In this document: one piece after another, positions 1 through 64,000 of the stretch
Numbering within the stretch: position 1 is the first letter of the stretch
How the letters are laid out: every line of letters starts with the position of its first letter
Source of the DNA: Thermodesulfovibrio sp. 3462-1
GTDB lineage: Bacteria; Nitrospirota; Thermodesulfovibrionia; Thermodesulfovibrionales; Thermodesulfovibrionaceae
Reading direction: 5' to 3'
Length of the DNA stretch: 64,000 bases
Assembly: GCF_040451425.1 (NCBI RefSeq)
Contig: NZ_CP144374.1
Span: 1,032,501 to 1,096,500, forward strand
Notes under the pieces: generated by a model
The model's database searches: none
What the model was told of the DNA's origin: nothing
The model's input: the letters and a program-made list of their open reading frames with translations, nothing else
Translations under genes and position numbers: made by a program

Positions 1-2
1 AA

Positions 3-227
3 GTTTTGTTAGAATGCGTAAAAGAAAAAGCAAAAACAATTATAGTTCATCCACTTTTTCTTTTCTCAGGAGGCCATGTAATATCAGAGATTCCAGAAAT
101 TATTGCAAAATTTAAAAAAAATTATCCTGATATTGAAATTAATGTTACAAAACCTCTGGGTCTTCATGAAAAACTCATTGAAATCATAAAGGAAAGAATT
201 GAGGAACTTAAACAATGCCTTTTATAA
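3..227 (+). CDS. cbiX: Sirohydrochlorin cobaltochelatase/CbiX family, C-terminal part (cut by window edge)
   Basis: The reading frame is open to the left edge, so this is the C-terminal end of a longer gene; the TTG at 6 is not a credible start. The sequence contains the CbiX/SirB-type strand HPLFLFSGGHV followed by EIPEIIAKF and a final helix. In this family that region lies near the metal-binding pocket, where a His of the HPxFLxxGGH stretch helps insert Co2+, Ni2+ or Fe2+ into sirohydrochlorin. It converges with the BioC-like gene and overlaps its end by 20 bp. Proximity to CobN and I/D chelatase genes fits tetrapyrrole metal insertion. The exact metal cannot be told from a fragment. Confidence 0.75.
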   Translation, partial: VLLECVKEKAKTIIVHPLFLFSGGHVISEIPEIIAKFKKNYPDIEINVTKPLGLHEKLIEIIKERIEELKQCLL

Positions 228-957
228 ATAGAACTTCATAGGTAGCGTAAACTCCGCTGTGATTACTAAAAAATCTTTTATAGGTATCACAAAAATTTTT
301 AAATGCATTTTTCCCTGAAAATTTTTTGCCTTCAGTATAGTTCGTTCCTGTAAGTTTATGAAAAATCAGTAAATCTCGAGGAGAATTATAAATTTCACGG
401 TAATTTTTTACTTCATAATTAAAAGAAAATCCTGTTTTTTTAATTAGCTCAAAATAAAACTCAACTTTTTTTAAAGGAAAAACCGAGCCAAAACCTGTGA
501 TTTCTGAAATCTCCTTTAATTCTTTCAAGGTATTTGAAGTAAAAATAGAAAAGTAAAATCTCCCACCTTTTTTTAAAATTTCTAAAATTTTTATAAGATT
601 TTGTTCAGGATCCTTAATCCAGTGAAGCGCTGAAGAGCTAACCATTAAATCAGCGATATTTTTTCTTAAAGGGATTTCTTCTCCGCTGGCATTGACAAAA
701 AAATGATTACCCTTTAAATTTGTTCTAAGTTTTTTAAGAAATTCAAAAGAAATATCAATGTGAATATAGTTTTTAAAAGAAATAGACTCACTTAAAGGAA
801 TACTCAAAAATCCTTTTCCACTACCAATTTCTACGATACAGTCATAATTTTTCTTTTCAATTTTTCTTAAAAGTTCAAAGGCAATCTTTTTCTGTAAAAT
901 TCCGATTTTTTCATAAGTATCAATAGCTTTGTTAAAATAAAATTTGACAGGCTTCAT
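208..957 (-). CDS. bioC: Malonyl-[acyl-carrier protein] O-methyltransferase-like SAM methyltransferase (BioC-like)
   Basis: Class I SAM-dependent methyltransferase of 249 aa. The N-terminus FNKAIDTYEK matches the BioC signature in which the substrate-free domain precedes motif I. Motif I is EIGSGKGF near residue 43, and ALHWI is the post-motif II segment usual in BioC. BioC methylates malonyl-ACP to start pimelate synthesis for biotin. It lies 20 bp downstream of the chelatase D gene and may be co-transcribed with that operon. A tetrapyrrole or metallophore methyltransferase is the alternative, given the neighbours, but the N-terminal motif favours BioC. No other bio genes are in the window. 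Confidence 0.65.
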   Translation of the reverse strand: MKPVKFYFNKAIDTYEKIGILQKKIAFELLRKIEKKNYDCIVEIGSGKGFLSIPLSESISFKNYIHIDISFEFLKKLRTNLKGNHFFVNASGEEIPLRKNIADLMVSSSALHWIKDPEQNLIKILEILKKGGRFYFSIFTSNTLKELKEISEITGFGSVFPLKKVEFYFELIKKTGFSFNYEVKNYREIYNSPRDLLIFHKLTGTNYTEGKKFSGKNAFKNFCDTYKRFFSNHSGVYATYEVLFIKGIV

Positions 958-976
958 TATTTAATTCTAACACAGC

Positions 977-2812
977 TTAAATTTTGAAGGTTTTTACGAT
1001 ACCTAAAAGACTTTCACTTTTAAGCTCTTCTATCAGAAAATACTTTGCCTGAAGCCATTCTGCAATTTTAACAGCAAAATCTATTTTCATAAATTTATTT
1101 TTCTTTTCAGTATCAATCACAATAAAGTCAACTGAAGTTAGATTGCTTAACATAAAACAAATGCTTCTGAGTTCATCAAAAACTGTTTTACCAGTCAAAG
1201 AAACATTTGCCTTTCCATCAGTAATAAGAAGAATTAAAAAACGACTCTCAGGCTCTTTAATTGCCATCCTTCGAATTAGTCTGTACGCTTCCATTAGGCC
1301 TGCTGAAAGAGGGGTTTTACCTCCTGTTGGAATTTCTCTAAGTCTTTTTAAAGCAAGTTCATGCGATGAAGTTGGTGGAAGAATTGTTTCTGCTCTGTCT
1401 TTTCTGAATAAAATCATTGAAACTTTATCTCTTTTTTGATAACAATCCATTAAAAGTGAAAGAATCGCTCCTTTTGTTTGTATCATCCTTTGCTCAACTC
1501 CCATAGAGCCAGAGCCATCAACAACAAATACTACAGTATGGCTCATTCTTTTTTCTTTTTCCTTGTATCTTAAATCCTCCTCTTTAATTATCAACAAATC
1601 CTTCATACCTCTAATTTTTTGAAACGCAGCAGCAGCCCTCACTGTTGCATCAATTGCAATATCATTTCTTTTATGAAGAAGACTTCTTACATATCTGCCT
1701 GCCCTGCCTTTTGTTTTTGTCTTTGTTCTTCTTCCAGTGGATTGCCTTAAAGTTCTGTCTTTTCTGAAGAAAAATTTTCTTATTTTATAACTTTCACCAA
1801 CAGGAAAAACATCTTCTTTTTCAGATGATGGAGTGTTTTGCGATTTCCCGTGTTCATGATCTTCATCTATTCGAGAAGGAGTCTGATTTTTATTTTTTTG
1901 TTCTTCATCATTTCTTTCTGAGCTTTGAGAATTGTCGAATTGGTGTTCAGGCTCATATTCTGGCTGTTGGTGTAAAAGTTTTTTTCTGTGATTTAAAACA
2001 AGTGGAGCTACTGTGATAACATGCTTTTTTTTAACAAAATTATCTCCAAAATAAGCTGCATAAGCCTTTGATGCATATAAAAGAAAAATGTCTGCTCTGT
2101 GAGACAAAACAGCTTCTTTTAAAACAACTTCAGAAATAAACTCTGTTATCTCATCTATTACTTTAATTTTTTTTATAAACTCTTTGCTTTTTATGATTTT
2201 TTCAATTAAAGAAATATCTTCTGCTATCTGGAGCTCCCTTGAAAAATTTAATCTTATTATTTCCTTTCTTTTTTCTTTGTCAATTATATTGTCCATGATA
2301 ACACACATACCAAATCTATCAAGAAAGTGAGAGGAAAAATCAGCTTCTTCAGGGTTCATTGTTGCAAGGATTTGAAAATTAGCAGACTCTCTCAATGTAA
2401 TTCCTTCTCTTTCAACTATATTTTCTCCTCTTGACTGAACTTCAAAGACAATTGAAAGCAAGTCATGAGGAAAAAGATTTATGTCTTCAATGATAAGAAA
2501 TCCTCCATCTGCCTTTGAAAGAAGACCTTTCTGAAACCTTCTTTCCCCGGTTTTAATGGTTTCCTCTATGTCAATTCCACCTAAAACAGCCTCTTCAGTA
2601 GAATTCATAGGTAATTCAATAAAGGGCATGTTTAAGGCTTTAACAATTTCTTTAAATGCTTTCAGCAAAGTTGATTTACCTGTGCCTTTTTTGCCAGCAA
2701 GCAAAACTCCACCACAGGCTGGCTCAATGAGATTCAACAAAAGAGCAAGTCTGGCATTTTCCTGTCCTACAAAATCTGAAAACTTTATTTTAAATTGTTT
2801 CAAGTATTGCAT
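977..2812 (-). CDS. Magnesium/cobalt-chelatase AAA+ subunit D-like protein with von Willebrand A domain
   Basis: 611 aa with the ChlD/BchD architecture. An N-terminal AAA+ module carries Walker [10 protein letters not shown] at 40-48. A low-complexity acidic and Gln-rich linker follows at about 285-340. The C-terminal VWA domain has the MIDAS motif DGSGS at 432-436. In the family, subunit D forms stacked hexameric rings with subunit I and drives metal insertion by the large H/CobN subunit. The start overlaps the end of the I gene by 23 bp, so translation is probably coupled. With CobN next door the complex is more likely a cobalt (or nickel) chelatase than a chlorophyll enzyme; this is inference. 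Confidence 0.88.
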
Positions 2813-3800
2813 TAAGCTTGTCTACTTCTTGAGATATATCTTCAAAGGGAAGTCTTTTAAGTCTATGTCTTAAGGTAAAAGGTGCAACTGCTTTAATATC
2901 TTCCTGGGTTATTCCATTCTTTCCATTAAACGCTGCAAAGGCTCTTGCAGCTTTAAGCATAACAATGTCTGCTCTGTGACCATCAAGATTAAGCTGACAA
3001 GTAATGTCAACTACAAAAGAAAGAGCACTGTCATCAATTTTAATGTTTTTAAGATTTTCTTTTGCCTTTATAATTTTTCTTACAAGAATTTGCTGTTCAG
3101 AATCCCATTTTTTGAAAAATTCTTCTGGATTATCGTCAAATTCTGCTTTTCTTTTAAGTACTTCAATTCTTAAGTTCTTATCTGTCAATGAATTGACCTG
3201 AACGCAAAGACCAAATCTATCAAGAAGCTGAGGTCTCAGTTCACCTTCTTCAGGATTCATTGTCCCTACAAGTATGAACTTTGCAGGATGAATAAAAGAG
3301 ATGCCTTCTCTTTCAACAGTATTTACTCCCATTGCAGCAGAGTCAAGTAAAAGATCTACAATGTGATCTTCAAGCAAATTTACTTCGTCAATATACAAAA
3401 AGTTTCTATTTGCCTCTGCAAGAATTCCTGGTTCAAAGCGTTTTTCACCCTTTTTAATTGCATACTCAATGTCAAGTGTGCCAACAACCCTGTCTTCTGT
3501 AACACCTAATGGAAGTTCAACAACACGCATCTTCTTTTTTTCAATTTCAATTGAGCCATTTTTGTTAAGTTTCTCAATGCAGTCACTGCAGAAAGGTCCT
3601 TCAGGTGCGCAGTTAAATCTGCAGCCTTTAACCACATCAATCTCAGGAAGCAAATCAGCAAGTGCTCTCACAGCTGTTGACTTTGCAGTGCCCTTTTCGC
3701 CCATAATAAGAACGCCACCTATGTTGGGATCAATCACATTTAAAATAAGAGCAAGCTTCATCTCATCCTGGTCAACAATTGCAGTAAATGGAAATATCAC
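2790..3800 (-). CDS. Magnesium/cobalt-chelatase AAA+ ATPase subunit I-like protein
   Basis: 336 aa, the normal length for ChlI/BchI. Walker A is GEKGTAKST at 34-42. A Cys-bearing insertion after it ([15 protein letters not shown]) is typical of ChlI-type subunits. The sensor stretch [20 protein letters not shown] is present. The protein would be the ATPase motor of a three-component chelatase with the D and CobN/H proteins encoded beside it. The gene overlaps the CobN C-terminal ORF by 4 bp (ATGA) and the D gene by 23 bp, marking one operon. The substrate metal is inferred from CobN rather than seen here. Confidence 0.9.
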
Positions 3801-5269
3801 CCTATTACCTCCTTCATCTTTTTTTTCCAGTATTCAACCTCATCTGCTGTAACTACATCTATTGAACCACCCTGAAAGTTTCCTTTTGTGTCTGCCATCT
3901 TCTCCTCAATCCATCCTTCAATCTCAAGATAAATTGCTTTTAATGCCTCTTTCACATCCTCTGAAGGATCCCACAGTCCTCGTTCAGTTGCCTCAATTAA
4001 CCTTCTTGCAATCTCTTCCAATGCCCATGGATTGTGCTCTTCGAAAAATTTTTTGTTTTCTTCATTTATCAAAAATGTTCTTGCAATGTCATCAAAAATC
4101 CAATCATCAACCTCACGGGTTGTTGCCTCCCAACCGTAAACTCTTCCGATTCTTTTTGATATATCTCCGGCACCCTTGTATCCATGTCTTTTCATTCCTT
4201 CAATCCATTTTGGATTAAGCAGCTTTGTTCTTACAACTCTCCTTATCTCATCAGCAAGGTCTCTTACCTCAACATGGTCTGGATTGCGAGTATCTCCGTA
4301 ATAAGTTTTAACCTCTTTTCCACTTAAATGTCTTGCCGCAGCAGTCATTCCTCCATGAGTTCCAAAATAACAACAGCATCCAAAAAGGTCATACTCATCT
4401 GAAACGACTTTATTGTAAGTTACATCAATTGTTTTTAAAACATTAGCAAGCTCTTTATGTTTAGATTCGCCCCATATTCCCTTTCCATAGGCATAACCAT
4501 TCCAGTAAAGAAAAACTTCTGCTAAATCTTTCTCTTCTTTCCATGCAGAAGCATATACAGCAAGTTGAGTTCCTGCCTGATATGTGCCTGGCATTGAGCA
4601 GAAAATCCTCAGTGTTGCTGAACGCAGGTCTGCCCCATTCTGAGAAAGCTGCTCCAGTGTATGTTTTCTTACAAAATTCATATCATCAGGTTCATCAAGA
4701 GAGGCAACTGCCTGCACTGCCTCATCTATAAGCTCAATACACATTGGAAAGTTATCCCTTGTTATTCCAGAAACTCTTATTGTTACATCAATACGTGGTC
4801 TTCCAAGTTCACTTAAAGGGATTATCTCAATCCCTTTTATTCTTCCATTTGAAAGCCACACTGGTTTTACACCGAGAAGATACATTATCTGTCCCATTCC
4901 TTCTCCATCTGCCCACATTATGTCTGTGCACTGCCAGTAAATACCTACATTCTCAGGGTATCTACCTTCTTCATCAAGATGTTTTTTAATAAGTTTTTGA
5001 GCAAGCCTTTTACCAATCTCATAGGCAGAACGAGTTGGAACTCTGTGAGGGTCAAGGCTATAAAAGTTTCTTCCTGTTGGCAAAACATCATCTCTTCCAC
5101 GGGTTATCAATCCAGAAGGACCAGAAGGAATATATCCACCAGAAAAACCATGAAGGAGAGATTCAATCTCTTTTGATTGCTCAATTTTTCTATTAAGTTC
5201 CAATATTTTCTCTTTAATTGCCCTCCATTCAGGCTTATCCCACTCTATTTTTTTAAGGACTTCCATCAT
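3797..5269 (-). CDS. cobN: Cobaltochelatase CobN/BchH family, C-terminal half as a separate ORF
   Basis: 490 aa matching the C-terminal third of CobN/BchH, including [28 protein letters not shown] and [13 protein letters not shown], through to the usual C-terminus ([16 protein letters not shown]). The large chelatase subunit binds the corrin or porphyrin macrocycle and inserts the metal. CobN is normally one chain of about 1200-1300 aa; here 793 + 490 aa add up to that. The break is a tidy ATGA overlap with the upstream ORF, and a strong ribosome site (AAGGAGG) lies just before this start. That favours two polypeptides over a sequencing frameshift. It sits upstream of the I and D ATPase genes. 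Confidence 0.85.
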
Positions 5270-7647
5270 GTTACCTCCTTCAATACTTCTTTTACAACTT
5301 CTTTACTTATCCTATCTATCTCTTCAATTATTGCACCGTATGATTTTCCTGTAAAAGAATCAATTTTTTCCTGCTGTGATAAAAGTTCATCAAACTCGTA
5401 ACCAAGCAGTCTTGCTATCTCTTTTCTCAAAGAGTGTTTTTCTCCTGAATCATATCTTAAAATGGAATAAATGAAATCAACCCTTCTTTGTCCTTCTGGT
5501 ATTTCACCAAATATGTGCATTCCATCCTGAATTTGAGTGTTTCTTATAAGTGATAGCCTGCCATGAGCCTCTTCAACTATTTTTTCAAAAGGTATTTGAT
5601 GAAGTTCTTCATGGGTGAGAGTTGAAAGCTGAACTTTTTTGCCATTGTAAAAAATCTTTATTTCATGATCAAGTTTAGTTTTTTTTATCTCAGCAATTAT
5701 CAAATGTTCAAGAGCATGTTTTCTTGCAGGCTCTTTCTTTGCATCCTCATACTCACCAAGAAGTCTTTCAAGCTCTGAAAGCTCGCTGTACAGCCCGCCT
5801 TCAGTAAGCACAGTCTGCATATGATCAACAAGCACTGCATAGCTACGCCTTTTTGCAATGGTTCCCTCAGGAGGATTATCAGCATTGTAAATATAAAGAT
5901 GAGGCAGTGTATCTATGGCAATATCAGGAAAACACGCATTTGAAAGCCCCGCTCCTTTACCAGGCAAAAATTCAAGATTTCCATGAGTTCCCACATGAAC
6001 TATCGCATGAGCCTTAAATTCACGGCTGAGCCACTTATATGTTGCAATATACTGATGAGGTGGTGGCACATCTGGGTCATGAAGTATTTTACACACCTGT
6101 CCATCACATCTTGCACCAGCACAGCCACGCTTTGGCTGCACACATACAATAACATTTCCATATTGCAAACCTGTAATTACAATTTTATTTTTATAAACCA
6201 TTGCTGGTGGGATACCATTTTTATGTTCACCTGGAGGCTGTCCCCATGCATCAATCATTCTGAGCCTCGTTTTTTCAGGTAGTTCATTAAACCACTCTAA
6301 ATACTTTTCTTTATCTACAAAGGCAATTGCTCCACCTTTTTCAACAATTTCTTCAATAGTTGTCCACCTGAACTCTGATATTGCCTTTTTATTCATTATT
6401 TCATCAATAAGTGCTTTACCACTGTCAGGCGGTTCAACATCATAACCAGCCTGTTTCATTTTTTTCATGATTCTTACAACACTTTCAAGGCTGTCAAGAT
6501 GAGCTGCTCCTCCAACAGTTGCTTCCACAGATGCACATGGATTGTTATGAAGAACAAAAACAATACGCCTTTGCTCAGGAGGTGTTTTCCTAAGTTCAAT
6601 CCATCTTTCAACCCTGTTTACAAGTTTTTTAACACGCTCTGCAATTGGCATCTTTCTTCTTTCATCCTGAGAACCTTCAACCTGAGCAGAAATTATTAAT
6701 GGCTCAATTACTCCCTCAAACTCAGGCAAAGCAATTGACCAGCCTATGTCAAGATTAAGCTCTCCTTTTTCCCATTCTTCAATTGTTTTATAGTAAGATG
6801 AAATGGGCGATATCACAGGTACATCAAGTTTTTTCAAAATCTCAACTCCATCAGATGCAACATTAGTGTTGTCCATTCTTTTTTCTCGGCTTGTTCCAAG
6901 AAAAAATGATATAAGCTTTATCATTGCATCAATTCTTGGCTTTCCTTCTTTATCAATAAACCATTCAAGGACCACCTCTCCGCTTCCCTTTGTTCCAAGT
7001 GCTTCATCCTTAACTGAATAAGCAAAAGCAGGAATTACATTAAATCCCCTTGCTTCAAGCTCTTTAATAAGCAAATCTTCTACATCTGTATTACCATTTA
7101 TCCAATAATGCCTTGAAAAGAGAATACCAACAGTAGGAGCATTCTTCCTTTCATACCATTGCATATATTCATCAATGCTGGTAAAAATCTTTTCAGCATC
7201 TGGATGATAAAGTCCTTCCCATGGAATCTGCTCTGGCTCCTCATATGAAATATCAAATCCAGCAAGCTTATTTGCTAAAAATAAAAACATATTCTTTATA
7301 TTTTTTTCGCCATTTATAACAAGATACTGATAGGCTTTACTTAATAGCTCAGGCTTTACATTTGAAAGCATCCAATATGAAGGATCATGACCAAGACAGA
7401 CAATTTTAGCTTTCATGCTACTTTCTTTCAGCTTTTTTTCAATCTCCTCCCATACAGACTCGTTTGAACGATAGAAAAAAAGGATATCCGCATCTTCCAT
7501 TTCTTTTAAAACACTGTTAAGTCTTTCAGGTTCATTTTCAACTACTCTTGCAGAGTAAACTTTGAGTGAGAACTCATTAATATTTTTTGATGCTTTAAGA
7601 AGCATATTATAGTAACTTTGCCATACAACTGCTAAAATTTTTAACAT
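5266..7647 (-). CDS. cobN: Cobaltochelatase CobN/BchH family, N-terminal part as a separate ORF
   Basis: 793 aa covering the N-terminal and middle domains of CobN/BchH. Landmarks are VGILFSRHYWINGN, the family block VFVLHNNPCASVEATVGGAA, the Cys-rich QPKRGCAGARCDGQVC, and HVGTHGNLEFLPGKGAGLS, which is among the most conserved stretches of the family. The remaining C-terminal third is the next ORF, translated by an ATGA overlap. It lies 10 bp downstream of an ABC-transporter ATPase gene in the same operon as a TonB receptor, which suggests that uptake and metal insertion are co-regulated. Cobalt is favoured on CobN grounds; nickel or another metal is not excluded. Confidence 0.88.
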   Translation of the reverse strand: MLKILAVVWQSYYNMLLKASKNINEFSLKVYSARVVENEPERLNSVLKEMEDADILFFYRSNESVWEEIEKKLKESSMKAKIVCLGHDPSYWMLSNVKPELLSKAYQYLVINGEKNIKNMFLFLANKLAGFDISYEEPEQIPWEGLYHPDAEKIFTSIDEYMQWYERKNAPTVGILFSRHYWINGNTDVEDLLIKELEARGFNVIPAFAYSVKDEALGTKGSGEVVLEWFIDKEGKPRIDAMIKLISFFLGTSREKRMDNTNVASDGVEILKKLDVPVISPISSYYKTIEEWEKGELNLDIGWSIALPEFEGVIEPLIISAQVEGSQDERRKMPIAERVKKLVNRVERWIELRKTPPEQRRIVFVLHNNPCASVEATVGGAAHLDSLESVVRIMKKMKQAGYDVEPPDSGKALIDEIMNKKAISEFRWTTIEEIVEKGGAIAFVDKEKYLEWFNELPEKTRLRMIDAWGQPPGEHKNGIPPAMVYKNKIVITGLQYGNVIVCVQPKRGCAGARCDGQVCKILHDPDVPPPHQYIATYKWLSREFKAHAIVHVGTHGNLEFLPGKGAGLSNACFPDIAIDTLPHLYIYNADNPPEGTIAKRRSYAVLVDHMQTVLTEGGLYSELSELERLLGEYEDAKKEPARKHALEHLIIAEIKKTKLDHEIKIFYNGKKVQLSTLTHEELHQIPFEKIVEEAHGRLSLIRNTQIQDGMHIFGEIPEGQRRVDFIYSILRYDSGEKHSLRKEIARLLGYEFDELLSQQEKIDSFTGKSYGAIIEEIDRISKEVVKEVLKEVT

Positions 7648-7657
7648 AAAAAGCCTC

Positions 7658-8431
7658 CTAAATTATCGGACAGATTATGCTATGGCCATCAATAAAGCTT
7701 CTTTTCACATCCACACCATAAACCCTTTTTATCAAATCTTCAGTAATAATCTCACCTGGAGCACCCTCTGAAATTATACTGCCAGAGTTAATTACAACCA
7801 CCTTGTCTGAAAAAAGTAATGACAAATTAGGATCATGAAGTGTCATAATTATCGTAAGAGCTCTTTGAATGGCTATTTCCTTAATTTTCTTAAGCACATT
7901 TATCTGATTTTTAAAATCAAGATGACTTGTTGGCTCATCAAGAAGCATAACTGGTGAGCCCTGTGCAATTGCCCTTGCAATAAGTGTAAGCTGACGCTCC
8001 CCTCCACTTATTTTTGTGTAAGGAGTATCTTTTAACCTTCCAATTCCTACTATTTCCAATGCCTCTTCTGCTTTTTCATAATCCCTTTTACCAGGAGATG
8101 AAAAAACGCCAACATAGCTTGCTCTTCCCATCAAAACAACATCAAAAACAGAGTATGGGAAAGGTGGTTCATGCTCCTGTGGAACAACAGAAAAAAAACG
8201 AGCCCTCTTTCTGAATGAAAGCCTTTCAACAGAAGCTCCATCTACTTTGACTTCTCCTCTGTAATACTTCCACAGTCCTAAAATACATTTAAAAAGTGTA
8301 GTTTTTCCAGATCCATTTGGTCCAAGAATCGTGGTTATAAAGCCTCTGTTTGCAGTAAAACTCACACCTTTTATTACATCACTACTACTACCTTTATGTC
8401 TGAAAAATAATTCTTTAATCTCTACCATCAC
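7658..8431 (-). CDS. ABC transporter ATP-binding protein, FecE/BtuD type
   Basis: 257 aa cytoplasmic ATPase of a metal-chelate/vitamin B12 type importer. Walker A GPNGSGKTT is near residue 37, the Q-loop lies around VVPQEHEPPF, the ABC signature is ISGGERQL, and Walker B is MLLDEPTSHLD. It overlaps the permease gene by 4 bp. With the FecCD-type permease, the periplasmic binding protein and the TonB receptor upstream it forms a complete Gram-negative uptake route. The cargo could be iron-siderophore, heme, corrinoid or a nickel/cobalt chelate; the downstream CobN genes favour the last two. Confidence 0.92.
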   Translation of the reverse strand: MMVEIKELFFRHKGSSSDVIKGVSFTANRGFITTILGPNGSGKTTLFKCILGLWKYYRGEVKVDGASVERLSFRKRARFFSVVPQEHEPPFPYSVFDVVLMGRASYVGVFSSPGKRDYEKAEEALEIVGIGRLKDTPYTKISGGERQLTLIARAIAQGSPVMLLDEPTSHLDFKNQINVLKKIKEIAIQRALTIIMTLHDPNLSLLFSDKVVVINSGSIISEGAPGEIITEDLIKRVYGVDVKRSFIDGHSIICPII

Positions 8432-9429
8432 TTACCCCATGCTTCTTTACCACCTTTTTTCATTAAATATACAAAGAATGGAGCACCTGTAAGAGCTGTG
8501 ATTATTCCTACAGGGATGTCAAAGCTTGTAAGTGTACGAGACACAGTATCTGCAGCAATCATAAAAGATGCTCCTGCTGTAAGGCTTAGTGGCAGAAGTG
8601 TTTTATGATCAGGTCCTGTAAGCATTCTTACAAGGTGTGGAACCATGAGCCCTACCCATCCAATAATTCCGCAGAGAGATGTGGCAACTGCTACTGAAAG
8701 TGTTGAAAATCCTATGAAAAGAAGTCTGTCCCTTGAAATATTTACTCCTAAGGCTTTGGCTTCCTCCTCTACCATGCTCATAACATTAAGCCTCCATCTC
8801 ATGAGAAATATTGGAAAAATTCCAGCAAGCACCCCTAATCCAGCAATTCTTACTGCCTTCCAGTCAGCAAGACAAAAGCTTCCCATTAGCCAGTAAACAA
8901 TGCTCTGAAGCTTATGAGGATCAACAATAAACTTCACAATTGAAACCATTGCTGTAAAAAAAGCTGAAACAATAACACCTGATAGAATCAACGGAAGACG
9001 GCTTACTTCACCCTGTGTTCTTGCAACTGTATAAGCAATAATTACTGCAGTAACAGCAAAAACAAAAGCCATAAACTGAATTGGAAGGTAACTTAAAAAT
9101 CCAATTGTTATAGCACATCCAAAGGCTGCACCTGCTGAAATTCCCAAGATAAAAGGGTCAACAAGGGGATTACGAAATATACCTTGAAGTGTTACACCCG
9201 CGCCTGAAAGTGTGGCTCCTACAAGACCAGCTAATATAATTCTTGGAAGTCTTATATCTAATATAATTGCTTTTTCTGGAATCTCTCCGATATCAAATAT
9301 ATGCACAGTCTCGTTTAATAAAATTTTTAAAACCATCAAAGGACTAATTCCATAAGCACCAAGAAAGAGGGCTATCCATCCTACAAAGACTGGAGAAATT
9401 AAAATTATCAATGCCTTAATAACCTTCAT
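8428..9429 (-). CDS. ABC transporter permease, FecCD/BtuC family
   Basis: 333 aa with about ten hydrophobic segments, the normal size for FecCD/BtuC permeases. Family blocks are visible: RLPRIILAGLVGATLSGAGV near the N-terminus, NPLVDPFILGISAGAAFG after it, and the coupling-helix region GIIGWVGLMVPHLVR. It forms the inner-membrane channel driven by the adjacent ATPase. The start overlaps the binding-protein gene by 14 bp, so the two are translationally coupled. Substrate class is the same open question as for the rest of the transporter. Confidence 0.92.
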   Translation of the reverse strand: MKVIKALIILISPVFVGWIALFLGAYGISPLMVLKILLNETVHIFDIGEIPEKAIILDIRLPRIILAGLVGATLSGAGVTLQGIFRNPLVDPFILGISAGAAFGCAITIGFLSYLPIQFMAFVFAVTAVIIAYTVARTQGEVSRLPLILSGVIVSAFFTAMVSIVKFIVDPHKLQSIVYWLMGSFCLADWKAVRIAGLGVLAGIFPIFLMRWRLNVMSMVEEEAKALGVNISRDRLLFIGFSTLSVAVATSLCGIIGWVGLMVPHLVRMLTGPDHKTLLPLSLTAGASFMIAADTVSRTLTSFDIPVGIITALTGAPFFVYLMKKGGKEAWGK

Positions 9430-10411
9430 ATTGTCTCACTTTATAATAAGATATTCCGAATACTTTTCTGTAGAAGTTATCAGCCAGCTTTTCAAAATTA
9501 ATGTCTTTGAATGCTTCTGGATAAAGCTTTATTGCCATATAAAGAGCTATTGGTGCAAGTCTTGGAGACCATGTTGACCATTTAGGAAGCTTGTAAACTT
9601 TATGCTCTTTTACTGCCTTCACGAATCTCCATTGAGAGTTATTGTATAGCCATGATTCATTGTATCCTGCCCCACCCCATATAAAAATCACATCAGGATT
9701 CCACTGAATTATCTTTTCAATAGATATATCCATGTTTCTCTGATTTATTGATTTAGCAGAATTTAGTCCTCCTGCAATCTCAATAACATCGTTTGTAACA
9801 CCAACTGCACCTGAAACAGTTGTTGGCTTTCCTCCAAGATGTATTGCTTTTTTCCTTTTATCAATAGGGATTTTTGATACCCTGCTCTTAATAAGCTTAA
9901 AAATTTTCTCCATCTCAGCAATAACTTCCTCTGCTCTGTTTTCTTTACCAAAAAGTTTTCCATGCATTCTTATTACCTGATAAAGCTCTCTGAGACTGTC
10001 AGGATATATTCCAATTACATTGATGCCCTTTTGCTCAAGAAAAGTTATTGTATTTGGATTGTATGTCCATGTAATCACGATATCTGGATTAAGTTTTAAA
10101 ATTGCTTCTACATTGATATCAGTGCCTGCACCAGTAGTTGGCTTTTTAAATTGAGGATTTGTTTTAACTATTGCTTTATAAAGATCACAGTTTTCCTCTG
10201 CCCAACGGGACACACCTGCAACCTGACTCCAAATATTCAATGCTGGAATAAGTTCGTAGGATATTACAATAACAGCCCTTTTTACAGGTATGTTAACTGT
10301 AACAGTTCTTCCAAGCTTGTCAGTTATAGTATAGGTAGAGGCATAAGCTGCCCCTACCCATGCTAATGTAACTAAAGTAGCTAAAACTTTAATGTAAGTT
10401 CTGTAAACCAT
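9416..10411 (-). CDS. Periplasmic binding protein of a metal-chelate/corrinoid ABC importer
   Basis: 331 aa. A Sec signal peptide covers about residues 1-24 and ends AAYA-S. The mature start TYTITDKLGRTVTVNIPVKR is the classic beginning of class III (FepB/BtuF/IsdE) binding proteins, followed by NPDIVITW and the long backbone helix. It would deliver substrate from the TonB receptor to the FecCD/FecE permease. The gene overlaps the 3' end of the receptor gene by 31 bp. There is no lipobox, so it is predicted to be soluble. The ligand is not predictable from sequence alone. Confidence 0.9.
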   Translation of the reverse strand: MVYRTYIKVLATLVTLAWVGAAYASTYTITDKLGRTVTVNIPVKRAVIVISYELIPALNIWSQVAGVSRWAEENCDLYKAIVKTNPQFKKPTTGAGTDINVEAILKLNPDIVITWTYNPNTITFLEQKGINVIGIYPDSLRELYQVIRMHGKLFGKENRAEEVIAEMEKIFKLIKSRVSKIPIDKRKKAIHLGGKPTTVSGAVGVTNDVIEIAGGLNSAKSINQRNMDISIEKIIQWNPDVIFIWGGAGYNESWLYNNSQWRFVKAVKEHKVYKLPKWSTWSPRLAPIALYMAIKLYPEAFKDINFEKLADNFYRKVFGISYYKVRQYEGY

Positions 10412-12597
10412 GATCTTCCAGGTGCCCTGTAGTATTGGTAGTATTTTCTATCAAATATATTGTCCACTGAAAAACTCAGCTTTGCAAACTTTGTAATCTG
10501 ATATGCAATTCTTCCATCAACAACAAAATATGGGTCATAGGAACCATAAACATTGTTTACGCGATCAGAGTTATCATCATTACTGAACCACTTACCAACA
10601 TATCTTCCAACAACCATAGCTGAAAAGCCTGATTTTTCAAATTCTGCTCCTACATTTGCTCTCCATAGAGGTGTATAAGTGAGTCTACACCCTACAGTGC
10701 TTGGATTTGCATTATTTTCTTTAATTTCAGAGTCAGTATAGGTAAAATTACCAAATAATCTAAGCCATTTTTCAAATCTTTGCTCAAATTCAAACTCAAC
10801 TCCGCGGGATTCAGCTTTACCTACATTTACATATTCTTGATAGGTTGATGTAACTGTTTTACGATAAATTAAGTCTTTCATATAGTTTTCAAAATATGTG
10901 AGAGACACCTTTGCACCTTTCCATAGTTTTTGTTCAACTCCAATATCCCATGATGTAACAGTTTCAGGGTCTAATTGAGGATTCCCAGCATAAGTAATTC
11001 CTGTGGATGATGTCCAAGTTCTGTAAAGCTCATATACTGTTGGTGCTCTGAATGCTTTTCCAACTGAGCCACGAAGAGTTGTTGTTTCAAAGGGTTTATA
11101 AACAATGGCAAACTTTGGTGAAAAAGAGGATTTTGATTTTGATGGATACTCCTTTGGATAACCTGCTTTTCCAACATCATTTACATATCCATCATAGGTT
11201 TTCCACCAGTCCTGCCTGAAGCCTATATAAGCAGTGAGATTATTTAAAAGCATTATTTCATCCTGAATAAAAATTGCATATGTTTTATCCTTTCCTTTTG
11301 ACTCATACTTTAAAGTTGTTGTTGAATTTTCATCTCTCCAATCTCTTAAATATTTTTCCTTTGTATTAGCATATCCGTGTCTGAAGGAGCTACCAAATGT
11401 AAGAATTTGATTGTTGAAAATTGGAAGACTAAATTGTAAATCAACCATGTATACTTCTGAAGGAGTATTTGATACATAACCACATTTTGTTGGATCTAAA
11501 CCACATCCTAATCTTGTTGCCTGAGACAATGTTGTTACATACCAGTTTTTTTCTGTATCAAGGTATGAAAGATTTAGCTTCATTAAAAGCTCTTTATAAA
11601 GCTTTGTCTCAAATCCTAAGGAATATGTATTCTGGATTCTGCCTCCTCCGCCAGGAAGAAATGAATTTTCATATATTGTTGTTCTTCCAACTGTATATGT
11701 CCATACAGGATTTCCTGCAGCATTTCTTAAATATGTATGAGGCTCATCATAGTTGTATTCATAACGATTTCTCATAAAACTAAACTTTATTTTAGTATCC
11801 TTTGTAAACTCATACTGAGTTTTAATGGTAATTCCATCATCCCACCAGCGGTTGTCTCCTTTATCGCCTATGATATACGCTGTTTTTCCATCTCTTGTTG
11901 AAGTTATTTCGTATCCTGTAATCCCTGTAGGTGGTTTTGTGTTCTGAACATTCAAATCAGTGGGATATCCATTTGTTCCCTGCCAGCCATAGCTTAAAAA
12001 TATGCTTAATTTATCCCACAGTTTATCACCATAAGAGATATAAACTCTTCTTAAGTCATCCATTGCTTCACCACGGCTCCAGCTTGAGCCATATCCTGAT
12101 TTAAATGTAAACTCCCTTTTTTCAGGCATCTTTGTAATAAAATTTACAACTCCACCCATTGCATATCCACCATAAAGTGATGAAAAAGGACCTTTAACAA
12201 CCTCAACTCTTTCAAGATCCTCTGGATAGTATCCACCCATCCTTACTTCACCAGTATAAGGATTATTTAGAACCATTCCATCCATAAGAATAAGAGTTCT
12301 TTTTTGCTCTGGAATGCCTCTTAAAGTTATAGCTGAAAGAGTATCCATTAGTCCCTTTCCCCTTCTTACAAATACACCGGAAATATCATTTAATGCCTGA
12401 TCAATTGTCTTTGGTGCTTTAAGCTCAATTTTTTCTTTTGTTACAACACTTACAGAAGCTGGTGCTGATTCAACAGGAGTTTCAGTTCTTGTAGCAGTAA
12501 CCACAATCTCCTCAAGTTCTTCCTCCTTTTTCTCAGCAAAAGCAGGTAAAATAAGGCATAAAATAAACATAATGCATATAAGAGTTTGAAAAATCAT
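10381..12597 (-). CDS. TonB-dependent outer-membrane receptor
   Basis: About 738 aa. The start is taken at the ATG at 12597, which follows a good ribosome site (GGAGGGG) and begins the signal peptide MIFQTLICIMFILCLILPAFA; the longer frame upstream runs into the leader. A TonB-box-like EEIVVTATRTE is followed by the plug domain (SVSVVTKEKIE, IDQALNDISGVFVRRG, GPFSSLYGGYAMGG) and a 22-strand-type barrel ending in a C-terminal Phe. It is the first gene of the uptake/chelatase operon. Likely cargo is a metal chelate, heme or corrinoid; the CobN context favours cobalt, nickel or corrinoid. No TonB/ExbBD genes are in the window. Confidence 0.92.
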   Translation of the reverse strand: MIFQTLICIMFILCLILPAFAEKKEEELEEIVVTATRTETPVESAPASVSVVTKEKIELKAPKTIDQALNDISGVFVRRGKGLMDTLSAITLRGIPEQKRTLILMDGMVLNNPYTGEVRMGGYYPEDLERVEVVKGPFSSLYGGYAMGGVVNFITKMPEKREFTFKSGYGSSWSRGEAMDDLRRVYISYGDKLWDKLSIFLSYGWQGTNGYPTDLNVQNTKPPTGITGYEITSTRDGKTAYIIGDKGDNRWWDDGITIKTQYEFTKDTKIKFSFMRNRYEYNYDEPHTYLRNAAGNPVWTYTVGRTTIYENSFLPGGGGRIQNTYSLGFETKLYKELLMKLNLSYLDTEKNWYVTTLSQATRLGCGLDPTKCGYVSNTPSEVYMVDLQFSLPIFNNQILTFGSSFRHGYANTKEKYLRDWRDENSTTTLKYESKGKDKTYAIFIQDEIMLLNNLTAYIGFRQDWWKTYDGYVNDVGKAGYPKEYPSKSKSSFSPKFAIVYKPFETTTLRGSVGKAFRAPTVYELYRTWTSSTGITYAGNPQLDPETVTSWDIGVEQKLWKGAKVSLTYFENYMKDLIYRKTVTSTYQEYVNVGKAESRGVEFEFEQRFEKWLRLFGNFTYTDSEIKENNANPSTVGCRLTYTPLWRANVGAEFEKSGFSAMVVGRYVGKWFSNDDNSDRVNNVYGSYDPYFVVDGRIAYQITKFAKLSFSVDNIFDRKYYQYYRAPGRSWFTELTLKF

Positions 12598-12632
12598 TTT
12601 TACGCCCCTCCTTGAAATTTTTCCAGTATCTG

Positions 12633-12741
12633 CTCCCTTCTTGAGAGGCATAGACTCTTCATGAGCCTGAATTCATAAAAAAGCCGTGCAAGGGATACAT
12701 TCCCTTACACGGCCTTCATGACCAATCTACCCTTCTTGGGT
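12633..12741 (-). promoter_or_regulatory. Structured leader/attenuator of the TonB-chelatase operon
   Basis: Between promoter and gene, the minus-strand transcript can form a series of small hairpins with very similar pentaloops. ACCC-AAGAA-GGGT lies at 12729-12741. GGTC-ATGAA-GGCC lies at 12711-12723. A long terminator hairpin comes next. Then GGCTC-ATGAA-GAGTC lies at 12653-12667 and CTCTC-AAGAA-GGGAG at 12633-12647. The GGCC arm of the second hairpin also begins the terminator stem, so the two are mutually exclusive: a plausible antiterminator switch. The 13-nt block GGTCATGAAGGCC recurs exactly in the leader of the methyltransferase gene at 16062. I do not recognise it as a known riboswitch class. 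Confidence 0.6.
12675..12713 (-). terminator. Intrinsic terminator inside the TonB operon leader
   Basis: Read on the minus strand, GCCGTG and AAGGGA pair with TCCCTT and CACGGC around a 5-nt loop with one internal mismatch, followed at once by six or more T. It lies upstream of the receptor start, so it should abort transcription unless relieved, which suggests attenuation. Confidence 0.8.
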
Positions 12742-12746
12742 TAAAA

Positions 12747-12777
12747 TATTAAAGCAAAAATTTAAAATTCATGTCAA
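12747..12777 (-). promoter_or_regulatory. Predicted sigma70-type promoter of the TonB-chelatase operon
   Basis: On the minus strand a perfect TTGACA (12772-12777) is followed after 18-20 bp by TTTAATAT. Transcription would begin at about the first leader hairpin, giving a leader of roughly 140 nt before the receptor start. Confidence 0.6.
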
Positions 12778-12904
12778 GTTCTATTGTAGAATCCAAATTT
12801 TTCAAGATTTTTTAATATCTCTGTGTAATAACTGTAGAAAGTTAAAATATCATCAATCGGAATTGCAGTTTCAATCGGCATTTTCAGGAATTCGTTGAAG
12901 TTGT

Positions 12905-12940
12905 GAAAAAAGGAGAGCCTCTGGGACGGAAGCTCTCCTT
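12905..12940 (-). terminator. Intrinsic terminator after the PEGA lipoprotein gene
   Basis: On the minus strand GGAGAGC pairs with GCTCTCC around a 13-nt loop and is followed by a run of T. It lies just past the stop of the lipoprotein gene. Confidence 0.8.
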
Positions 12941-12950
12941 AAAAAGCTTT

Positions 12951-13505
12951 TTAAAATTGTATATCCTGCACTTTGCCGTCTTTGTTTACTACAACTTTTA
13001 TTTCCTGCATTCCATTTTTCGTTGTCACTTTGCCGATGTAGTGATAGGTCGTTATGTTATCGTTTTGGCTGATTTTTACTGGCTTGCCCCAGAGGTTTTC
13101 AATCTCAAAAACTGTGGTTTTACCTTTTTCAAAAAGTATTCCTGATTGCTTTTTCTCATCAAGTTTGATATTTACAGGATCAATTGTCATAGCTCCACCT
13201 GAAATGGCATCAATGATAATACCTGGAAGCAACCACAGAATGTTTCCAAAAATTGTAGCGCCAGCATTAAAATGTTTTGAAAGCTCATAGGTTTGCTCAA
13301 AGCCATCCTTTTTAATCGTAATCTTTTCAGCCTTTCTTGACACTGTCATTGTGCATGGAGTTACACAAGACTGTGTCTCAATAATAGCCGTTGCACCAGG
13401 TGGTTCGGTACTGATAGAAAGCTCCTGTTTTGTTCCATGAACAAATGTTCCACAACCTGAAGCTATTAATGTTAATCCAATAAGTCCTGATAAAACTTTT
13501 CTCAT
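12951..13505 (-). CDS. Lipoprotein with PEGA-like and BamE/OmlA-like regions
   Basis: 184 aa. The N-terminus has a lipoprotein signal peptide with lipobox IASGC, so it should be membrane-anchored. The segment LSISTEPPGATAIIETQ followed by CVTPC and IKKDGFEQ is PEGA-like, a domain common in surface lipoproteins. A hydrophobic stretch lies around residues 88-103 (IFGNILWLLPGIIIDA). The C-terminus (GKTTVFEIENLWGKP, TTYHYIGK, VVVNKDGKVQDIQF) resembles the SmpA/OmlA/BamE fold. It is a single gene with its own terminator. No specific role can be assigned. Confidence 0.75.
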   Translation of the reverse strand: MRKVLSGLIGLTLIASGCGTFVHGTKQELSISTEPPGATAIIETQSCVTPCTMTVSRKAEKITIKKDGFEQTYELSKHFNAGATIFGNILWLLPGIIIDAISGGAMTIDPVNIKLDEKKQSGILFEKGKTTVFEIENLWGKPVKISQNDNITTYHYIGKVTTKNGMQEIKVVVNKDGKVQDIQF

Positions 13506-13672
13506 ACCTTGACCTCCTTTTTTTTATTTTTATTTTAACTTCTCAAAGTTAAGGTTTTGATAAAAAACAATATTGCAACAATATTGTAAAAGGGGTTAGG
13601 AATTGAGTATTGAATATGGGGACATGGCAAAGTGTAATATTAAAAAACAAAACTACTAAGGAGGTTCATTGT

Positions 13673-14368
13673 ATGCTACCTTATCAAGTTAAAATCTGTG
13701 GTATTCGTTCAGCACAGGATCTTAAAGTAGTATCTGAAGCAAAACCTGATGCAGTTGGTTTTATTGTAGGTGCAAGACATTATACTCCAGATGAAGTAAG
13801 CCCGAACTTTGTAAGGTTTGCTATTGAGCTACTACCTGAAGAGATAATTCCAGTGATGGTTACACATGTAACAACTGCCAAAGAAGCTCTTGACCTTTTA
13901 GACCAAACTGGTTGTAAGGTAGTACAACTGCATGGGAATATCCCACCAGAAGAAGTTTATCTTCTGATGAAGAAAGCACCTGAATTGACAGTAATAAAAG
14001 CCTTCCATGCCAATAGAGCTGAATCCCTCGTATTAATTTCCCTTTATACGGGTCTGGTAGATGCAATAATCCTTGATACAGCCAGTGATGGCAGAGTAGG
14101 TGGAACTGGAAAAACTCATGACTGGAAAGTAAGTGCCAGGATCTCACAGGGGCTGACTGTTCCGTTGATCCTTGCTGGTGGACTGACTCCTGACAATGTA
14201 GACCTTGCCATAGAGCAGGTAGCCCCACATGCAGTAGATGTAAACACTGGAGTTGAAGATGAAGAAGGTAACAAAGATATAAAGAAAGTAAGAACTTTTA
14301 TAAAGAAAGCTAAACAGGCTCTTGAAAAAATTCAGATAGAGTCAAAGCCAGCTTTGAAATCTTCATAA
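13673..14368 (+). CDS. trpF: Phosphoribosylanthranilate isomerase
   Basis: The start is placed at the ATG at 13673, 8 nt after GGAGG, giving 231 aa; an ATG 66 bp upstream lacks a ribosome site. The N-terminal VKICGI is the TrpF hallmark with the catalytic Cys. QLHGN and LDTASDGRVGGTGKTHDW are the phosphate-binding and catalytic-Asp regions, and LAGGLTPDNV follows. TrpF performs the Amadori rearrangement of phosphoribosylanthranilate to CdRP in tryptophan synthesis. The loop after LDT is close to but not identical with the usual form. No other trp gene is nearby and the gene stands alone with its own terminator, so a specialised or moonlighting role is possible. Confidence 0.88.
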   Translation: MLPYQVKICGIRSAQDLKVVSEAKPDAVGFIVGARHYTPDEVSPNFVRFAIELLPEEIIPVMVTHVTTAKEALDLLDQTGCKVVQLHGNIPPEEVYLLMKKAPELTVIKAFHANRAESLVLISLYTGLVDAIILDTASDGRVGGTGKTHDWKVSARISQGLTVPLILAGGLTPDNVDLAIEQVAPHAVDVNTGVEDEEGNKDIKKVRTFIKKAKQALEKIQIESKPALKSS

Positions 14369-14372
14369 GAAG

Positions 14373-14404
14373 AGCCAGAGCCATGTGCTCTGGCTTATTT
14401 TTTG
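14373..14404 (+). terminator. Intrinsic terminator after trpF
   Basis: AGCCAGAGC pairs with GCTCTGGCT around CATGT, followed by TATTTTTTG. It overlaps the stop codon of the convergent NERD gene. Confidence 0.85.
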
Positions 14405-15105
14405 TTTGCTTCAATTACTCTGCTAATTCTTTCCACAGTTTCATCTTTTAGCTTCTCTGGTAAGTGTTCAAAAAACTGAGGTAGCTCCTCTACTTTAAGA
14501 ATTTTAAACTTAGGGTTATCACTTTCAACAGAAAGCTTTGCATCCTGATTTGTAAAAACTACCAAAGCAGTAATAGGCACTTTTATGCCATAGGATAGAA
14601 GCAATTTCTTTATTTCCATGCTACCTCTTACTACCTGTCTTCCTGGATCTTTTAATGAGCCTTTGTAAGCTGTGCCCCTCTGTCCTATTTTTATATGATT
14701 CCAACCATCTGATGTGTAAGTTATATTTCCTTTGTCGTTTTTAACTTCCATAACAAACACACCTTTAGGGCCTATGACAATGCAGTCAATATCTCCACCA
14801 TTAGGGATCTGATAGCCGTAAAACACAGTGTAGTTATCAGGAAGAATAAGACTCAGAATTCGCCTTAAACGTCGCTCTCCTTGTATTCCCAATTCAAAGG
14901 TAATTTTTTGCCCCGAGACTTCCTGTGCTTGATAAAACAGTATAATTGATATGATAAATCCAGCCAATGTTAAAAAAGGTATCAAAGGAAGAAGTATAAT
15001 GGAAAATACAAGTACTACAGCAGCTCCTAAGTGATACTTGCTACAAGTGTGCTCCAGCTGAGATACTGTTTGCTGGAGGTAAGTTGACATAAAAACTTCC
15101 CTCAT
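14395..15105 (-). CDS. NERD-domain nuclease-related membrane protein
   Basis: 236 aa from the ATG at 15105, which follows GGAGGAGG. An N-terminal hydrophobic region of about 40 residues (probably two membrane segments) precedes a NERD domain. GIQGERRLRRIL, NGGDIDCIVIGPKGVFVMEV and KNDKG form the restriction-endonuclease-like core, with Asp, Glu and Lys in the right order. NERD domains are thought to act on DNA, but the function of most members is unknown. It is a single gene, convergent with trpF. A defence or DNA-processing role is possible but not shown. Confidence 0.8.
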   Translation of the reverse strand: MREVFMSTYLQQTVSQLEHTCSKYHLGAAVVLVFSIILLPLIPFLTLAGFIISIILFYQAQEVSGQKITFELGIQGERRLRRILSLILPDNYTVFYGYQIPNGGDIDCIVIGPKGVFVMEVKNDKGNITYTSDGWNHIKIGQRGTAYKGSLKDPGRQVVRGSMEIKKLLLSYGIKVPITALVVFTNQDAKLSVESDNPKFKILKVEELPQFFEHLPEKLKDETVERISRVIEANKK

Positions 15106-15186
15106 ACAAACCTCCTCCAAGGTATTTTTAAGGAAATATTACTACATTTTAGAGAAAAACCTGCAAGAACTTTTTGCTTTTTTTAT

Positions 15187-15215
15187 TTGACAAAACTTTT
15201 AGATAAGAGTAATAT
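15187..15215 (+). promoter_or_regulatory. Predicted sigma70-type promoter
   Basis: TTGACA, 17-bp spacer, TAATAT, about 45 bp before the ATG of the small membrane-protein gene. It shows that the TTG at 15187 is a -35 box rather than a start codon. Confidence 0.7.
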
Positions 15216-15258
15216 TTTGTATAAAAGATATAAGATCCTAAAAAAGGAGGACTCTTTT

Positions 15259-15826
15259 ATGAACAAAGAGACAGAAAAATACAGAAAGGAAATAGAAAAA
15301 TTAAAAGACACCCCCTACAGTAAAACATTCAAGTTCAAAACAAGCAAACTCAAAAAAAGTGCAAGAACAATAGAAAATAGTTGCAGGGATTAGTATACCT
15401 ATTATAGGTTGTTGTTACACAGTTTATCGTATACTTAAATATGCAGGTACTGATCTTGAATCTGCCAAATGGATTCTTCTTTTTACAGTAACATATTTTT
15501 TATTTCTTTTGCTTTCTGTAATTAAAATCCTCCCTATTGAAAAAGAAGACGTTAAAGAAAAAACAGAAAAAGATAATATTTACAGTTGTTTAGATAATGA
15601 AAAAGATCTTTTTACCCATAAGAAAAACTTAGATTGGGAAGAAGATCTTTTTACTCTTAAAAAGAGCAGTATTGACAGTATTGATAGTGCTTCAACTGTG
15701 CACAGCAATAGATGTTACTATTATGATTACTATTATGGCATTATATATGATTACTGTTATGGCAATACATCAGATACAACTCAATACTTCCCTTCTCATA
15801 ATGATTTTTATCATAATGATTTTTAG
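15259..15826 (+). pseudogene. Small membrane protein gene, apparently split by a +1 frameshift
   Basis: An ATG at 15259 follows AAAGGAGG with good spacing and encodes 44 aa of charged N-terminus (MNKETEKYRKEIEKLKDTPY...), ending at 15393. Within the last codons a second frame opens (from about 15374) and runs to 15826 without any plausible start. It encodes two hydrophobic segments (VAGISIPIIGCCYTVYRIL and WILLFTVTYFLFLLLSVI), an acidic middle and a Tyr-rich tail (CYYYDYYYGIIYDYCYG). Removing one A from the GAAAAT run near 15372 would join both into one protein of about 188 aa. Either a real frameshift, a sequencing error or programmed slippage. Unknown function. Confidence 0.5.
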
Positions 15827-15919
15827 TTAAATGTGTTTTCAATTAATTTGTTAAGGGGGTAGTTTGTTTTATTTTTTCATAAAATTTCAAATAGATTTTC
15901 AATGAAGCAATTCGCTGGA

Positions 15920-15948
15920 TTGACAAAATTATAAAACTCATATAAAAT
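15920..15948 (+). promoter_or_regulatory. Predicted sigma70-type promoter of the methyltransferase gene
   Basis: TTGACA, 17-bp spacer, TAAAAT. Transcription would start near 15955, just before the first leader hairpin (GGTC-TGAA-GACC at 15960-15971). Confidence 0.75.
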
Positions 15949-15954
15949 TAATAA

Positions 15955-16052
15955 ACTTTGGTCTGAAGACCGGTTTAACCTGATTTAGAAAGTAAAAAAA
16001 GTGGTCATGAAGGCCACAGTTTTGGGCAGAAGCCTGAAGCTGTGGCTTTTTT
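15955..16052 (+). promoter_or_regulatory. Structured leader with intrinsic terminator, shared motif with TonB operon leader
   Basis: The leader holds hairpin GGTC-TGAA-GACC (15960-15971), then the exact 13-nt block GGTCATGAAGGCC (16003-16015). The GCC end of that block starts a terminator stem: GCCACAG pairs with CTGTGGC (16040-16046), with a small inner GGGC-AGAA-GCC hairpin, followed by TTTTTT. GGTC can pair with GGCC inside the block, excluding the terminator. The arrangement mirrors the leader upstream of the TonB receptor. Confidence 0.6.
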
Positions 16053-16061
16053 ATTTGGATT

Positions 16062-16754
16062 ATGATAGCAACTGAAATAAAGAAAATCTCATACTGGAAT
16101 GAGTATGTAAGATGGTATAAGCTTTGGCGTGAGCACAACAGTTATCATGAGCCAATAAAAAACTTTATCTTCAAATTTATTCAGCCAAAAATAAAAATCC
16201 TTGATATTGGTGCAGGAGATGGAGTGTTAGCTTTTCCTTTAATAAAAATAGGCAATTATGTAACTGCCCTTGAACCTTCTCAAACTATGCAAGAGTATCT
16301 TTACGAAAACTCATTCAACCATGGAGTTAAACTAAAAATTGAACCGCGAAGGTTTGAAGATTTAGAAAGTAGTGAACTCAGAGAATTTGATCTTGCTTTA
16401 GCCTGTAACAGTCTTCATCTTACTGATTATGGAATTGAAGGCTCAATCGTCAAACTTTTTAGTTCTCAAATAAACAGTGTTTTCCTTGTTACTGAAAAAA
16501 CTTTCAGTATTGATAAGATTAGCTCAAATTATCCTGAGTATTCATTGATTTTCAATCATTCCTATATCTGTGAAAGTTCCTTTGCCTATCACAGTCTTGA
16601 TGAAGCTTTTGAACACTGGCAGTTCAAATACAAAAGAGAGCTTTTCAGCTGGGAAAAAGAAAACTTAATGAAATCACTTTGTTTTGAAAAAGATCATTTC
16701 TGGCTTAAAGACCATGCCTTTGTAAATATATTTTACTGGAGGAGGATAAAATGA
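16062..16754 (+). CDS. Class I SAM-dependent methyltransferase
   Basis: 230 aa. Motif I ILDIGAGDGVLAFPL is near residue 47, an acidic end of strand 2 is at LEPSQTM, and the post-II stretch FDLALACNSLHL is present. The N-terminus SYWNEYVRWYKLWREHNSYH is a distinctive extension. Substrate unknown. Its leader shares a motif and a terminator-switch design with the TonB/CobN operon, so a link to metal-chelate or tetrapyrrole metabolism is a reasonable inference. The only start candidate is the ATG directly after the leader terminator; no strong ribosome site precedes it. Confidence 0.8.
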   Translation: MIATEIKKISYWNEYVRWYKLWREHNSYHEPIKNFIFKFIQPKIKILDIGAGDGVLAFPLIKIGNYVTALEPSQTMQEYLYENSFNHGVKLKIEPRRFEDLESSELREFDLALACNSLHLTDYGIEGSIVKLFSSQINSVFLVTEKTFSIDKISSNYPEYSLIFNHSYICESSFAYHSLDEAFEHWQFKYKRELFSWEKENLMKSLCFEKDHFWLKDHAFVNIFYWRRIK

Positions 16755-16979
16755 GGAGATTGGAAAAGCAGACTCCTTTAGGTACACCAAGCTTTTTACT
16801 TCTATAAAAGTCTTTGAAAATTCATAGTCAATATGTCTTTGTCCTCTTTCAGTTTTAGCATGGGGAGACATTCTTTCTCCAAAAAGACTGTAGGGCTTAA
16901 CCTCCAGATAAATTTTTTCTTCATTGCTTTTAGAGACCCTTACTTCCTTAGAGAATACTTGAAAATCCCTGTTTGTCAA
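16674..16979 (-). pseudogene. Possible gene remnant, minus strand (weak)
   Basis: A minus-strand frame of about 100 codons is open from 16979, where only a TTG start without ribosome site exists, into the 3' end of the methyltransferase gene. The upper part (EEKIYLEVKPYSLFGERM, then TERGQRHIDYEF) looks protein-like, but I recognise no family. The 427-bp stretch 16755-17181 holds nothing else except the cydA promoter and a small AGCCGT/ACGGCT hairpin near 17072-17094. It may be a decayed gene or chance. Confidence 0.2.
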
Positions 16980-17123
16980 TTAAGTATGGAGTAAAACATA
17001 TTTCCCTTCTTTTTACACGCCAAAACAGTAAATGGAAGCTTTTGGTCCAGAGGCAGAAGACTTTTTTGAGTAGCCGTTGATTTTTACGGCTGTATCTGAG
17101 CCACTTTAACTATTAAAAATCTC

Positions 17124-17152
17124 TTGACAAATTTTTTTAAAGTGGATAAAAT
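17124..17152 (+). promoter_or_regulatory. Predicted sigma70-type promoter of cydAB
   Basis: TTGACA, 17-bp spacer, TAAAAT, 30 bp before the cydA start, which has the strong ribosome site AGGAGGGAGG. Confidence 0.8.
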
Positions 17153-17181
17153 TAATCAACAATAAATTTTAGGAGGGAGGT

Positions 17182-18486
17182 ATGGATACAGTTTTATTAA
17201 GTAGGCTTCAGTTTGCCATAACTGCAGGTTTTCATTTTATTTTTGTTCCTCTTACATTAGGACTTTCGGTTCTTACAGCTTACATGGAAAGCAGATATGT
17301 GGCAACAGGAGACAAGGATTATCTGAGAATGGCTAAGTTCTGGGGAAGGCTTTTTTTAATTAATTTTGCCTTAGGAGTTGTTACAGGAATTACTCTTGAG
17401 TTTCAGTTTGGAATGAACTGGGCAGAATACTCCCGTTATGTTGGTGATATTTTTGGTTCACCTCTTGCAATTGAGGCAACTCTGGCATTCTTCCTTGAAT
17501 CAACATTTATTGGCGTGTGGATTTTTGGATGGAACAGAATCTCTCCAAAGCTTCATGCTCTTTCAATATGGCTTGTGGCAGCGGCAACAAACTTGTCTGC
17601 TCTGTGGATTTTGATTGCCAATGGCTGGATGCAACATCCTGTAGGATATGTTTTAAGAAATTCAAGAGCAGAGATGGTTGATTTCTGGGCAGTTGTAACT
17701 AATCCCTATGGAATATTGAAATTCTTTCATACTGTAATGTCAGGCTGGGTCGTAGCAGGATTTTTTGTTCTTGGAATATCAGCATATCATCTTTTGAGGA
17801 AAAATGAAACAGAGTTCTTCAAAAAATCTCTTAAAATAGGAGCCACCTTTGCTCTTATAAGTTCAATTTTAGTTGCTTTTGTTGGACATTTTCATGCCCA
17901 TGAGGTTACTCGCACTCAACCTACGAAGATTGCTGCAATGGAATCTTTATGGGAAACAACTCAAGATGCACCAATGTATTTATTGCTTGTTCCAGATCCT
18001 AAAAATGAGAGGAATTCTATTGAGGCGATCAAAATTCCATCCATGTTAAGCATTCTGGCAGGTCAGAAGGAAATAAAAGGTTTAAAAGAGTTTCCTCCTT
18101 CTGAAAGACCTCCTGTAACTCTTACATTTGTAAGCTTCAGAGTTATGGTGGGGTTAGGTTTTCTTTTTATTCTACTGTCTCTATGGGCATTGATTACATT
18201 TAAAACCATTGAAAACAAGACAGCTCTTTTAAGAATTCTTCTGTGGTCAATTCCTCTTCCTTACATTGCAGCACAGCTTGGATGGATTGTTGCAGAAGTG
18301 GGACGGCAACCCTGGATTGTTTATGGATTGCTTAAAACCGCTAATGCTGTATCAAAGTCAGTTGAGCCTGCTCAGGTAGTGGCTTCTTTAATAGGATTTA
18401 CATTATTTTATGGTGCTCTTGGAATAATTGATATTTACCTTCTTGCAAAATATGCAAGAAAAGGTCCTGAACCGAAGGAGGTGTAA
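17182..18486 (+). CDS. cydA: Cytochrome bd oxidase subunit I, short-Q-loop type
   Basis: 434 aa multi-pass membrane protein. The N-terminus LLSRLQFAITAGFHFIFVPL carries the His ligand region of the first haem, and LEFQFGMNW and FFLESTFIGVWIFGW are CydA hallmarks. The TRTQPTKIAAMESLWET stretch corresponds to the quinol-binding Q-loop motif. It is shorter than the E. coli-type subunit because the C-terminal part of the Q-loop is missing, as in the short-loop subgroup. It oxidises quinol and reduces O2, probably for oxygen protection in an anaerobe. cydB follows after 2 bp. Confidence 0.95.
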   Translation: MDTVLLSRLQFAITAGFHFIFVPLTLGLSVLTAYMESRYVATGDKDYLRMAKFWGRLFLINFALGVVTGITLEFQFGMNWAEYSRYVGDIFGSPLAIEATLAFFLESTFIGVWIFGWNRISPKLHALSIWLVAAATNLSALWILIANGWMQHPVGYVLRNSRAEMVDFWAVVTNPYGILKFFHTVMSGWVVAGFFVLGISAYHLLRKNETEFFKKSLKIGATFALISSILVAFVGHFHAHEVTRTQPTKIAAMESLWETTQDAPMYLLLVPDPKNERNSIEAIKIPSMLSILAGQKEIKGLKEFPPSERPPVTLTFVSFRVMVGLGFLFILLSLWALITFKTIENKTALLRILLWSIPLPYIAAQLGWIVAEVGRQPWIVYGLLKTANAVSKSVEPAQVVASLIGFTLFYGALGIIDIYLLAKYARKGPEPKEV

Positions 18487-18488
18487 TC

Positions 18489-19511
18489 ATGGAGTTTCAA
18501 ATTATCTGGTTTATTTTATGGGGATTACTATGGGCAGTTTACTTTGCCCTTGATGGATTTGATTTAGGAGCTGGAGTGCTTTATCCATTTATTGGAAAAA
18601 CTGAAGTGGACAAGAAAGCAGTATTACATGCAATTGGTCCTGTATGGAACGGCAATGAGGTATGGTTGATAACAGCTGGAGGTGCCACTTTTGCTGCTTT
18701 TCCTACAACCTATGCCTACATGTTCAGCTGGCTTTATACTCCGCTTTTAATTATACTTTTTGCCCTTATATTCAGAGGAGTAGCAGTAGAACTCAGAGGT
18801 AAGGCAACTTCAGAATCAATGAAAAAATTCTGGGATTTCTGGGTATTTGTAGGAAGTTTCATACCTGCTTTGCTCTTTGGTGTTGCCTTTGGAAACATAT
18901 TTATGGGACTGCCCTTTGATGACTCTGGATACTATGGAACACTTTTCAGTTTACTTAATCCCTATGGCTTGCTTGTTGGCTTGCTCTTTTTATTTACCTT
19001 TATAGTTCATGGTGGATTGTGGGTTTCATTGAGAGTTCCTGATGAGCTTGCTGAAAGAGCATTATCAAAGGCAAAAAAATTCTGGTATCTACAGGTAACT
19101 GTAGCTGTGCTATTTTTAATTTTCACAGCTGTTTTTACAAATCTTTACAATAATTTCATAAAATTACCATTATGGTTTGTTGTTCTTGTAGTGAGTATAG
19201 TTTGTCTCCTTTTAACTGGTTTTTATATTATGAAAAAGAAAAATGGACGGGCTTTTGTATCTTCTGCCCTATTCATTATTACTCTTGTTTTTAACGGTAT
19301 TATCGGTCTTTATCCAAATCTGATTCCATCATCAATTGATTCAAAATACAGTCTTACAATCTTTAATTCATCATCCAGTGTTTATACCCTTAAGGTTATG
19401 ACAATTGTTGTGATAATCTTTATTCCTATTGTTCTTTTTTATCAGGCATGGACATATAAGACTTTTATGTACAAAATTACAGAAGAAGAACTTAAGGAGG
19501 AAGGCTATTAA
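18489..19511 (+). CDS. cydB: Cytochrome bd oxidase subunit II
   Basis: 340 aa, about eight or nine membrane segments. The N-terminus IIWFILWGLLWAVYFALDGF and GIGPVWNGNEVW-like sequence (AIGPVWNGNEVWLITAGGA) are diagnostic of CydB. It is the structural partner of CydA. Its last codons overlap a strong ribosome site for the following Rrf2-type regulator, so the three genes form an operon. Confidence 0.95.
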   Translation: MEFQIIWFILWGLLWAVYFALDGFDLGAGVLYPFIGKTEVDKKAVLHAIGPVWNGNEVWLITAGGATFAAFPTTYAYMFSWLYTPLLIILFALIFRGVAVELRGKATSESMKKFWDFWVFVGSFIPALLFGVAFGNIFMGLPFDDSGYYGTLFSLLNPYGLLVGLLFLFTFIVHGGLWVSLRVPDELAERALSKAKKFWYLQVTVAVLFLIFTAVFTNLYNNFIKLPLWFVVLVVSIVCLLLTGFYIMKKKNGRAFVSSALFIITLVFNGIIGLYPNLIPSSIDSKYSLTIFNSSSSVYTLKVMTIVVIIFIPIVLFYQAWTYKTFMYKITEEELKEEGY

Positions 19512-19926
19512 GGGATTACAGATCACAAGAGAAACAGACTATGCAATAAGAACTGTGCTTTATCTTTCAGCACAAAACAACTATACTGCAAAAGCTGAAG
19601 ATATTTCAAAACAGATGCAAATACCAAAGAGTTTTCTGATGAAAATACTAAAACAGCTTGACAGGGCAGGATTAGTCATACTTAAAAGAGGAGTTACAGG
19701 AGGAGTAACATTAAGTAAAAATCCAGAAAAAATAACTCTTTATGATGTGATTGTTGCAATAGAAAAAACAGTGGCACTTAATAGATGTGTTATTAATAAA
19801 AGAATTTGCGGGCTTGTCTCTCACTGCCCTGTTCACCCTGTATGGTTTAAAATAAAAGATAGGTTAATTCAGGAATTGAAAGAAATTAATTTTGCAAAAG
19901 TACTGGCACAGGAGACTGTTTCTTAG
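19507..19926 (+). CDS. Rrf2-family Fe-S transcriptional regulator, NsrR-like, with apparent ATT start
   Basis: The family's usual beginning (xQITRETDYAIR) occurs here directly after CydB, but no ATG, GTG or TTG lies at the right place. An ATT at 19507 sits 6 nt after AGGAGG and overlaps the cydB stop, giving 139 aa; the next in-frame start upstream would add a stretch inside cydB. The winged-helix region includes SKQMQIPKSFLMKILKQL and LVILKRGVTGGVTLSK. Three Cys (CVINKRICGLVSHC, spacing x6 and x5) fit the cluster ligands of NsrR/IscR. With cydAB upstream and nrfHA downstream, nitric-oxide or nitrite-stress control is likely. Confidence 0.85.
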   Translation: MKGLQITRETDYAIRTVLYLSAQNNYTAKAEDISKQMQIPKSFLMKILKQLDRAGLVILKRGVTGGVTLSKNPEKITLYDVIVAIEKTVALNRCVINKRICGLVSHCPVHPVWFKIKDRLIQELKEINFAKVLAQETVS

Positions 19927-19941
19927 GCAGTCTCCTCAAAA

Positions 19942-19991
19942 AAAGAACCTCTTTGGTGCCCGCAGAGAGAGGCTTACCAAAGAGGTTCTTT
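19942..19991. repeat. 50-bp palindromic repeat, copy 1 (also terminator-like)
   Basis: AAAGAACCTCTTTGGT pairs perfectly with ACCAAAGAGGTTCTTT (16-bp arms) around a GCC...AGAGAGGCTT core. It lies between the convergent rrf2-type and nrfA genes and has T/A runs on both sides, so it can terminate both. A close relative lies at 55002-55047. Confidence 0.8.
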
Positions 19992-20002
19992 ACAAGATTA
20001 GC

Positions 20003-21472
20003 TTATTTGAGCAGAGCCTCTATATTCTGCTGGGTTCCATAGGGATCTTTAAACTCTTGTTCTGGCTTGAAATTGAGCTTCTTTTCACCACGATTATTCA
20101 GATACTTTTTAAGTTCAAGATCAATATTAACAGGAACCTGAACCTGTGCCTTTGCAAGCATTGTTCTTAAAACTGCCTCAGATTTTGATGCATAAGAGAT
20201 AGCATCACCAAGTATTCTCATTGCTTCTGTTGGATTATGGAATCCAATAGAATTTTCAGCTCCTATGAAAACTACTCTGTAAAGAGCTTCAAGATATAGA
20301 TCCTTTGCTTTATTGTAAAGAGTTTGGTCAAGCTGCTTTCCACCTTCTTGTGCTTTGTTGGCTATCTCAAATAATTTCGCAGTAACAGCTGTTTGATATC
20401 CTGCTCTTAGTAGCAGACTCATTGTTCTGTCCTGTATTGTTAACACTCTCTGTTTTAGCCATTCAGGAGTTTCACCGTGACATTGCAGACACGCTTTCAT
20501 ATCAGACTTAAGAGGACTCATTATTCTGTGTTCAGAGACTTTGAATCCTCCCATCTTTTTATAAGGCATATGGCAGTCTGCACAGGATACTCCAGCATTC
20601 CAGTGGGTTGAATTATTTGAAAAGAATTCAAACTCAGGATGCCTTATATAAGCCAGTTTAAATCCTGTAACAGCCTGCTTCCATTCGCCATATGAAGGAT
20701 CACTTTTTAAAACTTTAATTATATTTTCAATAGTAATACCTCCCAGTTTGCTACCCTGCCAAGGGAAGAAAACACCTGTTGGTTTCATATCTTTATCTCT
20801 TGGAACAACATAGGTTACATGACACTGGGCACAAATTATGCTGCGCATCTGCTGATGGGATATGTTTGAAACATCAACTCCCATTGTCTGCAATGCCTTG
20901 ACAAGAGTAAATCCTCTTCTTATCTGAAGAGAAGCATCTTTTGGATTGTGGCAGTCAATGCAGGAGTCACCAAGTTTCCTATGTTTCTCTGGTATCCAAT
21001 TCAAAACTTCTTTATAAGGTCTATTATAGTAAGCAAGTCCATATTTTGCTTCAAGCTCTGGTGCATAGGAAGTTTTACAGGTAAGACAAACACCGCCAGG
21101 TTTTAATCTGGAAGGATCAATTTCAGACTGGTCAATTAATCTGTAAAAGTGAGCTCTCGGCTCATTGTATTCAATACCAAATCCCCATCCATTGTAAAGT
21201 AAAGCCATAAAAGGATATTCAGAAAGTTTGTCGTATATCACTTTGTCTGTATCCCATCCTCTTTTGTATTTACTTTTACCAGCAGGTGTTGGCTCCTGTG
21301 ATTGTTTATACATCTCATAATGGATTGGATAAACTTTTCCCCATACCTCAGGGTCTACTTCATTTTCAGGAATAGCTGTTGCTCTGAATTCCTTTGGTTT
21401 TTCTGGTTGACATCCAAAGAGAAATATAATAAAAAGTAAACTTACGATTAAAAATAAACTATATCGTTTCAT
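20003..21472 (-). CDS. nrfA: Ammonia-forming cytochrome c nitrite reductase, catalytic subunit
   Basis: 489 aa with a lipoprotein-type signal (FLFGC, Cys at 21). There are five haem sites: the catalytic CLTCK at 129-133, where Lys replaces the usual His, and CIDCH, CAQCH, CADCH and CLQCH at about 171, 214, 297 and 328. This set defines NrfA, which reduces nitrite (and NO or hydroxylamine) to ammonium with six electrons in the periplasm. A lipobox is less common in NrfA and would tether it to the membrane. The gene follows nrfH by 13 bp and has its own good ribosome site (AAGGAGG). Confidence 0.95.
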   Translation of the reverse strand: MKRYSLFLIVSLLFIIFLFGCQPEKPKEFRATAIPENEVDPEVWGKVYPIHYEMYKQSQEPTPAGKSKYKRGWDTDKVIYDKLSEYPFMALLYNGWGFGIEYNEPRAHFYRLIDQSEIDPSRLKPGGVCLTCKTSYAPELEAKYGLAYYNRPYKEVLNWIPEKHRKLGDSCIDCHNPKDASLQIRRGFTLVKALQTMGVDVSNISHQQMRSIICAQCHVTYVVPRDKDMKPTGVFFPWQGSKLGGITIENIIKVLKSDPSYGEWKQAVTGFKLAYIRHPEFEFFSNNSTHWNAGVSCADCHMPYKKMGGFKVSEHRIMSPLKSDMKACLQCHGETPEWLKQRVLTIQDRTMSLLLRAGYQTAVTAKLFEIANKAQEGGKQLDQTLYNKAKDLYLEALYRVVFIGAENSIGFHNPTEAMRILGDAISYASKSEAVLRTMLAKAQVQVPVNIDLELKKYLNNRGEKKLNFKPEQEFKDPYGTQQNIEALLK

Positions 21473-21485
21473 AAAAATACCTCCT

Positions 21486-21938
21486 TTAGATTGTTTCTCT
21501 TAATCCTGCCTGTTTATGAGATATTCTTTTATGACAATCCCAGCAGACTCTATCTGATACAGTAATTCTTGAAACCATCTCTCCATGACATCTCAAACAG
21601 TTTTGTTGAATTGTCTTTTTTGCATGAGCTGAAGCCTTGATTGGCTCAGGAACTGCTCCAGTATGAAAGGCTATAATATCCCTGCTCCCATCAACTGCTT
21701 TCCAGAAATAAAAGCTTACTTTTGAATCATTTGGAAGATGGCAATCCACACATTTAAGAGAATTATGCAGTCCCCCTTTCATTAAACTTAAATACTGCTC
21801 TTGCATTACATGACAACTGGCACAGTACTCTGCAGTGTTGGTTTTTGCAAGGATTTTAGGAGATAGAAGAACTACCATAAATAAAAGAAAAACTATGCCA
21901 ATTGCGTAAACTCCATATTTTGAAACTTTACTGTTCAT
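21486..21938 (-). CDS. nrfH: Cytochrome c nitrite reductase membrane subunit, NapC/NirT family
   Basis: 150 aa from the ATG at 21938, 5 nt after AAGGAGG; the GTG two codons earlier lies in the ribosome site. One N-terminal membrane anchor (about residues 9-30) is followed by four haem motifs: CASCH, CVDCH, CLRCH and CWDCH. NrfH takes electrons from menaquinol and passes them to NrfA. A promoter on the same strand lies directly upstream. With NrfA it makes a complete quinol:nitrite oxidoreductase. Confidence 0.95.
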   Translation of the reverse strand: MNSKVSKYGVYAIGIVFLLFMVVLLSPKILAKTNTAEYCASCHVMQEQYLSLMKGGLHNSLKCVDCHLPNDSKVSFYFWKAVDGSRDIIAFHTGAVPEPIKASAHAKKTIQQNCLRCHGEMVSRITVSDRVCWDCHKRISHKQAGLRETI

Positions 21939-21962
21939 GGTCACCTCCTTTCTCTTTTTGTC

Positions 21963-22175
21963 CTAAGTATAATATAATTCTTGAGGACTGTCAATAATCT
22001 TGTGTCCTATAGTTTCTTCAATATTCACTCTGTTAGGTGTAAAACAGGCACAATCAATTTTAAAGTATCTTGCTGAGATTTTTTGGATACCTTCTTCAAC
22101 CGTTTCAAAGTTTGCATCAGTAAGTTCTCGCCAATTTCTGCTTCCAACGCATGATTCTTCACCAACAACTTGGGG
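21963..22175 (-). pseudogene. Remnant of a 2-hydroxyacyl-CoA dehydratase D-component/double-cubane protein (HGD-D family)
   Basis: The minus strand holds an open stretch of about 70 codons with no start codon, closed by TAG at its end and preceded in frame by another stop. The translation includes VVGEESCVGSRNWRELTD and YFKIDCACFTPN. Both look like conserved Cys-bearing blocks of the BcrC/BadD/HgdB (HGD-D) family, where the Cys ligate an Fe-S cluster. In intact members these blocks are internal and followed by more than 100 residues. So this is a decayed internal fragment. The rest of the gap up to the cysteine desulfurase gene shows no feature. Confidence 0.55.
21966..21994 (-). promoter_or_regulatory. 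Predicted promoter of nrfHA with overlapping dyad
   Basis: On the minus strand TTGACA, 17-bp spacer, TATACT. A dyad (plus strand TCCTAAG...CTTGAGGA, 21961-21987) covers the -10 and spacer, with half-sites of the form AAGxAT/ATxCTT. This could be an operator for the NsrR-like regulator encoded nearby; the site match is inference. Confidence 0.6.
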
Positions 22176-22263
22176 CTAAAGGCAATTGATAGCATGATTA
22201 ACACACAGAATAAGGAATTTTTATTAACAAAAAAACAGTAAAAGAGATGCTAAAAATGCGTTC

Positions 22264-23397
22264 TCAAGAATTGGTAGAAGCACAATAAATTTTGTTAAGC
22301 TCCTGCTTTATTATTTCAAGGGCATTAATAACTTCTTGAAATGTAGTGAATTTACCAGTGCTGATTCTTATTGAAGAAAGAGCTTCTTGTTCAGACAATC
22401 CCATTGAAAGCAGAACATAACTCGGTTTTCTCACTCCTGCATGACAGGCTGAGCCTGCTGAAATTGCAACTTTCTGTGAAAGTCTTTCAACAAATTCATC
22501 AGCTAATATTCCTTTAATTGAGATATTCAGAGTATTGGGAAGTCTTGGTGAACCTGCTCCATTTAATTTAGCATTGGAAATTTCAAGGAGTCCTTTAAGC
22601 AAGGGCTCTGTTACTTCAAGAAGATGCTTGCTTATTTCATCAAATTCTTCATAGATTATTTCTGCTGCCTTCCCTACTCCTGCAATATATGGAGTATTTT
22701 CTGTCCCGGGTCTTAATCCTTTTTCATGGGATGCACCAAAAAGCAAAGGCTTTATAAAAAAATCTTTTCTCAGAAAAAGCGCTCCAATTCCCTTTGGTGC
22801 ATAAAATTTGTGTCCAGCAATAGAGAGCATTGTAACAGGAAGTTCTCTAACAGAAACACGAACTTTTCCAATGCTCTGAGCACAGTCAGTATGAAAAGGT
22901 ATTTCTTTCTCTGCAAGCATTTCGGCGATCTCCTTTACTGGCTGAATTACTCCAGTTTCATTATTTGAATGCATTATTGTTACAAGAATTGTATCCTTTT
23001 TTATTGCCTTTTTAACATCATCTGGATCAACCATTCCTTGAGAATTAACTGGCAGGAAAGTAACATCATAACCCATACGTGCAAGTTGTTTACATGGATT
23101 GACAACTGAAGGATGCTCAATCGAAGATGTAATTATATGTCCACCATTAAAACAAAGGGTTCTACCAAATATGGCAAGATTGTTTGATTCTGTTGCGCCT
23201 GATGTAAAAATTATTTCTTCTGGTTCTGCATCAATAAGTTTTGCTACTTTTACCCTTGCAGATTCAATAATCTCCTTTGCTTTTTTTCCAAATTTATGCG
23301 AACTTGAAGGATTCCCAAATTCTTCAAATGTTTTTATTATTTCTTCTTTTACTCTTGGCTCTAAAGGAGTTGTTGCATTGTAATCAAGATAAATCAT
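22264..23397 (-). CDS. Cysteine desulfurase (NifS/IscS family)
   Basis: 377 aa PLP enzyme. It begins MIYLDYNATTPL, the family hallmark. The PLP Lys is in SIAGHKFYAPKG (Lys197), substrate-positioning stretches are SGATESNN and HSNNETG, and the active Cys lies in SAGSACHAG (Cys318). It releases sulfur from cysteine as an enzyme persulfide for Fe-S cluster, tRNA thiolation or Moco use. No IscU or SufE gene is adjacent. The length and the short active-site loop suit the NifS/IscS group rather than SufS. Confidence 0.93.
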   Translation of the reverse strand: MIYLDYNATTPLEPRVKEEIIKTFEEFGNPSSSHKFGKKAKEIIESARVKVAKLIDAEPEEIIFTSGATESNNLAIFGRTLCFNGGHIITSSIEHPSVVNPCKQLARMGYDVTFLPVNSQGMVDPDDVKKAIKKDTILVTIMHSNNETGVIQPVKEIAEMLAEKEIPFHTDCAQSIGKVRVSVRELPVTMLSIAGHKFYAPKGIGALFLRKDFFIKPLLFGASHEKGLRPGTENTPYIAGVGKAAEIIYEEFDEISKHLLEVTEPLLKGLLEISNAKLNGAGSPRLPNTLNISIKGILADEFVERLSQKVAISAGSACHAGVRKPSYVLLSMGLSEQEALSSIRISTGKFTTFQEVINALEIIKQELNKIYCASTNS

Positions 23398-23414
23398 CTC
23401 TATTAAAATCCATA

Positions 23415-23488
23415 TGCCCCCTGCAGGGATCGAACCTGCGACACCAGGTTTAGGAAACCTGTGCTCTATCCTACTGAGCTAAGGGGGC
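23415..23488 (-). tRNA. tRNA-Arg (anticodon CCT)
   Basis: 74 nt on the minus strand. The acceptor stem is GCCCCCT/AGGGGGC with discriminator A, the D arm is TAGCTCAGTAGGATAGAGC, the anticodon arm is CAGGT-TTCCTAA-ACCTG (anticodon CCT), and the T arm is GCAGG-TTCGATC-CCTGC. CCA is not encoded. Its 5' half (23448-23488) lies in the direct repeat that bounds the mobile element, so the sequence now upstream of the gene belongs to the element. Confidence 0.95.
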
Positions 23489-23491
23489 TAA
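23448..23491. repeat. Attachment-site repeat, left (in the intact tRNA-Arg)
   Basis: 44 bp identical to 38594-38637. It covers the tRNA from the anticodon loop to the 5' end plus 3 bp. Confidence 0.95.
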
Positions 23492-23531
23492 CCTATAAAA
23501 ATAAAGAGTTACAGAGATTGATATAGTTAAT

Positions 23532-23551
23532 CACTGTAATAAAATCGTAAT
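23532..23551 (+). repeat. Possible integrase arm-type site, left
   Basis: The 20-mer CACTGTAATAAAATCGTAAT lies 40 bp inside the left repeat. A copy with one mismatch lies at 38466-38485 near the right end, in the same orientation. This fits integrase or excisionase binding sites, which are usually repeated near att cores. Confidence 0.5.
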
Positions 23552-23598
23552 AAATTACCCCATCACTTGTTTTAATATAACACGAACCTCTATATTTA

Positions 23599-24675
23599 TC
23601 AAGATTGTTTTAACCCTTCAGAAGTGTTTTCTGAGGTGTTTTTCCTGGTATCCAGCAGTGTAATAAATTGTCTGAGACTCTCAGTGGAATGGTGTGCATA
23701 TCGCTGTGTACTAGATATATCTTTATGCCCAAGCAACTTTGCCACACTGTAAAGGTCAACGCCACACTGCACCAGTCGGGTTGCAAAAGTGTGCCTAAGG
23801 TCATGGAATGTAAATCCCTGGATACCTGCCTTAGCCAAAGCTTTGTAGAATTCCCTCATCAGGTTTCGTCTTAGGATGCTTTTTCCTGACTCTGTGTGAA
23901 AGACATATTCTGTCATTGTTACTACCTTTGATCTAGCCTTTCTCAGCAAAAGGAAATACACAGTATTATTCATTGGTATAGTCCTAGGCTCGTTGTTTTT
24001 GGTTTTTTCCACAGTTATAGTTTTCCGGAACAGATCTATGTGTCTCCACATAAGACTCAGGATCTCGGACTGCCGCATTCCTGTATGCAACGCCAATGTA
24101 ATTATGTCAGGTAGTTGCCCATTCAGATAACCCTGAGATGCACTCAATAATCGTTCCTCTTCCTCAGATGACAGATACCGTGTCCTGGTATTGTTCTCTG
24201 GAAGTGCCTGGACCTTTGCACAGGGGTTTTCCCTTACCCACTCCCACTGCCTCCAGGCAAGGTTGAATGCTATACTCAATGTTCTGAATTCCCTATTAAC
24301 CGTTGCCGGGGCCACACCCTGGTCAAGCCGTTGCTGCATGTAATTTGAAATCACCTTAGGTGTTATATCAGCCAGAAGCATACCACCTAACGCTTTTTTG
24401 AGATGTCTGATGGCTGATATATATCGTGTGTGGGTGGATGCCTTTTTCCGTGGTGCATGTTCTTTCAGGAATTTTTCCATGAGGTCATCAAAGGTGTGCT
24501 GCTTTGACTCATCAAGATCAAACCATTTACCTTCTGTTATTTGGGTGATAACTTTTGCATAAATTTTTTCCGCCAGTTTGTAACTTGATGTTCCTGTGGA
24601 TCTGTGATATTGTTTCCTATTATATGTGAAGGACATCCACCACATGGAAGAATCTTTTCTCTTGTAAAGTCCCAT
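23599..24675 (-). CDS. int: Tyrosine site-specific recombinase (integrase)
   Basis: 358 aa from the ATG at 24675, which follows AAAGGAG; the longer open frame upstream crosses the divergent promoter region. The N-terminal arm-binding part starts MGLYKRKDSSMWWMSFTYN, and a SAM-like core-binding domain follows at about 60-145. The catalytic residues are Arg201 (HTGMRQSEI), His291 and Arg294 (HDLRHTFATR), His317 (LGHKD) and Tyr326 (QRYAHH). It catalyses integration and excision at tRNA-Arg. The gene sits 108 bp from the left repeat, as expected for a tRNA-targeting integrase. Confidence 0.95.
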   Translation of the reverse strand: MGLYKRKDSSMWWMSFTYNRKQYHRSTGTSSYKLAEKIYAKVITQITEGKWFDLDESKQHTFDDLMEKFLKEHAPRKKASTHTRYISAIRHLKKALGGMLLADITPKVISNYMQQRLDQGVAPATVNREFRTLSIAFNLAWRQWEWVRENPCAKVQALPENNTRTRYLSSEEEERLLSASQGYLNGQLPDIITLALHTGMRQSEILSLMWRHIDLFRKTITVEKTKNNEPRTIPMNNTVYFLLLRKARSKVVTMTEYVFHTESGKSILRRNLMREFYKALAKAGIQGFTFHDLRHTFATRLVQCGVDLYSVAKLLGHKDISSTQRYAHHSTESLRQFITLLDTRKNTSENTSEGLKQS

Positions 24676-24700
24676 GGTACTCTCCTTTTGAAGGATTTCC

Positions 24701-24741
24701 CAGCAAACCCTCGTTGTCAAAGACCGGTTTGCTGGTATTAT
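24701..24741 (+). promoter_or_regulatory. Predicted promoter with overlapping inverted repeat, upstream of the element's plus-strand genes
   Basis: CAGCAAACC (24701-24709) and GGTTTGCTG (24726-24734) form 9-bp arms. They enclose TTGTCA at 24714-24719, which is spaced 16 bp from TATTAT at 24736-24741. The dyad over the -35 could be an operator between the integrase and the divergent genes. Confidence 0.5.
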
Positions 24742-24834
24742 ACCATACATATATATGCGTTTAAAATAACTTTTTTCCCAGGTGGCAGAAAAAACAGTGG
24801 ACAAAATGCATATTATTATTGAGGAGGTGAGGAT

Positions 24835-25170
24835 ATGGCAAATCTCAGGGAAATACTTGAGCAAAGGAAAGCAGAAAGAATTAAAAACACTACTCTTTTC
24901 TGGCGTCCCATCATAGGGGACGTGATGGAAGGAACAGTGGTGGATATCGGTTCAGTTATAACATCTCTTGGTGAGAGCAACTACATTGATGTAATGACTG
25001 ATACTGGGGAAATAGTGACAATCTGGTTGAACACTGTCCTGCAGGCACTAGTGGAAAAAGAAAAGGTGAAAAAAGGTGACAGAATAGCAGTGGAATACCT
25101 AGGTGTAAGATCCAAAAACAAAAAGATAGCACACAAAGAATATGTGATTGCTGTTGAACATACCTCTTGA
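24835..25170 (+). CDS. Small element protein, OB-fold-like
   Basis: 111 aa with a strong ribosome site (GAGGAGGTGAGG). After a charged helix (LREILEQRKAERIK) the pattern GDVMEGTVVDIGSV, YIDVMTDTGEIVTIWL, and VKKGDRIAVEYLG suggests a five-strand OB-type barrel as in single-strand nucleic-acid binding proteins of mobile elements. It is the first plus-strand gene of the element, before the sigma-like and RepA genes. A role in DNA replication or transfer is inference from fold and position. Confidence 0.6.
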   Translation: MANLREILEQRKAERIKNTTLFWRPIIGDVMEGTVVDIGSVITSLGESNYIDVMTDTGEIVTIWLNTVLQALVEKEKVKKGDRIAVEYLGVRSKNKKIAHKEYVIAVEHTS

Positions 25171-25196
25171 CATACTTTGCTTACGTATGTTACTAT
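25167..25196 (+). promoter_or_regulatory. Possible promoter
   Basis: TTGACA, 18-bp spacer, TACTAT, overlapping the stop of the previous gene. If used, it would drive the small basic ORF and the sigma-like gene. Confidence 0.45.
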
Positions 25197-25245
25197 GCAT
25201 ATAGTAGCCCTTGGCTACAAAGAAAAAAAACAAGAGAAAGGAGGT

Positions 25246-25395
25246 ATGGCCAGAGACAAGGGACACAGGAGGAAATACCAACCTATACCCTGCAGTAACA
25301 GGGTCAAAATCCCGCCAATTAAACCTACCGGGAAAATCAGGAGGAAGCAAAAGCAAAGCATACCTGCCACTGTAGCAGGTTTTTCAAAAAACTAA
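25246..25395 (+). CDS. Possible 49-aa basic protein
   Basis: An ATG at 25246 follows GGAGG with only one base between, which is too close for a normal site. An earlier in-frame ATG and TTG lie in the presumed promoter. The peptide (MARDKGHRRKYQPIPC..., many Lys/Arg, ending VAGFSKN) is strongly basic and matches no family I recognise. It is kept only as a weak candidate. Confidence 0.3.
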   Translation: MARDKGHRRKYQPIPCSNRVKIPPIKPTGKIRRKQKQSIPATVAGFSKN

Positions 25396-25502
25396 GAAAC
25401 AAAGCCTGTCCTACAGGCTCTCAAATCTGGGGAAGTGGAGGCAAAAATAGAAGTTACCCCATTTAATGGGGTTAAATCCCCCTACCTGGCCGAAAAAAGG
25501 CC
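25396..25502 (+). promoter_or_regulatory. Hairpin-rich leader before the sigma-like gene
   Basis: Three short perfect hairpins follow each other: GCCTGT-CCT-ACAGGC, ACCCCAT-TTA-ATGGGGT and GGCC-GAAAAAA-GGCC. None has a T-run, so they are not terminators. They may shape translation of the next gene, whose start lies at the foot of the last hairpin. Confidence 0.4.
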
Positions 25503-26018
25503 ATGGAAATGCAAGAAATCGACTGGCAGGAGATTGAAAACAGCGTAAAACCGTATTGTGTGGCAAGATGGAACGGAGATGGAGAGGATATCTACCATGA
25601 CGCTGTGGTAATACTTTTAGAAAAGATCCGGTCTGGTGAATTTGTATACTCTAGCAAAGAACAAACCATATCATATCTGTTAGAAACCGCAAAAAAAATA
25701 GCTCGTAAATACCAACATAGGGAAATACCCTTTTCAGCATTAGAAATTTCTGATTTTGCGGATTCCACAGATGTATCAGACAGGGTATGGGAAGCACTGG
25801 CAAAACTATCCCCTCAGAGCAGAACACTATTAGAAATGTGGTCACATGGGTACTCTATATGTGAAATCGCCGATGTGACGGGAATGACCTATAAACAGGT
25901 GTGGATGTATATAAATAGCGCACTACAGCTACTCAGAAAACACTTTGGCATATATACCACTTCATCTTCACATACAAATTCATCCTCACATGCAGAACAG
26001 CTAACACTATGGGGGTGA
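25503..26018 (+). CDS. Sigma-70-like regulator (region 2 and region 4 helix-turn-helix)
   Basis: 171 aa. The pattern is that of a small ECF-like sigma factor. An N-terminal helix bundle with DIYHDAVVILLEKIRSG and YLLETAKKIARKYQHR resembles region 2. A linker follows, then LSPQSRTLLEMWSHGYSICEIADVTGMTYKQVWMYI... fits region 4. Typical region 2 aromatic residues are not clear. The start may be either ATG (25503 or 25509); the ribosome site is weak. It lies 4 bp before the RepA gene. It could direct transcription of element genes, which would be unusual for a small mobilizable element. Confidence 0.65.
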   Translation: MEMQEIDWQEIENSVKPYCVARWNGDGEDIYHDAVVILLEKIRSGEFVYSSKEQTISYLLETAKKIARKYQHREIPFSALEISDFADSTDVSDRVWEALAKLSPQSRTLLEMWSHGYSICEIADVTGMTYKQVWMYINSALQLLRKHFGIYTTSSSHTNSSSHAEQLTLWG

Positions 26019-26022
26019 GAAA

Positions 26023-26904
26023 ATGCTAGAGCGGGTAAGCATTGCAGAAGCAAAAGAAGTGGAGATAGATTTCATTCTGCCAGGGTTGACTGCTGGGAGC
26101 GTAGGTATGCTGGCTGGCGCCCCTGGTGTGGGAAAAACTATGCTAGCTATGCAGATAGCTGTCGCAGTGGCAAGCGGAAGAGACGTGGCATACGGGCTAT
26201 GGAAAGTCCATGGGACAGGACCTGTCACAATGATATGTGCTGAAGAACCGGTAGATATACTGTGCAACAGGTTGCATTATATTAAACTGAGCGAAGGTAT
26301 TACACAGGAAGAAGCAGAAGACATAGATCTAAACCTACACATATACTCTGCGATGAAAATAGACACTCGCATAATTGTCACGTCCAAGGAAGGCCCAATA
26401 GAAGGGCCGTTTCTATCCACACTAAGACAACTGGCACTAAACCAAAGGCTCGTAATTTTAGACCCTTTGGTAATGTTCCACGATTGTAATGAAAATAACA
26501 ACGTAGAAATGTCATACCTGATGCGGGTTTTAAAAAACATATGCATAGAAACACAAACAACAATACTCCTGGTACACCACTTTCACAAAGGGGGTGCATA
26601 TGACAAATCATGGACAGCAGTTAGAGGTGCATCTGCTCTCACGGCGGCCGCCCGATGGCAGATGAACTGCTTCAACGAAATAGTGCCAAAAACCAATGTT
26701 CAGGTAGTGCGCTTGGAAATTGTGAAATCCAATTATGTTGGAAAGATACAAAAAGAGTGGACTATCAGAACCAACGAACATGGCGTATATGATGCTAGAC
26801 TCCCTATTCCTATGCCTGAAGACCTTGAAGACGATGAAAAACCTATAAAAAAAGTCAAAACTAACAAGTACAACGGAAGGTATGAAATATCTGAGGTGTT
26901 CTAA
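26023..26904 (+). CDS. RepA-type hexameric replicative helicase (RecA-like ATPase)
   Basis: 293 aa. Walker A GAPGVGKT at 32-39 is preceded by LTAGSVGMLA. VTMICAEEP, RLVILDPLVMF (Walker B) and TTILLVHHFHKGGAYDKSW follow, with VRGASALTAAARWQM after. This is the RSF1010 RepA/AAA_25 plan. These enzymes unwind DNA at a plasmid-type origin. A palindrome-rich gap of 600 bp follows immediately. No primase or RepC-like initiator is recognised nearby. It suggests that the excised element can replicate. Confidence 0.8.
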   Translation: MLERVSIAEAKEVEIDFILPGLTAGSVGMLAGAPGVGKTMLAMQIAVAVASGRDVAYGLWKVHGTGPVTMICAEEPVDILCNRLHYIKLSEGITQEEAEDIDLNLHIYSAMKIDTRIIVTSKEGPIEGPFLSTLRQLALNQRLVILDPLVMFHDCNENNNVEMSYLMRVLKNICIETQTTILLVHHFHKGGAYDKSWTAVRGASALTAAARWQMNCFNEIVPKTNVQVVRLEIVKSNYVGKIQKEWTIRTNEHGVYDARLPIPMPEDLEDDEKPIKKVKTNKYNGRYEISEVF

Positions 26905-27445
26905 CTTCCACAGGAGTGCCACAGTCCACCCTGTGGCACTCCAGAAGTAGAACCTGGCAGAACAAAACACTTGGCAGTTATCTCGAAAAGAGACACTTGG
27001 CAGTTATACCAAAAAGCCATCGTGTTGTGAAAAATGCACACATTTTAGGCATTTTAGCAATTTTTTAGGACATAAAAAATATATTTATATTTAAAATATA
27101 AATATATTTTTATAGCAGAGCACCCCTATTTAAAAAAGGGGTGCTCTGCTATAAATAAAAAAATAAAAATAAGGGGGGCGGTAAGGCTTACTTTAAAAGA
27201 GCCTTACCGCCCCCCTTTTAAAGAATTTTTTTTAAATACTCAAAAATAACAGGTTTACTCCATATTCATGGGTTTTACCCATATAAACAGGTATCACCAT
27301 ATACCCTGGAAATAGTGTAAAGCCATGTTTGTTTGATTTGCATAGCTACCAGATGAACGCCTGATGAAACCAAGCATGCTGTTTGGCACAGCCAGCCAGG
27401 CTCTCTTAACGAGAGCCTGGCTGGCTGTGCCTATGGTGCCATAGT
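26905..27445. other. Palindrome-rich presumed replication origin of the element
   Basis: The stretch has no gene but is dense in structure. There is a 12-bp-arm hairpin at 26913-26942. Two 15-bp direct repeats (ACACTTGGCAGTTAT, 26967 and 26993) are spaced 26 bp apart. A 37-bp A+T-only palindrome (27075-27111) directly abuts a 16-bp-arm hairpin (27111-27153). A 17-bp-arm G-tract hairpin lies at 27171-27217, and a perfect 21-bp-arm inverted repeat with a 5-nt loop at 27385-27431. Directly downstream of a RepA-type helicase gene, iteron-like repeats plus an A+T-rich unwinding zone and single-strand hairpins look like an origin. An oriT role for part of it is not excluded. Confidence 0.55.
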
Positions 27446-27510
27446 GTGTGATTATATTTGCCAGGAAAAAACCAAATGAAAAATGCATATATATAGAGAG
27501 GAGGTGCAAT

Positions 27511-27780
27511 ATGGAGGAAAAACTACTAACGTCTCAAGAAGTAGCTGAAATTCTAGGTATCACTATGCACAGACTTTATACCTGGACAGCACAAGGAAAA
27601 ATTCCTGTGATAAAGATATCCCGAAAGATGATACGTTTCAGATGGTCTGACATTGAGCAGTGGCTTCAAGAAAAAACAGTTTTACCGCAGGCACAGTGTA
27701 GAAACACCAGGAGTGTTGGTGGGAAAGGCGTAGATATAGACAGGATAGTTGAAAACGCTAAGAAGGAGGTGGGAATATGA
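27511..27780 (+). CDS. Excisionase-like helix-turn-helix protein (MerR/AlpA type)
   Basis: 89 aa from the ATG at 27511 after GAGGAGGTG. LLTSQEVAEILGITMHRLY and the wing GKIPVIKISRKMIRF, then SDIEQWL, form the helix-turn-helix 17/excisionase fold. Such proteins bend DNA near attachment sites or regulate transfer genes. It lies between the presumed origin and the relaxase gene rather than next to the integrase, so a regulatory role is equally possible. Its stop overlaps the next small gene (ATGA). Confidence 0.75.
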   Translation: MEEKLLTSQEVAEILGITMHRLYTWTAQGKIPVIKISRKMIRFRWSDIEQWLQEKTVLPQAQCRNTRSVGGKGVDIDRIVENAKKEVGI

Positions 27781-27914
27781 AAGAATTTGTGGAGCTTATG
27801 AAAGACAGAGAAGCCAGAAATAGAATAATACGACATGTGTTGCTGTGGAGCATTATCGGTATTGGAGGGTTACTGGCATTCTGGGTTTTTGTGTTTGTAA
27901 TGTTCTTGAGGTGA
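27777..27914 (+). CDS. 45-aa single-pass membrane protein
   Basis: The start ATG overlaps the stop of the excisionase-like gene (ATGA) and an AGGAGGTG ribosome site precedes it. Residues 1-20 are charged (MKEFVELMKDREARNR). Residues 21-44 form one hydrophobic helix ending in FLR. The relaxase gene starts 3 bp after its stop, so it is part of the transfer operon. No known family; short membrane peptides occur in many mobilization operons. Confidence 0.55.
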   Translation: MKEFVELMKDREARNRIIRHVLLWSIIGIGGLLAFWVFVFVMFLR

Positions 27915-27917
27915 TCG

Positions 27918-30900
27918 ATGGTAACAATAGGGCATGTATATGCTTCTATGACCGATTATGCCAAGGATAACTACTATTTACGGGATGAAACTACAGGCAA
28001 AATATCTGAACCAGAAAAAATTGGCGAAGGGTGGAAATACTTTGGTGACGTGCGCGTACGTATAGATGAGGGGGTATATAAAGCGTTGAAAAATGGTTGT
28101 TCCCCTGTCAACGGGGAACAGCTTGTTAAGGTTGGTGTAAATGGTGAACACCGCCCCGGGTGGGATATAGTTTTTGCTCCTCACAAAAGTTTTTCTGTCT
28201 ACGCCATGACTTCTCCAGAGAACCGCCAGTTGGTTCAGAAAATTCATGACATGGCGGTAGCAGATACATTGAATTATCTCGAAAAAAACCTTATTCAAGT
28301 GAAGCAAACACATGACGGTGTAACCATGCCCACTAAAACTGGCAACATGGTAGCTGTGAAGGTGGATCATACTGTGAATAGGGAAGGGGATGTAAACATT
28401 CATTCTCATGTGGTAATTTTCAACATGGCATACAATGAAAACACCGGCAAGTGGCAAGCTCTCCATTCTGACGCATTTCATTCTGATGTTTTGCAACGAG
28501 TATACGAAAACCAGTTGGCATATCATGCCAAACAGGTTGGGCTACCTGTTGCATTTGAACTGAGCCAGTCAGGGAAGAGTGAGTATACCACAATTGCTGG
28601 GATATCCCAGGAGGTTATAGAAGCTCATTCACAGCGTGTTGTTGAAATCAAAGAGTATTTGGAGAAAAACATGGTGGAGTTGCAAAAAAGATACCCAGAT
28701 GCTAGTATGGGTGAACTCAAGAGGATAGCTACTATTGAGACACGGCCAGAAAAAATACCAATGACCATGGAGCAAATCTTGCAACGGTTCGAGCAGAATA
28801 ACCAAACAATAGGCATAACCACGCAAGATATATTGCTCGGTGTAGAACGCGCAAAAGAACAGATGAAGGAATATATCCCAATGACCGCATATGAAATGGC
28901 TAAAACTGCTGCAGATGCGATAACTGAGCACCAGTCGGTTTTTTCACAGCAGGACTTAGTGAAGACAACAGTTAACCTTAGCAGAGGGGATGTCTCAGTC
29001 CACGATATAATGGCCACTATTAACGATATGAAGGATATTGTAATGCTCAAAAGTAGCGAGCTGGTTAAAAATGGTGGCAGAGTATATACTGATGCAATAT
29101 ACACCACTTTAGAAGTTCAGAAGGCTGAGAAAGATACCATCAGAATAGCCCGTTCAATGCAAAGTGATATAGTTATGTCCAAGGAAGATGTATCATCTTT
29201 CATTACACAGAAAGAGGCAGAAGGCGTAAAATATACAGAGTCACAAAAAGAGGCTATAGAACACATCCTAACCTCTGAAAATGGCGTGATACTCGTTCAG
29301 GGTGATGCAGGGACGGGAAAATCAACAGCCATGGCCGCAGTCCGAGAGAAGCTGGAGTCTATGGGATACACAGTGAGAGGTTTTGCACCAACGGGGAAAG
29401 CTACGGAGGAGCTGAGGATTAATGCTGGCGTTGAGAAGTCTCAAACATTGCATTCATTTTTGCATGGATACAAGCCTACTACTTCACCCCCAGTTGTTGC
29501 GGATAAAGAAGAATACGCCAGGATGGCATCTCGTTTATCCGAAAAAGAATGGGAGAAACTAAGACAGCCCGTGTCTGAAAAGGATTTACAGAATGCCATA
29601 AAAGGTAGTTGGTTTAAGGATACGCACCTTAAATATGACAGCGAGATAAAGGTTATGACAGTAAAGGCTGAAAAGAGCCTGTGGGATGTATGGAAAAATA
29701 GGGTTATGAATGAGTTCCGAAACTTTAAAAATGAGATACTATCTAAGATTGGCATGCAATCCACATATAGAGAGGTTAACAGAGAGTATATGGTATACAC
29801 CAAATATTCAGACGGCACTATCCATGCTGCATTGCAAAAAACCCACTGGGAAGTAGACCGGAAAGGAAATGTTTCATACACATCTACAACGTATCATCAA
29901 AACGGCGATATATATGTTTTCCAAAAAAGCACTATCGGAGGAGTAACCAGAGAAACATCTACGCTATACAGGAATCCGGCTAATGTCATAACAAAGGGGA
30001 AAGAAGTATGGATTCTAGACGAAGCCTCTATGGTTGGATCAAAACAGATGCACGAGTTGTTAAAGATAGCAAAAGAACAGAATGTCAAAGTCGTGCTGAT
30101 CGGAGATGTGAAACAGTTACAGGCAATTGAGCAGGGCCGGGTGTTTAAAGATTTACAGGAAAGGGCAGGGCTGAAGATTGTTGAAATGAAGGACTTGGTG
30201 AGGCAACAAGAAGAGAACTATAAGGCCACTGTTAAGGACTTCTCTGAAAAGAGGTTTGATGAGGCGTTCCGAAAATTGGAAAACAAAGGCCGGATTGTGG
30301 AAATAGCAGATAAAAATGACCGCATTACAGCTATTGTGCGTGACTACATTGCATCGCCAAAGGATACTATTGTGGTAACAGCTCTTAATGCCGACAAAGC
30401 GTGGCTGAATTCTGCCATTCATGCTGAGTTACAAAAGCAAGGCGTAGTGGATTCAAAGGAGTATACTTTCACCGTAAGGGAATCAAAAAATCTCAGTGCT
30501 CCAGACAAACTTTTGTCGCAAAATTATCAAGTGGGTGATGTGGTAATTTCTTCAAAGGCGGGTCTCATGGGCAGGGCAGGGACAGAGGGAAAAGTCATAG
30601 AAGTGGACTACCAAAATCACCGTATCACAGCAATCACGAAGGACGGGAAAACCTATCAGATTGACCTCAGGCGTGATGGCGATAAGTTAGCAGTTTATGC
30701 TGAAAAAGAGCAATCCTTTGCAAAAGGCGAGCGGATAGTTTTTCAGAAAAATGACCGAGGCCTTGAGGTAAAGAACGGGCAGGTGGGGGAATTGAAGAGT
30801 ATTGATGCAGATGGCAGGGTAACAGTCAAGATGCAGGATGGAACGGAGAAAAAATTTAACCTAGTCACTCAGTATAACTACATCGACCGAGGCTATGCCG

Positions 30901-31160
30901 TGACCGCATACAAGAGCCAAGGTCAGACAGCTGAACGGGTAATTTACCACGCTGACACTGAAAAAGGAGTGAACTACAACGAGGCCTACGTTGCCCTAAC
31001 AAGGGGGAAAACTGATATACGGATATATACAGACAGCAAGGAGAGATTCACTGAGCAAATGAAAAACGAGGTGACTAAATCCAGCACCCTGGATTACGCA
31101 AAAGAAACTAGCTGTCAAACTGAAAAGGGTTATAGCTCCGGGCGGGACAGGGAACTGTAA
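27918..31160 (+). CDS. MobF-family conjugative relaxase-helicase (TrwC/TraI type)
   Basis: 1080 aa. The N-terminal relaxase domain has the Tyr pair at 19-20 (DNYYLRD), the APHKSFSVYA variant of the PKS motif, and the metal-binding His triad (His151, then IHSHVVIFN at 161-169). The C-terminal superfamily 1 helicase has Walker A GDAGTGKST at 462-470, Walker B VWILDEASM at about 697 and a final VTAYKSQGQTA and ALTRGK. It nicks oriT, attaches covalently to the strand and unwinds it for transfer. A region of roughly 170 aa (about 518-690) between the Walker A and B motifs is much longer than usual and matches nothing I know. Confidence 0.93.
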   Translation: MVTIGHVYASMTDYAKDNYYLRDETTGKISEPEKIGEGWKYFGDVRVRIDEGVYKALKNGCSPVNGEQLVKVGVNGEHRPGWDIVFAPHKSFSVYAMTSPENRQLVQKIHDMAVADTLNYLEKNLIQVKQTHDGVTMPTKTGNMVAVKVDHTVNREGDVNIHSHVVIFNMAYNENTGKWQALHSDAFHSDVLQRVYENQLAYHAKQVGLPVAFELSQSGKSEYTTIAGISQEVIEAHSQRVVEIKEYLEKNMVELQKRYPDASMGELKRIATIETRPEKIPMTMEQILQRFEQNNQTIGITTQDILLGVERAKEQMKEYIPMTAYEMAKTAADAITEHQSVFSQQDLVKTTVNLSRGDVSVHDIMATINDMKDIVMLKSSELVKNGGRVYTDAIYTTLEVQKAEKDTIRIARSMQSDIVMSKEDVSSFITQKEAEGVKYTESQKEAIEHILTSENGVILVQGDAGTGKSTAMAAVREKLESMGYTVRGFAPTGKATEELRINAGVEKSQTLHSFLHGYKPTTSPPVVADKEEYARMASRLSEKEWEKLRQPVSEKDLQNAIKGSWFKDTHLKYDSEIKVMTVKAEKSLWDVWKNRVMNEFRNFKNEILSKIGMQSTYREVNREYMVYTKYSDGTIHAALQKTHWEVDRKGNVSYTSTTYHQNGDIYVFQKSTIGGVTRETSTLYRNPANVITKGKEVWILDEASMVGSKQMHELLKIAKEQNVKVVLIGDVKQLQAIEQGRVFKDLQERAGLKIVEMKDLVRQQEENYKATVKDFSEKRFDEAFRKLENKGRIVEIADKNDRITAIVRDYIASPKDTIVVTALNADKAWLNSAIHAELQKQGVVDSKEYTFTVRESKNLSAPDKLLSQNYQVGDVVISSKAGLMGRAGTEGKVIEVDYQNHRITAITKDGKTYQIDLRRDGDKLAVYAEKEQSFAKGERIVFQKNDRGLEVKNGQVGELKSIDADGRVTVKMQDGTEKKFNLVTQYNYIDRGYAVTAYKSQGQTAERVIYHADTEKGVNYNEAYVALTRGKTDIRIYTDSKERFTEQMKNEVTKSSTLDYAKETSCQTEKGYSSGRDREL

Positions 31161-31718
31161 CAAATATGGTTATCTGCAAACTAGCAGAATTGTGCATTTG
31201 CACATTTTTGCTATAGTTTTACTCCTGACATGTGGAAATAATTTCCACATGTCAACCGTCTTTTGCTGAGGCTACCGCACCGTGACGAAATAATTTCGTC
31301 ACGGAAGTTTTACCTTGATTTGTCAAGCACTTTAGTCAGAACCCATCAGATCGTATGCTATACCTATCGGAAGGGCTGTTTTTTCTGTTCCTCTTCCATG
31401 GTTTTCTCCTGATCCCGTGCATGCCGAAATTCCTGTGTGCCTCCTCTTTCTTTGTTTTCTCCTATCTCCCGCTTCAGCAATGACACCCAACGCAACTGAC
31501 CGTTGCATCTAGTGCCAGCACTGTTGCCTGTTTTTATAGGTATTTCCTGTAGTTGCAGTACTGGCACCTTGCCAGTATGCCAGTCCAAAATACATAGTGC
31601 ACCACCAGAATAGACAAGGCTTTTTATAGTGCCAGCACTTTTAAGTGCATCCATGCCAGCATTGCTGGCAGGGAAAAAATACTGTTTTTGGTGCATATAT
31701 ATTGTAGGAGGTGAAGAA
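31161..31718. other. Presumed origin of transfer region with repeated palindromes
   Basis: This is a gene-free gap between the relaxase and RHH genes. Two near-perfect palindromes share a core (GAAATAATTTC) and differ in flanks: arms of 14 bp at 31226-31254 and 12 bp at 31280-31304. Further on, a family of TGCCAG/CTGGCA dyads follows: AGTGCCAGCACT at 31511 and 31628, TACTGGCA-CCT-TGCCAGTA at 31559-31577, and TGCCAGCA-T-TGCTGGCA at 31654-31670. In IncW plasmids oriT lies directly before the RHH gene trwA, the same context as here. The dyads could be relaxase or RHH binding sites. The nick site cannot be placed. Confidence 0.5.
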
Positions 31719-32018
31719 ATGGCAAAGAAGGTAACAGTGCGATTTTCAGATTCCGAGTGGCAAAGGATCACGGAAGCAACAGTTGGTAAAAATCCAACAG
31801 AAATGGTGCGATATCTGATTGAGCTTGGTTTACGAAAAAATGAGGATAACATATCAGAAGTGGTGGCTGTTATGGCACAGCTTGAAGGTGCTATGCGTAG
31901 TATGACTAAGGATGTGGTGTGGATTAAGACATTTTTGAGGCTTTTTCTGGAAATGCAACCATCTTTTGGCCAATCTCGTATTCGTGAATTTGAGAGAAAG
32001 CTAGGTATAGAAGAGTGA
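31719..32018 (+). CDS. Ribbon-helix-helix relaxosome accessory protein (TrwA/TraY/MobC-like)
   Basis: 99 aa from the ATG at 31719 after GTAGGAGGTG. The N-terminus KKVTVRFSDSEWQRITEAT, then GKNPTEMVRYLIELGL, is the beta strand plus two helices of an RHH DNA-binding fold. A predicted helical C-terminus follows. Its position directly after the dyad-rich gap and before a coupling-protein gene parallels trwA, whose product binds oriT, aids the relaxase and represses its own operon. The family match is by fold pattern and context. Confidence 0.7.
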   Translation: MAKKVTVRFSDSEWQRITEATVGKNPTEMVRYLIELGLRKNEDNISEVVAVMAQLEGAMRSMTKDVVWIKTFLRLFLEMQPSFGQSRIREFERKLGIEE

Positions 32019-32025
32019 ACTTCTT

Positions 32026-32050
32026 AAGAAAGGAGGTGATGAAAAGTGAA
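32026..32050 (+). repeat. Duplicated translation-start module, copy 1
   Basis: 25 bp, including a complete anti-16S match (AAAGGAGGTGAT) and the GTG start of the following gene, are identical to 34207-34231. Confidence 0.7.
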
Positions 32051-32228
32051 AAAGAAGACTCCCCAGGAGTTGCGGGAAATGGCCAAAAAGTTTCTTGAGG
32101 AAGCTAAGAAGATTGAAGAGGCACAGGCTGCGAAATTGGGCAAAGTAATCATGTCCATCAAGGATATTGAGAATACTCCAGCGGAGGTAATAAAAGAAGC
32201 AGTGATGAGAGCTTTAGGTAAGTCCTGA
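32046..32228 (+). CDS. 60-aa helical protein, possible small mobilization accessory protein
   Basis: GTG start after the full ribosome site AAAGGAGGTGAT. The peptide is nearly all helix: KTPQELREMAKKFLEEAKKI, EEAQAAKLGKVIMSI, then TPAEVIKEAVMRALGKS. The EEAQAAKLGKVI block resembles the short TraD/MobC-type accessory proteins of some plasmids, but similarity is weak. It lies between the RHH and coupling-protein genes. Confidence 0.55.
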   Translation: MKKKTPQELREMAKKFLEEAKKIEEAQAAKLGKVIMSIKDIENTPAEVIKEAVMRALGKS

Positions 32229-32289
32229 CCCTAGCAATATAGAAGACTTTGTCTTCATGTTAGGGCAGGCATTTTATAGGGGGGGTAAT

Positions 32290-32505
32290 ATGTATATCGA
32301 CATAATAGACATGGTAATTGAAGATTTAAACTTTTTTAGGGGTTTTGATCATAAAAAATTGGACACTATTTTTAAAAAATACGGCCTAGAAGTGGTAGAT
32401 GATGAGCACATTCAGAATGCATGTATACTTACGTTGGCAGGAGGAAATGATCTATTTAAAATAGTGTATATCAAACCAAAAAAACGGTGGTATGTTGCGA
32501 GGTAA
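32290..32505 (+). CDS. 71-aa hypothetical element protein
   Basis: ATG at 32290 after a G-rich ribosome site (AGGGGGGG). The sequence MYIDIIDMVIEDLNFFRGFD begins it and KIVYIKPKKRWYVAR ends it. No signal peptide or known motif. The end lies 1 bp before the coupling-protein start, so it is in the transfer operon. Function unknown. Confidence 0.55.
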   Translation: MYIDIIDMVIEDLNFFRGFDHKKLDTIFKKYGLEVVDDEHIQNACILTLAGGNDLFKIVYIKPKKRWYVAR

Positions 32506-32506
32506 C

Positions 32507-34180
32507 ATGCGACAGGAGAAACAGGAGACATTCAAGGGTTTTGAAACTTGGCTATCAGCTTTAAAAATGCGGGCGAAGATGGTGACGTATGTCACCATCG
32601 CTTTTCTTTTTGCGCACATGGTGATAACACTGCTGCTTAGTTACATCATGTATAGGACAACATGGTCACTTGTTATAAAGTATGCCTGGAGTAGTCTGTC
32701 TCATTTCACATGGCCGTCTGCACTACTCCCTGCTTTGTTGGTGTTGCTTAAAAAAAGCATATGGATATTTGCTATGTCCTTTTGGTTATGGTTGCTGTTT
32801 CCATTTGCAATACGTTATTTCAAACACCGGGCAGAGAAACAAGCAGAAGATGTTTACATACGAGGGGCGAGAGTTTTGGATAGAGACGAGATACAGAGAA
32901 TGATTAAAGAAGAATGTGATCTACCACTTGGATCGTTTAAAATGCCGGTTTCTGCAGAGGTAAAACACATGTTTATCGTTGGAAGGCCAGGTGTCGGAAA
33001 AACTGTGGCTTTATCCCAGGTGATAGAGCGGTTGAAAGAGAGGAAGGTAAAGGGTGTGATATATGATTTCAAAGGTGACTATGTATCTAAATTTTATGAT
33101 CCATCCACCGATATCTTGTTTAATCCTCTTGACACACGCTGCCTGGGATGGAACATTTTTAATGAAATATCCACCCATATGGATATAGATGCTGTGGCAC
33201 ACTCACTTATCCCACCTCCATACATGGCCGATCCGTTTTGGAACGACGCAGCCAGAGATGTTTTTGCTGGGATATTACACTACTTATGGCAAAACAACGC
33301 GAAAACAAATATGGATATATGGAATGCTGTGACTGCCCCGGGGGGAGATATAGCTATCTGGCTTAAGAATACCAAAGGTGGAGAAAGAGGCTATCGCTAT
33401 ATAGAGGATGCCAGCAGTAAACAGGCGATGTCTGTGTTTGCAGTGATGATGCAGTATGTAAAGAGTTTTGAGTTTATGGCCCGTGCGGGCGGTGATTTTT
33501 CCATCCGCAGGTGGCTGGAGGATCCGCAAGGCGGGTTTATATTCATTACTAGCTACAGCGATATCAAGGATACCTTGAGACCTATTTTGTCATTGTTTTT
33601 GGACCTGATGGGACGCAAATTGCTGTCGCTGCCTGATGATTTGAACAGACGTATTTTTTTCATCATTGATGAGTTTGGAACACTGCAAAGGCTATCTACT
33701 ATTGTTCAGTTGTTAACCTTATCCCGAAGCAAAGGCGGTAGTGTTTGGGTGGGCATCCAGGACGTAGGGCAGTTAGACAAGATATACACACCTGCCCTCA
33801 GACAGGCCATAGTGAATGCGTGCGGTAGCAACCTTGTATTTAGCGTAGCTGACCCGGAGACTGCCAGGTTTTTGAGTGAAAAAATAGGCGAGGCTGAAGT
33901 CATACGACCTGAGGAAGGATATTCCATGGGACCTGAAGATATGAGGGATGGTATCTCGATACAGCGGAGACGTGTAACGGAAAAGGTTGTCTTACCATCG
34001 GAGCTTCAGAACATACCAGACCTGACTGCCTTTTTAAAGTTGCCAAACTACCCCTGGACCCAAACCAAGTTCACATACAAACACTACCCTACCAAAAATC
34101 CGTCGTTTATCATGAAACCAGACTTTGTCTTGGACATGCAGGCAATTAAAGAACCTGAACTGGAGGAAAAAGAATGTTGA
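32507..34180 (+). CDS. Type IV coupling protein (TraD/TrwB/VirD4 family)
   Basis: 557 aa from the ATG at 32507 (GAGG ribosome site); another ATG lies 15 bp earlier. Two N-terminal membrane regions cover about residues 27-50 and 72-104. The ATPase has Walker A GRPGVGKT at about 159, GVIYDFKGDYVSKFYD, LFNPLD and Walker B FFIIDEFGTL, and later LTLSRSKGGSVWVGIQDVGQ. These proteins dock the relaxosome to a secretion channel and pump DNA. No channel genes are seen in the element, so it would need a host- or helper-encoded apparatus. Confidence 0.92.
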   Translation: MRQEKQETFKGFETWLSALKMRAKMVTYVTIAFLFAHMVITLLLSYIMYRTTWSLVIKYAWSSLSHFTWPSALLPALLVLLKKSIWIFAMSFWLWLLFPFAIRYFKHRAEKQAEDVYIRGARVLDRDEIQRMIKEECDLPLGSFKMPVSAEVKHMFIVGRPGVGKTVALSQVIERLKERKVKGVIYDFKGDYVSKFYDPSTDILFNPLDTRCLGWNIFNEISTHMDIDAVAHSLIPPPYMADPFWNDAARDVFAGILHYLWQNNAKTNMDIWNAVTAPGGDIAIWLKNTKGGERGYRYIEDASSKQAMSVFAVMMQYVKSFEFMARAGGDFSIRRWLEDPQGGFIFITSYSDIKDTLRPILSLFLDLMGRKLLSLPDDLNRRIFFIIDEFGTLQRLSTIVQLLTLSRSKGGSVWVGIQDVGQLDKIYTPALRQAIVNACGSNLVFSVADPETARFLSEKIGEAEVIRPEEGYSMGPEDMRDGISIQRRRVTEKVVLPSELQNIPDLTAFLKLPNYPWTQTKFTYKHYPTKNPSFIMKPDFVLDMQAIKEPELEEKEC

Positions 34181-34206
34181 AACCTGCATATATTTATTAG
34201 AAACAC

Positions 34207-34231
34207 AAGAAAGGAGGTGATGAAAAGTGAA
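34207..34231 (+). repeat. Duplicated translation-start module, copy 2
   Basis: Identical over 25 bp to 32026-32050; contains the ribosome site and GTG start of the following gene. Confidence 0.7.
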
Positions 34232-34598
34232 GGTGAATGTGTTAGACATGATAGGTATAGGGATATTTGTGATGGCAGTGCTATTGCTTGGTATTGCTTT
34301 TGCTTTCGCTGATGACACGAATTACAAAATACCATGCACATACTGGGCTAAGACCCCTGGGTTTTTAGGGGTAAAGTCAAAACATAGTGCAGATTTTACA
34401 ATTTTTGCTAACGTGAGACCTGTGTTAGAAAATGCCACAAAAATCTTTCAAGGGATGCTAACTGAACCAAACATGAAGGAGTTCCAGATGGCACTTACGC
34501 GAGTGCATACCGATGTAGGAAGCAAAAAGCCAACTGAAGCTGGTGTAACATGCAAGTTTGAAGATGGAGATTTCATAATTCAAGCTACTAGGCGTTAG
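34227..34598 (+). CDS. 123-aa exported protein of unknown function (cassette gene 1)
   Basis: GTG start in the duplicated start module. A hydrophobic N-terminus (about residues 7-28, MIGIGIFVMAVLLLGIAFAF) with ADD after it is a signal peptide or anchor. The mature part has two Cys (IPCTYWAK and VTCKFEDGD) that could pair in the periplasm. It is followed by an inverted repeat (GGTGCGGTT/AACCGCACC) of roughly 9-bp arms. First of five consecutive genes for exported or membrane proteins. No family recognised. Confidence 0.6.
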   Translation: MKVNVLDMIGIGIFVMAVLLLGIAFAFADDTNYKIPCTYWAKTPGFLGVKSKHSADFTIFANVRPVLENATKIFQGMLTEPNMKEFQMALTRVHTDVGSKKPTEAGVTCKFEDGDFIIQATRR

Positions 34599-34663
34599 CC
34601 TATTCAAGGTGCGGTTAAAACCAAAACCGCACCTTGAAAAACTTTTTAAAGGGGAGGTATTAT

Positions 34664-35746
34664 ATGTTTAAAAAGAAAATAACAATAGTGCTAACTATAT
34701 TGCTTCTGACTGTCCCTGTTTTTGCTATGGATACAAACGTTGACACGGGTAAATTTAAAAAGCATGGCAAAGAGCAATCACAAACACAGAAAAAAACGTT
34801 GGAACAGAAAACGAGCAAGGGTAGAAAAAGAGCACATACTCAGGCTACAGGAACAGAAACAATAGAAAGCCAGAGTGATAAACAGGCATGGCAGGATACT
34901 ACAGGGGCAGGGGCGGAGATAACACTACCACTTGAGGCGGTTTTTATGGATCGCATTGCTACTCTTGAATCTGAAACCGGAACTATGTTTAATGCTTGCA
35001 AGTTGGTTACACACCCCTTAACACCGTATGATTTAGGTTTAAATGTCGAGGCAGGTTACGGTATAATAGATGCCATAAAAGCACAATACTACAATATGGC
35101 AGGACAAAATTATATGCCTGTAGGAGATGTAGTAGATGAAAGTAAAATCCGACAATACAGAGATTGCATGGCATTCTATGGTGCTGTGATTGCTCAGGCG
35201 TATCTATATCTTACACAGGACCTTTCGTCCCTTAAGGCCTCTCTTTCCAGAGGCACAAACACCGTGGTAAAAGGTATCGGATATGATGATTTTGTGACAC
35301 TTGCAAATGCTGCACTGGATAGAGCCGTATATGGTGGAATTACGAATAAAACGATAAAACGTATATATGAACGAATACTACAGGACAATAGCTCTTGTGT
35401 TTTTCAAGGGCAACCAAATGTTGTGAAATGTGGATCCACCCAGATTACGATTCAAACCATCCCTCAGCTAATCGCATACGGGATAGAGTGGTATGGCACA
35501 AAATTTGCAGGATACCATGGTAGTTTTAAGGTTAACAGAGCCTGGAGCTACTTAGCATCTTTGGAGCAATCCAAAACCAACTCAAAGTATGCACGCTGGA
35601 TAGATGAAGTAACCAAGTATATAGAGGAGTTAGAAAGTCAAGGTAAGACAAAAGAAGCAACGCTGGTGAGGAAAAAAGCAGTAGAGATTGTTAAAAGTGG
35701 TAAACAAACAGTATCACCATCTTTTCTTTTGTCAGGAATTCACTAG
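34664..35746 (+). CDS. 360-aa secreted protein of unknown function (cassette gene 2)
   Basis: ATG at 34664 after GGGGAGG. A clear Sec signal peptide (FKKKITIVLTILLLTVPVFA-M) precedes a charged low-complexity stretch (about residues 25-80, rich in Lys, Gln, Thr). The folded part carries four Cys: FNACKLV, YRDCMAF, SSCVFQG and VVKCGS. The second half is helical (TNSKYARWIDEVTKYIEELE). It has no lipobox and no catalytic motif I can name. The position in the transfer gene run suggests an envelope task in transfer or host interaction. Confidence 0.65.
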   Translation: MFKKKITIVLTILLLTVPVFAMDTNVDTGKFKKHGKEQSQTQKKTLEQKTSKGRKRAHTQATGTETIESQSDKQAWQDTTGAGAEITLPLEAVFMDRIATLESETGTMFNACKLVTHPLTPYDLGLNVEAGYGIIDAIKAQYYNMAGQNYMPVGDVVDESKIRQYRDCMAFYGAVIAQAYLYLTQDLSSLKASLSRGTNTVVKGIGYDDFVTLANAALDRAVYGGITNKTIKRIYERILQDNSSCVFQGQPNVVKCGSTQITIQTIPQLIAYGIEWYGTKFAGYHGSFKVNRAWSYLASLEQSKTNSKYARWIDEVTKYIEELESQGKTKEATLVRKKAVEIVKSGKQTVSPSFLLSGIH

Positions 35747-35756
35747 GAGGTGAGAT

Positions 35757-36077
35757 ATGGGAACACTTATCAAAATTATGATAGTCACCGCTCCTGTTTT
35801 GGCCATAATTTTTTACTATGTTGTTATTAAACAGAGTCAGATAGATGTGGAAGTAAAGACTGAGGATGCACAATTTGAACGGGTTTGGAATGAAACGGAA
35901 ATGGATTTGGCCAAAACACAGGAGCAAAAACAAAAATACGCAGAGAGGGCCAAGGAAGCAGACGCAGAATTACAATCGCTCAAAGCTAAGGAAAAGGAAC
36001 GAGAGCAAAAAACTATGGAATTTGAAAAGGAATTTGAAAAACAAATGAAAGATTTTGAAAAAGAACATAAAAAATAG
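35757..36077 (+). CDS. 106-aa membrane-anchored coiled-coil protein (cassette gene 3)
   Basis: ATG after AGGAGGTGAG. One membrane segment covers about residues 5-25 (IKIMIVTAPVLAIIFYYVVI). Residues 40-106 form an uninterrupted, highly charged coiled coil (EQKQKYAERAKEADAELQSL and so on). The architecture is that of small scaffold or spacer proteins in envelope machines. Its 3' end overlaps the next open frame upstream of that gene's likely start. Unknown family. Confidence 0.65.
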   Translation: MGTLIKIMIVTAPVLAIIFYYVVIKQSQIDVEVKTEDAQFERVWNETEMDLAKTQEQKQKYAERAKEADAELQSLKAKEKEREQKTMEFEKEFEKQMKDFEKEHKK

Positions 36078-36087
36078 GAGGTGTAAA

Positions 36088-37230
36088 ATGAAAAGATTTT
36101 TGATAATAGTATGTTTAGTTGTCATAGTTAGTGGGTGTTCTCTACCTTCTTTTGCTTATAAACCAGATCCTATCTTTGAATCTCCTAATCTGAAAATCAT
36201 ACGTGGAGGTCATTGTTATGCTCCAGATTATTTTAAGTTTAATAAACAGAAAAACTATTGGGAATGTCCCACACCTGGTAAACTTTTTAGAGATTATAGA
36301 CGGTATGGTTGCACAGCTGCCATAAAATTTGACCGTGATATAGTAGGTTTGTTTCGAGGATTAATATTTGACAGAGTGCCATCTGGAGTAGGAATCCCAG
36401 GTGCTTTTTGTTACTTTACTGATGAATTCTATGAAGGACAAGCGGTATATGACAAACAAACCGGTTTTTTAGTAGTGATGCCATATGTGATCAAAACTCC
36501 ACTATGCTATGTGTATGGACCTACTACACAACGAGGGTGTTTTGCAGTGTTCTATCCAGCAAAAAACCATATGAAACTCTTTTTATTAAGAGGCAATATG
36601 AAAAAGATATTTGACTTTTTGGTAGATAACTTTGATTCTCTATATGAGGTTAATAAAATTATGGATGAAAGGCTTAAACGGTTTCTTAAACCAAAAGAAA
36701 AAAACGAGGAAAAAGACAGTAATGTCTTTAAAGAGTTGTATCAGAAAATAAAGGAATCTCATATGTCACTGTTTTGTGCAGACCACCAATTAAAACTTAA
36801 CGAAAATCTCTATTCAATAGATGATCCACAATTTTCACAATGTCTTTCTACGTATTTTGGAGGATATACTAGAGTGGCAGGACCAAAAAATATTGAAGAG
36901 GCTACTGTGGTAATGCTTCTCGAAAACATAAATGCTATCATGAAATACAAAGAGGATTATCTATATGAACCAGGGAAAAGCTATATACTGAAACACATTG
37001 CGCCAGATGTTATATATCTAGTTCACTCAATCAATGACCAATTTGATTCAAATATACCGCTATGGAGAAAAAATCTGTTGCAGTGGCTTAAAGACAATAT
37101 CAAAATGGATTTGTACGGCGACAATATTTATAGGGATAAACCTATTGATATTGATCCTGTTGAGCTTATAAAAAAGCTTAGAACACTAAATCCAGATACA
37201 TTGTTTACTCCAAGAAAGGAGGGAAAATGA
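36088..37230 (+). CDS. 380-aa Cys-rich lipoprotein of unknown function (cassette gene 4)
   Basis: ATG at 36088 after AGGAGGTG. The lipoprotein signal MKRFLIIVCLVVIVSGC has a good lipobox (VSGC). The mature protein holds at least eight more Cys (GGHCYAPD, YWECPTPG, YGCTAA, GAFCYFTD, TPLCYVYG, RGCFAVFY, LFCADHQ, SQCLSTY), pointing to a disulfide-rich periplasmic or surface fold. No known domain. The stop overlaps the start of the next gene (ATGA). Confidence 0.65.
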   Translation: MKRFLIIVCLVVIVSGCSLPSFAYKPDPIFESPNLKIIRGGHCYAPDYFKFNKQKNYWECPTPGKLFRDYRRYGCTAAIKFDRDIVGLFRGLIFDRVPSGVGIPGAFCYFTDEFYEGQAVYDKQTGFLVVMPYVIKTPLCYVYGPTTQRGCFAVFYPAKNHMKLFLLRGNMKKIFDFLVDNFDSLYEVNKIMDERLKRFLKPKEKNEEKDSNVFKELYQKIKESHMSLFCADHQLKLNENLYSIDDPQFSQCLSTYFGGYTRVAGPKNIEEATVVMLLENINAIMKYKEDYLYEPGKSYILKHIAPDVIYLVHSINDQFDSNIPLWRKNLLQWLKDNIKMDLYGDNIYRDKPIDIDPVELIKKLRTLNPDTLFTPRKEGK

Positions 37231-38294
37231 TTTTATTTGTGTTAGTGATAATTTCATTGTTAATGTTTTGTAACACTACATTTGCTGGGTGGGATGCTAT
37301 TATTCAGGATGTTCATAAAGAACAGGAACACATAATGCAAGAACAAAAAGAAGCAGAAAAGGAAGTAGAACGAATAGGTAAAGAAGGTCTGTTTGAAAAA
37401 ATGGTTAAAGATTATCTTACACAACCATCAATAGATATGTCTTATGAGGACAAATTCTTAGCAGCAGTAGAAATTGGTAGATATATTACTGCGCATAAAA
37501 TATGTATACAAAAACAAAAGAATAATCCTGATGCAGTAAAAAAGTGTGCTGAAGAAATTGAAAAGGCACGGAAAGAAAGAAAGGGAGGTTGTGTGGATCT
37601 AAAGCGGGTATCGTTTTTAATCGGAGTAGTACGTGCCGAAGAGGCACGCATTAGATCTCTTGGAAAATCTTGTATAAAAGCAACAAGTGGAGATGAAAAA
37701 TTGATACAATGTAAGATAGCACAGGAAACGTTAAAGCTAACAAACGAAAGAGCAACGTTTAACTTCTTTTTAGGTACAGGGACAGTACCAACTGAAATTG
37801 GCGATGTAATTTTTGGAGCACCATTTAAAGTTACACAAATACATTCTTTTCCTGTTTCTGGGATAGTATACGACATAGTAGTGAATGGTGGGGTGATAAC
37901 TATGCTTGTGCCTACCACAAAATATTACATCACTATAAAGACTATGCAAGACGTTATGGCCTCTCCTACTTTAATGCCAAAAGATATTACCGGGGAAATA
38001 ATCGATTTTTCCATGCCCTTTAACCTTTCTGAAGCTAAAACCATCATAACTCCTGCAAAAGGATTTTCTATGGATACCAAAGCTGTAATAGACGTCATGA
38101 ATGAAATGATTAGAAACACTAATATCTTCTGCTATCTTTCTTTTGAAGAAATCTTGACCTCCGAGAAATCCAGGAATGCTTTAGTCGAAAGTATGATAGA
38201 ATATCTAACCTATCCTAATTATCTCGCTAGATTAGAAGGAACCGCCGGGAAAGCCCACCCCTTCAAAGGTAAGATGAAATCACTAAAACACTAA
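37227..38294 (+). CDS. 355-aa secreted protein of unknown function (cassette gene 5)
   Basis: ATG overlapping the previous stop, with AAAGGAGGG before it. Signal peptide MILFVLVIISLLMFCNTTFA-G. A helical, charged region (about residues 22-120) with several Cys (KICIQK, KKCAEE, GGCVDL, KSCIKA, IQCKIA) leads into a probably beta-rich part (GIVYDIVVNGGVITMLVPTT) and a final helical domain with one more Cys. No lipobox and no family match. Followed by a terminator hairpin, which ends the transfer transcript. Confidence 0.65.
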   Translation: MILFVLVIISLLMFCNTTFAGWDAIIQDVHKEQEHIMQEQKEAEKEVERIGKEGLFEKMVKDYLTQPSIDMSYEDKFLAAVEIGRYITAHKICIQKQKNNPDAVKKCAEEIEKARKERKGGCVDLKRVSFLIGVVRAEEARIRSLGKSCIKATSGDEKLIQCKIAQETLKLTNERATFNFFLGTGTVPTEIGDVIFGAPFKVTQIHSFPVSGIVYDIVVNGGVITMLVPTTKYYITIKTMQDVMASPTLMPKDITGEIIDFSMPFNLSEAKTIITPAKGFSMDTKAVIDVMNEMIRNTNIFCYLSFEEILTSEKSRNALVESMIEYLTYPNYLARLEGTAGKAHPFKGKMKSLKH

Positions 38295-38309
38295 CTCTGG
38301 TGCCACAGG
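38291..38309 (+). repeat. Direct repeat at element right end, copy 1
   Basis: CTAACTCTGGTGCCACAGG recurs at 38435-38453. In the first copy it is continued by GTTTACCT and a right arm that closes a hairpin. In the second the same loop follows in reverse-complement form (AGGTAAACCCT) and the right arm is missing. Confidence 0.6.
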
Positions 38310-38324
38310 GTTTACCTGTGGCAC
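38300..38324 (+). terminator. Terminator-like hairpin after the exported-gene cassette
   Basis: GTGCCACAGG and CCTGTGGCAC form perfect 10-bp arms with a GTTTA loop right after the stop of cassette gene 5. The T-run is weak, so the call is moderate. Confidence 0.5.
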
Positions 38325-38434
38325 TTCTGAATGCGTAGAATGCCCTTATTTTCGTTTTTTTGTGTGGGAGTATAGGATAATATTCCCCAAGGTAAAAAAT
38401 CGATTCTAGGGGCATTGTAGCAATCCACAATGCG

Positions 38435-38453
38435 CTAACTCTGGTGCCACAGG
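38435..38453 (+). repeat. Direct repeat at element right end, copy 2
   Basis: Second copy of the 19-bp repeat at 38291. The gene-free stretch 38325-38593 between cassette and right att repeat also holds an inverted repeat GCATTGT/ACAATGC at about 38413-38433. Confidence 0.6.
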
Positions 38454-38465
38454 TAAACCCTAATA

Positions 38466-38485
38466 CACTGTAATAAAACCGTAAT
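38466..38485 (+). repeat. Possible integrase arm-type site, right
   Basis: One mismatch to 23532-23551, same orientation, 108 bp inside the right att repeat. Confidence 0.5.
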
Positions 38486-38593
38486 TATATCACCACATAC
38501 TAACGGAATACTAACATATTCTTAGCAATATGAAAATACATACAATTTGGCTAAAAATAAGGATTTTTGAGGGTTTGCTGGGATTGTTCTATT

Positions 38594-38637
38594 GTTTAGG
38601 AAACCTGTGCTCTATCCTACTGAGCTAAGGGGGCTAA
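38594..38637. repeat. Attachment-site repeat, right (truncated tRNA-Arg 5' half)
   Basis: 44 bp identical to 23448-23491. It is a 5' half of tRNA-Arg without its 3' half. On the minus strand, TATAAT lies just upstream of it, at about 38643-38648, which looks like the -10 of the original tRNA promoter. Confidence 0.95.
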
Positions 38638-38728
38638 AAAAATTATAGCAAAAAAATAAATGAAAATGCCAAATTTTACAGAACAAGAGGTTGAAAAAAT
38701 AACATGTTTTAGGGTATAAAAAATAGTT

Positions 38729-39928
38729 ATGAAAAAGATGGTGTTAATCATCCTTTTTATTTTTGCTTTTTCAAATCTGTGTTATTCTGAAGATAATAAA
38801 GATACTGCTTCTTTTAAACAGGACGAAAAAAATGAAGTAATATTTTCAGGTACTGAAGATTTTAAACTTTTACCAGATACAAAAGAAAGCTTTATTGGAA
38901 AGGTAGAGAAGCATATTAGTTTATTTTCAGAAAAATTAAAAGAAAAGTTTTCTGTATGGCTCAGTCGCTCTACAAAGTATATTGAAAAAATGAAAGAAAT
39001 ATTAGTTGAAAAAGGATTGCCTGAAGACCTTGTTTATTTGCCTTTAATAGAAAGTGGATTTAATATGAATGCTCGCTCAAGAGCAAAAGCAGTTGGTCCA
39101 TGGCAGTTCATTGAAAGCACTGCAAAAAGGTATGGTTTAATAGTTGACTGGTGGAGAGATGAAAGAAAAGATCCAATTAAATCAACTGTTGCTGCTGCAG
39201 AATATCTTAAAGACCTTTACAAAATGTTTGGAGACTGGTCTTTAGCTCTGGCAGCTTATAATGCTGGTGAAGGCAGAATTTATAAAGCCGTAAATAGGGT
39301 TGGAGAGAATGACTACTGGATGCTTCTTAATACAAAGTATTTACCAAAGGAAACAAAAAATTATGTTCCCAAATACATTGCTGCGATAACAATTGCCAAA
39401 CAACCTGAAAACTTTGGCTTTGAAAATATAAAAGAACATAAAGTGCTTACATATGATGAGGTTGTAATCCCTTCTCCTACTGATCTTGATGTAATTGCCA
39501 GGTGTGCAGAAGTTAATGTAAATACCATTAAAGAACTAAATCCAGAACTTAAAAGATGGTCTACTCCAATGAATGTTAAACAATACATTATCAGAATTCC
39601 TGAAGGCAAAAAAGATATTTTTCTTTCCAATTTTGAAAATATACCCGCTGAAAAAAGATTCAGTTATGATAAGTATATAACAAAAAAAGGTGATACGGTT
39701 TATAAAATTGCCAGGAAAACAGGTTACTCTACCACTGTTCTTTATGAAATGAACGGAACGGAAATTTTTAAAAATCTCAAACCTGGAACTGTAATAATGA
39801 TTCCTCCAAATGACAAATTTACACGTTCAAAGGAAGATAAGTTTTACGAAAAAAAGCCTGTAAAAAATAAAAACAAAAAAATAAAAAATAAGAGTAAACA
39901 GGTCAAAAAAATTAAGAAAAAAGCATAA
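38729..39928 (+). CDS. mltD: Membrane-bound lytic murein transglycosylase D-like protein
   Basis: 399 aa. Signal peptide at residues 1-20 (ends LCYS-E). The transglycosylase SLT domain covers about 90-230 with the catalytic Glu in PLIESGFNMNARS, then GPWQFIESTAKRYGL and SLALAAYNAGEGR. The C-terminus carries one clear LysM-like repeat (YITKKGDTVYKIARKTGYS to PGTVIMIPP) and a Lys-rich tail. It cleaves peptidoglycan glycan strands. It lies just outside the mobile element and reads away from it. The lack of a lipobox differs from classic MltD. Confidence 0.9.
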   Translation: MKKMVLIILFIFAFSNLCYSEDNKDTASFKQDEKNEVIFSGTEDFKLLPDTKESFIGKVEKHISLFSEKLKEKFSVWLSRSTKYIEKMKEILVEKGLPEDLVYLPLIESGFNMNARSRAKAVGPWQFIESTAKRYGLIVDWWRDERKDPIKSTVAAAEYLKDLYKMFGDWSLALAAYNAGEGRIYKAVNRVGENDYWMLLNTKYLPKETKNYVPKYIAAITIAKQPENFGFENIKEHKVLTYDEVVIPSPTDLDVIARCAEVNVNTIKELNPELKRWSTPMNVKQYIIRIPEGKKDIFLSNFENIPAEKRFSYDKYITKKGDTVYKIARKTGYSTTVLYEMNGTEIFKNLKPGTVIMIPPNDKFTRSKEDKFYEKKPVKNKNKKIKNKSKQVKKIKKKA

Positions 39929-39929
39929 A

Positions 39930-40535
39930 TTAGTTATTACTTTGTAATTTTTGCAATTCCTCTTTGGCAATTCCAATTAATTCAGAAGAAGGAAATTTGT
40001 TGATAATTTCTTCATAATACTTTTTTGCTTCTTCTTTGTTGTCAATTTTTGCCAATTCAAATAAAGCAACATCTTTCATTACAGTTGATCTGCTATTTAC
40101 AATCTCCTTTAAAGTTTTAATTGCCTGCTGTTTTTCATTATTTTTAAGATAAATCATTGCAATTTTAAATTTTGCAAGATTTGAAAAACTCTCATCATCA
40201 GAGTTTGCTACTTTATTTAAATACTCAATAGCTTTTCTCTGGTCTTCTGCTAAGGAGTAAGAATATCCAGCATTCAAAAGATAAATGATTTTTTTCTTTT
40301 TTTCATAGGCTTTTGCAAATAAATCACCTGCCTGAGAAAATTTCTTTTGAAACAATGCTTTATATGCTTCATATTCAAGCTCTTTTGCATCGCTTTCCTG
40401 TTTAATATTGTAAATATAAAAACCTGCTATTAAAACAGCTATTCCAAGAAATATAAACATTCCTATTACAAGCTTCTTTTTTTGAGCAAATAATTTTTCC
40501 TTAAGGGTTTCTACATCTTCTACCTTTTGTTTCAT
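39930..40535 (-). CDS. Membrane-anchored TPR protein
   Basis: 201 aa. One membrane segment at about residues 24-43 (LVIGMFIFLGIAVLIAGFYI) is followed by helical repeats: EAYKALFQKKFSQAGDLFAK, YLLNAGYSYSLAEDQRKAIEYL, FKIAMIYLKNNEKQQAIKTL, and so on, in the tetratricopeptide pattern. The topology places the repeats outside the cytoplasm, as in YfgM-like proteins. It is the last gene of a long minus-strand series and overlaps the PHP gene by 4 bp. The partner is unknown. Confidence 0.75.
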   Translation of the reverse strand: MKQKVEDVETLKEKLFAQKKKLVIGMFIFLGIAVLIAGFYIYNIKQESDAKELEYEAYKALFQKKFSQAGDLFAKAYEKKKKIIYLLNAGYSYSLAEDQRKAIEYLNKVANSDDESFSNLAKFKIAMIYLKNNEKQQAIKTLKEIVNSRSTVMKDVALFELAKIDNKEEAKKYYEEIINKFPSSELIGIAKEELQKLQSNN

Positions 40536-41182
40536 GAAACTTTCCTCCTTACGATTTCTTCCATATTCTGAAATACTTTATGAATTTCTTTTTCTGTTAA
40601 GCCAGCACCTTTTAATACTTTTATAGCAAATTCTTTTGAAATAAGATCCATGGGCGAATGGGAATCAGTATTAATAACAAGTTTTGCTCCTTTGTCTAAG
40701 GCAATCCGTGCAACATGACCATTGCTCAAACTGTGACCTCTTCTTGATGTAATCTCAAGATATATATTTCGTTCTGCTGCCAGAGCTGCTTCTTGTTCAG
40801 TTATCAAACCAGGATGAGCGAGTATATCAATGTCTGACTGCAAAGCTGCCATGTTTGTTCCTTCTTTAACAGGTTCTACAAGAGTCTCACCATGAACAAT
40901 AACTATTTTTGCACCAAGCATGCGTGCTTGTTTTACTAAATCAGGAATAATCTCAGGACAAACATGCGTGAGTTCTGCACCTGGAAGTAAAGTTAAAGCA
41001 GTAAAAGGCTGAATTTTCTCCATTACTTTTACAATTCTTGGAACAATAAAATCAATGTTTGATGGATCTACATGATCAGTGATTGCAAGAGCTCTGTAAC
41101 CAATTGCTTCAGCTCTTCTGATGATTTCTGCTGGAATTAATTCTCCATCACTGAAAACACTGTGAATGTGAAGATCAATCAT
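40532..41182 (-). CDS. PHP-domain phosphoesterase
   Basis: 216 aa. The PHP metal-binding signatures are present: MIDLHIHSVFSDGE at the N-terminus, ALAITDHVDPSN, IVHGETLVEP, DILAHPGLI, and VINTDSHSP. Proteins of this size hydrolyse small phosphoesters (histidinol phosphate or nucleotide-type). No his genes are near. It overlaps its neighbours on both sides by 4 bp, so it belongs to the operon with the isochorismatase-like gene. Confidence 0.88.
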   Translation of the reverse strand: MIDLHIHSVFSDGELIPAEIIRRAEAIGYRALAITDHVDPSNIDFIVPRIVKVMEKIQPFTALTLLPGAELTHVCPEIIPDLVKQARMLGAKIVIVHGETLVEPVKEGTNMAALQSDIDILAHPGLITEQEAALAAERNIYLEITSRRGHSLSNGHVARIALDKGAKLVINTDSHSPMDLISKEFAIKVLKGAGLTEKEIHKVFQNMEEIVRRKVS

Positions 41183-41739
41183 TTTATAAACTCCAGCATT
41201 TTTTTAAACTCATCTGTTCCGGCTTTTTTTAGAATTTGAAATACTAATGTTTCAGTGCATGTTATTACTGCTCCTGCATCTTTCATAAGGTTAATCCCGA
41301 TTTCCCAGTCCTGTTTTTTTCTGCTACACACAGCATCACATGGTACAAAAACATAATAATGCCTTAAAAGAAAGTCAAGTGCTGTTTGACATACACATAC
41401 ATGGGTTTCCATTCCAGTAAGAATGATTTTTTGCCTGCCAAGTTCTCTTATTTTAATGGCAAATTTTTCTTCTCCAAAACAGCTAAAATATATTTTTTCA
41501 ATAGCTTGTTCACTTAAAAGATTTCCTATTTGCTCAAGAGTTTTTCCTAATCCTTTAGGATACTGCTCAGTAAAAACAACAGGAATTTGATAAAGCTTGC
41601 AAAGCTCAATTAAAACAGTGATATTTTTTATTGTTCTCTCAATAATCTCTTCTTTCATAGCTCTGGCAAGCTTTTCCTGCATATCAACTATTACAAGTAA
41701 AGCCTCCTCAGCAGTTATAAAAAACTTTTCAGCAGTCAA
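41179..41739 (-). CDS. Isochorismatase-family cysteine hydrolase
   Basis: 186 aa from a TTG at 41739, which has AGAGGAGG at proper distance; the earlier TTG lies in the receiver gene. Family catalytic residues are visible: Asp in LLVIVDMQEKLA, Lys in EQYPKGLGKT and Cys in GMETHVCVCQTALD. Members hydrolyse amides such as nicotinamide, or isochorismate. The substrate cannot be read from sequence. It follows a two-component system and precedes a PHP phosphoesterase in one operon. Confidence 0.88.
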   Translation of the reverse strand: MTAEKFFITAEEALLVIVDMQEKLARAMKEEIIERTIKNITVLIELCKLYQIPVVFTEQYPKGLGKTLEQIGNLLSEQAIEKIYFSCFGEEKFAIKIRELGRQKIILTGMETHVCVCQTALDFLLRHYYVFVPCDAVCSRKKQDWEIGINLMKDAGAVITCTETLVFQILKKAGTDEFKKMLEFIK

Positions 41740-41740
41740 T

Positions 41741-42115
41741 TCATACCTCCTCTGCAAGTTCTCTTAAAAGTTTTATTATATCATCTATTCTAAATGGTTT
41801 GGTAACATACCACTTAACTCCTAATTCTTTAGCTGTTTGTTTGTCTACTTCTTGCCCCTTTGCTGTAAGCATAACAATTTTCATGTTCCATGAAGGAGGT
41901 TGTTTTTGTAAAACTCTGCAAACTTCAAACCCGCTCATCTTTGGCATCATAATGTCTAATAACACTATATCAGGTTTTTCCTTTTTTATTAATTCAAGAC
42001 CTTCTTCTCCGTCACAGGCTTCTATTGCTTGAATATCAATGTCCTCTATTTCATCAATTATTTGAAGAATTAATTCTCTTATGATAGGTTCATCATCAAC
42101 TATTAATATTTTCAA
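41741..42115 (-). CDS. Stand-alone response-regulator receiver domain
   Basis: 124 aa, REC domain only. The acidic pair is in ILIVDDEP, the phospho-acceptor Asp54 in IVLLDIMMPK, the Thr in MLTAKG and the Lys in VTKPFR. There is no output domain, so it must act by protein contact, as in CheY-like or phosphorelay proteins. It overlaps the histidine-kinase gene by 20 bp and is the natural partner of that kinase. Confidence 0.92.
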   Translation of the reverse strand: MKILIVDDEPIIRELILQIIDEIEDIDIQAIEACDGEEGLELIKKEKPDIVLLDIMMPKMSGFEVCRVLQKQPPSWNMKIVMLTAKGQEVDKQTAKELGVKWYVTKPFRIDDIIKLLRELAEEV

Positions 42116-43967
42116 TGCCTTCCTCCTTTCTTTTTAAAGGGATCGTAAAATAAAAGATGCTACCTTTGCCCAATTGACTTTCAACCCAGATTTCTCCTCC
42201 ATGAGCTTCTACAATCTGTTTTGAAATTGGAAGTCCTAATCCTGTTCCTTTTGGTTTGCCTCTTATCAGGTCTCCAACTTGTTTAAATTTCTCAAAAATC
42301 CTGTCTTTTTCTTCTTCAGGAATTCCTATGCCAGTGTCTTCCACAGATACAAGGATCTCATCTCCATTAAGCTGTGCTTTGCATTTTACATATCCTTTCT
42401 CAGTAAATTTTAATGCATTTGATAGCAGATTAATAACAACCTGAATAAGTCTTTCTTTATCAGCATTTATCTCTGGAAGGCCTGGTTGAATCTCCATATA
42501 GAAGGGAAGTCCTTTCTGTTCAAAAAGTGATGAAACAGCCTTGTATGCATCTGTTATGACTTCATTTAATGAAATCTCTGTGAAATTCCATATAGCCTTA
42601 CCTGACTCAAGTTTTGAAATGTCAAGAACATCATTTATCAATGAAGTTATCCTCTCTCCTTCAGAAAAAATGATGTTAAAATTTTTGTTAATCTTGCTTA
42701 CTGCTTTGGATAACTTTGAATCATTAAGATCAAGATGGGGGAGAATATTTTCAACAAATTTTTTATTTATCATCTCAATAAACCCAAGTATTGAAGTAAG
42801 AGGAGTTCTTAATTCATGGCTTACCACTGTGATAAACTCAGTTTTAAGTCTATCAACTTCTTTTTCCTGAGTAATATCTCTTATTAAGATAACAGAACCA
42901 AGAATTCCTTTTGCCTCTGATTCTTCAGAAAAATACTCTTTTTTAATGCTTTTTGCAACCGCCTTTCCAATTCTTTGATTAACAAGATTTATTTCAGTGG
43001 AGACAACTTCTTCAGTATTAAGTGATTTTTTTGCCAATTTATCAAGCTCCTTTCCAAGAATTTCTACATTTTTACCTATCATTTCAAACTCTGCTTTACC
43101 AAACATCTCTGAAGCAGCAGGATTAATGTGATTAATTACTCCATCTTTGTCAACAACAATAAGTCCATCTGCCATGTTGTCAATTATAGTAGTCAGATAG
43201 GCAAGAGTATCCTGAAGCTCAACAACAGCATCTTTAAGAGCAAACTCATATCTGTCAAATACTTCGTTTATATTATTCGCCATTGATTGCATTGTATTGG
43301 CAAGAAGGCCTATCTCATCTTTTGATTTAATATCTACCTTAGCGTCAAAATCATGGGCAAGTAGTTTTTTGGCATATTCAGTCAACTGATTAAGTGGCTG
43401 GGATATTTTGTTTACCATAAAATATGCAAGAAAAACACTGAAAATAAAAATTAAAGAAAGAAGTGTAAGCTGCTTGCCAAGCACAGCCCACATTTTTTGA
43501 TTAATGTTGTTTTTATTCATGCCCACATGAACATAACCCACAGCTCCTTCTGTGATTGGAGATACTATATCTAAAAAATCTCCTGCCCCATAAATACTTA
43601 CATCTTTTATGCCTCTTTTGTGTATCTGAGCAATTTTTTTAATCTCTTCAGGAATTGCTGGAATAAATGTATGGGAAATTATTTCACCTGTTGAGTCAAC
43701 AACGAAAACATATGAAACTCCTTCAATTTCAAGAAATTGGTCTATCATAGCCTGAACAGTGGCTGAATCAAGATTGAGAATGGTTTCAGCAGAAGATGAG
43801 GCAATGCTGCTTGCAATAGCAGTTCCTTTTGATTTGTATTCTTCAGTGAGATTATTATAAAGATGCCAGCCAGAAAAAATACTTATAGTGACAAATATGA
43901 TAGCAAAGAGAAATATTATTCCTAAGAGAGTTTTCTGAAAAAGCTTTGACATTCTCATTTTTTCCAT
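42096..43967 (-). CDS. Membrane sensor histidine kinase (HAMP-PAS-HisKA-HATPase)
   Basis: 623 aa. Membrane segment 1 is at about 12-34, a periplasmic domain at 35-160 and segment 2 at about 167-187. HAMP follows to about 240, with a PAS domain at about 262-365 (MADGLIVVDKDGVINHINPA). The HisKA domain has the phospho-acceptor His384 in VVSHELRTPLTS. The ATPase has INLLSNALKF, DTGIGIPEEE and GTGLGLPISK. The gene overlaps the end of the binding-protein gene and the start of the receiver gene. Since the upstream gene encodes a Liv-type periplasmic binding protein, that protein may supply ligand recognition. Confidence 0.93.
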   Translation of the reverse strand: MEKMRMSKLFQKTLLGIIFLFAIIFVTISIFSGWHLYNNLTEEYKSKGTAIASSIASSSAETILNLDSATVQAMIDQFLEIEGVSYVFVVDSTGEIISHTFIPAIPEEIKKIAQIHKRGIKDVSIYGAGDFLDIVSPITEGAVGYVHVGMNKNNINQKMWAVLGKQLTLLSLIFIFSVFLAYFMVNKISQPLNQLTEYAKKLLAHDFDAKVDIKSKDEIGLLANTMQSMANNINEVFDRYEFALKDAVVELQDTLAYLTTIIDNMADGLIVVDKDGVINHINPAASEMFGKAEFEMIGKNVEILGKELDKLAKKSLNTEEVVSTEINLVNQRIGKAVAKSIKKEYFSEESEAKGILGSVILIRDITQEKEVDRLKTEFITVVSHELRTPLTSILGFIEMINKKFVENILPHLDLNDSKLSKAVSKINKNFNIIFSEGERITSLINDVLDISKLESGKAIWNFTEISLNEVITDAYKAVSSLFEQKGLPFYMEIQPGLPEINADKERLIQVVINLLSNALKFTEKGYVKCKAQLNGDEILVSVEDTGIGIPEEEKDRIFEKFKQVGDLIRGKPKGTGLGLPISKQIVEAHGGEIWVESQLGKGSIFYFTIPLKRKEEGIENINS

Positions 43968-45199
43968 TCACTCCAGTCTTTTATTGGAACAAACTTACCA
44001 TTTTTGTAAGTTGTATAATATACTCTATCCAGTGCTTGATGCTTGGTTTTAGAAAAACTTATTTTTTCATCAATGCCTATATCAAGATTTTTAATGTGTT
44101 CTACCACTGTTTTAATATTTTGTCTTTTTGGTGTTTTACCAAGTCTTTTAAGAACTTCAACAATGACTTTTGCATTGAGAAAGCCTTCAAAGCTTACAAA
44201 GCTATATTTAAGAGGTTTATAGTCTACTTCCATCAATTCTGGAGGTGGCATTGGATTATACTTATCCATAAAAGTTCTATACTGCCTTACAGCTGGCAAA
44301 CTCATATCTTCATAGCTTGGCACTACCTGAGAGTTTATTAAATTATAAGTGTACTTTTTACCTGTTTTTTTCTCTTCCTCAAGAAGAAGATTTATCATAA
44401 ATTCACTGCCTACAAAAGATACATTTGCAATAGGAACATCCCATCCCATGTCTCGTGCATCTCTTATAAATCCTGCACAGGCTGCATAGGCACCAACAGA
44501 TATTACAGCATCTGCTCCAGCATTTTTCAGAATCTCAACCTGTTTTTTAAAGCTCTCTGAATATTTAGCACCTCTTTTATATGTTGCCTCTGCCACTATT
44601 TTATAACCATACTTTGCAAGGGTTTTTCTCACACCATCCCATCCACTTCTTCCATAGGCATCAGCTTGATAGAAAATTCCTATTTTTTTTCTTCCAATCT
44701 TTATAAAATTTTCAACAAGTCCACCTGTTTCCTGCTCATAGGATGCCCTTAAATTAAATACATATTCATCATAGGGAGGCTTTCTGTGAGGAAGAGCTCC
44801 TGTAAAAGGGAAAAATAAATAAATATTTTTGTTGCTATAACTTTTTAATATTGGAAGTATTCTTGTTACAGTTGGAGTTCCAACATAGTTAAAAAGCGTA
44901 AACACTCTATCTTCTTCAACAAGTTTTATAGTATTTTTTATTGTAGGAATCGGGTTGTATCCATCATCATATGCTTTAATAACGATTTTTTTTCCGTAAA
45001 TACCACCATTTCTGTTAATATGTTCAAAATATGCCATTGCTCCTCTGTAAAGCTCTATTCCAAGCCCTCTTGTAGGACCTTTAAAGGCAGCAGACATACC
45101 AAGGTCTATAGTATCACTGTGGTGTTCTGCAAATACAAAGGATGGAATTAATAAAAGGACAATGATAATTGAAAGAGTTTTTAAAACTGAACCTGACAT
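43955..45199 (-). CDS. Periplasmic substrate-binding protein, branched-chain amino-acid/urea type (Peripla_BP_6)
   Basis: 414 aa with signal peptide (LSIIIVLLLIPSFVFA-E). The type I bilobal fold is evident: DLGMSAAFKGPTRGLG, IELYRGAMAYFEHINRNGG, IKAYDDGYNPIPT and GIFYQADAYGRSGWDG. No permease or ATPase genes of an ABC importer are near. It is followed in the same operon by a histidine kinase with a periplasmic domain. It is therefore more likely a sensor subunit than a transporter part; this is inference. Start chosen after GGAG. Confidence 0.88.
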   Translation of the reverse strand: MSGSVLKTLSIIIVLLLIPSFVFAEHHSDTIDLGMSAAFKGPTRGLGIELYRGAMAYFEHINRNGGIYGKKIVIKAYDDGYNPIPTIKNTIKLVEEDRVFTLFNYVGTPTVTRILPILKSYSNKNIYLFFPFTGALPHRKPPYDEYVFNLRASYEQETGGLVENFIKIGRKKIGIFYQADAYGRSGWDGVRKTLAKYGYKIVAEATYKRGAKYSESFKKQVEILKNAGADAVISVGAYAACAGFIRDARDMGWDVPIANVSFVGSEFMINLLLEEEKKTGKKYTYNLINSQVVPSYEDMSLPAVRQYRTFMDKYNPMPPPELMEVDYKPLKYSFVSFEGFLNAKVIVEVLKRLGKTPKRQNIKTVVEHIKNLDIGIDEKISFSKTKHQALDRVYYTTYKNGKFVPIKDWSEWKK

Positions 45200-45405
45200 C
45201 TTTTTACTCCATTGCCTTCATCCTTTATCCATAAAAGAGTTTTATTATTTCTTCTACACCAATTTTTAACATCATTTTCAAAAGTTGGGCAGTCTGCAAT
45301 AACCTCAAGAATATCCCCTTTTTTCATTTTCAATGCTTTGATTGTCATCTGAATTGTTGGCTGTGGACATTTCAGCCCCCGAGCATCAAGCAAAATCACT
45401 GCCAT
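45181..45405 (-). CDS. tusA: TusA-family sulfur carrier protein
   Basis: 74 aa, the full length of TusA/SirA proteins. The N-terminal LLDARGLKCPQPTIQM has the CPxP motif whose Cys13 carries persulfide sulfur, and IEVIADCPTFE-like sequence (LEVIADCPTFENDV) follows. It is co-translated with the HdrA-like gene upstream (20-bp overlap). TusA with Hdr-like proteins is known from sulfur-trafficking and sulfur-oxidation systems, so sulfur relay to a flavoprotein complex is plausible. Confidence 0.92.
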   Translation of the reverse strand: MAVILLDARGLKCPQPTIQMTIKALKMKKGDILEVIADCPTFENDVKNWCRRNNKTLLWIKDEGNGVKRCQVQF

Positions 45406-47212
45406 CGTTTACCTCCTCAAGTGCTTTCAATATTCCGTCTATTTCAGCTAAAAATTCTTCAGAAGTATAGCCATCAAGCTCGATTGCTTTTGAAGCACAG
45501 GCAGGTACACATATTCCACATCCTTCACATAAAACTTCAACAATTTTTGGTCTATTTTTTTCAAGTTCAATTGCTCCATAGGGACATAGAGATAAACATA
45601 TTCCACAACTGCTACATTTATTATAGTCTATTTTTGCTATAAATGGCTGTTTTATTATTTTGTTGTCTTTCAAAGATGAAATAAGCTTTCCAACCTGAGC
45701 CATTGCATCAGTTATTGCTTCCTCTGTTGTCATTGGTTCTTTAACAGAACCAGTTAAAAATACTCCTGAGGGTTCTTCTAAGTTTTTATCTAAAACAACT
45801 GCAGGGCATAAAACAACAATATCACAGGGAAATTTTTTCTTTTTTAAAGAGACAATCAACAAGTTTTTTCTGTTAATTTTTAAATTTTTCAAATTTTCAT
45901 ATCTAAAAATTTTTGTTAAAGGATCTTTTATCGCCTGCTGATAAAGTTTGTATGCCTTTTTGCCTGGTAGCACTATCTCCTTAACAAAATGAATTATTTC
46001 AGCATCTTGCAAAGTATGTCTAATGATTCTGTTAAATTTAAAAGCATACTGACAGCATATTTTACTACAGTAAGGATAATAATTTTCATCAAGACTTCCA
46101 ACACAATGAATTATGGCAATCCTTTGAGGTGACTGCCCTGAACTTGTTATTATTTCTCCTTTTGTGGGTCCTTCAGAATTTAAAATTTCTTCAAATTCCA
46201 GTGCATTGTAAATATCTTTGAATTTTCCATAGCCAAGCTCAGGAATGGCTTTACAATCCATAAGCTCAAATCCTGTTGCCCATAGTATGGCATTGATTTT
46301 TATATTTTCTTCCTTTTCTGATTCATGGAAATTTATTGCATCTACAGGACATTCCTTTATGCATAAGTTACAGTCCTCTCCTTTAAGCGCAAGACACATC
46401 TCAGGATTTATTCTTGCCACTGCTGGAAGCTTCATTGATTCTACTCTGATAGCATTTACTGGACAGACTTCTTCACATTGAGAGCAACCAATACATTTTT
46501 CAGGATTAACATAAACTGGCTTTGATATCACTTTTGCAAAAAAACTTCCAAAAAATCCTTTTAATTCTTTTAATTCTGAATTTAATCTCAGTTCTATATT
46601 AGAATTTAAAACCTCCTCAATCATTGGATGAACCATACAGGGTCCGCAGGAAAGATCTGGAAAGAGTTTTTCATACTTAACGATTTTACCGCCGAGGGAA
46701 TCTTCCTTTTCAATTAGATAAACTTTCCGACCAGCTTTTGAAAGAGCAAGTGCTGCTTTGAGCCCTGCTATACCTCCTCCAACAACCATTATGTCTTTTG
46801 AAACTGGAAATTCTTTTTCAAAAAGCGGTCTTTGTTTTTTCAGTCTTTCCAGTACTCCATTGAAAAGTGCATATGTTTTTTTAAGTGCTCCTTGTTTATC
46901 TTTAGTAGCCCATGCAACCTGTTCCCTGATATTAACGAAATTTATCATGTATGGATTAATTCCTGATTCTGCTACAATGCTCTGAAATAGAGATTCTTTA
47001 TTTTTTGGAGAACAAGCAAGGATAATTAAGCCATCAGGTTTTTTTAGAGTTAATAAATTTTTAATTTCTTTTTGAGTTTCCTCAGAGCAAGCTAATTCAA
47101 ATTTTTCAAACCATTCAACTTTATTAATTATTAGCTGATTAAGTTTTTCAAAATCAATCTTTTCAGTTATCTGCCCTGCACAGGCACAAAAAATAGCCCC
47201 GATTTTCAACAC
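45386..47212 (-). CDS. HdrA-like FAD and iron-sulfur protein (heterodisulfide reductase A/QmoA family)
   Basis: 608 aa from a GTG start. The FAD Rossmann motif VVGGGIAGLKAALALSKAG is near residue 140. Four ferredoxin-type Cys clusters are visible: CIGCSQCEEVCPV and CNLCIKECPV in the middle, and CSSCGICLSLCPY with CEGCGICVPAC at the C-terminus. CxxCMVHP-like sequence (GPCMVHPM) is typical of HdrA. Such subunits perform electron bifurcation or quinone-linked transfer in methanogens and sulfate reducers. HdrB/C are not adjacent; TusA follows. Its partners must be encoded elsewhere or be the nearby ferredoxin. Confidence 0.9.
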   Translation of the reverse strand: MLKIGAIFCACAGQITEKIDFEKLNQLIINKVEWFEKFELACSEETQKEIKNLLTLKKPDGLIILACSPKNKESLFQSIVAESGINPYMINFVNIREQVAWATKDKQGALKKTYALFNGVLERLKKQRPLFEKEFPVSKDIMVVGGGIAGLKAALALSKAGRKVYLIEKEDSLGGKIVKYEKLFPDLSCGPCMVHPMIEEVLNSNIELRLNSELKELKGFFGSFFAKVISKPVYVNPEKCIGCSQCEEVCPVNAIRVESMKLPAVARINPEMCLALKGEDCNLCIKECPVDAINFHESEKEENIKINAILWATGFELMDCKAIPELGYGKFKDIYNALEFEEILNSEGPTKGEIITSSGQSPQRIAIIHCVGSLDENYYPYCSKICCQYAFKFNRIIRHTLQDAEIIHFVKEIVLPGKKAYKLYQQAIKDPLTKIFRYENLKNLKINRKNLLIVSLKKKKFPCDIVVLCPAVVLDKNLEEPSGVFLTGSVKEPMTTEEAITDAMAQVGKLISSLKDNKIIKQPFIAKIDYNKCSSCGICLSLCPYGAIELEKNRPKIVEVLCEGCGICVPACASKAIELDGYTSEEFLAEIDGILKALEEVNDGSDFA

Positions 47213-47252
47213 TGCCCTCTTACTGGAATAAATTTATTTTACCACAAAAGAG

Positions 47253-47480
47253 TCAATCTTCTACGAATACTTCTATGGCTATTTCAGGGCAAACAACTGC
47301 GCACATTGCACATCCTATGCAACTTTCAGGGTTTGAAAATTTGGCAGGGAAATAACCTGAGGAATTAAACTCTGATAATATTTCAATGCATCCCTTAGGA
47401 CATGTTAAAATGCAGTATTTACAGCCTTTACATCTTTCTGAATCAATAACGATTAAACCTTTTTTAACCTTTGTTTGCAT
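47253..47480 (-). CDS. Two-[4Fe-4S] ferredoxin
   Basis: 75 aa. Two cluster motifs: CKGCKYCILTCPKGC and CIGCAMCAVVCP. The pattern resembles KorD/PorD-type ferredoxin subunits. It lies 40 bp upstream of the HdrA-like gene, on the same strand, and could be its electron donor. No oxidoreductase alpha/beta/gamma subunits follow, so it is called by motif only. Confidence 0.88.
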   Translation of the reverse strand: MQTKVKKGLIVIDSERCKGCKYCILTCPKGCIEILSEFNSSGYFPAKFSNPESCIGCAMCAVVCPEIAIEVFVED

Positions 47481-47521
47481 GGATTTAATTTTAAATGTTT
47501 TAATGTTTTAATGTCAAATGT

Positions 47522-47553
47522 AAGGAGGAAGGACGGAAAGCACCTTCCTCCTT
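47522..47553 (-). terminator. Hairpin after the small periplasmic protein gene
   Basis: AAGGAGGAAGG and CCTTCCTCCTT form perfect 11-bp arms with a 10-nt loop. The T-run after it on the minus strand is poor, but it stands right after a stop codon. Confidence 0.55.
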
Positions 47554-47560
47554 GATTTGA

Positions 47561-47857
47561 TTAACAGCCTTCAACAGCTTTTTTCTTCTTTGGTGCAGGT
47601 GTTGCTTCTTTACCCTTTTCCTTTTTTACAACACCATCTTTTACTGTAACTTTGTCTCCCACTTTAATACCTTTTACATTTTTAACTTCTACTGTAACTT
47701 CCTTGCCATCAGCCTGCTTGATTGTAAGTTTTTTTCCTTCAATCTTTGTAACCGTTCCCTGTACTGCCTCAGTTTTCTTTACATCTGCAGCAAAAGATGT
47801 AAAAGCTACTGCAAATACAAATGTTAAAACCAATAGTAATGCTACCGCTTTTTTCAT
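47561..47857 (-). CDS. Small secreted protein with OB-like domain and Lys/Pro-rich tail
   Basis: 98 aa. Signal peptide at about 1-23 (AVAFTSFAA-D). The mature part alternates strands: VQGTVTKIEGKKLTIKQAD, KEVTVEVKNVKGIKVGDKV and TVKDGVV. This is the pattern of small OB/DUF5666-like periplasmic proteins. The tail ATPAPKKKKAVEGC ends in Cys. It follows the Psr-type operon by 40 bp. Function unknown; possibly metal- or protein-binding in the periplasm. Confidence 0.65.
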   Translation of the reverse strand: MKKAVALLLVLTFVFAVAFTSFAADVKKTEAVQGTVTKIEGKKLTIKQADGKEVTVEVKNVKGIKVGDKVTVKDGVVKKEKGKEATPAPKKKKAVEGC

Positions 47858-47896
47858 TCTGTCACCTCCTTTCTTTTCAGAATTTGTTAAATTATA

Positions 47897-48886
47897 TCAA
47901 TAAGAAGACAGTTTTGTTAACTGTCCAGCATAAACTATTGCTGCTCTTAAAATTAAAGTTCCAGCAAGAACTAAAATAGCTGCAAAATTCATTCTAAAAA
48001 TTTGAGCCTTTGTAAACTCACCATGAATGCCATCTTCAAACTCTTTTAATTCACCGAGTTTTATTCTCAATGCCAATGGAAGGAGTAGAAAAATAACAAT
48101 CAAAGCAATTGTAAATATGAAGTGTTCACTTGTAAGAGAAAAAAATGGTGCAATAGCTTTTTTATACGGTGCGGTGGAAGTGTAAAGTCCATAGAAAAAC
48201 AATGCTATCACCACAAGCTCTGCAACAATTAACCATATATCAATTTTTGTAAATAAAAATTTTATCTCTGCTTTTTTAGCTATTATAACAACCATTGCAG
48301 CACCTGATGAAAGAGCTGAAACAAGAAACAGAATTGGCAGTGTTGCATTATTCCATAGAGGAATTGCTGCAAAGGAACTTAAAAGCACACCGGTGTATAT
48401 TCCAAGAAATATTCCAAGAGCAAAATTGAGTTTTGCAATAGGTCTCATTTTTGGTGCAAGCTTTTCAGAAATTTTTATAAGAAAAGACAATTTTAAACGA
48501 TGTCTCTGCTCTTTTGGAATAACAGCTAAAATGTAAAGAACATTAGCAAAAAGCACTACTGGCACTCCCCAGGTACCCCAGGACATAAGAGATAGTGGCT
48601 GAAATGTCAAATAACCCCAGAAAAGATGTAAAGGAGAGCCAAGATCAAAAATTATAAACTGCGCACCAACAGCAAGAACTATAAAGGCAATTAATGGAGC
48701 TCTAACACATTGAGCAAGTTCTTCAACAGGTTGTTTCGGAATTCTTAAGTTTGCAATTGAGCACATCACAAGCATTCCAGCAGAAAGACCTCCAAGAAAT
48801 AAATAAATGATAATTCTCCAATCCCATACTTCTAAGTGAGGAAAGGTTATTGTATTTGTTCCTGTTATACTGAGTTCTATCATCAT
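47897..48886 (-). CDS. NrfD/PsrC-type membrane subunit of the molybdopterin reductase
   Basis: 329 aa with eight to nine hydrophobic segments, starting with VWDWRIIIYLFLGGLSAGMLV, the PsrC/NrfD signature. It anchors the complex and exchanges electrons with menaquinone. It overlaps the Fe-S subunit gene by 4 bp and completes a three-gene catalytic, electron-transfer and membrane set. No haem ligands are needed in this family. Confidence 0.93.
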   Translation of the reverse strand: MMIELSITGTNTITFPHLEVWDWRIIIYLFLGGLSAGMLVMCSIANLRIPKQPVEELAQCVRAPLIAFIVLAVGAQFIIFDLGSPLHLFWGYLTFQPLSLMSWGTWGVPVVLFANVLYILAVIPKEQRHRLKLSFLIKISEKLAPKMRPIAKLNFALGIFLGIYTGVLLSSFAAIPLWNNATLPILFLVSALSSGAAMVVIIAKKAEIKFLFTKIDIWLIVAELVVIALFFYGLYTSTAPYKKAIAPFFSLTSEHFIFTIALIVIFLLLPLALRIKLGELKEFEDGIHGEFTKAQIFRMNFAAILVLAGTLILRAAIVYAGQLTKLSSY

Positions 48887-49440
48887 AGACCTCCTGCAAA
48901 TTTTTTATTAATGTAAAATACTCTTGGACGAGTCCCTGCAAATTCAAGTCTAACAGTGGCATCATGCTTTTTAAGAAGTTGAGACACTTCACTGTTTGGA
49001 TCATCAAGATCGCCAAATATTCTTGATTTACCAAGACATGTTTCTACACAGGCAGGTTTTTTCCCTACTTGAAGTCTGTGCTCACAGAAAGTGCATTTGT
49101 CAGCCACTCCCTCTGGAGTTGAATATCTTGCATCATATGGACAGGCTAAAATGCAGGCTTTGCATCCAATGCATTTTTTCTTGTCAATCTGAACTGTTCC
49201 ATCCTCTGCTCTGTGGGATGCTCTTGTTGGACAGGCATCTATACAGGGCGCATTTTCGCAGTGATTGCAAAGTTCTGATCTTAACTCCATTCTTAAATAT
49301 GGGAATTCTCCCCTTGTCTCTTCAACGACTCTCGTTCTAAAATATCCATCTGCAACATTATTTTCTTTTTTACATGCAATAACGCATGCCATGCATCCAA
49401 TACATCTTTCAACATCTATAACCATGGCATATCTTGGCAT
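48883..49440 (-). CDS. Four-cluster Fe-S subunit of the molybdopterin reductase (PsrB type)
   Basis: 185 aa from the ATG at 49440 after AAGGAGG; the upstream in-frame TTG lies in the preceding gene. Cys motifs CIGCMACVIACKKEN, CNHCENAPCIDACP, CIGCKACILACPYDA and CTFCEHRL-to-CVETC give four [4Fe-4S] sites, as in PsrB/DmsB. It passes electrons between the membrane subunit and the molybdenum subunit. There is no signal peptide, so export would be by hitchhiking with the Tat-bearing catalytic subunit. Confidence 0.94.
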   Translation of the reverse strand: MPRYAMVIDVERCIGCMACVIACKKENNVADGYFRTRVVEETRGEFPYLRMELRSELCNHCENAPCIDACPTRASHRAEDGTVQIDKKKCIGCKACILACPYDARYSTPEGVADKCTFCEHRLQVGKKPACVETCLGKSRIFGDLDDPNSEVSQLLKKHDATVRLEFAGTRPRVFYINKKFAGGL

Positions 49441-49441
49441 A

Positions 49442-51634
49442 TCAGACCTCCTTGGCAATTTTTACAAAATTAACTCTCATACCAACACTTCCAGAAATCG
49501 GATCAATATCATATCTCGTTATCAACTGCTGATCATCAGCACCCCTAAGGTATGCTCTATGTAGAAGTTTTGATGTAGTGCTAAATCCATGAACAAGATA
49601 AATACAATCTGGTCTGATTCTCTCTGTAATTTTTATCCGAACTTTATTGGATTTCACACCATCTTGATTTATCAATATAATGTATTCTCCATTTTTAAGT
49701 CCCATTTTCTTTGCAACCTTTGCATTTACCCAGGCAACATTTTCCTTCATTAGTTCCCAAAGAGATGGATTATTCGTTGTTCTTGAAAAAGTATGAACTG
49801 GAGCTCTTCCATATATTAATCTAAACCAGCCTTCTGCTGGCTGAGGATGCTTTGTATACTTTGGAACAGGATCAAATCCTTTTTCTTTTAATTCTTTACT
49901 GTAAAGTTCAATCTTTCCTGAGGGTGTTTTGAATTTTGGCTGATTATCAGCTGTTATGTAAGGCTTTTCACTTTCTGGAAAACTTATGTATCCATTTTTT
50001 ACAAGCTCACTATAATCTATCCCCCAGGTTTGACACTTCATTTTTAAGAAATCTTCAAAGGTATTCCATGGGAAGTATTCTTCAAGACCAAGTCTTTTAC
50101 CGAGTTCCTTTGCTATCCACCAGCCTGGCTTGGTATCATACATTGGCTGTACAACAGGCTGGCGAATTGAAACTCCAAAAGCTCTTTCCTTAACAGTGAA
50201 TAAATCATCGTGACGCTCAAGATAGGTGCATTCAGGAAGCACGACATCAGCAAGCATTACTCCATCATAGGGCATCATGTCAACTGCTACAAGAAGGTCA
50301 AGTTTCTGAACAGCTTGCAATGTATCCCTTTGATTTGGCATTGCTTTCATTATGTTTGTTCCTGTAATAAACCAAGCTTTTATTGGATAGGGTTGTTCTG
50401 TTAATGTAGATTTAACAATTGCATGGGTTACTCCTTCTTCTCCTGCAAAAGGATAATTGCCTTTGTTTATTGCTGGTTTTTGTGGTGCTGGATAATCTTT
50501 TTCTGAAAGAAACACTGGTTCAAGTTTTTTCTTTGGACTGAGATATATTCCACCAGGTCTTCCATAGGCTCCAAGAAGTGCTGTTAATATGGCAACAGCA
50601 CGCTGACGCTGAACATTGTCTGAATACCAGGCAGTGTGTCTTCCAGGATGTATCAAAACATGAGGTTTATTTTTCCCGATTATTCTTGCTGTCTGAACAA
50701 TTAAGCTAACTGGAATCTCCGTTTCCTTCTCTGCCCATTCTGGCGTATATTCCTTTACAGCCTGGGCAACTTCATTAAAACCTACAGTGTATTTTGCTAC
50801 ATATTCTTTATCATAAAGTTCTTCCTGAATTATCAAGTTTATCCAGCTAAGTAAAAGTGCCAGATCAGTGGCTGGTTTTATTGGTAACCAGTATTTTGCC
50901 TTACTAGCAGCAGTTGAAAATCTTGGATCTACAACTATTACAGTAGCCCCCTCACCCACTGCCTCAGCAAATTCCTGACACTGAGAGTTATGAGCATTTT
51001 CTCCGAGATGACTACCTATGAGCACCACTACTTTGCTGTTTTGAATATCGAGTCTTTCAGGATTGCCAACATCTTCTCCATAGGTGACTTCAAAGGCAAC
51101 ACCTCGAGCTCCTCTACACAAAGCAAAGGAAGGCATTGCAAAATTTGGCGAACCAAAAGCCTGAAGAAGATGCATAAAATAGGTTGATATTGTTCCATGT
51201 GTAAGAAGAGCTATTGATTCTGCTCCATACTGTGCTTTAATTTTCTGCATTTTATCTGCCACAAATCCAAGTGCTTCATCCCATGAAACTTTTTTAAACT
51301 TTGCCTCTCCTCTTTTGCCTGTGTTTATAAGTGGAGTTTTTAATCTGTCTGAGTCATAAAGAAGGCCTATTCCACCATGACCTCTTGCACATAATTTACC
51401 ACGAGAATTTGGATGAAGCGGATTTCCATCAAGCTTTACAACTTTACCATCCACAACCTTTGCAATAACGCCACACCGCCAAAAACACATCTCACATGTA
51501 GTGGGCACATATTGGGGTAATGAGACAGGCTTTTTACCAAGACCTAAAACAGAAGTTACCACTGAAGTTCCAGCTACAGCTACACCACCTGTTGCAGCTG
51601 CAATTTTTAGAAAATCTCTTCGGGTAATGGTCAT
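49442..51634 (-). CDS. Molybdopterin oxidoreductase catalytic subunit (polysulfide/thiosulfate reductase type)
   Basis: 730 aa. Tat signal peptide TRRDFLKIAAATGG. The [4Fe-4S] site is C47/C50/C54/C82 (CEMCFWRCG and KLCARG). The likely Mo ligand Cys173 is in FALCRGARG, with GSHLGENAHN for guanine-dinucleotide binding. The C-terminal dinucleotide-binding domain has YGRAPVHTFSRTTNNP. Cys ligation and subunit order match PsrA/PhsA rather than formate dehydrogenase. It would reduce polysulfide, thiosulfate or a related sulfur compound in the periplasm; the substrate is not certain (arsenate and tetrathionate reductases are relatives). Confidence 0.9.
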   Translation of the reverse strand: MTITRRDFLKIAAATGGVAVAGTSVVTSVLGLGKKPVSLPQYVPTTCEMCFWRCGVIAKVVDGKVVKLDGNPLHPNSRGKLCARGHGGIGLLYDSDRLKTPLINTGKRGEAKFKKVSWDEALGFVADKMQKIKAQYGAESIALLTHGTISTYFMHLLQAFGSPNFAMPSFALCRGARGVAFEVTYGEDVGNPERLDIQNSKVVVLIGSHLGENAHNSQCQEFAEAVGEGATVIVVDPRFSTAASKAKYWLPIKPATDLALLLSWINLIIQEELYDKEYVAKYTVGFNEVAQAVKEYTPEWAEKETEIPVSLIVQTARIIGKNKPHVLIHPGRHTAWYSDNVQRQRAVAILTALLGAYGRPGGIYLSPKKKLEPVFLSEKDYPAPQKPAINKGNYPFAGEEGVTHAIVKSTLTEQPYPIKAWFITGTNIMKAMPNQRDTLQAVQKLDLLVAVDMMPYDGVMLADVVLPECTYLERHDDLFTVKERAFGVSIRQPVVQPMYDTKPGWWIAKELGKRLGLEEYFPWNTFEDFLKMKCQTWGIDYSELVKNGYISFPESEKPYITADNQPKFKTPSGKIELYSKELKEKGFDPVPKYTKHPQPAEGWFRLIYGRAPVHTFSRTTNNPSLWELMKENVAWVNAKVAKKMGLKNGEYIILINQDGVKSNKVRIKITERIRPDCIYLVHGFSTTSKLLHRAYLRGADDQQLITRYDIDPISGSVGMRVNFVKIAKEV

Positions 51635-51670
51635 ACCTTCACCCCCTTATTTTTGTTATACTATGTATAA

Positions 51671-51699
51671 ATAATAGTAGCTAAAAAATTTTTTGTCAA
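51671..51699 (-). promoter_or_regulatory. Predicted sigma70-type promoter of the molybdopterin-reductase operon
   Basis: On the minus strand TTGACA, 17-bp spacer, TATTAT, 37 bp before the start codon. The same short gap must also hold control of the divergent Rieske gene. Confidence 0.75.
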
Positions 51700-51720
51700 T
51701 AGATTTTTTAAATAGGATAT

Positions 51721-52200
51721 ATGGGTATGGAAAAAATTGCTTTAAATGATAATAATTTGCATAACCAAAAAAGAAGGCTTTTTTTAAAAAAGATAATAAA
51801 CTTTATTTTTTTAATTGCTGGGCTTTTATTTGCAGTTACTGGTTTAATTTTTTTAAAGCCTAAAAAACCAAAAAATAGACCTCTCAATTTTTTTGAAATC
51901 TCAGAGGATAAAATTCCTAAGGAAGGTGTAAAAAAAGTAGACATTGCTGTGGAGGAAGGAAAGTTAATAAAAATATTTCTGGTTAATAAAAATAATTCAA
52001 TTATCGCTATTAGCCCTGTATGCACCCATCTTGGCTGTTTTGTAAATTTTGACAGAACCGTAAATGAATTCATATGTCCATGCCATGGTGGTAGATATGA
52101 TATAGAAGGGAAGGTAATTGATGGTCCTCCGAAAAATGCTCTTCATAGACTTCCTATTAAGATGGAAAACGGTAAAATTTTTATAGGGATAAAACTATGA
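51721..52200 (+). CDS. Rieske iron-sulfur protein
   Basis: 159 aa. One N-terminal membrane anchor (about residues 22-42, [17 protein letters not shown]). The [2Fe-2S] ligands are in [10 protein letters not shown] and CPCHGGRYD, with the fold completed by [14 protein letters not shown]. It overlaps the cytochrome b gene by 4 bp. Together they would form a quinol-oxidising Rieske/cytochrome b complex. Start could be either of two ATGs three codons apart. Confidence 0.95.
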
Positions 52201-52841
52201 AAGTTGTTGATTGGTTTCTTGACAGATTCAGATTAAAATCAGCCCATAGAGAAATTTTTGAAAGAGATATTCCAGAGGGAATTAATTATTTTTACTGTTT
52301 TGGTGGAATTGCCTTTACAGCATTTTTAATATGTTTGCTCTCCGGGCTTTTTCTATCATTTTACTATACTCCTTCTGAAAAAGAAGCTTATTTAAGCATT
52401 CAGAAAATTCATGAAGAAGTATATCTTGGAAAACTAATGCGGGGAATTCATAAATGGTCTGCTAATGTGCTTATTGTAAGCCTTATAATTCACTCAATAA
52501 GAGTTTTTATTACCAGGAGTTATAGGCCTCCCCGGGAATTAAACTGGATTGTTGGAGTTATTATATTCATAATTGTGATGTTTGAAGGCTTTACTGGTTA
52601 TCTTCTTCCATGGGATCAGAAAGCCTATTGGGCAACTGTTGTAGGAACAAACATTATTGGAAGCATACCAATAGTGGGAGAGACTCTTTTACTAATTGTA
52701 AGAGGCGGATATGATGTAACAGCAACTACTCTTTCAAGGTTTTACAGTTTTCATGTGCTGTGGTTTCCCATGATTATAATTCTTCTTTTATGGGCACATT
52801 TTCATATGATTAAAAAACTTGGCATATCAAAGCCTTTATGA
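52197..52841 (+). CDS. Cytochrome b (b6-like) N-terminal subunit
   Basis: 214 aa with four membrane helices. Two His pairs 14 residues apart bind the two haems: [20 protein letters not shown] in helix 2 and [20 protein letters not shown] in helix 4. [17 protein letters not shown] is the quinol-site region. Splitting of cytochrome b after helix 4 follows the b6/subunit IV plan. The next gene supplies the rest. Confidence 0.95.
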
Positions 52842-53197
52842 AAAAGAAATTTTACCCTGATTATCTTATTGAAATTCTGTTCTTTGCAATTATTACTTTT
52901 GAAATAATTCTTATACTGGCATTCCTTTTTCCTCCTGTGATTGGCAGAGAAATTGATTTCACAGCAGCCTATCAACCTCGTCCTGAGTGGTATTATCTCT
53001 GGCTGTTTTATCTGTTAAAATTTTTCTCAACTGATAAAATTTTCATCGGTGGAGTTTTACTGCCTTTTACATTAATAGCCTTTCTCATGTTAATTCCATG
53101 GCTTGAGAAAAAAATTGGATGGAAATTAACATCATTTATCGGACTAATTTTTCTACTTCTATTTATTGTAACCACCATAATTCAAGCTTTATCATAA
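52838..53197 (+). CDS. Cytochrome b C-terminal subunit (subunit IV-like)
   Basis: 119 aa with three membrane helices. PRPEWYYLWLFYLLKFF carries the PEWY motif of the quinol oxidation site. It overlaps the preceding gene by 4 bp. No cytochrome c1, f or multihaem gene follows, so the electron acceptor of this complex is encoded elsewhere or is an unusual partner. Confidence 0.92.
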   Translation: MKKKFYPDYLIEILFFAIITFEIILILAFLFPPVIGREIDFTAAYQPRPEWYYLWLFYLLKFFSTDKIFIGGVLLPFTLIAFLMLIPWLEKKIGWKLTSFIGLIFLLLFIVTTIIQALS

Positions 53198-53224
53198 TAG
53201 CCCATAGGGGTATATTGAAGCTGC

Positions 53225-53767
53225 TTAGTCATCTCTCTCGAACAAATTAAGCCATTCTTTAAAAATTTTTACCTTTTCCTCACCATATCTTGAAAGATCT
53301 TTTATTATTTCCTCCACAGTTCTTACTCTTACAGATCCATCAGACTCTTTTGAGAAAAACTTGTCTGCATAGGAAATTATTTTTTCTTCCATTGTAACAG
53401 GAACCATGTCTCTATGAGGCAGGGGAAGATTTTTTTTGATTATCTCTTCCATTGTTATTCCAACTCCTGTATGTCTTTCACAGACAAGAGCATGCTTTTG
53501 AAATCTCTCTTTTTCAAGAATTTCCCGACCAAGATATCCATGAGCAATATAGGGAAATCTTCCATGACAGTCAAGTTTTGGAGTATTTGTCATAAAAATC
53601 CCAATATCATGAAGCATCGCTGCTTCATAAATAAACTGTTTGTCTACATTAAATTTTTCTGCGATTTTTAAAGCCTTTTCTGCAACTGCTTTTGAATGAT
53701 TTATGAGTATTTTATATGCCATGCTCTGAGGATTGTAGTATTTTTTTATGATTTCAAAAGGATCCAT
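53225..53767 (-). CDS. HD-domain metal-dependent phosphohydrolase
   Basis: 180 aa. The HD signature is complete: HSKAVAEKALKIAEKF, AMLHDIGIF, then a His-containing HGYLGREILEKE and CERHTGVG. Bacterial proteins of this size hydrolyse nucleotides or cyclic nucleotides; the substrate is unknown. It is a single gene, convergent with the cytochrome b genes and following the MFS gene by 13 bp on the same strand. Confidence 0.85.
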   Translation of the reverse strand: MDPFEIIKKYYNPQSMAYKILINHSKAVAEKALKIAEKFNVDKQFIYEAAMLHDIGIFMTNTPKLDCHGRFPYIAHGYLGREILEKERFQKHALVCERHTGVGITMEEIIKKNLPLPHRDMVPVTMEEKIISYADKFFSKESDGSVRVRTVEEIIKDLSRYGEEKVKIFKEWLNLFERDD

Positions 53768-53780
53768 AAAATTTATTATA

Positions 53781-54977
53781 TCATGAACTTTTTAATTGAG
53801 CTGGTAAGATTTTAAGAAAAATAACTCCTCCTGCGAGGCATATCAAAGAGTAAATTTCAAGCACTGTCTTAACTCCAAATTTTTCAACTAATGCTCCAAC
53901 AAGAAGATTGCCTATAGGTGTAAATCCAAGAAAAACAAAGGCAAAAAAGCTCATTACTCTCCCTCTAAGTCTTTGCTCTGTTAGATGTTGAATAAAACTG
54001 TTACTTACAGTAAAAAAATTAACAAAAGCAACGCCAAGTAAAAATGCAAATCCAATTGTTAAATAAATATTATGAGAGAGGGTAACTCCAAAAAGTCCTA
54101 TTGGAAACAAAAGAGAAGCTCTGAAAATATGGTTCAATTTCTCCGGTATGTCTCGCCTTAAAGCTATGAAAATACCTGACAGAAGCGAACCTACGCCAAC
54201 GGATGACACTATCATACTAAATCCCTTTGCTTCCACTTTTAATATCTCTCCAGCTATTATCGGCAGTATAGTCATAAAAGAAAGTCCGAATAATGTAAAA
54301 ATTCCCACAGAGCAAATTATATTTAAAATTTGTCTGTTTTTAAGAATAAAATACAATCCCTCTTTTAAACTCTCTTTAAAGGAAACATGGATTGAGGAAG
54401 TTGAAAAATTTAATTTAATACTGAAAAGAATAAAAATAAGTGGAAGAAAGCTTAATGCATTTAAATAAAAACACATGTAAAAATTTAAGTGAGCTACAAT
54501 AAATCCTGCAAGCATTGGTCCTACGATTCTTGCAATATTAAAAGATATTGACTGCATTGCTACAGCAGAAGTAATCATGTCCGGATAGACTATTTCAGTT
54601 ATAAAAGCCTGCCTTGCTGGCATATCAAAAGCTGTAGCTATTCCGAGAACAAAAGAAGCAATAGCAATATGCCAGATATTTATAAGGTTTAAATGAATTA
54701 GTACTCCAATTACCACAGCAGGCAGAGCTGAAAAAGTCTGAGTGACAATTAAAATATTTCTTCGTGGATATCTATCAGCTACCACACCTCCAAATAAAGT
54801 AAAAAGCAGTGTGGGAAATGAAGCAAGAAAGGAAATCAAACCAAGATAAAAGGCAGATTTTGTAAGAACATAAACAAGCCAGCTCTGTGCTATATGCTGC
54901 ATCCATGTGCCACTTAGAGATATGACCTGACCTATCCAGTAGGCTCTAAATTCTTTAATTTTCAAAGGATGGGACAT
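53781..54977 (-). CDS. MFS transporter, EntS-like exporter family
   Basis: 398 aa with about 12 membrane segments. It begins IKEFRAYWIGQVISLSGTWM, typical of the enterobactin-exporter/MFS_3 family, and has the MFS loop motif GGVVADRYPRRNIL and a duplicated half. Family members export siderophores, drugs or metabolites. No siderophore-synthesis genes are near. Followed by the HD gene, possibly co-transcribed. Confidence 0.88.
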   Translation of the reverse strand: MSHPLKIKEFRAYWIGQVISLSGTWMQHIAQSWLVYVLTKSAFYLGLISFLASFPTLLFTLFGGVVADRYPRRNILIVTQTFSALPAVVIGVLIHLNLINIWHIAIASFVLGIATAFDMPARQAFITEIVYPDMITSAVAMQSISFNIARIVGPMLAGFIVAHLNFYMCFYLNALSFLPLIFILFSIKLNFSTSSIHVSFKESLKEGLYFILKNRQILNIICSVGIFTLFGLSFMTILPIIAGEILKVEAKGFSMIVSSVGVGSLLSGIFIALRRDIPEKLNHIFRASLLFPIGLFGVTLSHNIYLTIGFAFLLGVAFVNFFTVSNSFIQHLTEQRLRGRVMSFFAFVFLGFTPIGNLLVGALVEKFGVKTVLEIYSLICLAGGVIFLKILPAQLKSS

Positions 54978-55001
54978 TTTTTATTATATCATTTTAATAA
55001 A

Positions 55002-55047
55002 AAAGAACCTCTTCGGTGCCTAAGAGAGGCTTACCAAAGAGATTCTT
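55002..55047. repeat. Palindromic repeat, copy 2
   Basis: AAAGAACCTCTTCGGT and ACCAAAGAGATTCTT around GCCTAAGAGAGGCTT. It matches the element at 19942-19991 in arms and core with few differences. It lies between leuS and the downstream MFS gene and may act as a terminator for leuS. Confidence 0.75.
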
Positions 55048-55064
55048 GACAGGATAAGTTTACT

Positions 55065-57602
55065 CTATCCTTTCACCACGATGTTGACCAGCTTGCCTTT
55101 TACAGGGATTACTTTAAGGATTTCTTTACCATTTATCCATTGCTTTACTTTTTCATCATCAAGGGCAATTTTTACCACTTCTTCATCACTTAATCCTTGT
55201 GGAATCATTATCTTTGAACGAACCTTGCCATTTATCTGAACAACAAGCTCTATCATTTGCTCTTTTGCAAGCTCTTCATCATAGGAAGGCCATGATTCAT
55301 TGAGGATAAAACCTTTTTCTCCCATTTCATGCCAGAGTTCCTCAGCAATGTGAGGTGCAAATGGGCTTAGAAGAAGGAGGAAGTTTTTAAGGGCGAATTT
55401 AAATACTTTGCGGTCTTCATTAGTTTTTGGTTCATAGTTGTAAACCTCATTAACAAACTCCATGAGCCTTGCAATGGCTGTGTTAAACTGGTATTCCTTT
55501 TCTATGTCAAGGGTAACACGCTTTATTGTGCGATGAATAAGGCTTAAGAGACTGAAAGCTGAAGGCTGAAGGCTAAAGGGATCAATGCTTTCAGTATGAG
55601 TCTCCTCTTTAAGCCATCCATGATTTTTATAAAACAGGGCATATACTCTCTTTAAAAATCTATGTGCACCTTCAACGCCCTGGGAAGACCATTCAAGGTC
55701 TTTTTCAGGCGGTGCTGCAAAGAGTGTGAAAACCCTTACTGTATCTGTTCCGTAAGTTTCAATCATCTCATCAGGATCAACAATGTTTTTCTTTGACTTT
55801 GACATCTTCTCCACTCTTCCTGTTTGCACATGTTTTCCACAGTGGATGCATTTTCCATCTTTTACTTCCTTTGGAAAAAGCCAGTCATGCTCCGGGCAGC
55901 GGTAACTTTCCATGCAGACCATTCCCTGTGTAAGAAGTCTTTGAAATGGTTCATCAAAGGGAACAATTCCTAAATCACGAAGCACCTTTGTGAAAAATCT
56001 CGCATAAAGAAGATGTAGCACAGCATGCTCCACTCCACCGATGTACTGATCAACAGGCATCCAGTATTTTATTTTTTCTTTATGAAAAGCCTCCTCATCT
56101 TGCAAAGAGCAGTATCGGACAAAATACCATGAAGAGTCAACAAAGGTATCCATTGTATCTGTTTCTCTGCGAGCATCTCCCCCACAACGAGGACAGCGTG
56201 TTTTATAAAATTCTTCAACATATTTAAGAGGAGACTCGCCCTTCCCTGTAAGATTCACATTTTCAGGAAGTATCACTGGAAGGTCTTTCTCAGGTACAGG
56301 AACAATGCCACAGTTGTCACAATAGATTATGGGAATTGGTGTTCCCCAGTAACGCTGCCTCGAGATTCCCCAGTCACGAAGCCTGTAATTAACAGTTTTT
56401 TTACCAAGCCCTTTGTCCTCAATGTAGTCTGCAACTGCTTTTTTACCCTCTGCTGATGGAAGCCCTGAAAAAGCTCCTGAATTAACCATAACTCCTTGTT
56501 CTTCGTATGCCTCTTTTAAAGGCTCAGGCAAATCTTTATCAACAGGCTTTATGACGACTTTTATAGGAAGCCCGTATCTTACAGCAAATTCAAAATCCCT
56601 CTGGTCGTGGGCTGGAACGCTCATTATTGCTCCTGTTCCGTATTCCATCAAAACAAAGTTGGCAATCCATATGGGAACTTTTTCTCCGTTAAGGGGATTT
56701 ATTGCATATTTTCCAGTGAATAAACCTTCTTTAATCTCAGGCTCACGCTGAAGCCTTCTTATTCTCTTTAAAGCTTCCCTGTCCTCGCAGAGCCTCTCTG
56801 CAAAGGGATGCTCTGGTGATATACACATGAATGTTACACCGAATATTGTATCAGGACGGGTTGTAAAAATTCTTAATGCATCATTCATTCCATCAATTGG
56901 AAAATCAACTTCAACACCTTCACTTTTCCCAATCCAGTTACGCTGCATTGTAAGAACCTTTTCAGGCCATCCAGTAAGTTTATCACAATCCTGAAGCAGT
57001 TCTTCTGCATAGGCAGTAATTCTTAAAAACCACTGCTCAAGCTCCTTCTGTTCAACCTGAGACTCACATCTCCAGCAGGTTCCATCAATTACCTGCTCAT
57101 TGGCAAGCACTGTGGCACAGGAAGGACACCAGTTGACAAAGGATGATTTTCTGTATGCAAGCCCTTTTTCGTAAAGCTTGAGAAATATCCATTGATTCCA
57201 TCTATAGTATTCAGGAGTGCATGTGGTAACTTCACGCCTCCAGTCATAGCTCAAGCCAAGTTTTATAAGCTGACTTTTCATGTAATCAATGTTTTCGTAA
57301 GTCCATTTTGCAGGATGTACTCCGTGCTTTATGGCAGCATTTTCTGCAGGAAGGCCAAAGGCATCCCATCCCATTGGATGAAGCACGCTGAAGCCTTTCA
57401 TCCTTTTGTATCTTGCAATAACATCACCAATTGCATAGTTCCGGACATGACCCATATGAATTCTTCCACTTGGATAGGGAAACATCTCAAGACAATAAAA
57501 TTTTGGTTTTGATTTTTCTTCATTTACTTCAAAAATTTTTTGTTCAAGCCATATTTTTTGCCATTTTGTCTCTATTTCGCCTGGATCATAATTCGATAGC
57601 AT
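55065..57602 (-). CDS. leuS: Leucyl-tRNA synthetase
   Basis: 845 aa class I synthetase. The HIGH motif is [15 protein letters not shown] near residue 45 and KMSKSK is near residue 650. Zinc-type Cys pairs ([11 protein letters not shown] to [12 protein letters not shown] to CIHC) and the editing domain ([28 protein letters not shown]) are present. It charges tRNA-Leu. A 15-codon stretch after about residue 690 ([14 protein letters not shown]) derives from a repeat-like insertion. It is the last gene of the minus-strand run that starts with the PPDK-like gene. Confidence 0.97.
55551..55595. repeat. Small palindromic repeat inserted in the leuS reading frame
   Basis: ACTGAAAGC and GCTTTCAGT arms enclose tandem CTGAAGG units (AGCTGAAGGCTGAAGGCTAA). 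The insertion keeps the frame and lies in a variable linker of the protein, so it is tolerated. Confidence 0.65.
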
Positions 57603-57664
57603 GCCTCTTCCTCCCCAGTTTTTTTGGTTATTATATAGAGAAAAATGCTAAAAATTCAAACATT

Positions 57665-58330
57665 TTACTGAAAAATCATGAATAAGCCTAAAAAAATTAG
57701 AATAAAGCCAATGGCATAATTCATCCATTTAAAAAATTTCATAAATCTTTTCAAATATTGCATCAGGGCATTGATTAATAAAGATAATACTAAAAAAGGA
57801 ATTGCTATACCAAGTGAGTATGCTCCAAGCATCTTTAATCCTGTAATAACGCTGCCACTCATGCCTGAATAGATTAAAATACTTCCAAGCAAAGGTCCTA
57901 TGCAGGGTGACCATCCTGCTGCAAAACCCAAACCTATAAGAAAGGCTCCCAATGGGCTACCAAATTTTTGAATTTTCAGATTTAATCTGAATTCTCTTAA
58001 AAAAATTCCTGATCTTATGAGTCCTAAAAGTAAAAAACCAAACAGAATAAGAAAAACTCCACCAATAATTTTCAAATAATATTGATAGTCAAAAAAAAGA
58101 CTTCCGATAAGAGAACTTCCAGCACCAAGAGCAAGATATACAGTGGAAAAACCGGCAATAAATAAAAGAGTGTGAAATAAAATACGGAGTTTAGAACTAC
58201 CCTGAGATATTTCAGTTATTGAGAGTCCTGAAAATAGTGAAATGTATACAGGGAGTAAAGGCAAAATACATGGAGAAAAAAAGCTTAAAAATCCACCTGC
58301 AAAAGCTGCAATCAGTGTTATCTCATTCAT
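57665..58330 (-). CDS. ccdA: CcdA/DsbD-type thiol-disulfide transporter
   Basis: 221 aa, six membrane segments. The two redox Cys lie in FFSPCILPLLPVY (helix 1) and AGWSPCIGPLLG (helix 4), the CcdA hallmark. It carries reducing power from thioredoxin across the membrane, here probably for haem attachment to the many c-type cytochromes (NrfA/NrfH). It overlaps the MogA gene by 4 bp. Confidence 0.93.
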   Translation of the reverse strand: MNEITLIAAFAGGFLSFFSPCILPLLPVYISLFSGLSITEISQGSSKLRILFHTLLFIAGFSTVYLALGAGSSLIGSLFFDYQYYLKIIGGVFLILFGFLLLGLIRSGIFLREFRLNLKIQKFGSPLGAFLIGLGFAAGWSPCIGPLLGSILIYSGMSGSVITGLKMLGAYSLGIAIPFLVLSLLINALMQYLKRFMKFFKWMNYAIGFILIFLGLFMIFQ

Positions 58331-58809
58331 CTACCGCACTCAGAAGGGTCTCCCTTGAGTTTGTCAATTGCATGGGCAAGTGCATCCATTATTGTCTGCA
58401 GGGATTCTTTTACAGCTTTCGGGCTTCCAGGAAGATTTATTATTAAGGTTTTTTCTCTTATACCTGCAATTGCTCTTGAAAGGATTGCAGTCTTTGTTTT
58501 CTTGTATCCTTCCCATCTCATAGCCTCTGCAATTCCAGGAACCTCCTTTTCAATAATTTCACGGGTTGCATCAGGGGTTACATCTCTTGGGTGAAGCCCT
58601 GTTCCACCATTTGTGAAAACTAAATCTGCCTGAGTTGTTGCTTCAAGAATTGCCTTTTTTATTTCTTCCTTTTCATCAGGAACTATTTTGTAAAAAACAA
58701 CATCTGCCCATGAATGAACCATCTCCTCAATAACTTTTCCGCTCATGTCTTGTCTTTCACCTTTTGAGCCTTTATCAGAAACAGTAATTATGGCAACTTT
58801 GTACTTCAT
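58327..58809 (-). CDS. mogA: Molybdopterin adenylyltransferase (MogA/MoaB family)
   Basis: 160 aa. AIITVSDKGSKGERQD, VFTNGGTGLHPRDVTPDATRE and NLPGSPKAVKESLQ are the conserved blocks of the MogA/MoaB fold, with the Asp of SDKG and TGGTG-type loop (NGGTG). It adenylates molybdopterin before molybdenum insertion. It is coupled to the MOSC gene by an overlap, which fits handling of molybdenum cofactor for the molybdopterin reductase in this window. Confidence 0.92.
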   Translation of the reverse strand: MKYKVAIITVSDKGSKGERQDMSGKVIEEMVHSWADVVFYKIVPDEKEEIKKAILEATTQADLVFTNGGTGLHPRDVTPDATREIIEKEVPGIAEAMRWEGYKKTKTAILSRAIAGIREKTLIINLPGSPKAVKESLQTIMDALAHAIDKLKGDPSECGR

Positions 58810-59240
58810 AGCTTTAATATCTCATCTCCAACTTTAATTTTTCCTCCTTTTAAAACCCTTGCAAAAACTCCTTCTTTTGGCATAATGCAGTCACCAACAG
58901 TTTTAAAAATCTCACATTTACTATGACAGCTTTTACCGTGCTGAGTAATCTCAAGGATACATTCTCCGATCTTTATCTTTGTTCCTATAGGAAGGCTTAT
59001 TAAATCAACTCCTTCAGTGGTAATGTTTTCTGCAAAATCTCCATAATTGAGATTTAAACCTTTTGCCCTCATTTTCTCAATACTTTCAACGGATAGAAGA
59101 CTAATTTGCCTGTGCCAGTGGGAGCCTGCATGCGCATCTCCTTCAATTCCAGAGTTTTCAATAACAATTGCCTCTGAAACAGATTTTTTTGTTGTTCCTT
59201 TGTTTTTGCTTATGTTTATTGAAACAACTTTACCAATCAT
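58806..59240 (-). CDS. MOSC-domain protein
   Basis: 144 aa from the ATG at 59240; the TTG six codons earlier has no better support. GIEGDAHAGSHWHRQISLLS is the MOSC core, followed by YGDFAENITTEG and a Cys pair near the end (GKSCHSKCEIF). MOSC domains carry or transfer sulfur for molybdenum cofactor. It overlaps the MogA gene by 4 bp; such MOSC-MogA pairs are common. Confidence 0.9.
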   Translation of the reverse strand: MIGKVVSINISKNKGTTKKSVSEAIVIENSGIEGDAHAGSHWHRQISLLSVESIEKMRAKGLNLNYGDFAENITTEGVDLISLPIGTKIKIGECILEITQHGKSCHSKCEIFKTVGDCIMPKEGVFARVLKGGKIKVGDEILKL

Positions 59241-59260
59241 AATAGCATTATAAAACAAAT

Positions 59261-60097
59261 TTAAGAAACAATCAAAACAGGTTTTACAGAATTTTTTATA
59301 ATACTTTCAGCAACACTTCCAATTATTACCGACTCTGTGTAGGACCTTCCTTTAGAACCAATTACCACCAGATCTATGTCCTTTATTTTTTTTAGGATTT
59401 CTTCCGCCGGATTGCCTGAGACAACCTCATAATTCAGGCTTTTGTTTATTTTTTGAATCTCCTCACGAGCTTGTTGTTTTAGATATTCGATATATTTTTC
59501 TATCTCTAAAGGTTCTTCAATAATCCCTTTTATCTTCTGCTCTGGCACAACATGTAAAATCTTTAATTCAGAACCCCATTTATTTGCTATTTTCCTGGCA
59601 ATCTCTAAAGCTTTTAATGAATAAGTAGAAAAATCTAAAGGGCATAGAATTTTTTTTATTTTTATAGCCTCAGGACTGATCTCTTTAAACTCCTCTGCCT
59701 TCACAATCAAAACAGGGACTTTCAATCCTTTAAGAATTCTTTCAGAAGTGGAAGGTCTTGTGATATGTGTTTTAAATCCCATTACTGCAAAAGCTTTTTC
59801 ATCTTTTATAACTTCTTTTATGCTTTCAATTAGCCTTCCAAAAGCAACTTTAAAATCCACATTTAATCTGTATCTACCAAGCTCTTCAGCCAGTGATTTA
59901 AGTTTCTCTTCAATCTTCTTTCTTTCTCTGCTAATGTAAGGCATTAAATATGCAGGTGGAGTAAGAGTATACTCCATTATATGAAAGAGACAGATGCTTT
60001 CACAATCAAAAGTATCCTTAAGCCAGACTGCATATGAAAGCACGCTCGGGGTAGCAGGTTTAAAATCTATAGCAACATAAATTTTCTCTATATTCAT
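59261..60097 (-). CDS. Tandem universal stress protein (two Usp domains)
   Basis: 278 aa. The first domain starts IEKIYVAIDFKPATPSVLSY. The second starts IKKILCPLDFSTYSLKALEIARK and ends with the ATP-binding-type loop IGSKGRSYTESVIIGSVAESI. The first domain's loop is less complete (VMGFKTHITRPSTSERI). Function in stress or energy limitation is only general. It overlaps the UPF0045 gene by 4 bp. Confidence 0.9.
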   Translation of the reverse strand: MNIEKIYVAIDFKPATPSVLSYAVWLKDTFDCESICLFHIMEYTLTPPAYLMPYISRERKKIEEKLKSLAEELGRYRLNVDFKVAFGRLIESIKEVIKDEKAFAVMGFKTHITRPSTSERILKGLKVPVLIVKAEEFKEISPEAIKIKKILCPLDFSTYSLKALEIARKIANKWGSELKILHVVPEQKIKGIIEEPLEIEKYIEYLKQQAREEIQKINKSLNYEVVSGNPAEEILKKIKDIDLVVIGSKGRSYTESVIIGSVAESIIKNSVKPVLIVS

Positions 60098-60411
60098 TTT
60101 TTCACCGGTCTGCCAAGTTTTTCTTCAACTGACCTCACCTTTGCCTCAATTCTTCCTTTGGCAGCTTTCCTGTCATCAATTTTTATATCAATTACAATTC
60201 TTTCCACTTCCTGCATCAGTGCATCTCTACATTTTTTTATAAGACCCATTACTTCATCCCACTGTCCCTCTACAATTGTTCCCATTGCATGAAGTTTATA
60301 AGGAAGCCCGCTTTCATCAACAATTTTAATGACCTTTGCTACATAACTACTAACACTTACTCCAACTCCTAATGGAACTATGCTAAATTGTGCAATCATT
60401 TTATCCTCCAA
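60094..60411 (-). CDS. MTH1187/YkoF-like (UPF0045) protein
   Basis: 105 aa. IAQFSIVPLGVGVSVSSYVA, then YKLHAMGTIVEGQWDEVMGL, are the UPF0045 signatures. The ferredoxin-like fold binds thiamine or a related ligand in studied members. It lies 2 bp after the GAPDH gene and is co-translated with the Usp gene. Confidence 0.88.
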   Translation of the reverse strand: MEDKMIAQFSIVPLGVGVSVSSYVAKVIKIVDESGLPYKLHAMGTIVEGQWDEVMGLIKKCRDALMQEVERIVIDIKIDDRKAAKGRIEAKVRSVEEKLGRPVKK

Positions 60412-60413
60412 TT

Positions 60414-61631
60414 TTAATATACATCTCGAGCAATTTTTACTGTAAGATCACCAAGCATGTTTGTGTAACTGCCAAGCTCATTGTCATACCAGCCATAAAT
60501 TACTGCCTGAGTTACAGGAATCTGCAATTTATCAACCTTTGGCGAACCAATACCGCATATTTTTGATATATCAAGAGTAATCATGGCTGTTCTTGTGTGA
60601 GTTTCACTTCCTTCAATTATTGCTGCAGGACCAAAAAATCCAATTATATCAGTAGATACTTTCTGATCATCTGTGAAAAGTAGATATCCTCTTTTTTCCC
60701 TTTCTGCAGCTTCCCTGTAAATGCTATTTATAAGTTCTCCATTAATGATATTGCTTTCTTCATCTCTAAAGGCCACAACAAGTATTATTAATGATCCTGT
60801 TACAACAGGCACTCTTACAGATTGAGCAATAAATCCTATATTTTTCATTTCTGGTAAAACAAGTGCAAGAGTTTTTGCTGCTCCTGTGCTTGTAAGAATT
60901 ATGTTGTTCATTGCAGAACGAATCTTTCTTAAATCCTTCGCATCTGTTTTTGGAACTCTGTCAAGAACCTGTTGAGAGGCTGTTACTGCATGAACAGTTG
61001 CCATTGAAACACTGAGGATTCTTTCAGCTCCGAAATAATCAAGAAGAGGTTTCATCATATGGGCTAAACAGGTGGTAGTGCATGATGCACCTGAAATAAT
61101 AATGTGTTTTTTACTATCATACATCTCTTCATTAATTCCCATTATTACTGTAACAGAGTCTTCTGGAATGTCCTTGGCTTTGTCTTTGATTTTAAAAGGA
61201 GCGCTAACCAGTACTTTGTAGGCTCCTGATTCAAGATGTCCTCTTACTGAGCCATCTTTTGCATCAGAGGGCAATGTGGGATCAAGGAATTTTCCTGTTG
61301 TGTCAACAACAAGTCTTACTCCGTGCTTTTCCCATCCAATGTCTTTAGGATTTCTATTTTCAGTAAGAACTTTTACCGGGATTCCGTCAATAACAATTGT
61401 AGAATTTGCTTCATCAATTTTTTCTATAACTGATTTTGAACGATAACCGTAAAGATAATTATGAAGCCTGCCATAGGTGGAGTCATGCTCAATATAAAAA
61501 GCAACATCTTTTAAAGATTGACCAACTTTTCTACCAAGATTAACGACAATCTGAGAAAAATGTTTTCTTCCCACATGATGCCATAAAGTAAGCTTACCAA
61601 TTCTTCCCAAACCATTAATCCCCAAAATCAT
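60414..61631 (-). CDS. gap: Glyceraldehyde-3-phosphate dehydrogenase, atypical
   Basis: 405 aa, some 70 residues longer than usual. GINGLGRIGKLTLWH is the NAD-binding start. The active-site block reads GASCTTTC with Cys184, where most enzymes have CTTNC. SVRVPVVTGS and WYDNELGSYTNM replace the common WYDNEWGYSNR. The extra length is spread through the N-terminal half and a loop (RDEESNIINGELINS). A role in glycolysis or gluconeogenesis is likely, but cofactor choice and substrate may differ. Strong ribosome site AAAGGAGG. Confidence 0.9.
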   Translation of the reverse strand: MILGINGLGRIGKLTLWHHVGRKHFSQIVVNLGRKVGQSLKDVAFYIEHDSTYGRLHNYLYGYRSKSVIEKIDEANSTIVIDGIPVKVLTENRNPKDIGWEKHGVRLVVDTTGKFLDPTLPSDAKDGSVRGHLESGAYKVLVSAPFKIKDKAKDIPEDSVTVIMGINEEMYDSKKHIIISGASCTTTCLAHMMKPLLDYFGAERILSVSMATVHAVTASQQVLDRVPKTDAKDLRKIRSAMNNIILTSTGAAKTLALVLPEMKNIGFIAQSVRVPVVTGSLIILVVAFRDEESNIINGELINSIYREAAEREKRGYLLFTDDQKVSTDIIGFFGPAAIIEGSETHTRTAMITLDISKICGIGSPKVDKLQIPVTQAVIYGWYDNELGSYTNMLGDLTVKIARDVY

Positions 61632-61652
61632 TTTTAAACCTCCTTTTTAGTT

Positions 61653-63998
61653 TTAAAAATACTCTGTAGAAAGATAAATTGTTTGTCTTGGATGCTTTCC
61701 AAAATACACCAACCCATTTCTGCCATCAATGCTTATGAAATCCCCTTTTTTAAGTATCTTTTTACCAATTCTACATTTTTTCTCATTTTGATAAACAATC
61801 ATCCTTGAAAAACCAACCACACAGGTTTTACCAAGTTTTGTGGCAATTATGGATGCATGTGATGTAGAGCCTCCTCTTGCTGTAAGTATTCCATCTGCTG
61901 AGGCAATGTGAACAATATCATCAGGAACAGTATCGGCTCGAACAAGTATAAGTGGTGTTTCTGGTTCTTTTTGTTTAAATTCTTTTATGTCTTCAATATC
62001 AAAAACAATCCTGCCAGAAAGAGCTCCACCGCTTACACCAATGCCTGTGCCAAGCTTACTTTCATTTAAAGATTCTCCTGGAATAAAAACTGTCATCAGC
62101 TGTCTTCTGGCATAACTCATTTCCCTTGTCTGAAGAATATACAGGTCATTTTTACCTCTTCCTTCAAAGGTAAACTCAATTTCCTGATGATCCCATCTTT
62201 CTTTGTAAATCAACTTTTCAGCGATTTCCTGCAGAGATTCATAAATTTCAGGGAAAGCTTCTTCAAGGGATTTTTCAGTTTCTCTTCCCTCAATAATTTT
62301 CTGCTGCACTGAAATAGGATAAGTTTTTACCAGTCCAGAAACAATGTCTTCACCCTGAGCTCCTGGAGTATAATCACCCCATAATATGAGCGTATCTGTG
62401 GATTCCTTAGGATTTCGTGTGAATAAAACACCAGAGCCAGAATTTGTATCAAGATTTCCAAATACCATCTTCTGAACAATGGCAGCTGTGCCCCAGTCTT
62501 CAGAAATTCCAAGAATTTCTCTGTAAGCCTTTGCCTTGTCTGAATACCAGGAATTAAAAACCTGTGAAATTGCTATTTCCAGTTGTCTCCATGGATCTTC
62601 TTCTATGTAAATACCTCTTGATAAGATAAACTCTTTGTATGCCATTGCCACTTCTTTCATCTGTGAAGGTGTAAACTGAATCTTAAATTCTGCTTTGTAT
62701 TTCTTTTTAAAATCATTGATAATATTGTCAAAATCATCTCTATCCAGTCCAAAAGACATTCCCCAGCACTGTAAAAATCTTCTGTAACTATCCCAGACAA
62801 ACCAGGGCTTGCCTGTGTGTTTTATAAGTCCTTCTATGATTTTTTCATTTATTCCCACATTTAAAAAAGAATTCATCATTCCAGGCATTGATATAGCCCC
62901 ACCACTTCTTACAGAAACCAGTAAAGGATTTGCTGAATCTCCAAAGGTTTTCTTTGTAAACAATTCAAGCCTTTTCATGGCTGAATGAATTTCCCTTGTC
63001 AAATGTTCTTTAACAGGTTCAAAATTATTTATTGCTTCTCTGCAACGGAAGACCTCTGTTGTCAAAATAAATCCTGGAGGGACAGAGATTCCTTTATTTG
63101 TAAGCCTGATTAAATTATGCCCTTTATTCCCAAGATGAATCCTATCGTTGATTTCTTCTCTTGGATGATAGATATCACACAAAATTTTTTTCGGATCATA
63201 TGTCATTAAAAGGTCAAGGTCTCTGTAAGTTAACTTTTCTGCCTGATTATAGGAAGCCTTGATAATTCTACTTATTAATCTGTCAAGCTGACTTAATCCA
63301 GGATACTGCATAACCATCTCTCTTAAGAATTTTTCTGAGAGAGCATTGACAAGTTCAAAGTCTTTTAGTTCTGTGTCTTCCATATTATTTGAAAATTTCA
63401 TTATTATTTTTTTTAGCCATTTTTTATAAGGTGCCATGCAGTATGTATTTACAATGTCACTTACAGATTCTGCAAGAGTTCTGAAAATATCCATGTACTG
63501 TGAGAATGTAAATCTTCTTATTTCAAGAGCAACAGAAAGCATTGATAGAGTATTAATGTATTTCTGCGAGAAAATTCCATTGAGTTCAAGAATTCTGCCA
63601 AAAAGTTTAAGATACTTCTCTATCCTGAAAAGGGTTGCCCGTGTAATGAAACTCAGGTCTATGGATTGTTCAATTTCATCAAGAAGACTGTTAAGCAAGC
63701 TTTCTAATCTCAGGAAAAAAGAAAGAGCATTAAATTTTCTCTCACTATATCTTCCTGAAACAGATGGGATTCCAGCGACAATATGTCTTTTATGTGTTAT
63801 ATCTTCAATAGCTTCGTATTTTTCCTGTGAAAGTATGATATTTTTAAGACTCTCAAGATATGTTACAAGGGAGTCAACCTTTCTGGATAAGGAACTGTCT
63901 CGTAAAACATCAATTAAAAAACTTGCATCAGGCAAACCATAATAAAAAGCCTCTTTTAAAAAGCTTTCAATCTCAACAAGTTCTGTTTTATATTTTGC
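61653..63998 (-). CDS. PPDK-like ATP-grasp/phosphohistidine protein without the PEP-binding domain (5' end beyond window)
   Basis: At least 781 codons; the frame stays open to the right edge past the TTG at 63935 (AKYKTELVEIESFLKEAFYY), so the true start is outside. A helical N-terminal region of about 280 residues is followed by the ATP-grasp domain of pyruvate phosphate dikinase: GNKGHNLIRLTNKGISVPPG, SVRSGGAISMPGMMN, GVLFTRNP and LQTREMS. The swivelling domain has the catalytic His in GGSTSHASIIATKLGK. It ends right after IDGRNGLVYFG, where PPDK would continue into a TIM-barrel PEP/pyruvate domain. The acceptor is unknown. Confidence 0.85.
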   Translation of the reverse strand, partial: AKYKTELVEIESFLKEAFYYGLPDASFLIDVLRDSSLSRKVDSLVTYLESLKNIILSQEKYEAIEDITHKRHIVAGIPSVSGRYSERKFNALSFFLRLESLLNSLLDEIEQSIDLSFITRATLFRIEKYLKLFGRILELNGIFSQKYINTLSMLSVALEIRRFTFSQYMDIFRTLAESVSDIVNTYCMAPYKKWLKKIIMKFSNNMEDTELKDFELVNALSEKFLREMVMQYPGLSQLDRLISRIIKASYNQAEKLTYRDLDLLMTYDPKKILCDIYHPREEINDRIHLGNKGHNLIRLTNKGISVPPGFILTTEVFRCREAINNFEPVKEHLTREIHSAMKRLELFTKKTFGDSANPLLVSVRSGGAISMPGMMNSFLNVGINEKIIEGLIKHTGKPWFVWDSYRRFLQCWGMSFGLDRDDFDNIINDFKKKYKAEFKIQFTPSQMKEVAMAYKEFILSRGIYIEEDPWRQLEIAISQVFNSWYSDKAKAYREILGISEDWGTAAIVQKMVFGNLDTNSGSGVLFTRNPKESTDTLILWGDYTPGAQGEDIVSGLVKTYPISVQQKIIEGRETEKSLEEAFPEIYESLQEIAEKLIYKERWDHQEIEFTFEGRGKNDLYILQTREMSYARRQLMTVFIPGESLNESKLGTGIGVSGGALSGRIVFDIEDIKEFKQKEPETPLILVRADTVPDDIVHIASADGILTARGGSTSHASIIATKLGKTCVVGFSRMIVYQNEKKCRIGKKILKKGDFISIDGRNGLVYFGKHPRQTIYLSTEYF

Positions 63999-64000
63999 AT

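Follow-up and report, generated by a model that had tools for sequence, protein, structure and literature searches.

Positions 23448-38593 of the window, the 64,000-nt stretch of the Thermodesulfovibrio sp. 3462-1 chromosome that was analysed (NZ_CP144374.1, 1,032,501 to 1,096,500), are delimited by a perfect 44-bp direct repeat and form an element of about 15 kb inserted at a tRNA-Arg gene. The empty site is present in the congener G052, where both att copies align to one single 44-bp stretch (L145:1631-1674). With its integrase, att repeats, empty site, MOBF relaxase and coupling protein (T4CP), and without an MPF ATPase, the element is an integrative and mobilizable element (IME) of the MOBF type (Table 1).

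Table 1 Features of the mobilizable element, in window positions; g1 to g5 are the genes for exported proteins downstream of the T4CP.
Feature	Position	Strand	Basis
tRNA-Arg (anticodon CCT), integration target	23415..23488	-	ARAGORN; Rfam RF00005
attL	23448..23491	.	44-bp direct repeat; spans 5' half of tRNA-Arg(CCT) and 3 nt upstream
Tyrosine integrase	23599..24864	-	phrog_1 integrase, E=3e-79
Small conserved protein, 111 aa, family common to several related elements	24835..25170	+	7-member sequence cluster; no family match in PHROGs
Sigma-70 region-4-like regulator	25503..26018	+	TIGR02937, E=4e-8; PF08281, E=1.5e-5
RepA/DnaB-like AAA ATPase	26023..26904	+	PF13481, E=1.6e-26
Excisionase-type HTH protein	27511..27780	+	phrog_66, E=3e-11
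MobF (TrwC/TraI) relaxase-helicase	27918..31160	+	PF08751, E=8e-53; NF041492 MobF, 152.9 bits (cut-off 100 bits)
Small ribbon-helix-helix-like (RHH) accessory protein	31719..32018	+	reading frame, by inspection; no Pfam match
T4CP, TrwB / F-type TraD-like coupling ATPase	32507..34180	+	PF10412, E=1.6e-104; TIGR02759 TraD_Ftype, E=7e-105
g1, small exported protein, 123 aa, 2 Cys	34227..34598	+	cleavable-looking signal peptide by inspection; no credible family
g2, exported protein, 360 aa, core gene	34664..35746	+	cleavable-looking signal peptide by inspection; neck; alpha/beta domain
g3, N-terminal membrane segment and coiled coil, 106 aa, core gene	35757..36077	+	by inspection; homologues
g4, Cys-rich lipoprotein, 380 aa, 10 Cys, accessory	36088..37230	+	lipobox (VSGC) by inspection
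g5, exported protein, 355 aa, 7 Cys, accessory	37227..38294	+	cleavable-looking signal peptide by inspection
Folding-prone stretch between g5 and attR, 18-nt perfect inverted repeat	38295..38470	.	z -7.65
attR, right end of the element	38594..38637	.	second 44-bp copy, 100% identical to attL

Gene calls confirmed the five same-strand genes in a row that the first-pass annotation had described downstream of the coupling protein (34227-38294), and the repeat borders place them exactly where it had put them, at the end of a mobilizable element. Its description of partly overlapping genes holds for g4 and g5, which share 4 nt; this is the sole overlap, and g3 and g4 do not overlap. The start positions were corrected to those in Table 1 (GTG for g1, ATG for g2), each preceded by a Shine-Dalgarno sequence. 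Inspection likewise bore out that the products carry export or membrane signals, and in agreement with the earlier failure to name a family, none of the five has a credible match in Pfam, NCBIfam, PHROGs or PADLOC. Literature searches retrieved no prior description of this gene set. The GC3 of g4 (0.26) and g5 (0.28) is low compared to that of the MobF and T4CP genes (0.44-0.47). In related elements the T4CP is also trailed by small exported proteins with two Cys, which are candidate counterparts of g1.

The element was further said to lack VirB/TraG genes, and the count of MPF (VirB/Tra apparatus) genes within it was indeed zero in Pfam and NCBIfam. The complete host chromosome gave zero matches to the VirB4/TraC/TraG P-loop family (PF19044), and the host yielded no F-type system that could serve as helper. 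Since element and host chromosome are both without a VirB4-type ATPase, a helper would be needed unless a new apparatus exists.

The AF2 model of g2 combines a disordered neck (about 9-63) with a confident alpha/beta domain (about 80-345), and two Cys and a Gly (C245, C256 and G283) are conserved in the 15-member family alignment A7. The model has no fold match at E<=0.001 in PDB and BFVD, nor does g2 have a credible sequence match in PDB. A likeness to T4 lysozyme (PDB sequence E of 0.009 at best) was lost with the family profile and the fold search, and the VIA-align rows (Z 6.3 over 68 residues of a designed helical protein) were chance-sized. Comparison with F-type Tra proteins gave no sequence homology to g2 and no fold match to its model at E<=0.001; a distant relation may have escaped these tests.

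Searching for relatives of the other genes identified g3 homologues at six loci (L027, L031, L047, L064, L065 and L113). The weak Pfam and NCBIfam matches of g3 were coiled-coil noise, and its resemblance to F TrbI (E 0.58) was gone in hhalign. No credible relative of g4 or g5 was found in 176 genomes of the order, and the first genome scan with g5 was also empty. The single-sequence structure model of g4 (pLDDT 39) was not usable. By eye, partner proteins of 220, 244 and 248 aa (L005, L006 and L031) seemed plausible g5 homologues, but a leave-one-out profile test, run with controls, did not bear this out. An identity as structural proteins of phages or as secretion proteins was rejected, as PHROG, phage-record and viral-contig matches were all absent. 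Against TraG, TraH, TraN and other R100 Tra proteins, g1 to g5 showed no homology, hhalign staying at noise level with low sensitivity.

The g2 family is present in more than 12 further genomes, which takes the observation beyond chance. In Nitrospirota, Campylobacterota and deltaproteobacteria its members adjoin T4CP/MobF genes, usually in the company of a g3-type membrane/coiled-coil protein and two to three other exported proteins, and these exported partners change. The five-gene order that the first-pass annotation had proposed to look for does not recur as such: what recurs near MobF/T4CP genes is the g2 and g3-type pair. This pair is the conserved core, whereas g4, g5 and, for the most part, g1 belong to a variable set of accessories. 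The T4CP survey also returned some elements without a detected g2. Plasmid searches yielded a single relative, pSULKU01, where ExbB/ExbD-like proteins are encoded next to g2, and some of the elements with g2 have genes for exported proteins of barrel-like type. A VirB4/TraC-type ATPase above the PF19044 cut-off is missing in 14 of the 17 genomes with g2.

Distances between g2 proteins and between T4CPs are correlated (Mantel rho 0.67, p 0.0002, 9 elements), a correlation that is confounded by host phylogeny; moreover, the T4CP adjoins the cassette, so that shared inheritance could be mere linkage. Comparison of related elements showed that the cassette changes. Relaxase and integrase are 100% identical between the G166 and G057 elements, while one host gene is only 76% identical; their T4CPs share 87% identity and their exported cassettes are unrelated. 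Between G166 and G075 the RHH, T4CP and 419-aa exported genes are 99-100% identical and the relaxase 78-85%. Visually, the 419-aa protein that fills this position in G166 resembled g2, and hhalign gave it only 0.3%. Congeneric species thus carry elements that are nearly identical except for the exported cassette, which has given way to one without homology, and related elements moved between species very recently. In two sister elements, L026 (G274) and L054 (a Nitrospinota MAG), whose T4CPs are 65% and 49% identical to that of the window, the slot directly after the T4CP holds a TraG_N gene of the F type (PF07916, E=1.5e-31 and 2.2e-52).

Most mobilizable elements are believed to depend on a borrowed mating apparatus, and to our knowledge little is known beyond SGI1 and the IncP islands of how they are fitted to foreign machines. 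That two of the genes recur next to one kind of DNA-pump gene in several phyla suggests an envelope kit, exchangeable and so far undescribed, that would aid the passage of such elements from cell to cell. We tentatively propose, as a reading with a little less than an even chance, that g1 to g5 form a cassette of exchangeable envelope genes whose products act with the T4CP encoded by the element itself and adapt a borrowed, probably F-type, mating apparatus. Here g3 would be an inner membrane anchor, g2 would lie in the periplasm, tethered by its flexible neck, g4 may be an outer-membrane lipoprotein, and g1 and g5 could be partners in the periplasm or at the surface. Together with the T4CP, which they may contact, these proteins would plug the relaxosome into the helper apparatus, and might fix or stabilise the mating junction as SGI1 does with TraN/TraH/TraG. 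Both SGI1 (PMC5389848) and an IncP island (PMC5704250) remodel a helper system through MPF subunits of their own. We count these precedents in favour of the proposal, along with g2 recurrence, T4CP co-divergence, the cassette swaps, TraG_N in the slot and the ATPase absence. Against it we count the lack of Tra homology and of a host helper, possible mere linkage, confounding by phylogeny and the g2-less elements.

Recipient contact or entry exclusion and a minimal transfer apparatus had been the functions suggested by the first-pass annotation; compared to the latter two, the evidence favours, without proving it, a role in partnership with the T4CP and the mating apparatus. The main rival reading, which we hold to be possible at rather low probability, is surface or entry exclusion, in which the cassette acts in the recipient, g4 and its partners block incoming related elements or helpers, and the swaps mark exclusion groups. 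Homology-free replacement in near-identical elements would suit such immunity groups, and the lipobox of g4 also agrees with exclusion. However, exclusion commonly takes one or two small proteins, compared to three to five here, and a cross-phylum core that co-diverges with the T4CP better suits a transfer role. The MOBF and T4CP-bearing IME IEVchAut1 does carry a functional surface-exclusion lipoprotein, Sfx (PMC11493245), but single-sequence hhalign, an insensitive comparison, found neither g4 nor any other protein compared to resemble Sfx, TraT or TraS. A smaller chance still falls to cargo, i.e. surface or envelope proteins that benefit the host cell, for instance in adhesion, under stress or in resistance to phages, and have no role in DNA transfer. 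Element ends often hold cargo, and g4 and g5 have a host-like composition and lack relatives in the order; yet the g2/g3 core accompanies T4CP/MobF in several phyla and its divergence parallels that of the T4CP, and PADLOC gave no noteworthy defence family.

A self-sufficient minimal apparatus, in which T4CP, g3 (inner membrane), g2 (periplasm) and a lipoprotein, sometimes with small outer-membrane barrels, would take DNA across the envelope without a type IV secretion system, is unlikely. The ATPase count in g2 genomes and the very recent interspecies movement are consistent with it, and so are the barrel-like proteins and the ExbB/ExbD-like neighbours on pSULKU01. These barrels and ExbBD-like genes, however, occur in a minority of elements and are absent from that of the window, IMEs frequently reside in genomes without their helper, and we know of no Gram-negative conjugation without MPF. 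That MobF/T4CP elements of several phyla share a compact g2/g3-based envelope complex in which the T4CP drives DNA through the cell envelope independently of a type IV secretion system, i.e. a second type of conjugation machinery in Gram-negative bacteria, is improbable.

The g2 family, with its confident model, no matching fold, MobF/T4CP linkage in several phyla and replaceable cassettes, provides a marker for such elements. The cassette offers a concrete protein set on which roles in the choice of a helper, in mating-pair stabilisation or in exclusion can be tested. It also allows one to ask if elements in genomes without any VirB4-type ATPase truly require a helper.

Among known systems, the IEVchAut1-like IMEs resemble the window element in their MOBF relaxase, own T4CP, exported lipoprotein and absence of MPF (PMC11493245), but g4 showed no similarity to Sfx in the insensitive comparison above, and the window element has several genes for exported proteins, built around the conserved g2/g3 core. 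L026 and L054 share the post-T4CP slot and fill it with a TraG homologue instead of a g1-g5 type set. The IncP island is an IME whose envelope proteins (TrbJ/TrbK/TrbL) are thought to subvert a helper MPF, but these are recognisable P-type MPF subunits (PMC5704250). SGI1 is similarly an integrated mobilizable element without its own T4SS, with exported and membrane proteins at the mating apparatus in an F-type context (PMC5389848). It encodes recognisable TraN/H/G homologues and neither its own T4CP nor MobF, whereas the window element has both of the latter and no detectable MPF homology. Judged by sequence, the cassette is not a member of the SGI1-type remodellers as a class because TraN/TraH/TraG homologues are absent (Pfam/NCBIfam; noise in hhalign against R100 Tra), and it may act in a similar mode.

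The five exported or membrane genes that directly follow the coupling protein (T4CP) gene, g1 to g5, close a mobile element in the complete, 1.82 Mb host chromosome. A tRNA-Arg(CCT) gene supplies, with its 5' half, the left copy of the 44-bp border repeat. In the congener G052, an intact tRNA-Arg directly adjoins the lytic-transglycosylase-like gene that flanks the right side of the element in the window, and both repeat copies correspond to one 44-bp stretch of this empty site. The insertion lies within the 5' half of the tRNA gene (23415-23491), with the element upstream of the tRNA and the original promoter side displaced. Besides g1–g5, the element (GC 0.41, host 0.35) codes for a MobF relaxase and a coupling protein of the TrwB / F-type TraD-like kind, for a tyrosine integrase and an excisionase, for a RepA/DnaB-like ATPase and for a sigma-r4-like regulator. 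It belongs to the integrative mobilizable elements (IMEs) and brings its own T4CP. No mating-pair-formation gene was found within it, which agrees with the first-pass annotation's statement that VirB/TraG-like genes are absent, and PF19044 (VirB4/TraC/TraG P-loop) had zero matches across the entire host chromosome. A cluster of inverted repeats at 27075-27431 (arms 18–39 nt), with the genes for the excisionase and MobF downstream of it, is a candidate oriT. The interval between g5 and attR, the right repeat copy, folds strongly (38295-38470, z -7.65) and includes an 18-nt perfect inverted repeat and the repeated TGGTGCCACAGG; these repeats are perhaps integrase arm sites.

Mobile element and its five terminal genes
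Feature	Position	Length	Start signal or border	Predicted feature (by inspection)
Mobile element	23448-38593	15,146 bp	perfect 44-bp direct repeat at both borders	
g1	start 34227		Shine-Dalgarno	signal peptide
g2	start 34664		Shine-Dalgarno	signal peptide
g3	start 35757		Shine-Dalgarno	N-terminal membrane segment + coiled coil
g4	start 36088		Shine-Dalgarno	lipobox
g5	start 37227		Shine-Dalgarno	signal peptide

Export, lipidation and topology of g1–g5 are predicted from sequence. Family searches gave no credible match for any of the five, so the earlier remark that none belongs to a nameable family holds. Since none matched known Tra proteins or the exclusion protein Sfx by sequence, in weak-homology searches that used few sequences, the family membership we claim is "IME with MobF and T4CP" and nothing further. 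Third-position GC is host-like in g4 (0.26) and g5 (0.28), intermediate in g2/g3 (0.34) and 0.44–0.47 in the MobF and T4CP genes, which suggests that at least g4-g5 were gained separately.

In g2, a neck rich in Ser/Thr/Lys/Gln lies directly behind the signal peptide. An alignment of 15 family sequences revealed two nearly invariant cysteines, C245 and C256 (window numbering), plus G283. The profile search and structure prediction proposed earlier as a check on the five proteins were run on g2. The AlphaFold2 model (mean pLDDT 74) is mostly at 85–96 over residues 90–340 except around residue 200, where confidence drops; the neck is disordered. Foldseek against PDB and BFVD returned nothing at E<=0.001, VIA-align rows were chance-sized, and the family profile found no credible match among PDB sequences; the model may represent a novel fold.

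With g2 as query, 296 genomes from the phylum were screened, and G087 and G057 proved to carry relatives. Searching with the T4CP (176 genomes of the order, and a T4CP-alignment scan of public genomes) yielded many related elements, many of them on MAG contigs, from which gene calling and clustering defined the g2 family. Within Nitrospirota it includes the window, FK3.bin35, G057 and G351, with remnants in G302 and G317; outside it, L064 (a deltaproteobacterial MAG), L065 (a Desulfurellales MAG; interrupted by stops) and the Campylobacterota loci L066, L067, L069 and L109-L114. It is present in 6/176 genomes of the order, 8/397 of the phylum of a Campylobacterales carrier and 2/395 of the phylum of the L064 genome. 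The majority of the complete neighbourhoods have a T4CP and a MobF relaxase few genes away, plus two or three other exported proteins. Proteins of g3 type were found in L027, L031, L047, L064, L065 and L113; Campylobacterota encode a short g3-like membrane protein before or near g2, whose homology to the other g3 group is not established. Recurrence of the gene set, raised in the first-pass annotation, was therefore partial: the g2 family does stand beside T4CP/MobF elsewhere, but the five-gene order is not conserved, as no credible relative of either g4 or g5 turned up in the taxonomic order.

Several of these loci have features of their own. The L005 homologue (731-2545, 604 aa in all) carries a ~240-residue insertion separating the neck from the main domain. 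A ParM-like actin-type gene (by inspection) lies directly upstream of the T4CP in the sister elements L005 (6895-7863) and L027 (11816-12793) and is missing from the window element. In the Campylobacterota elements L066, L069, L109, L110 and L111 there is another TrwB-like ATPase, distantly related (~25% identity with the T4CP of the window); most of these elements encode a ParA-like ATPase and a Gly-rich membrane protein as well. The sole named plasmid with the family is pSULKU01 of Sulfuricurvum kujiense (L114 8947-10905 = NC_014754 73446-75404), where the g2-family gene has a MotA/TolQ/ExbB gene (PF01618, E=8.7e-18) beside it and overlaps one that is ExbD-like (PF02472, under the cut-off). 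This plasmid's T4CP is truncated.

Across nine elements that carry g2 as well as a T4CP gene, the distances of the two are correlated (Mantel Spearman 0.67, p 0.0002), with host phylogeny as a confounder. Contigs C63 and C111 of G057, which overlap by exactly 77 bp, are read as one element. Its relaxase and integrase are 100% identical to those of the G166 element although a host gene of both species is 76% identical, and the element has evidently passed between species very recently. Identity between the two T4CPs is nevertheless 87%, and the exported genes, which conserved sequence flanks on both sides, are unrelated (a 307-aa lipoprotein, a 244-aa and a g2-family 295-aa protein in G057; 419-aa and 316-aa proteins in G166). 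G166 and G075 form the reverse mosaic, in which the ribbon-helix-helix gene, T4CP and 419-aa gene are 99–100% identical and the relaxases 78–85%. In these mosaics the exported genes travel with the T4CP and not with the relaxase, which linkage alone could explain, the genes being neighbours. Across the loci of the three species (L033, L032 and L036+L006; G166, G075 and G057), host DNA is ~75% and element segments 99–100% identical, a pattern that reads as very recent interspecies transfer and recombination.

In two related elements, L026 and L054 (T4CPs 65% and 49% identical to the window's), the T4CP is followed by a gene for a TraG_N protein of F type (PF07916; E=1.5e-31 in L026, 2.2e-52 in L054), so this slot can accommodate a true mating-apparatus subunit. 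L054 (1742-12238, Nitrospinota MAG) is a short element with only MobF, T4CP, the 1126-aa TraG_N protein and an integrase, and seems to be an IME with a lone TraG.

We tentatively favour the reading that the cassette would connect the element's own T4CP to a helper's apparatus and to the mating junction. A role in exclusion ranks next and is rather unlikely, and that the genes are cargo is less likely again. A self-sufficient transfer apparatus is the least probable. It gains a little from two observations: in 14 of 17 g2-bearing genomes nothing scores above the PF19044 cut-off, and some g2 elements have neighbouring genes of barrel-like or ExbBD-like type. Known IMEs offer two models for the way the set may act. 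SGI1 swaps out TraN/TraH/TraG of its IncC helper, thereby improving its own transfer and evading exclusion (PMC5389848, PMC5704250); the window set resembles it in gene position and in the tie of its core to the T4CP. IEVchAut1 is an IME that likewise pairs MOBF with a T4CP of its own, and it encodes a functional surface-exclusion lipoprotein, Sfx (PMC11493245); the window set is similar to it in its predicted lipoprotein and in cassette replacement.
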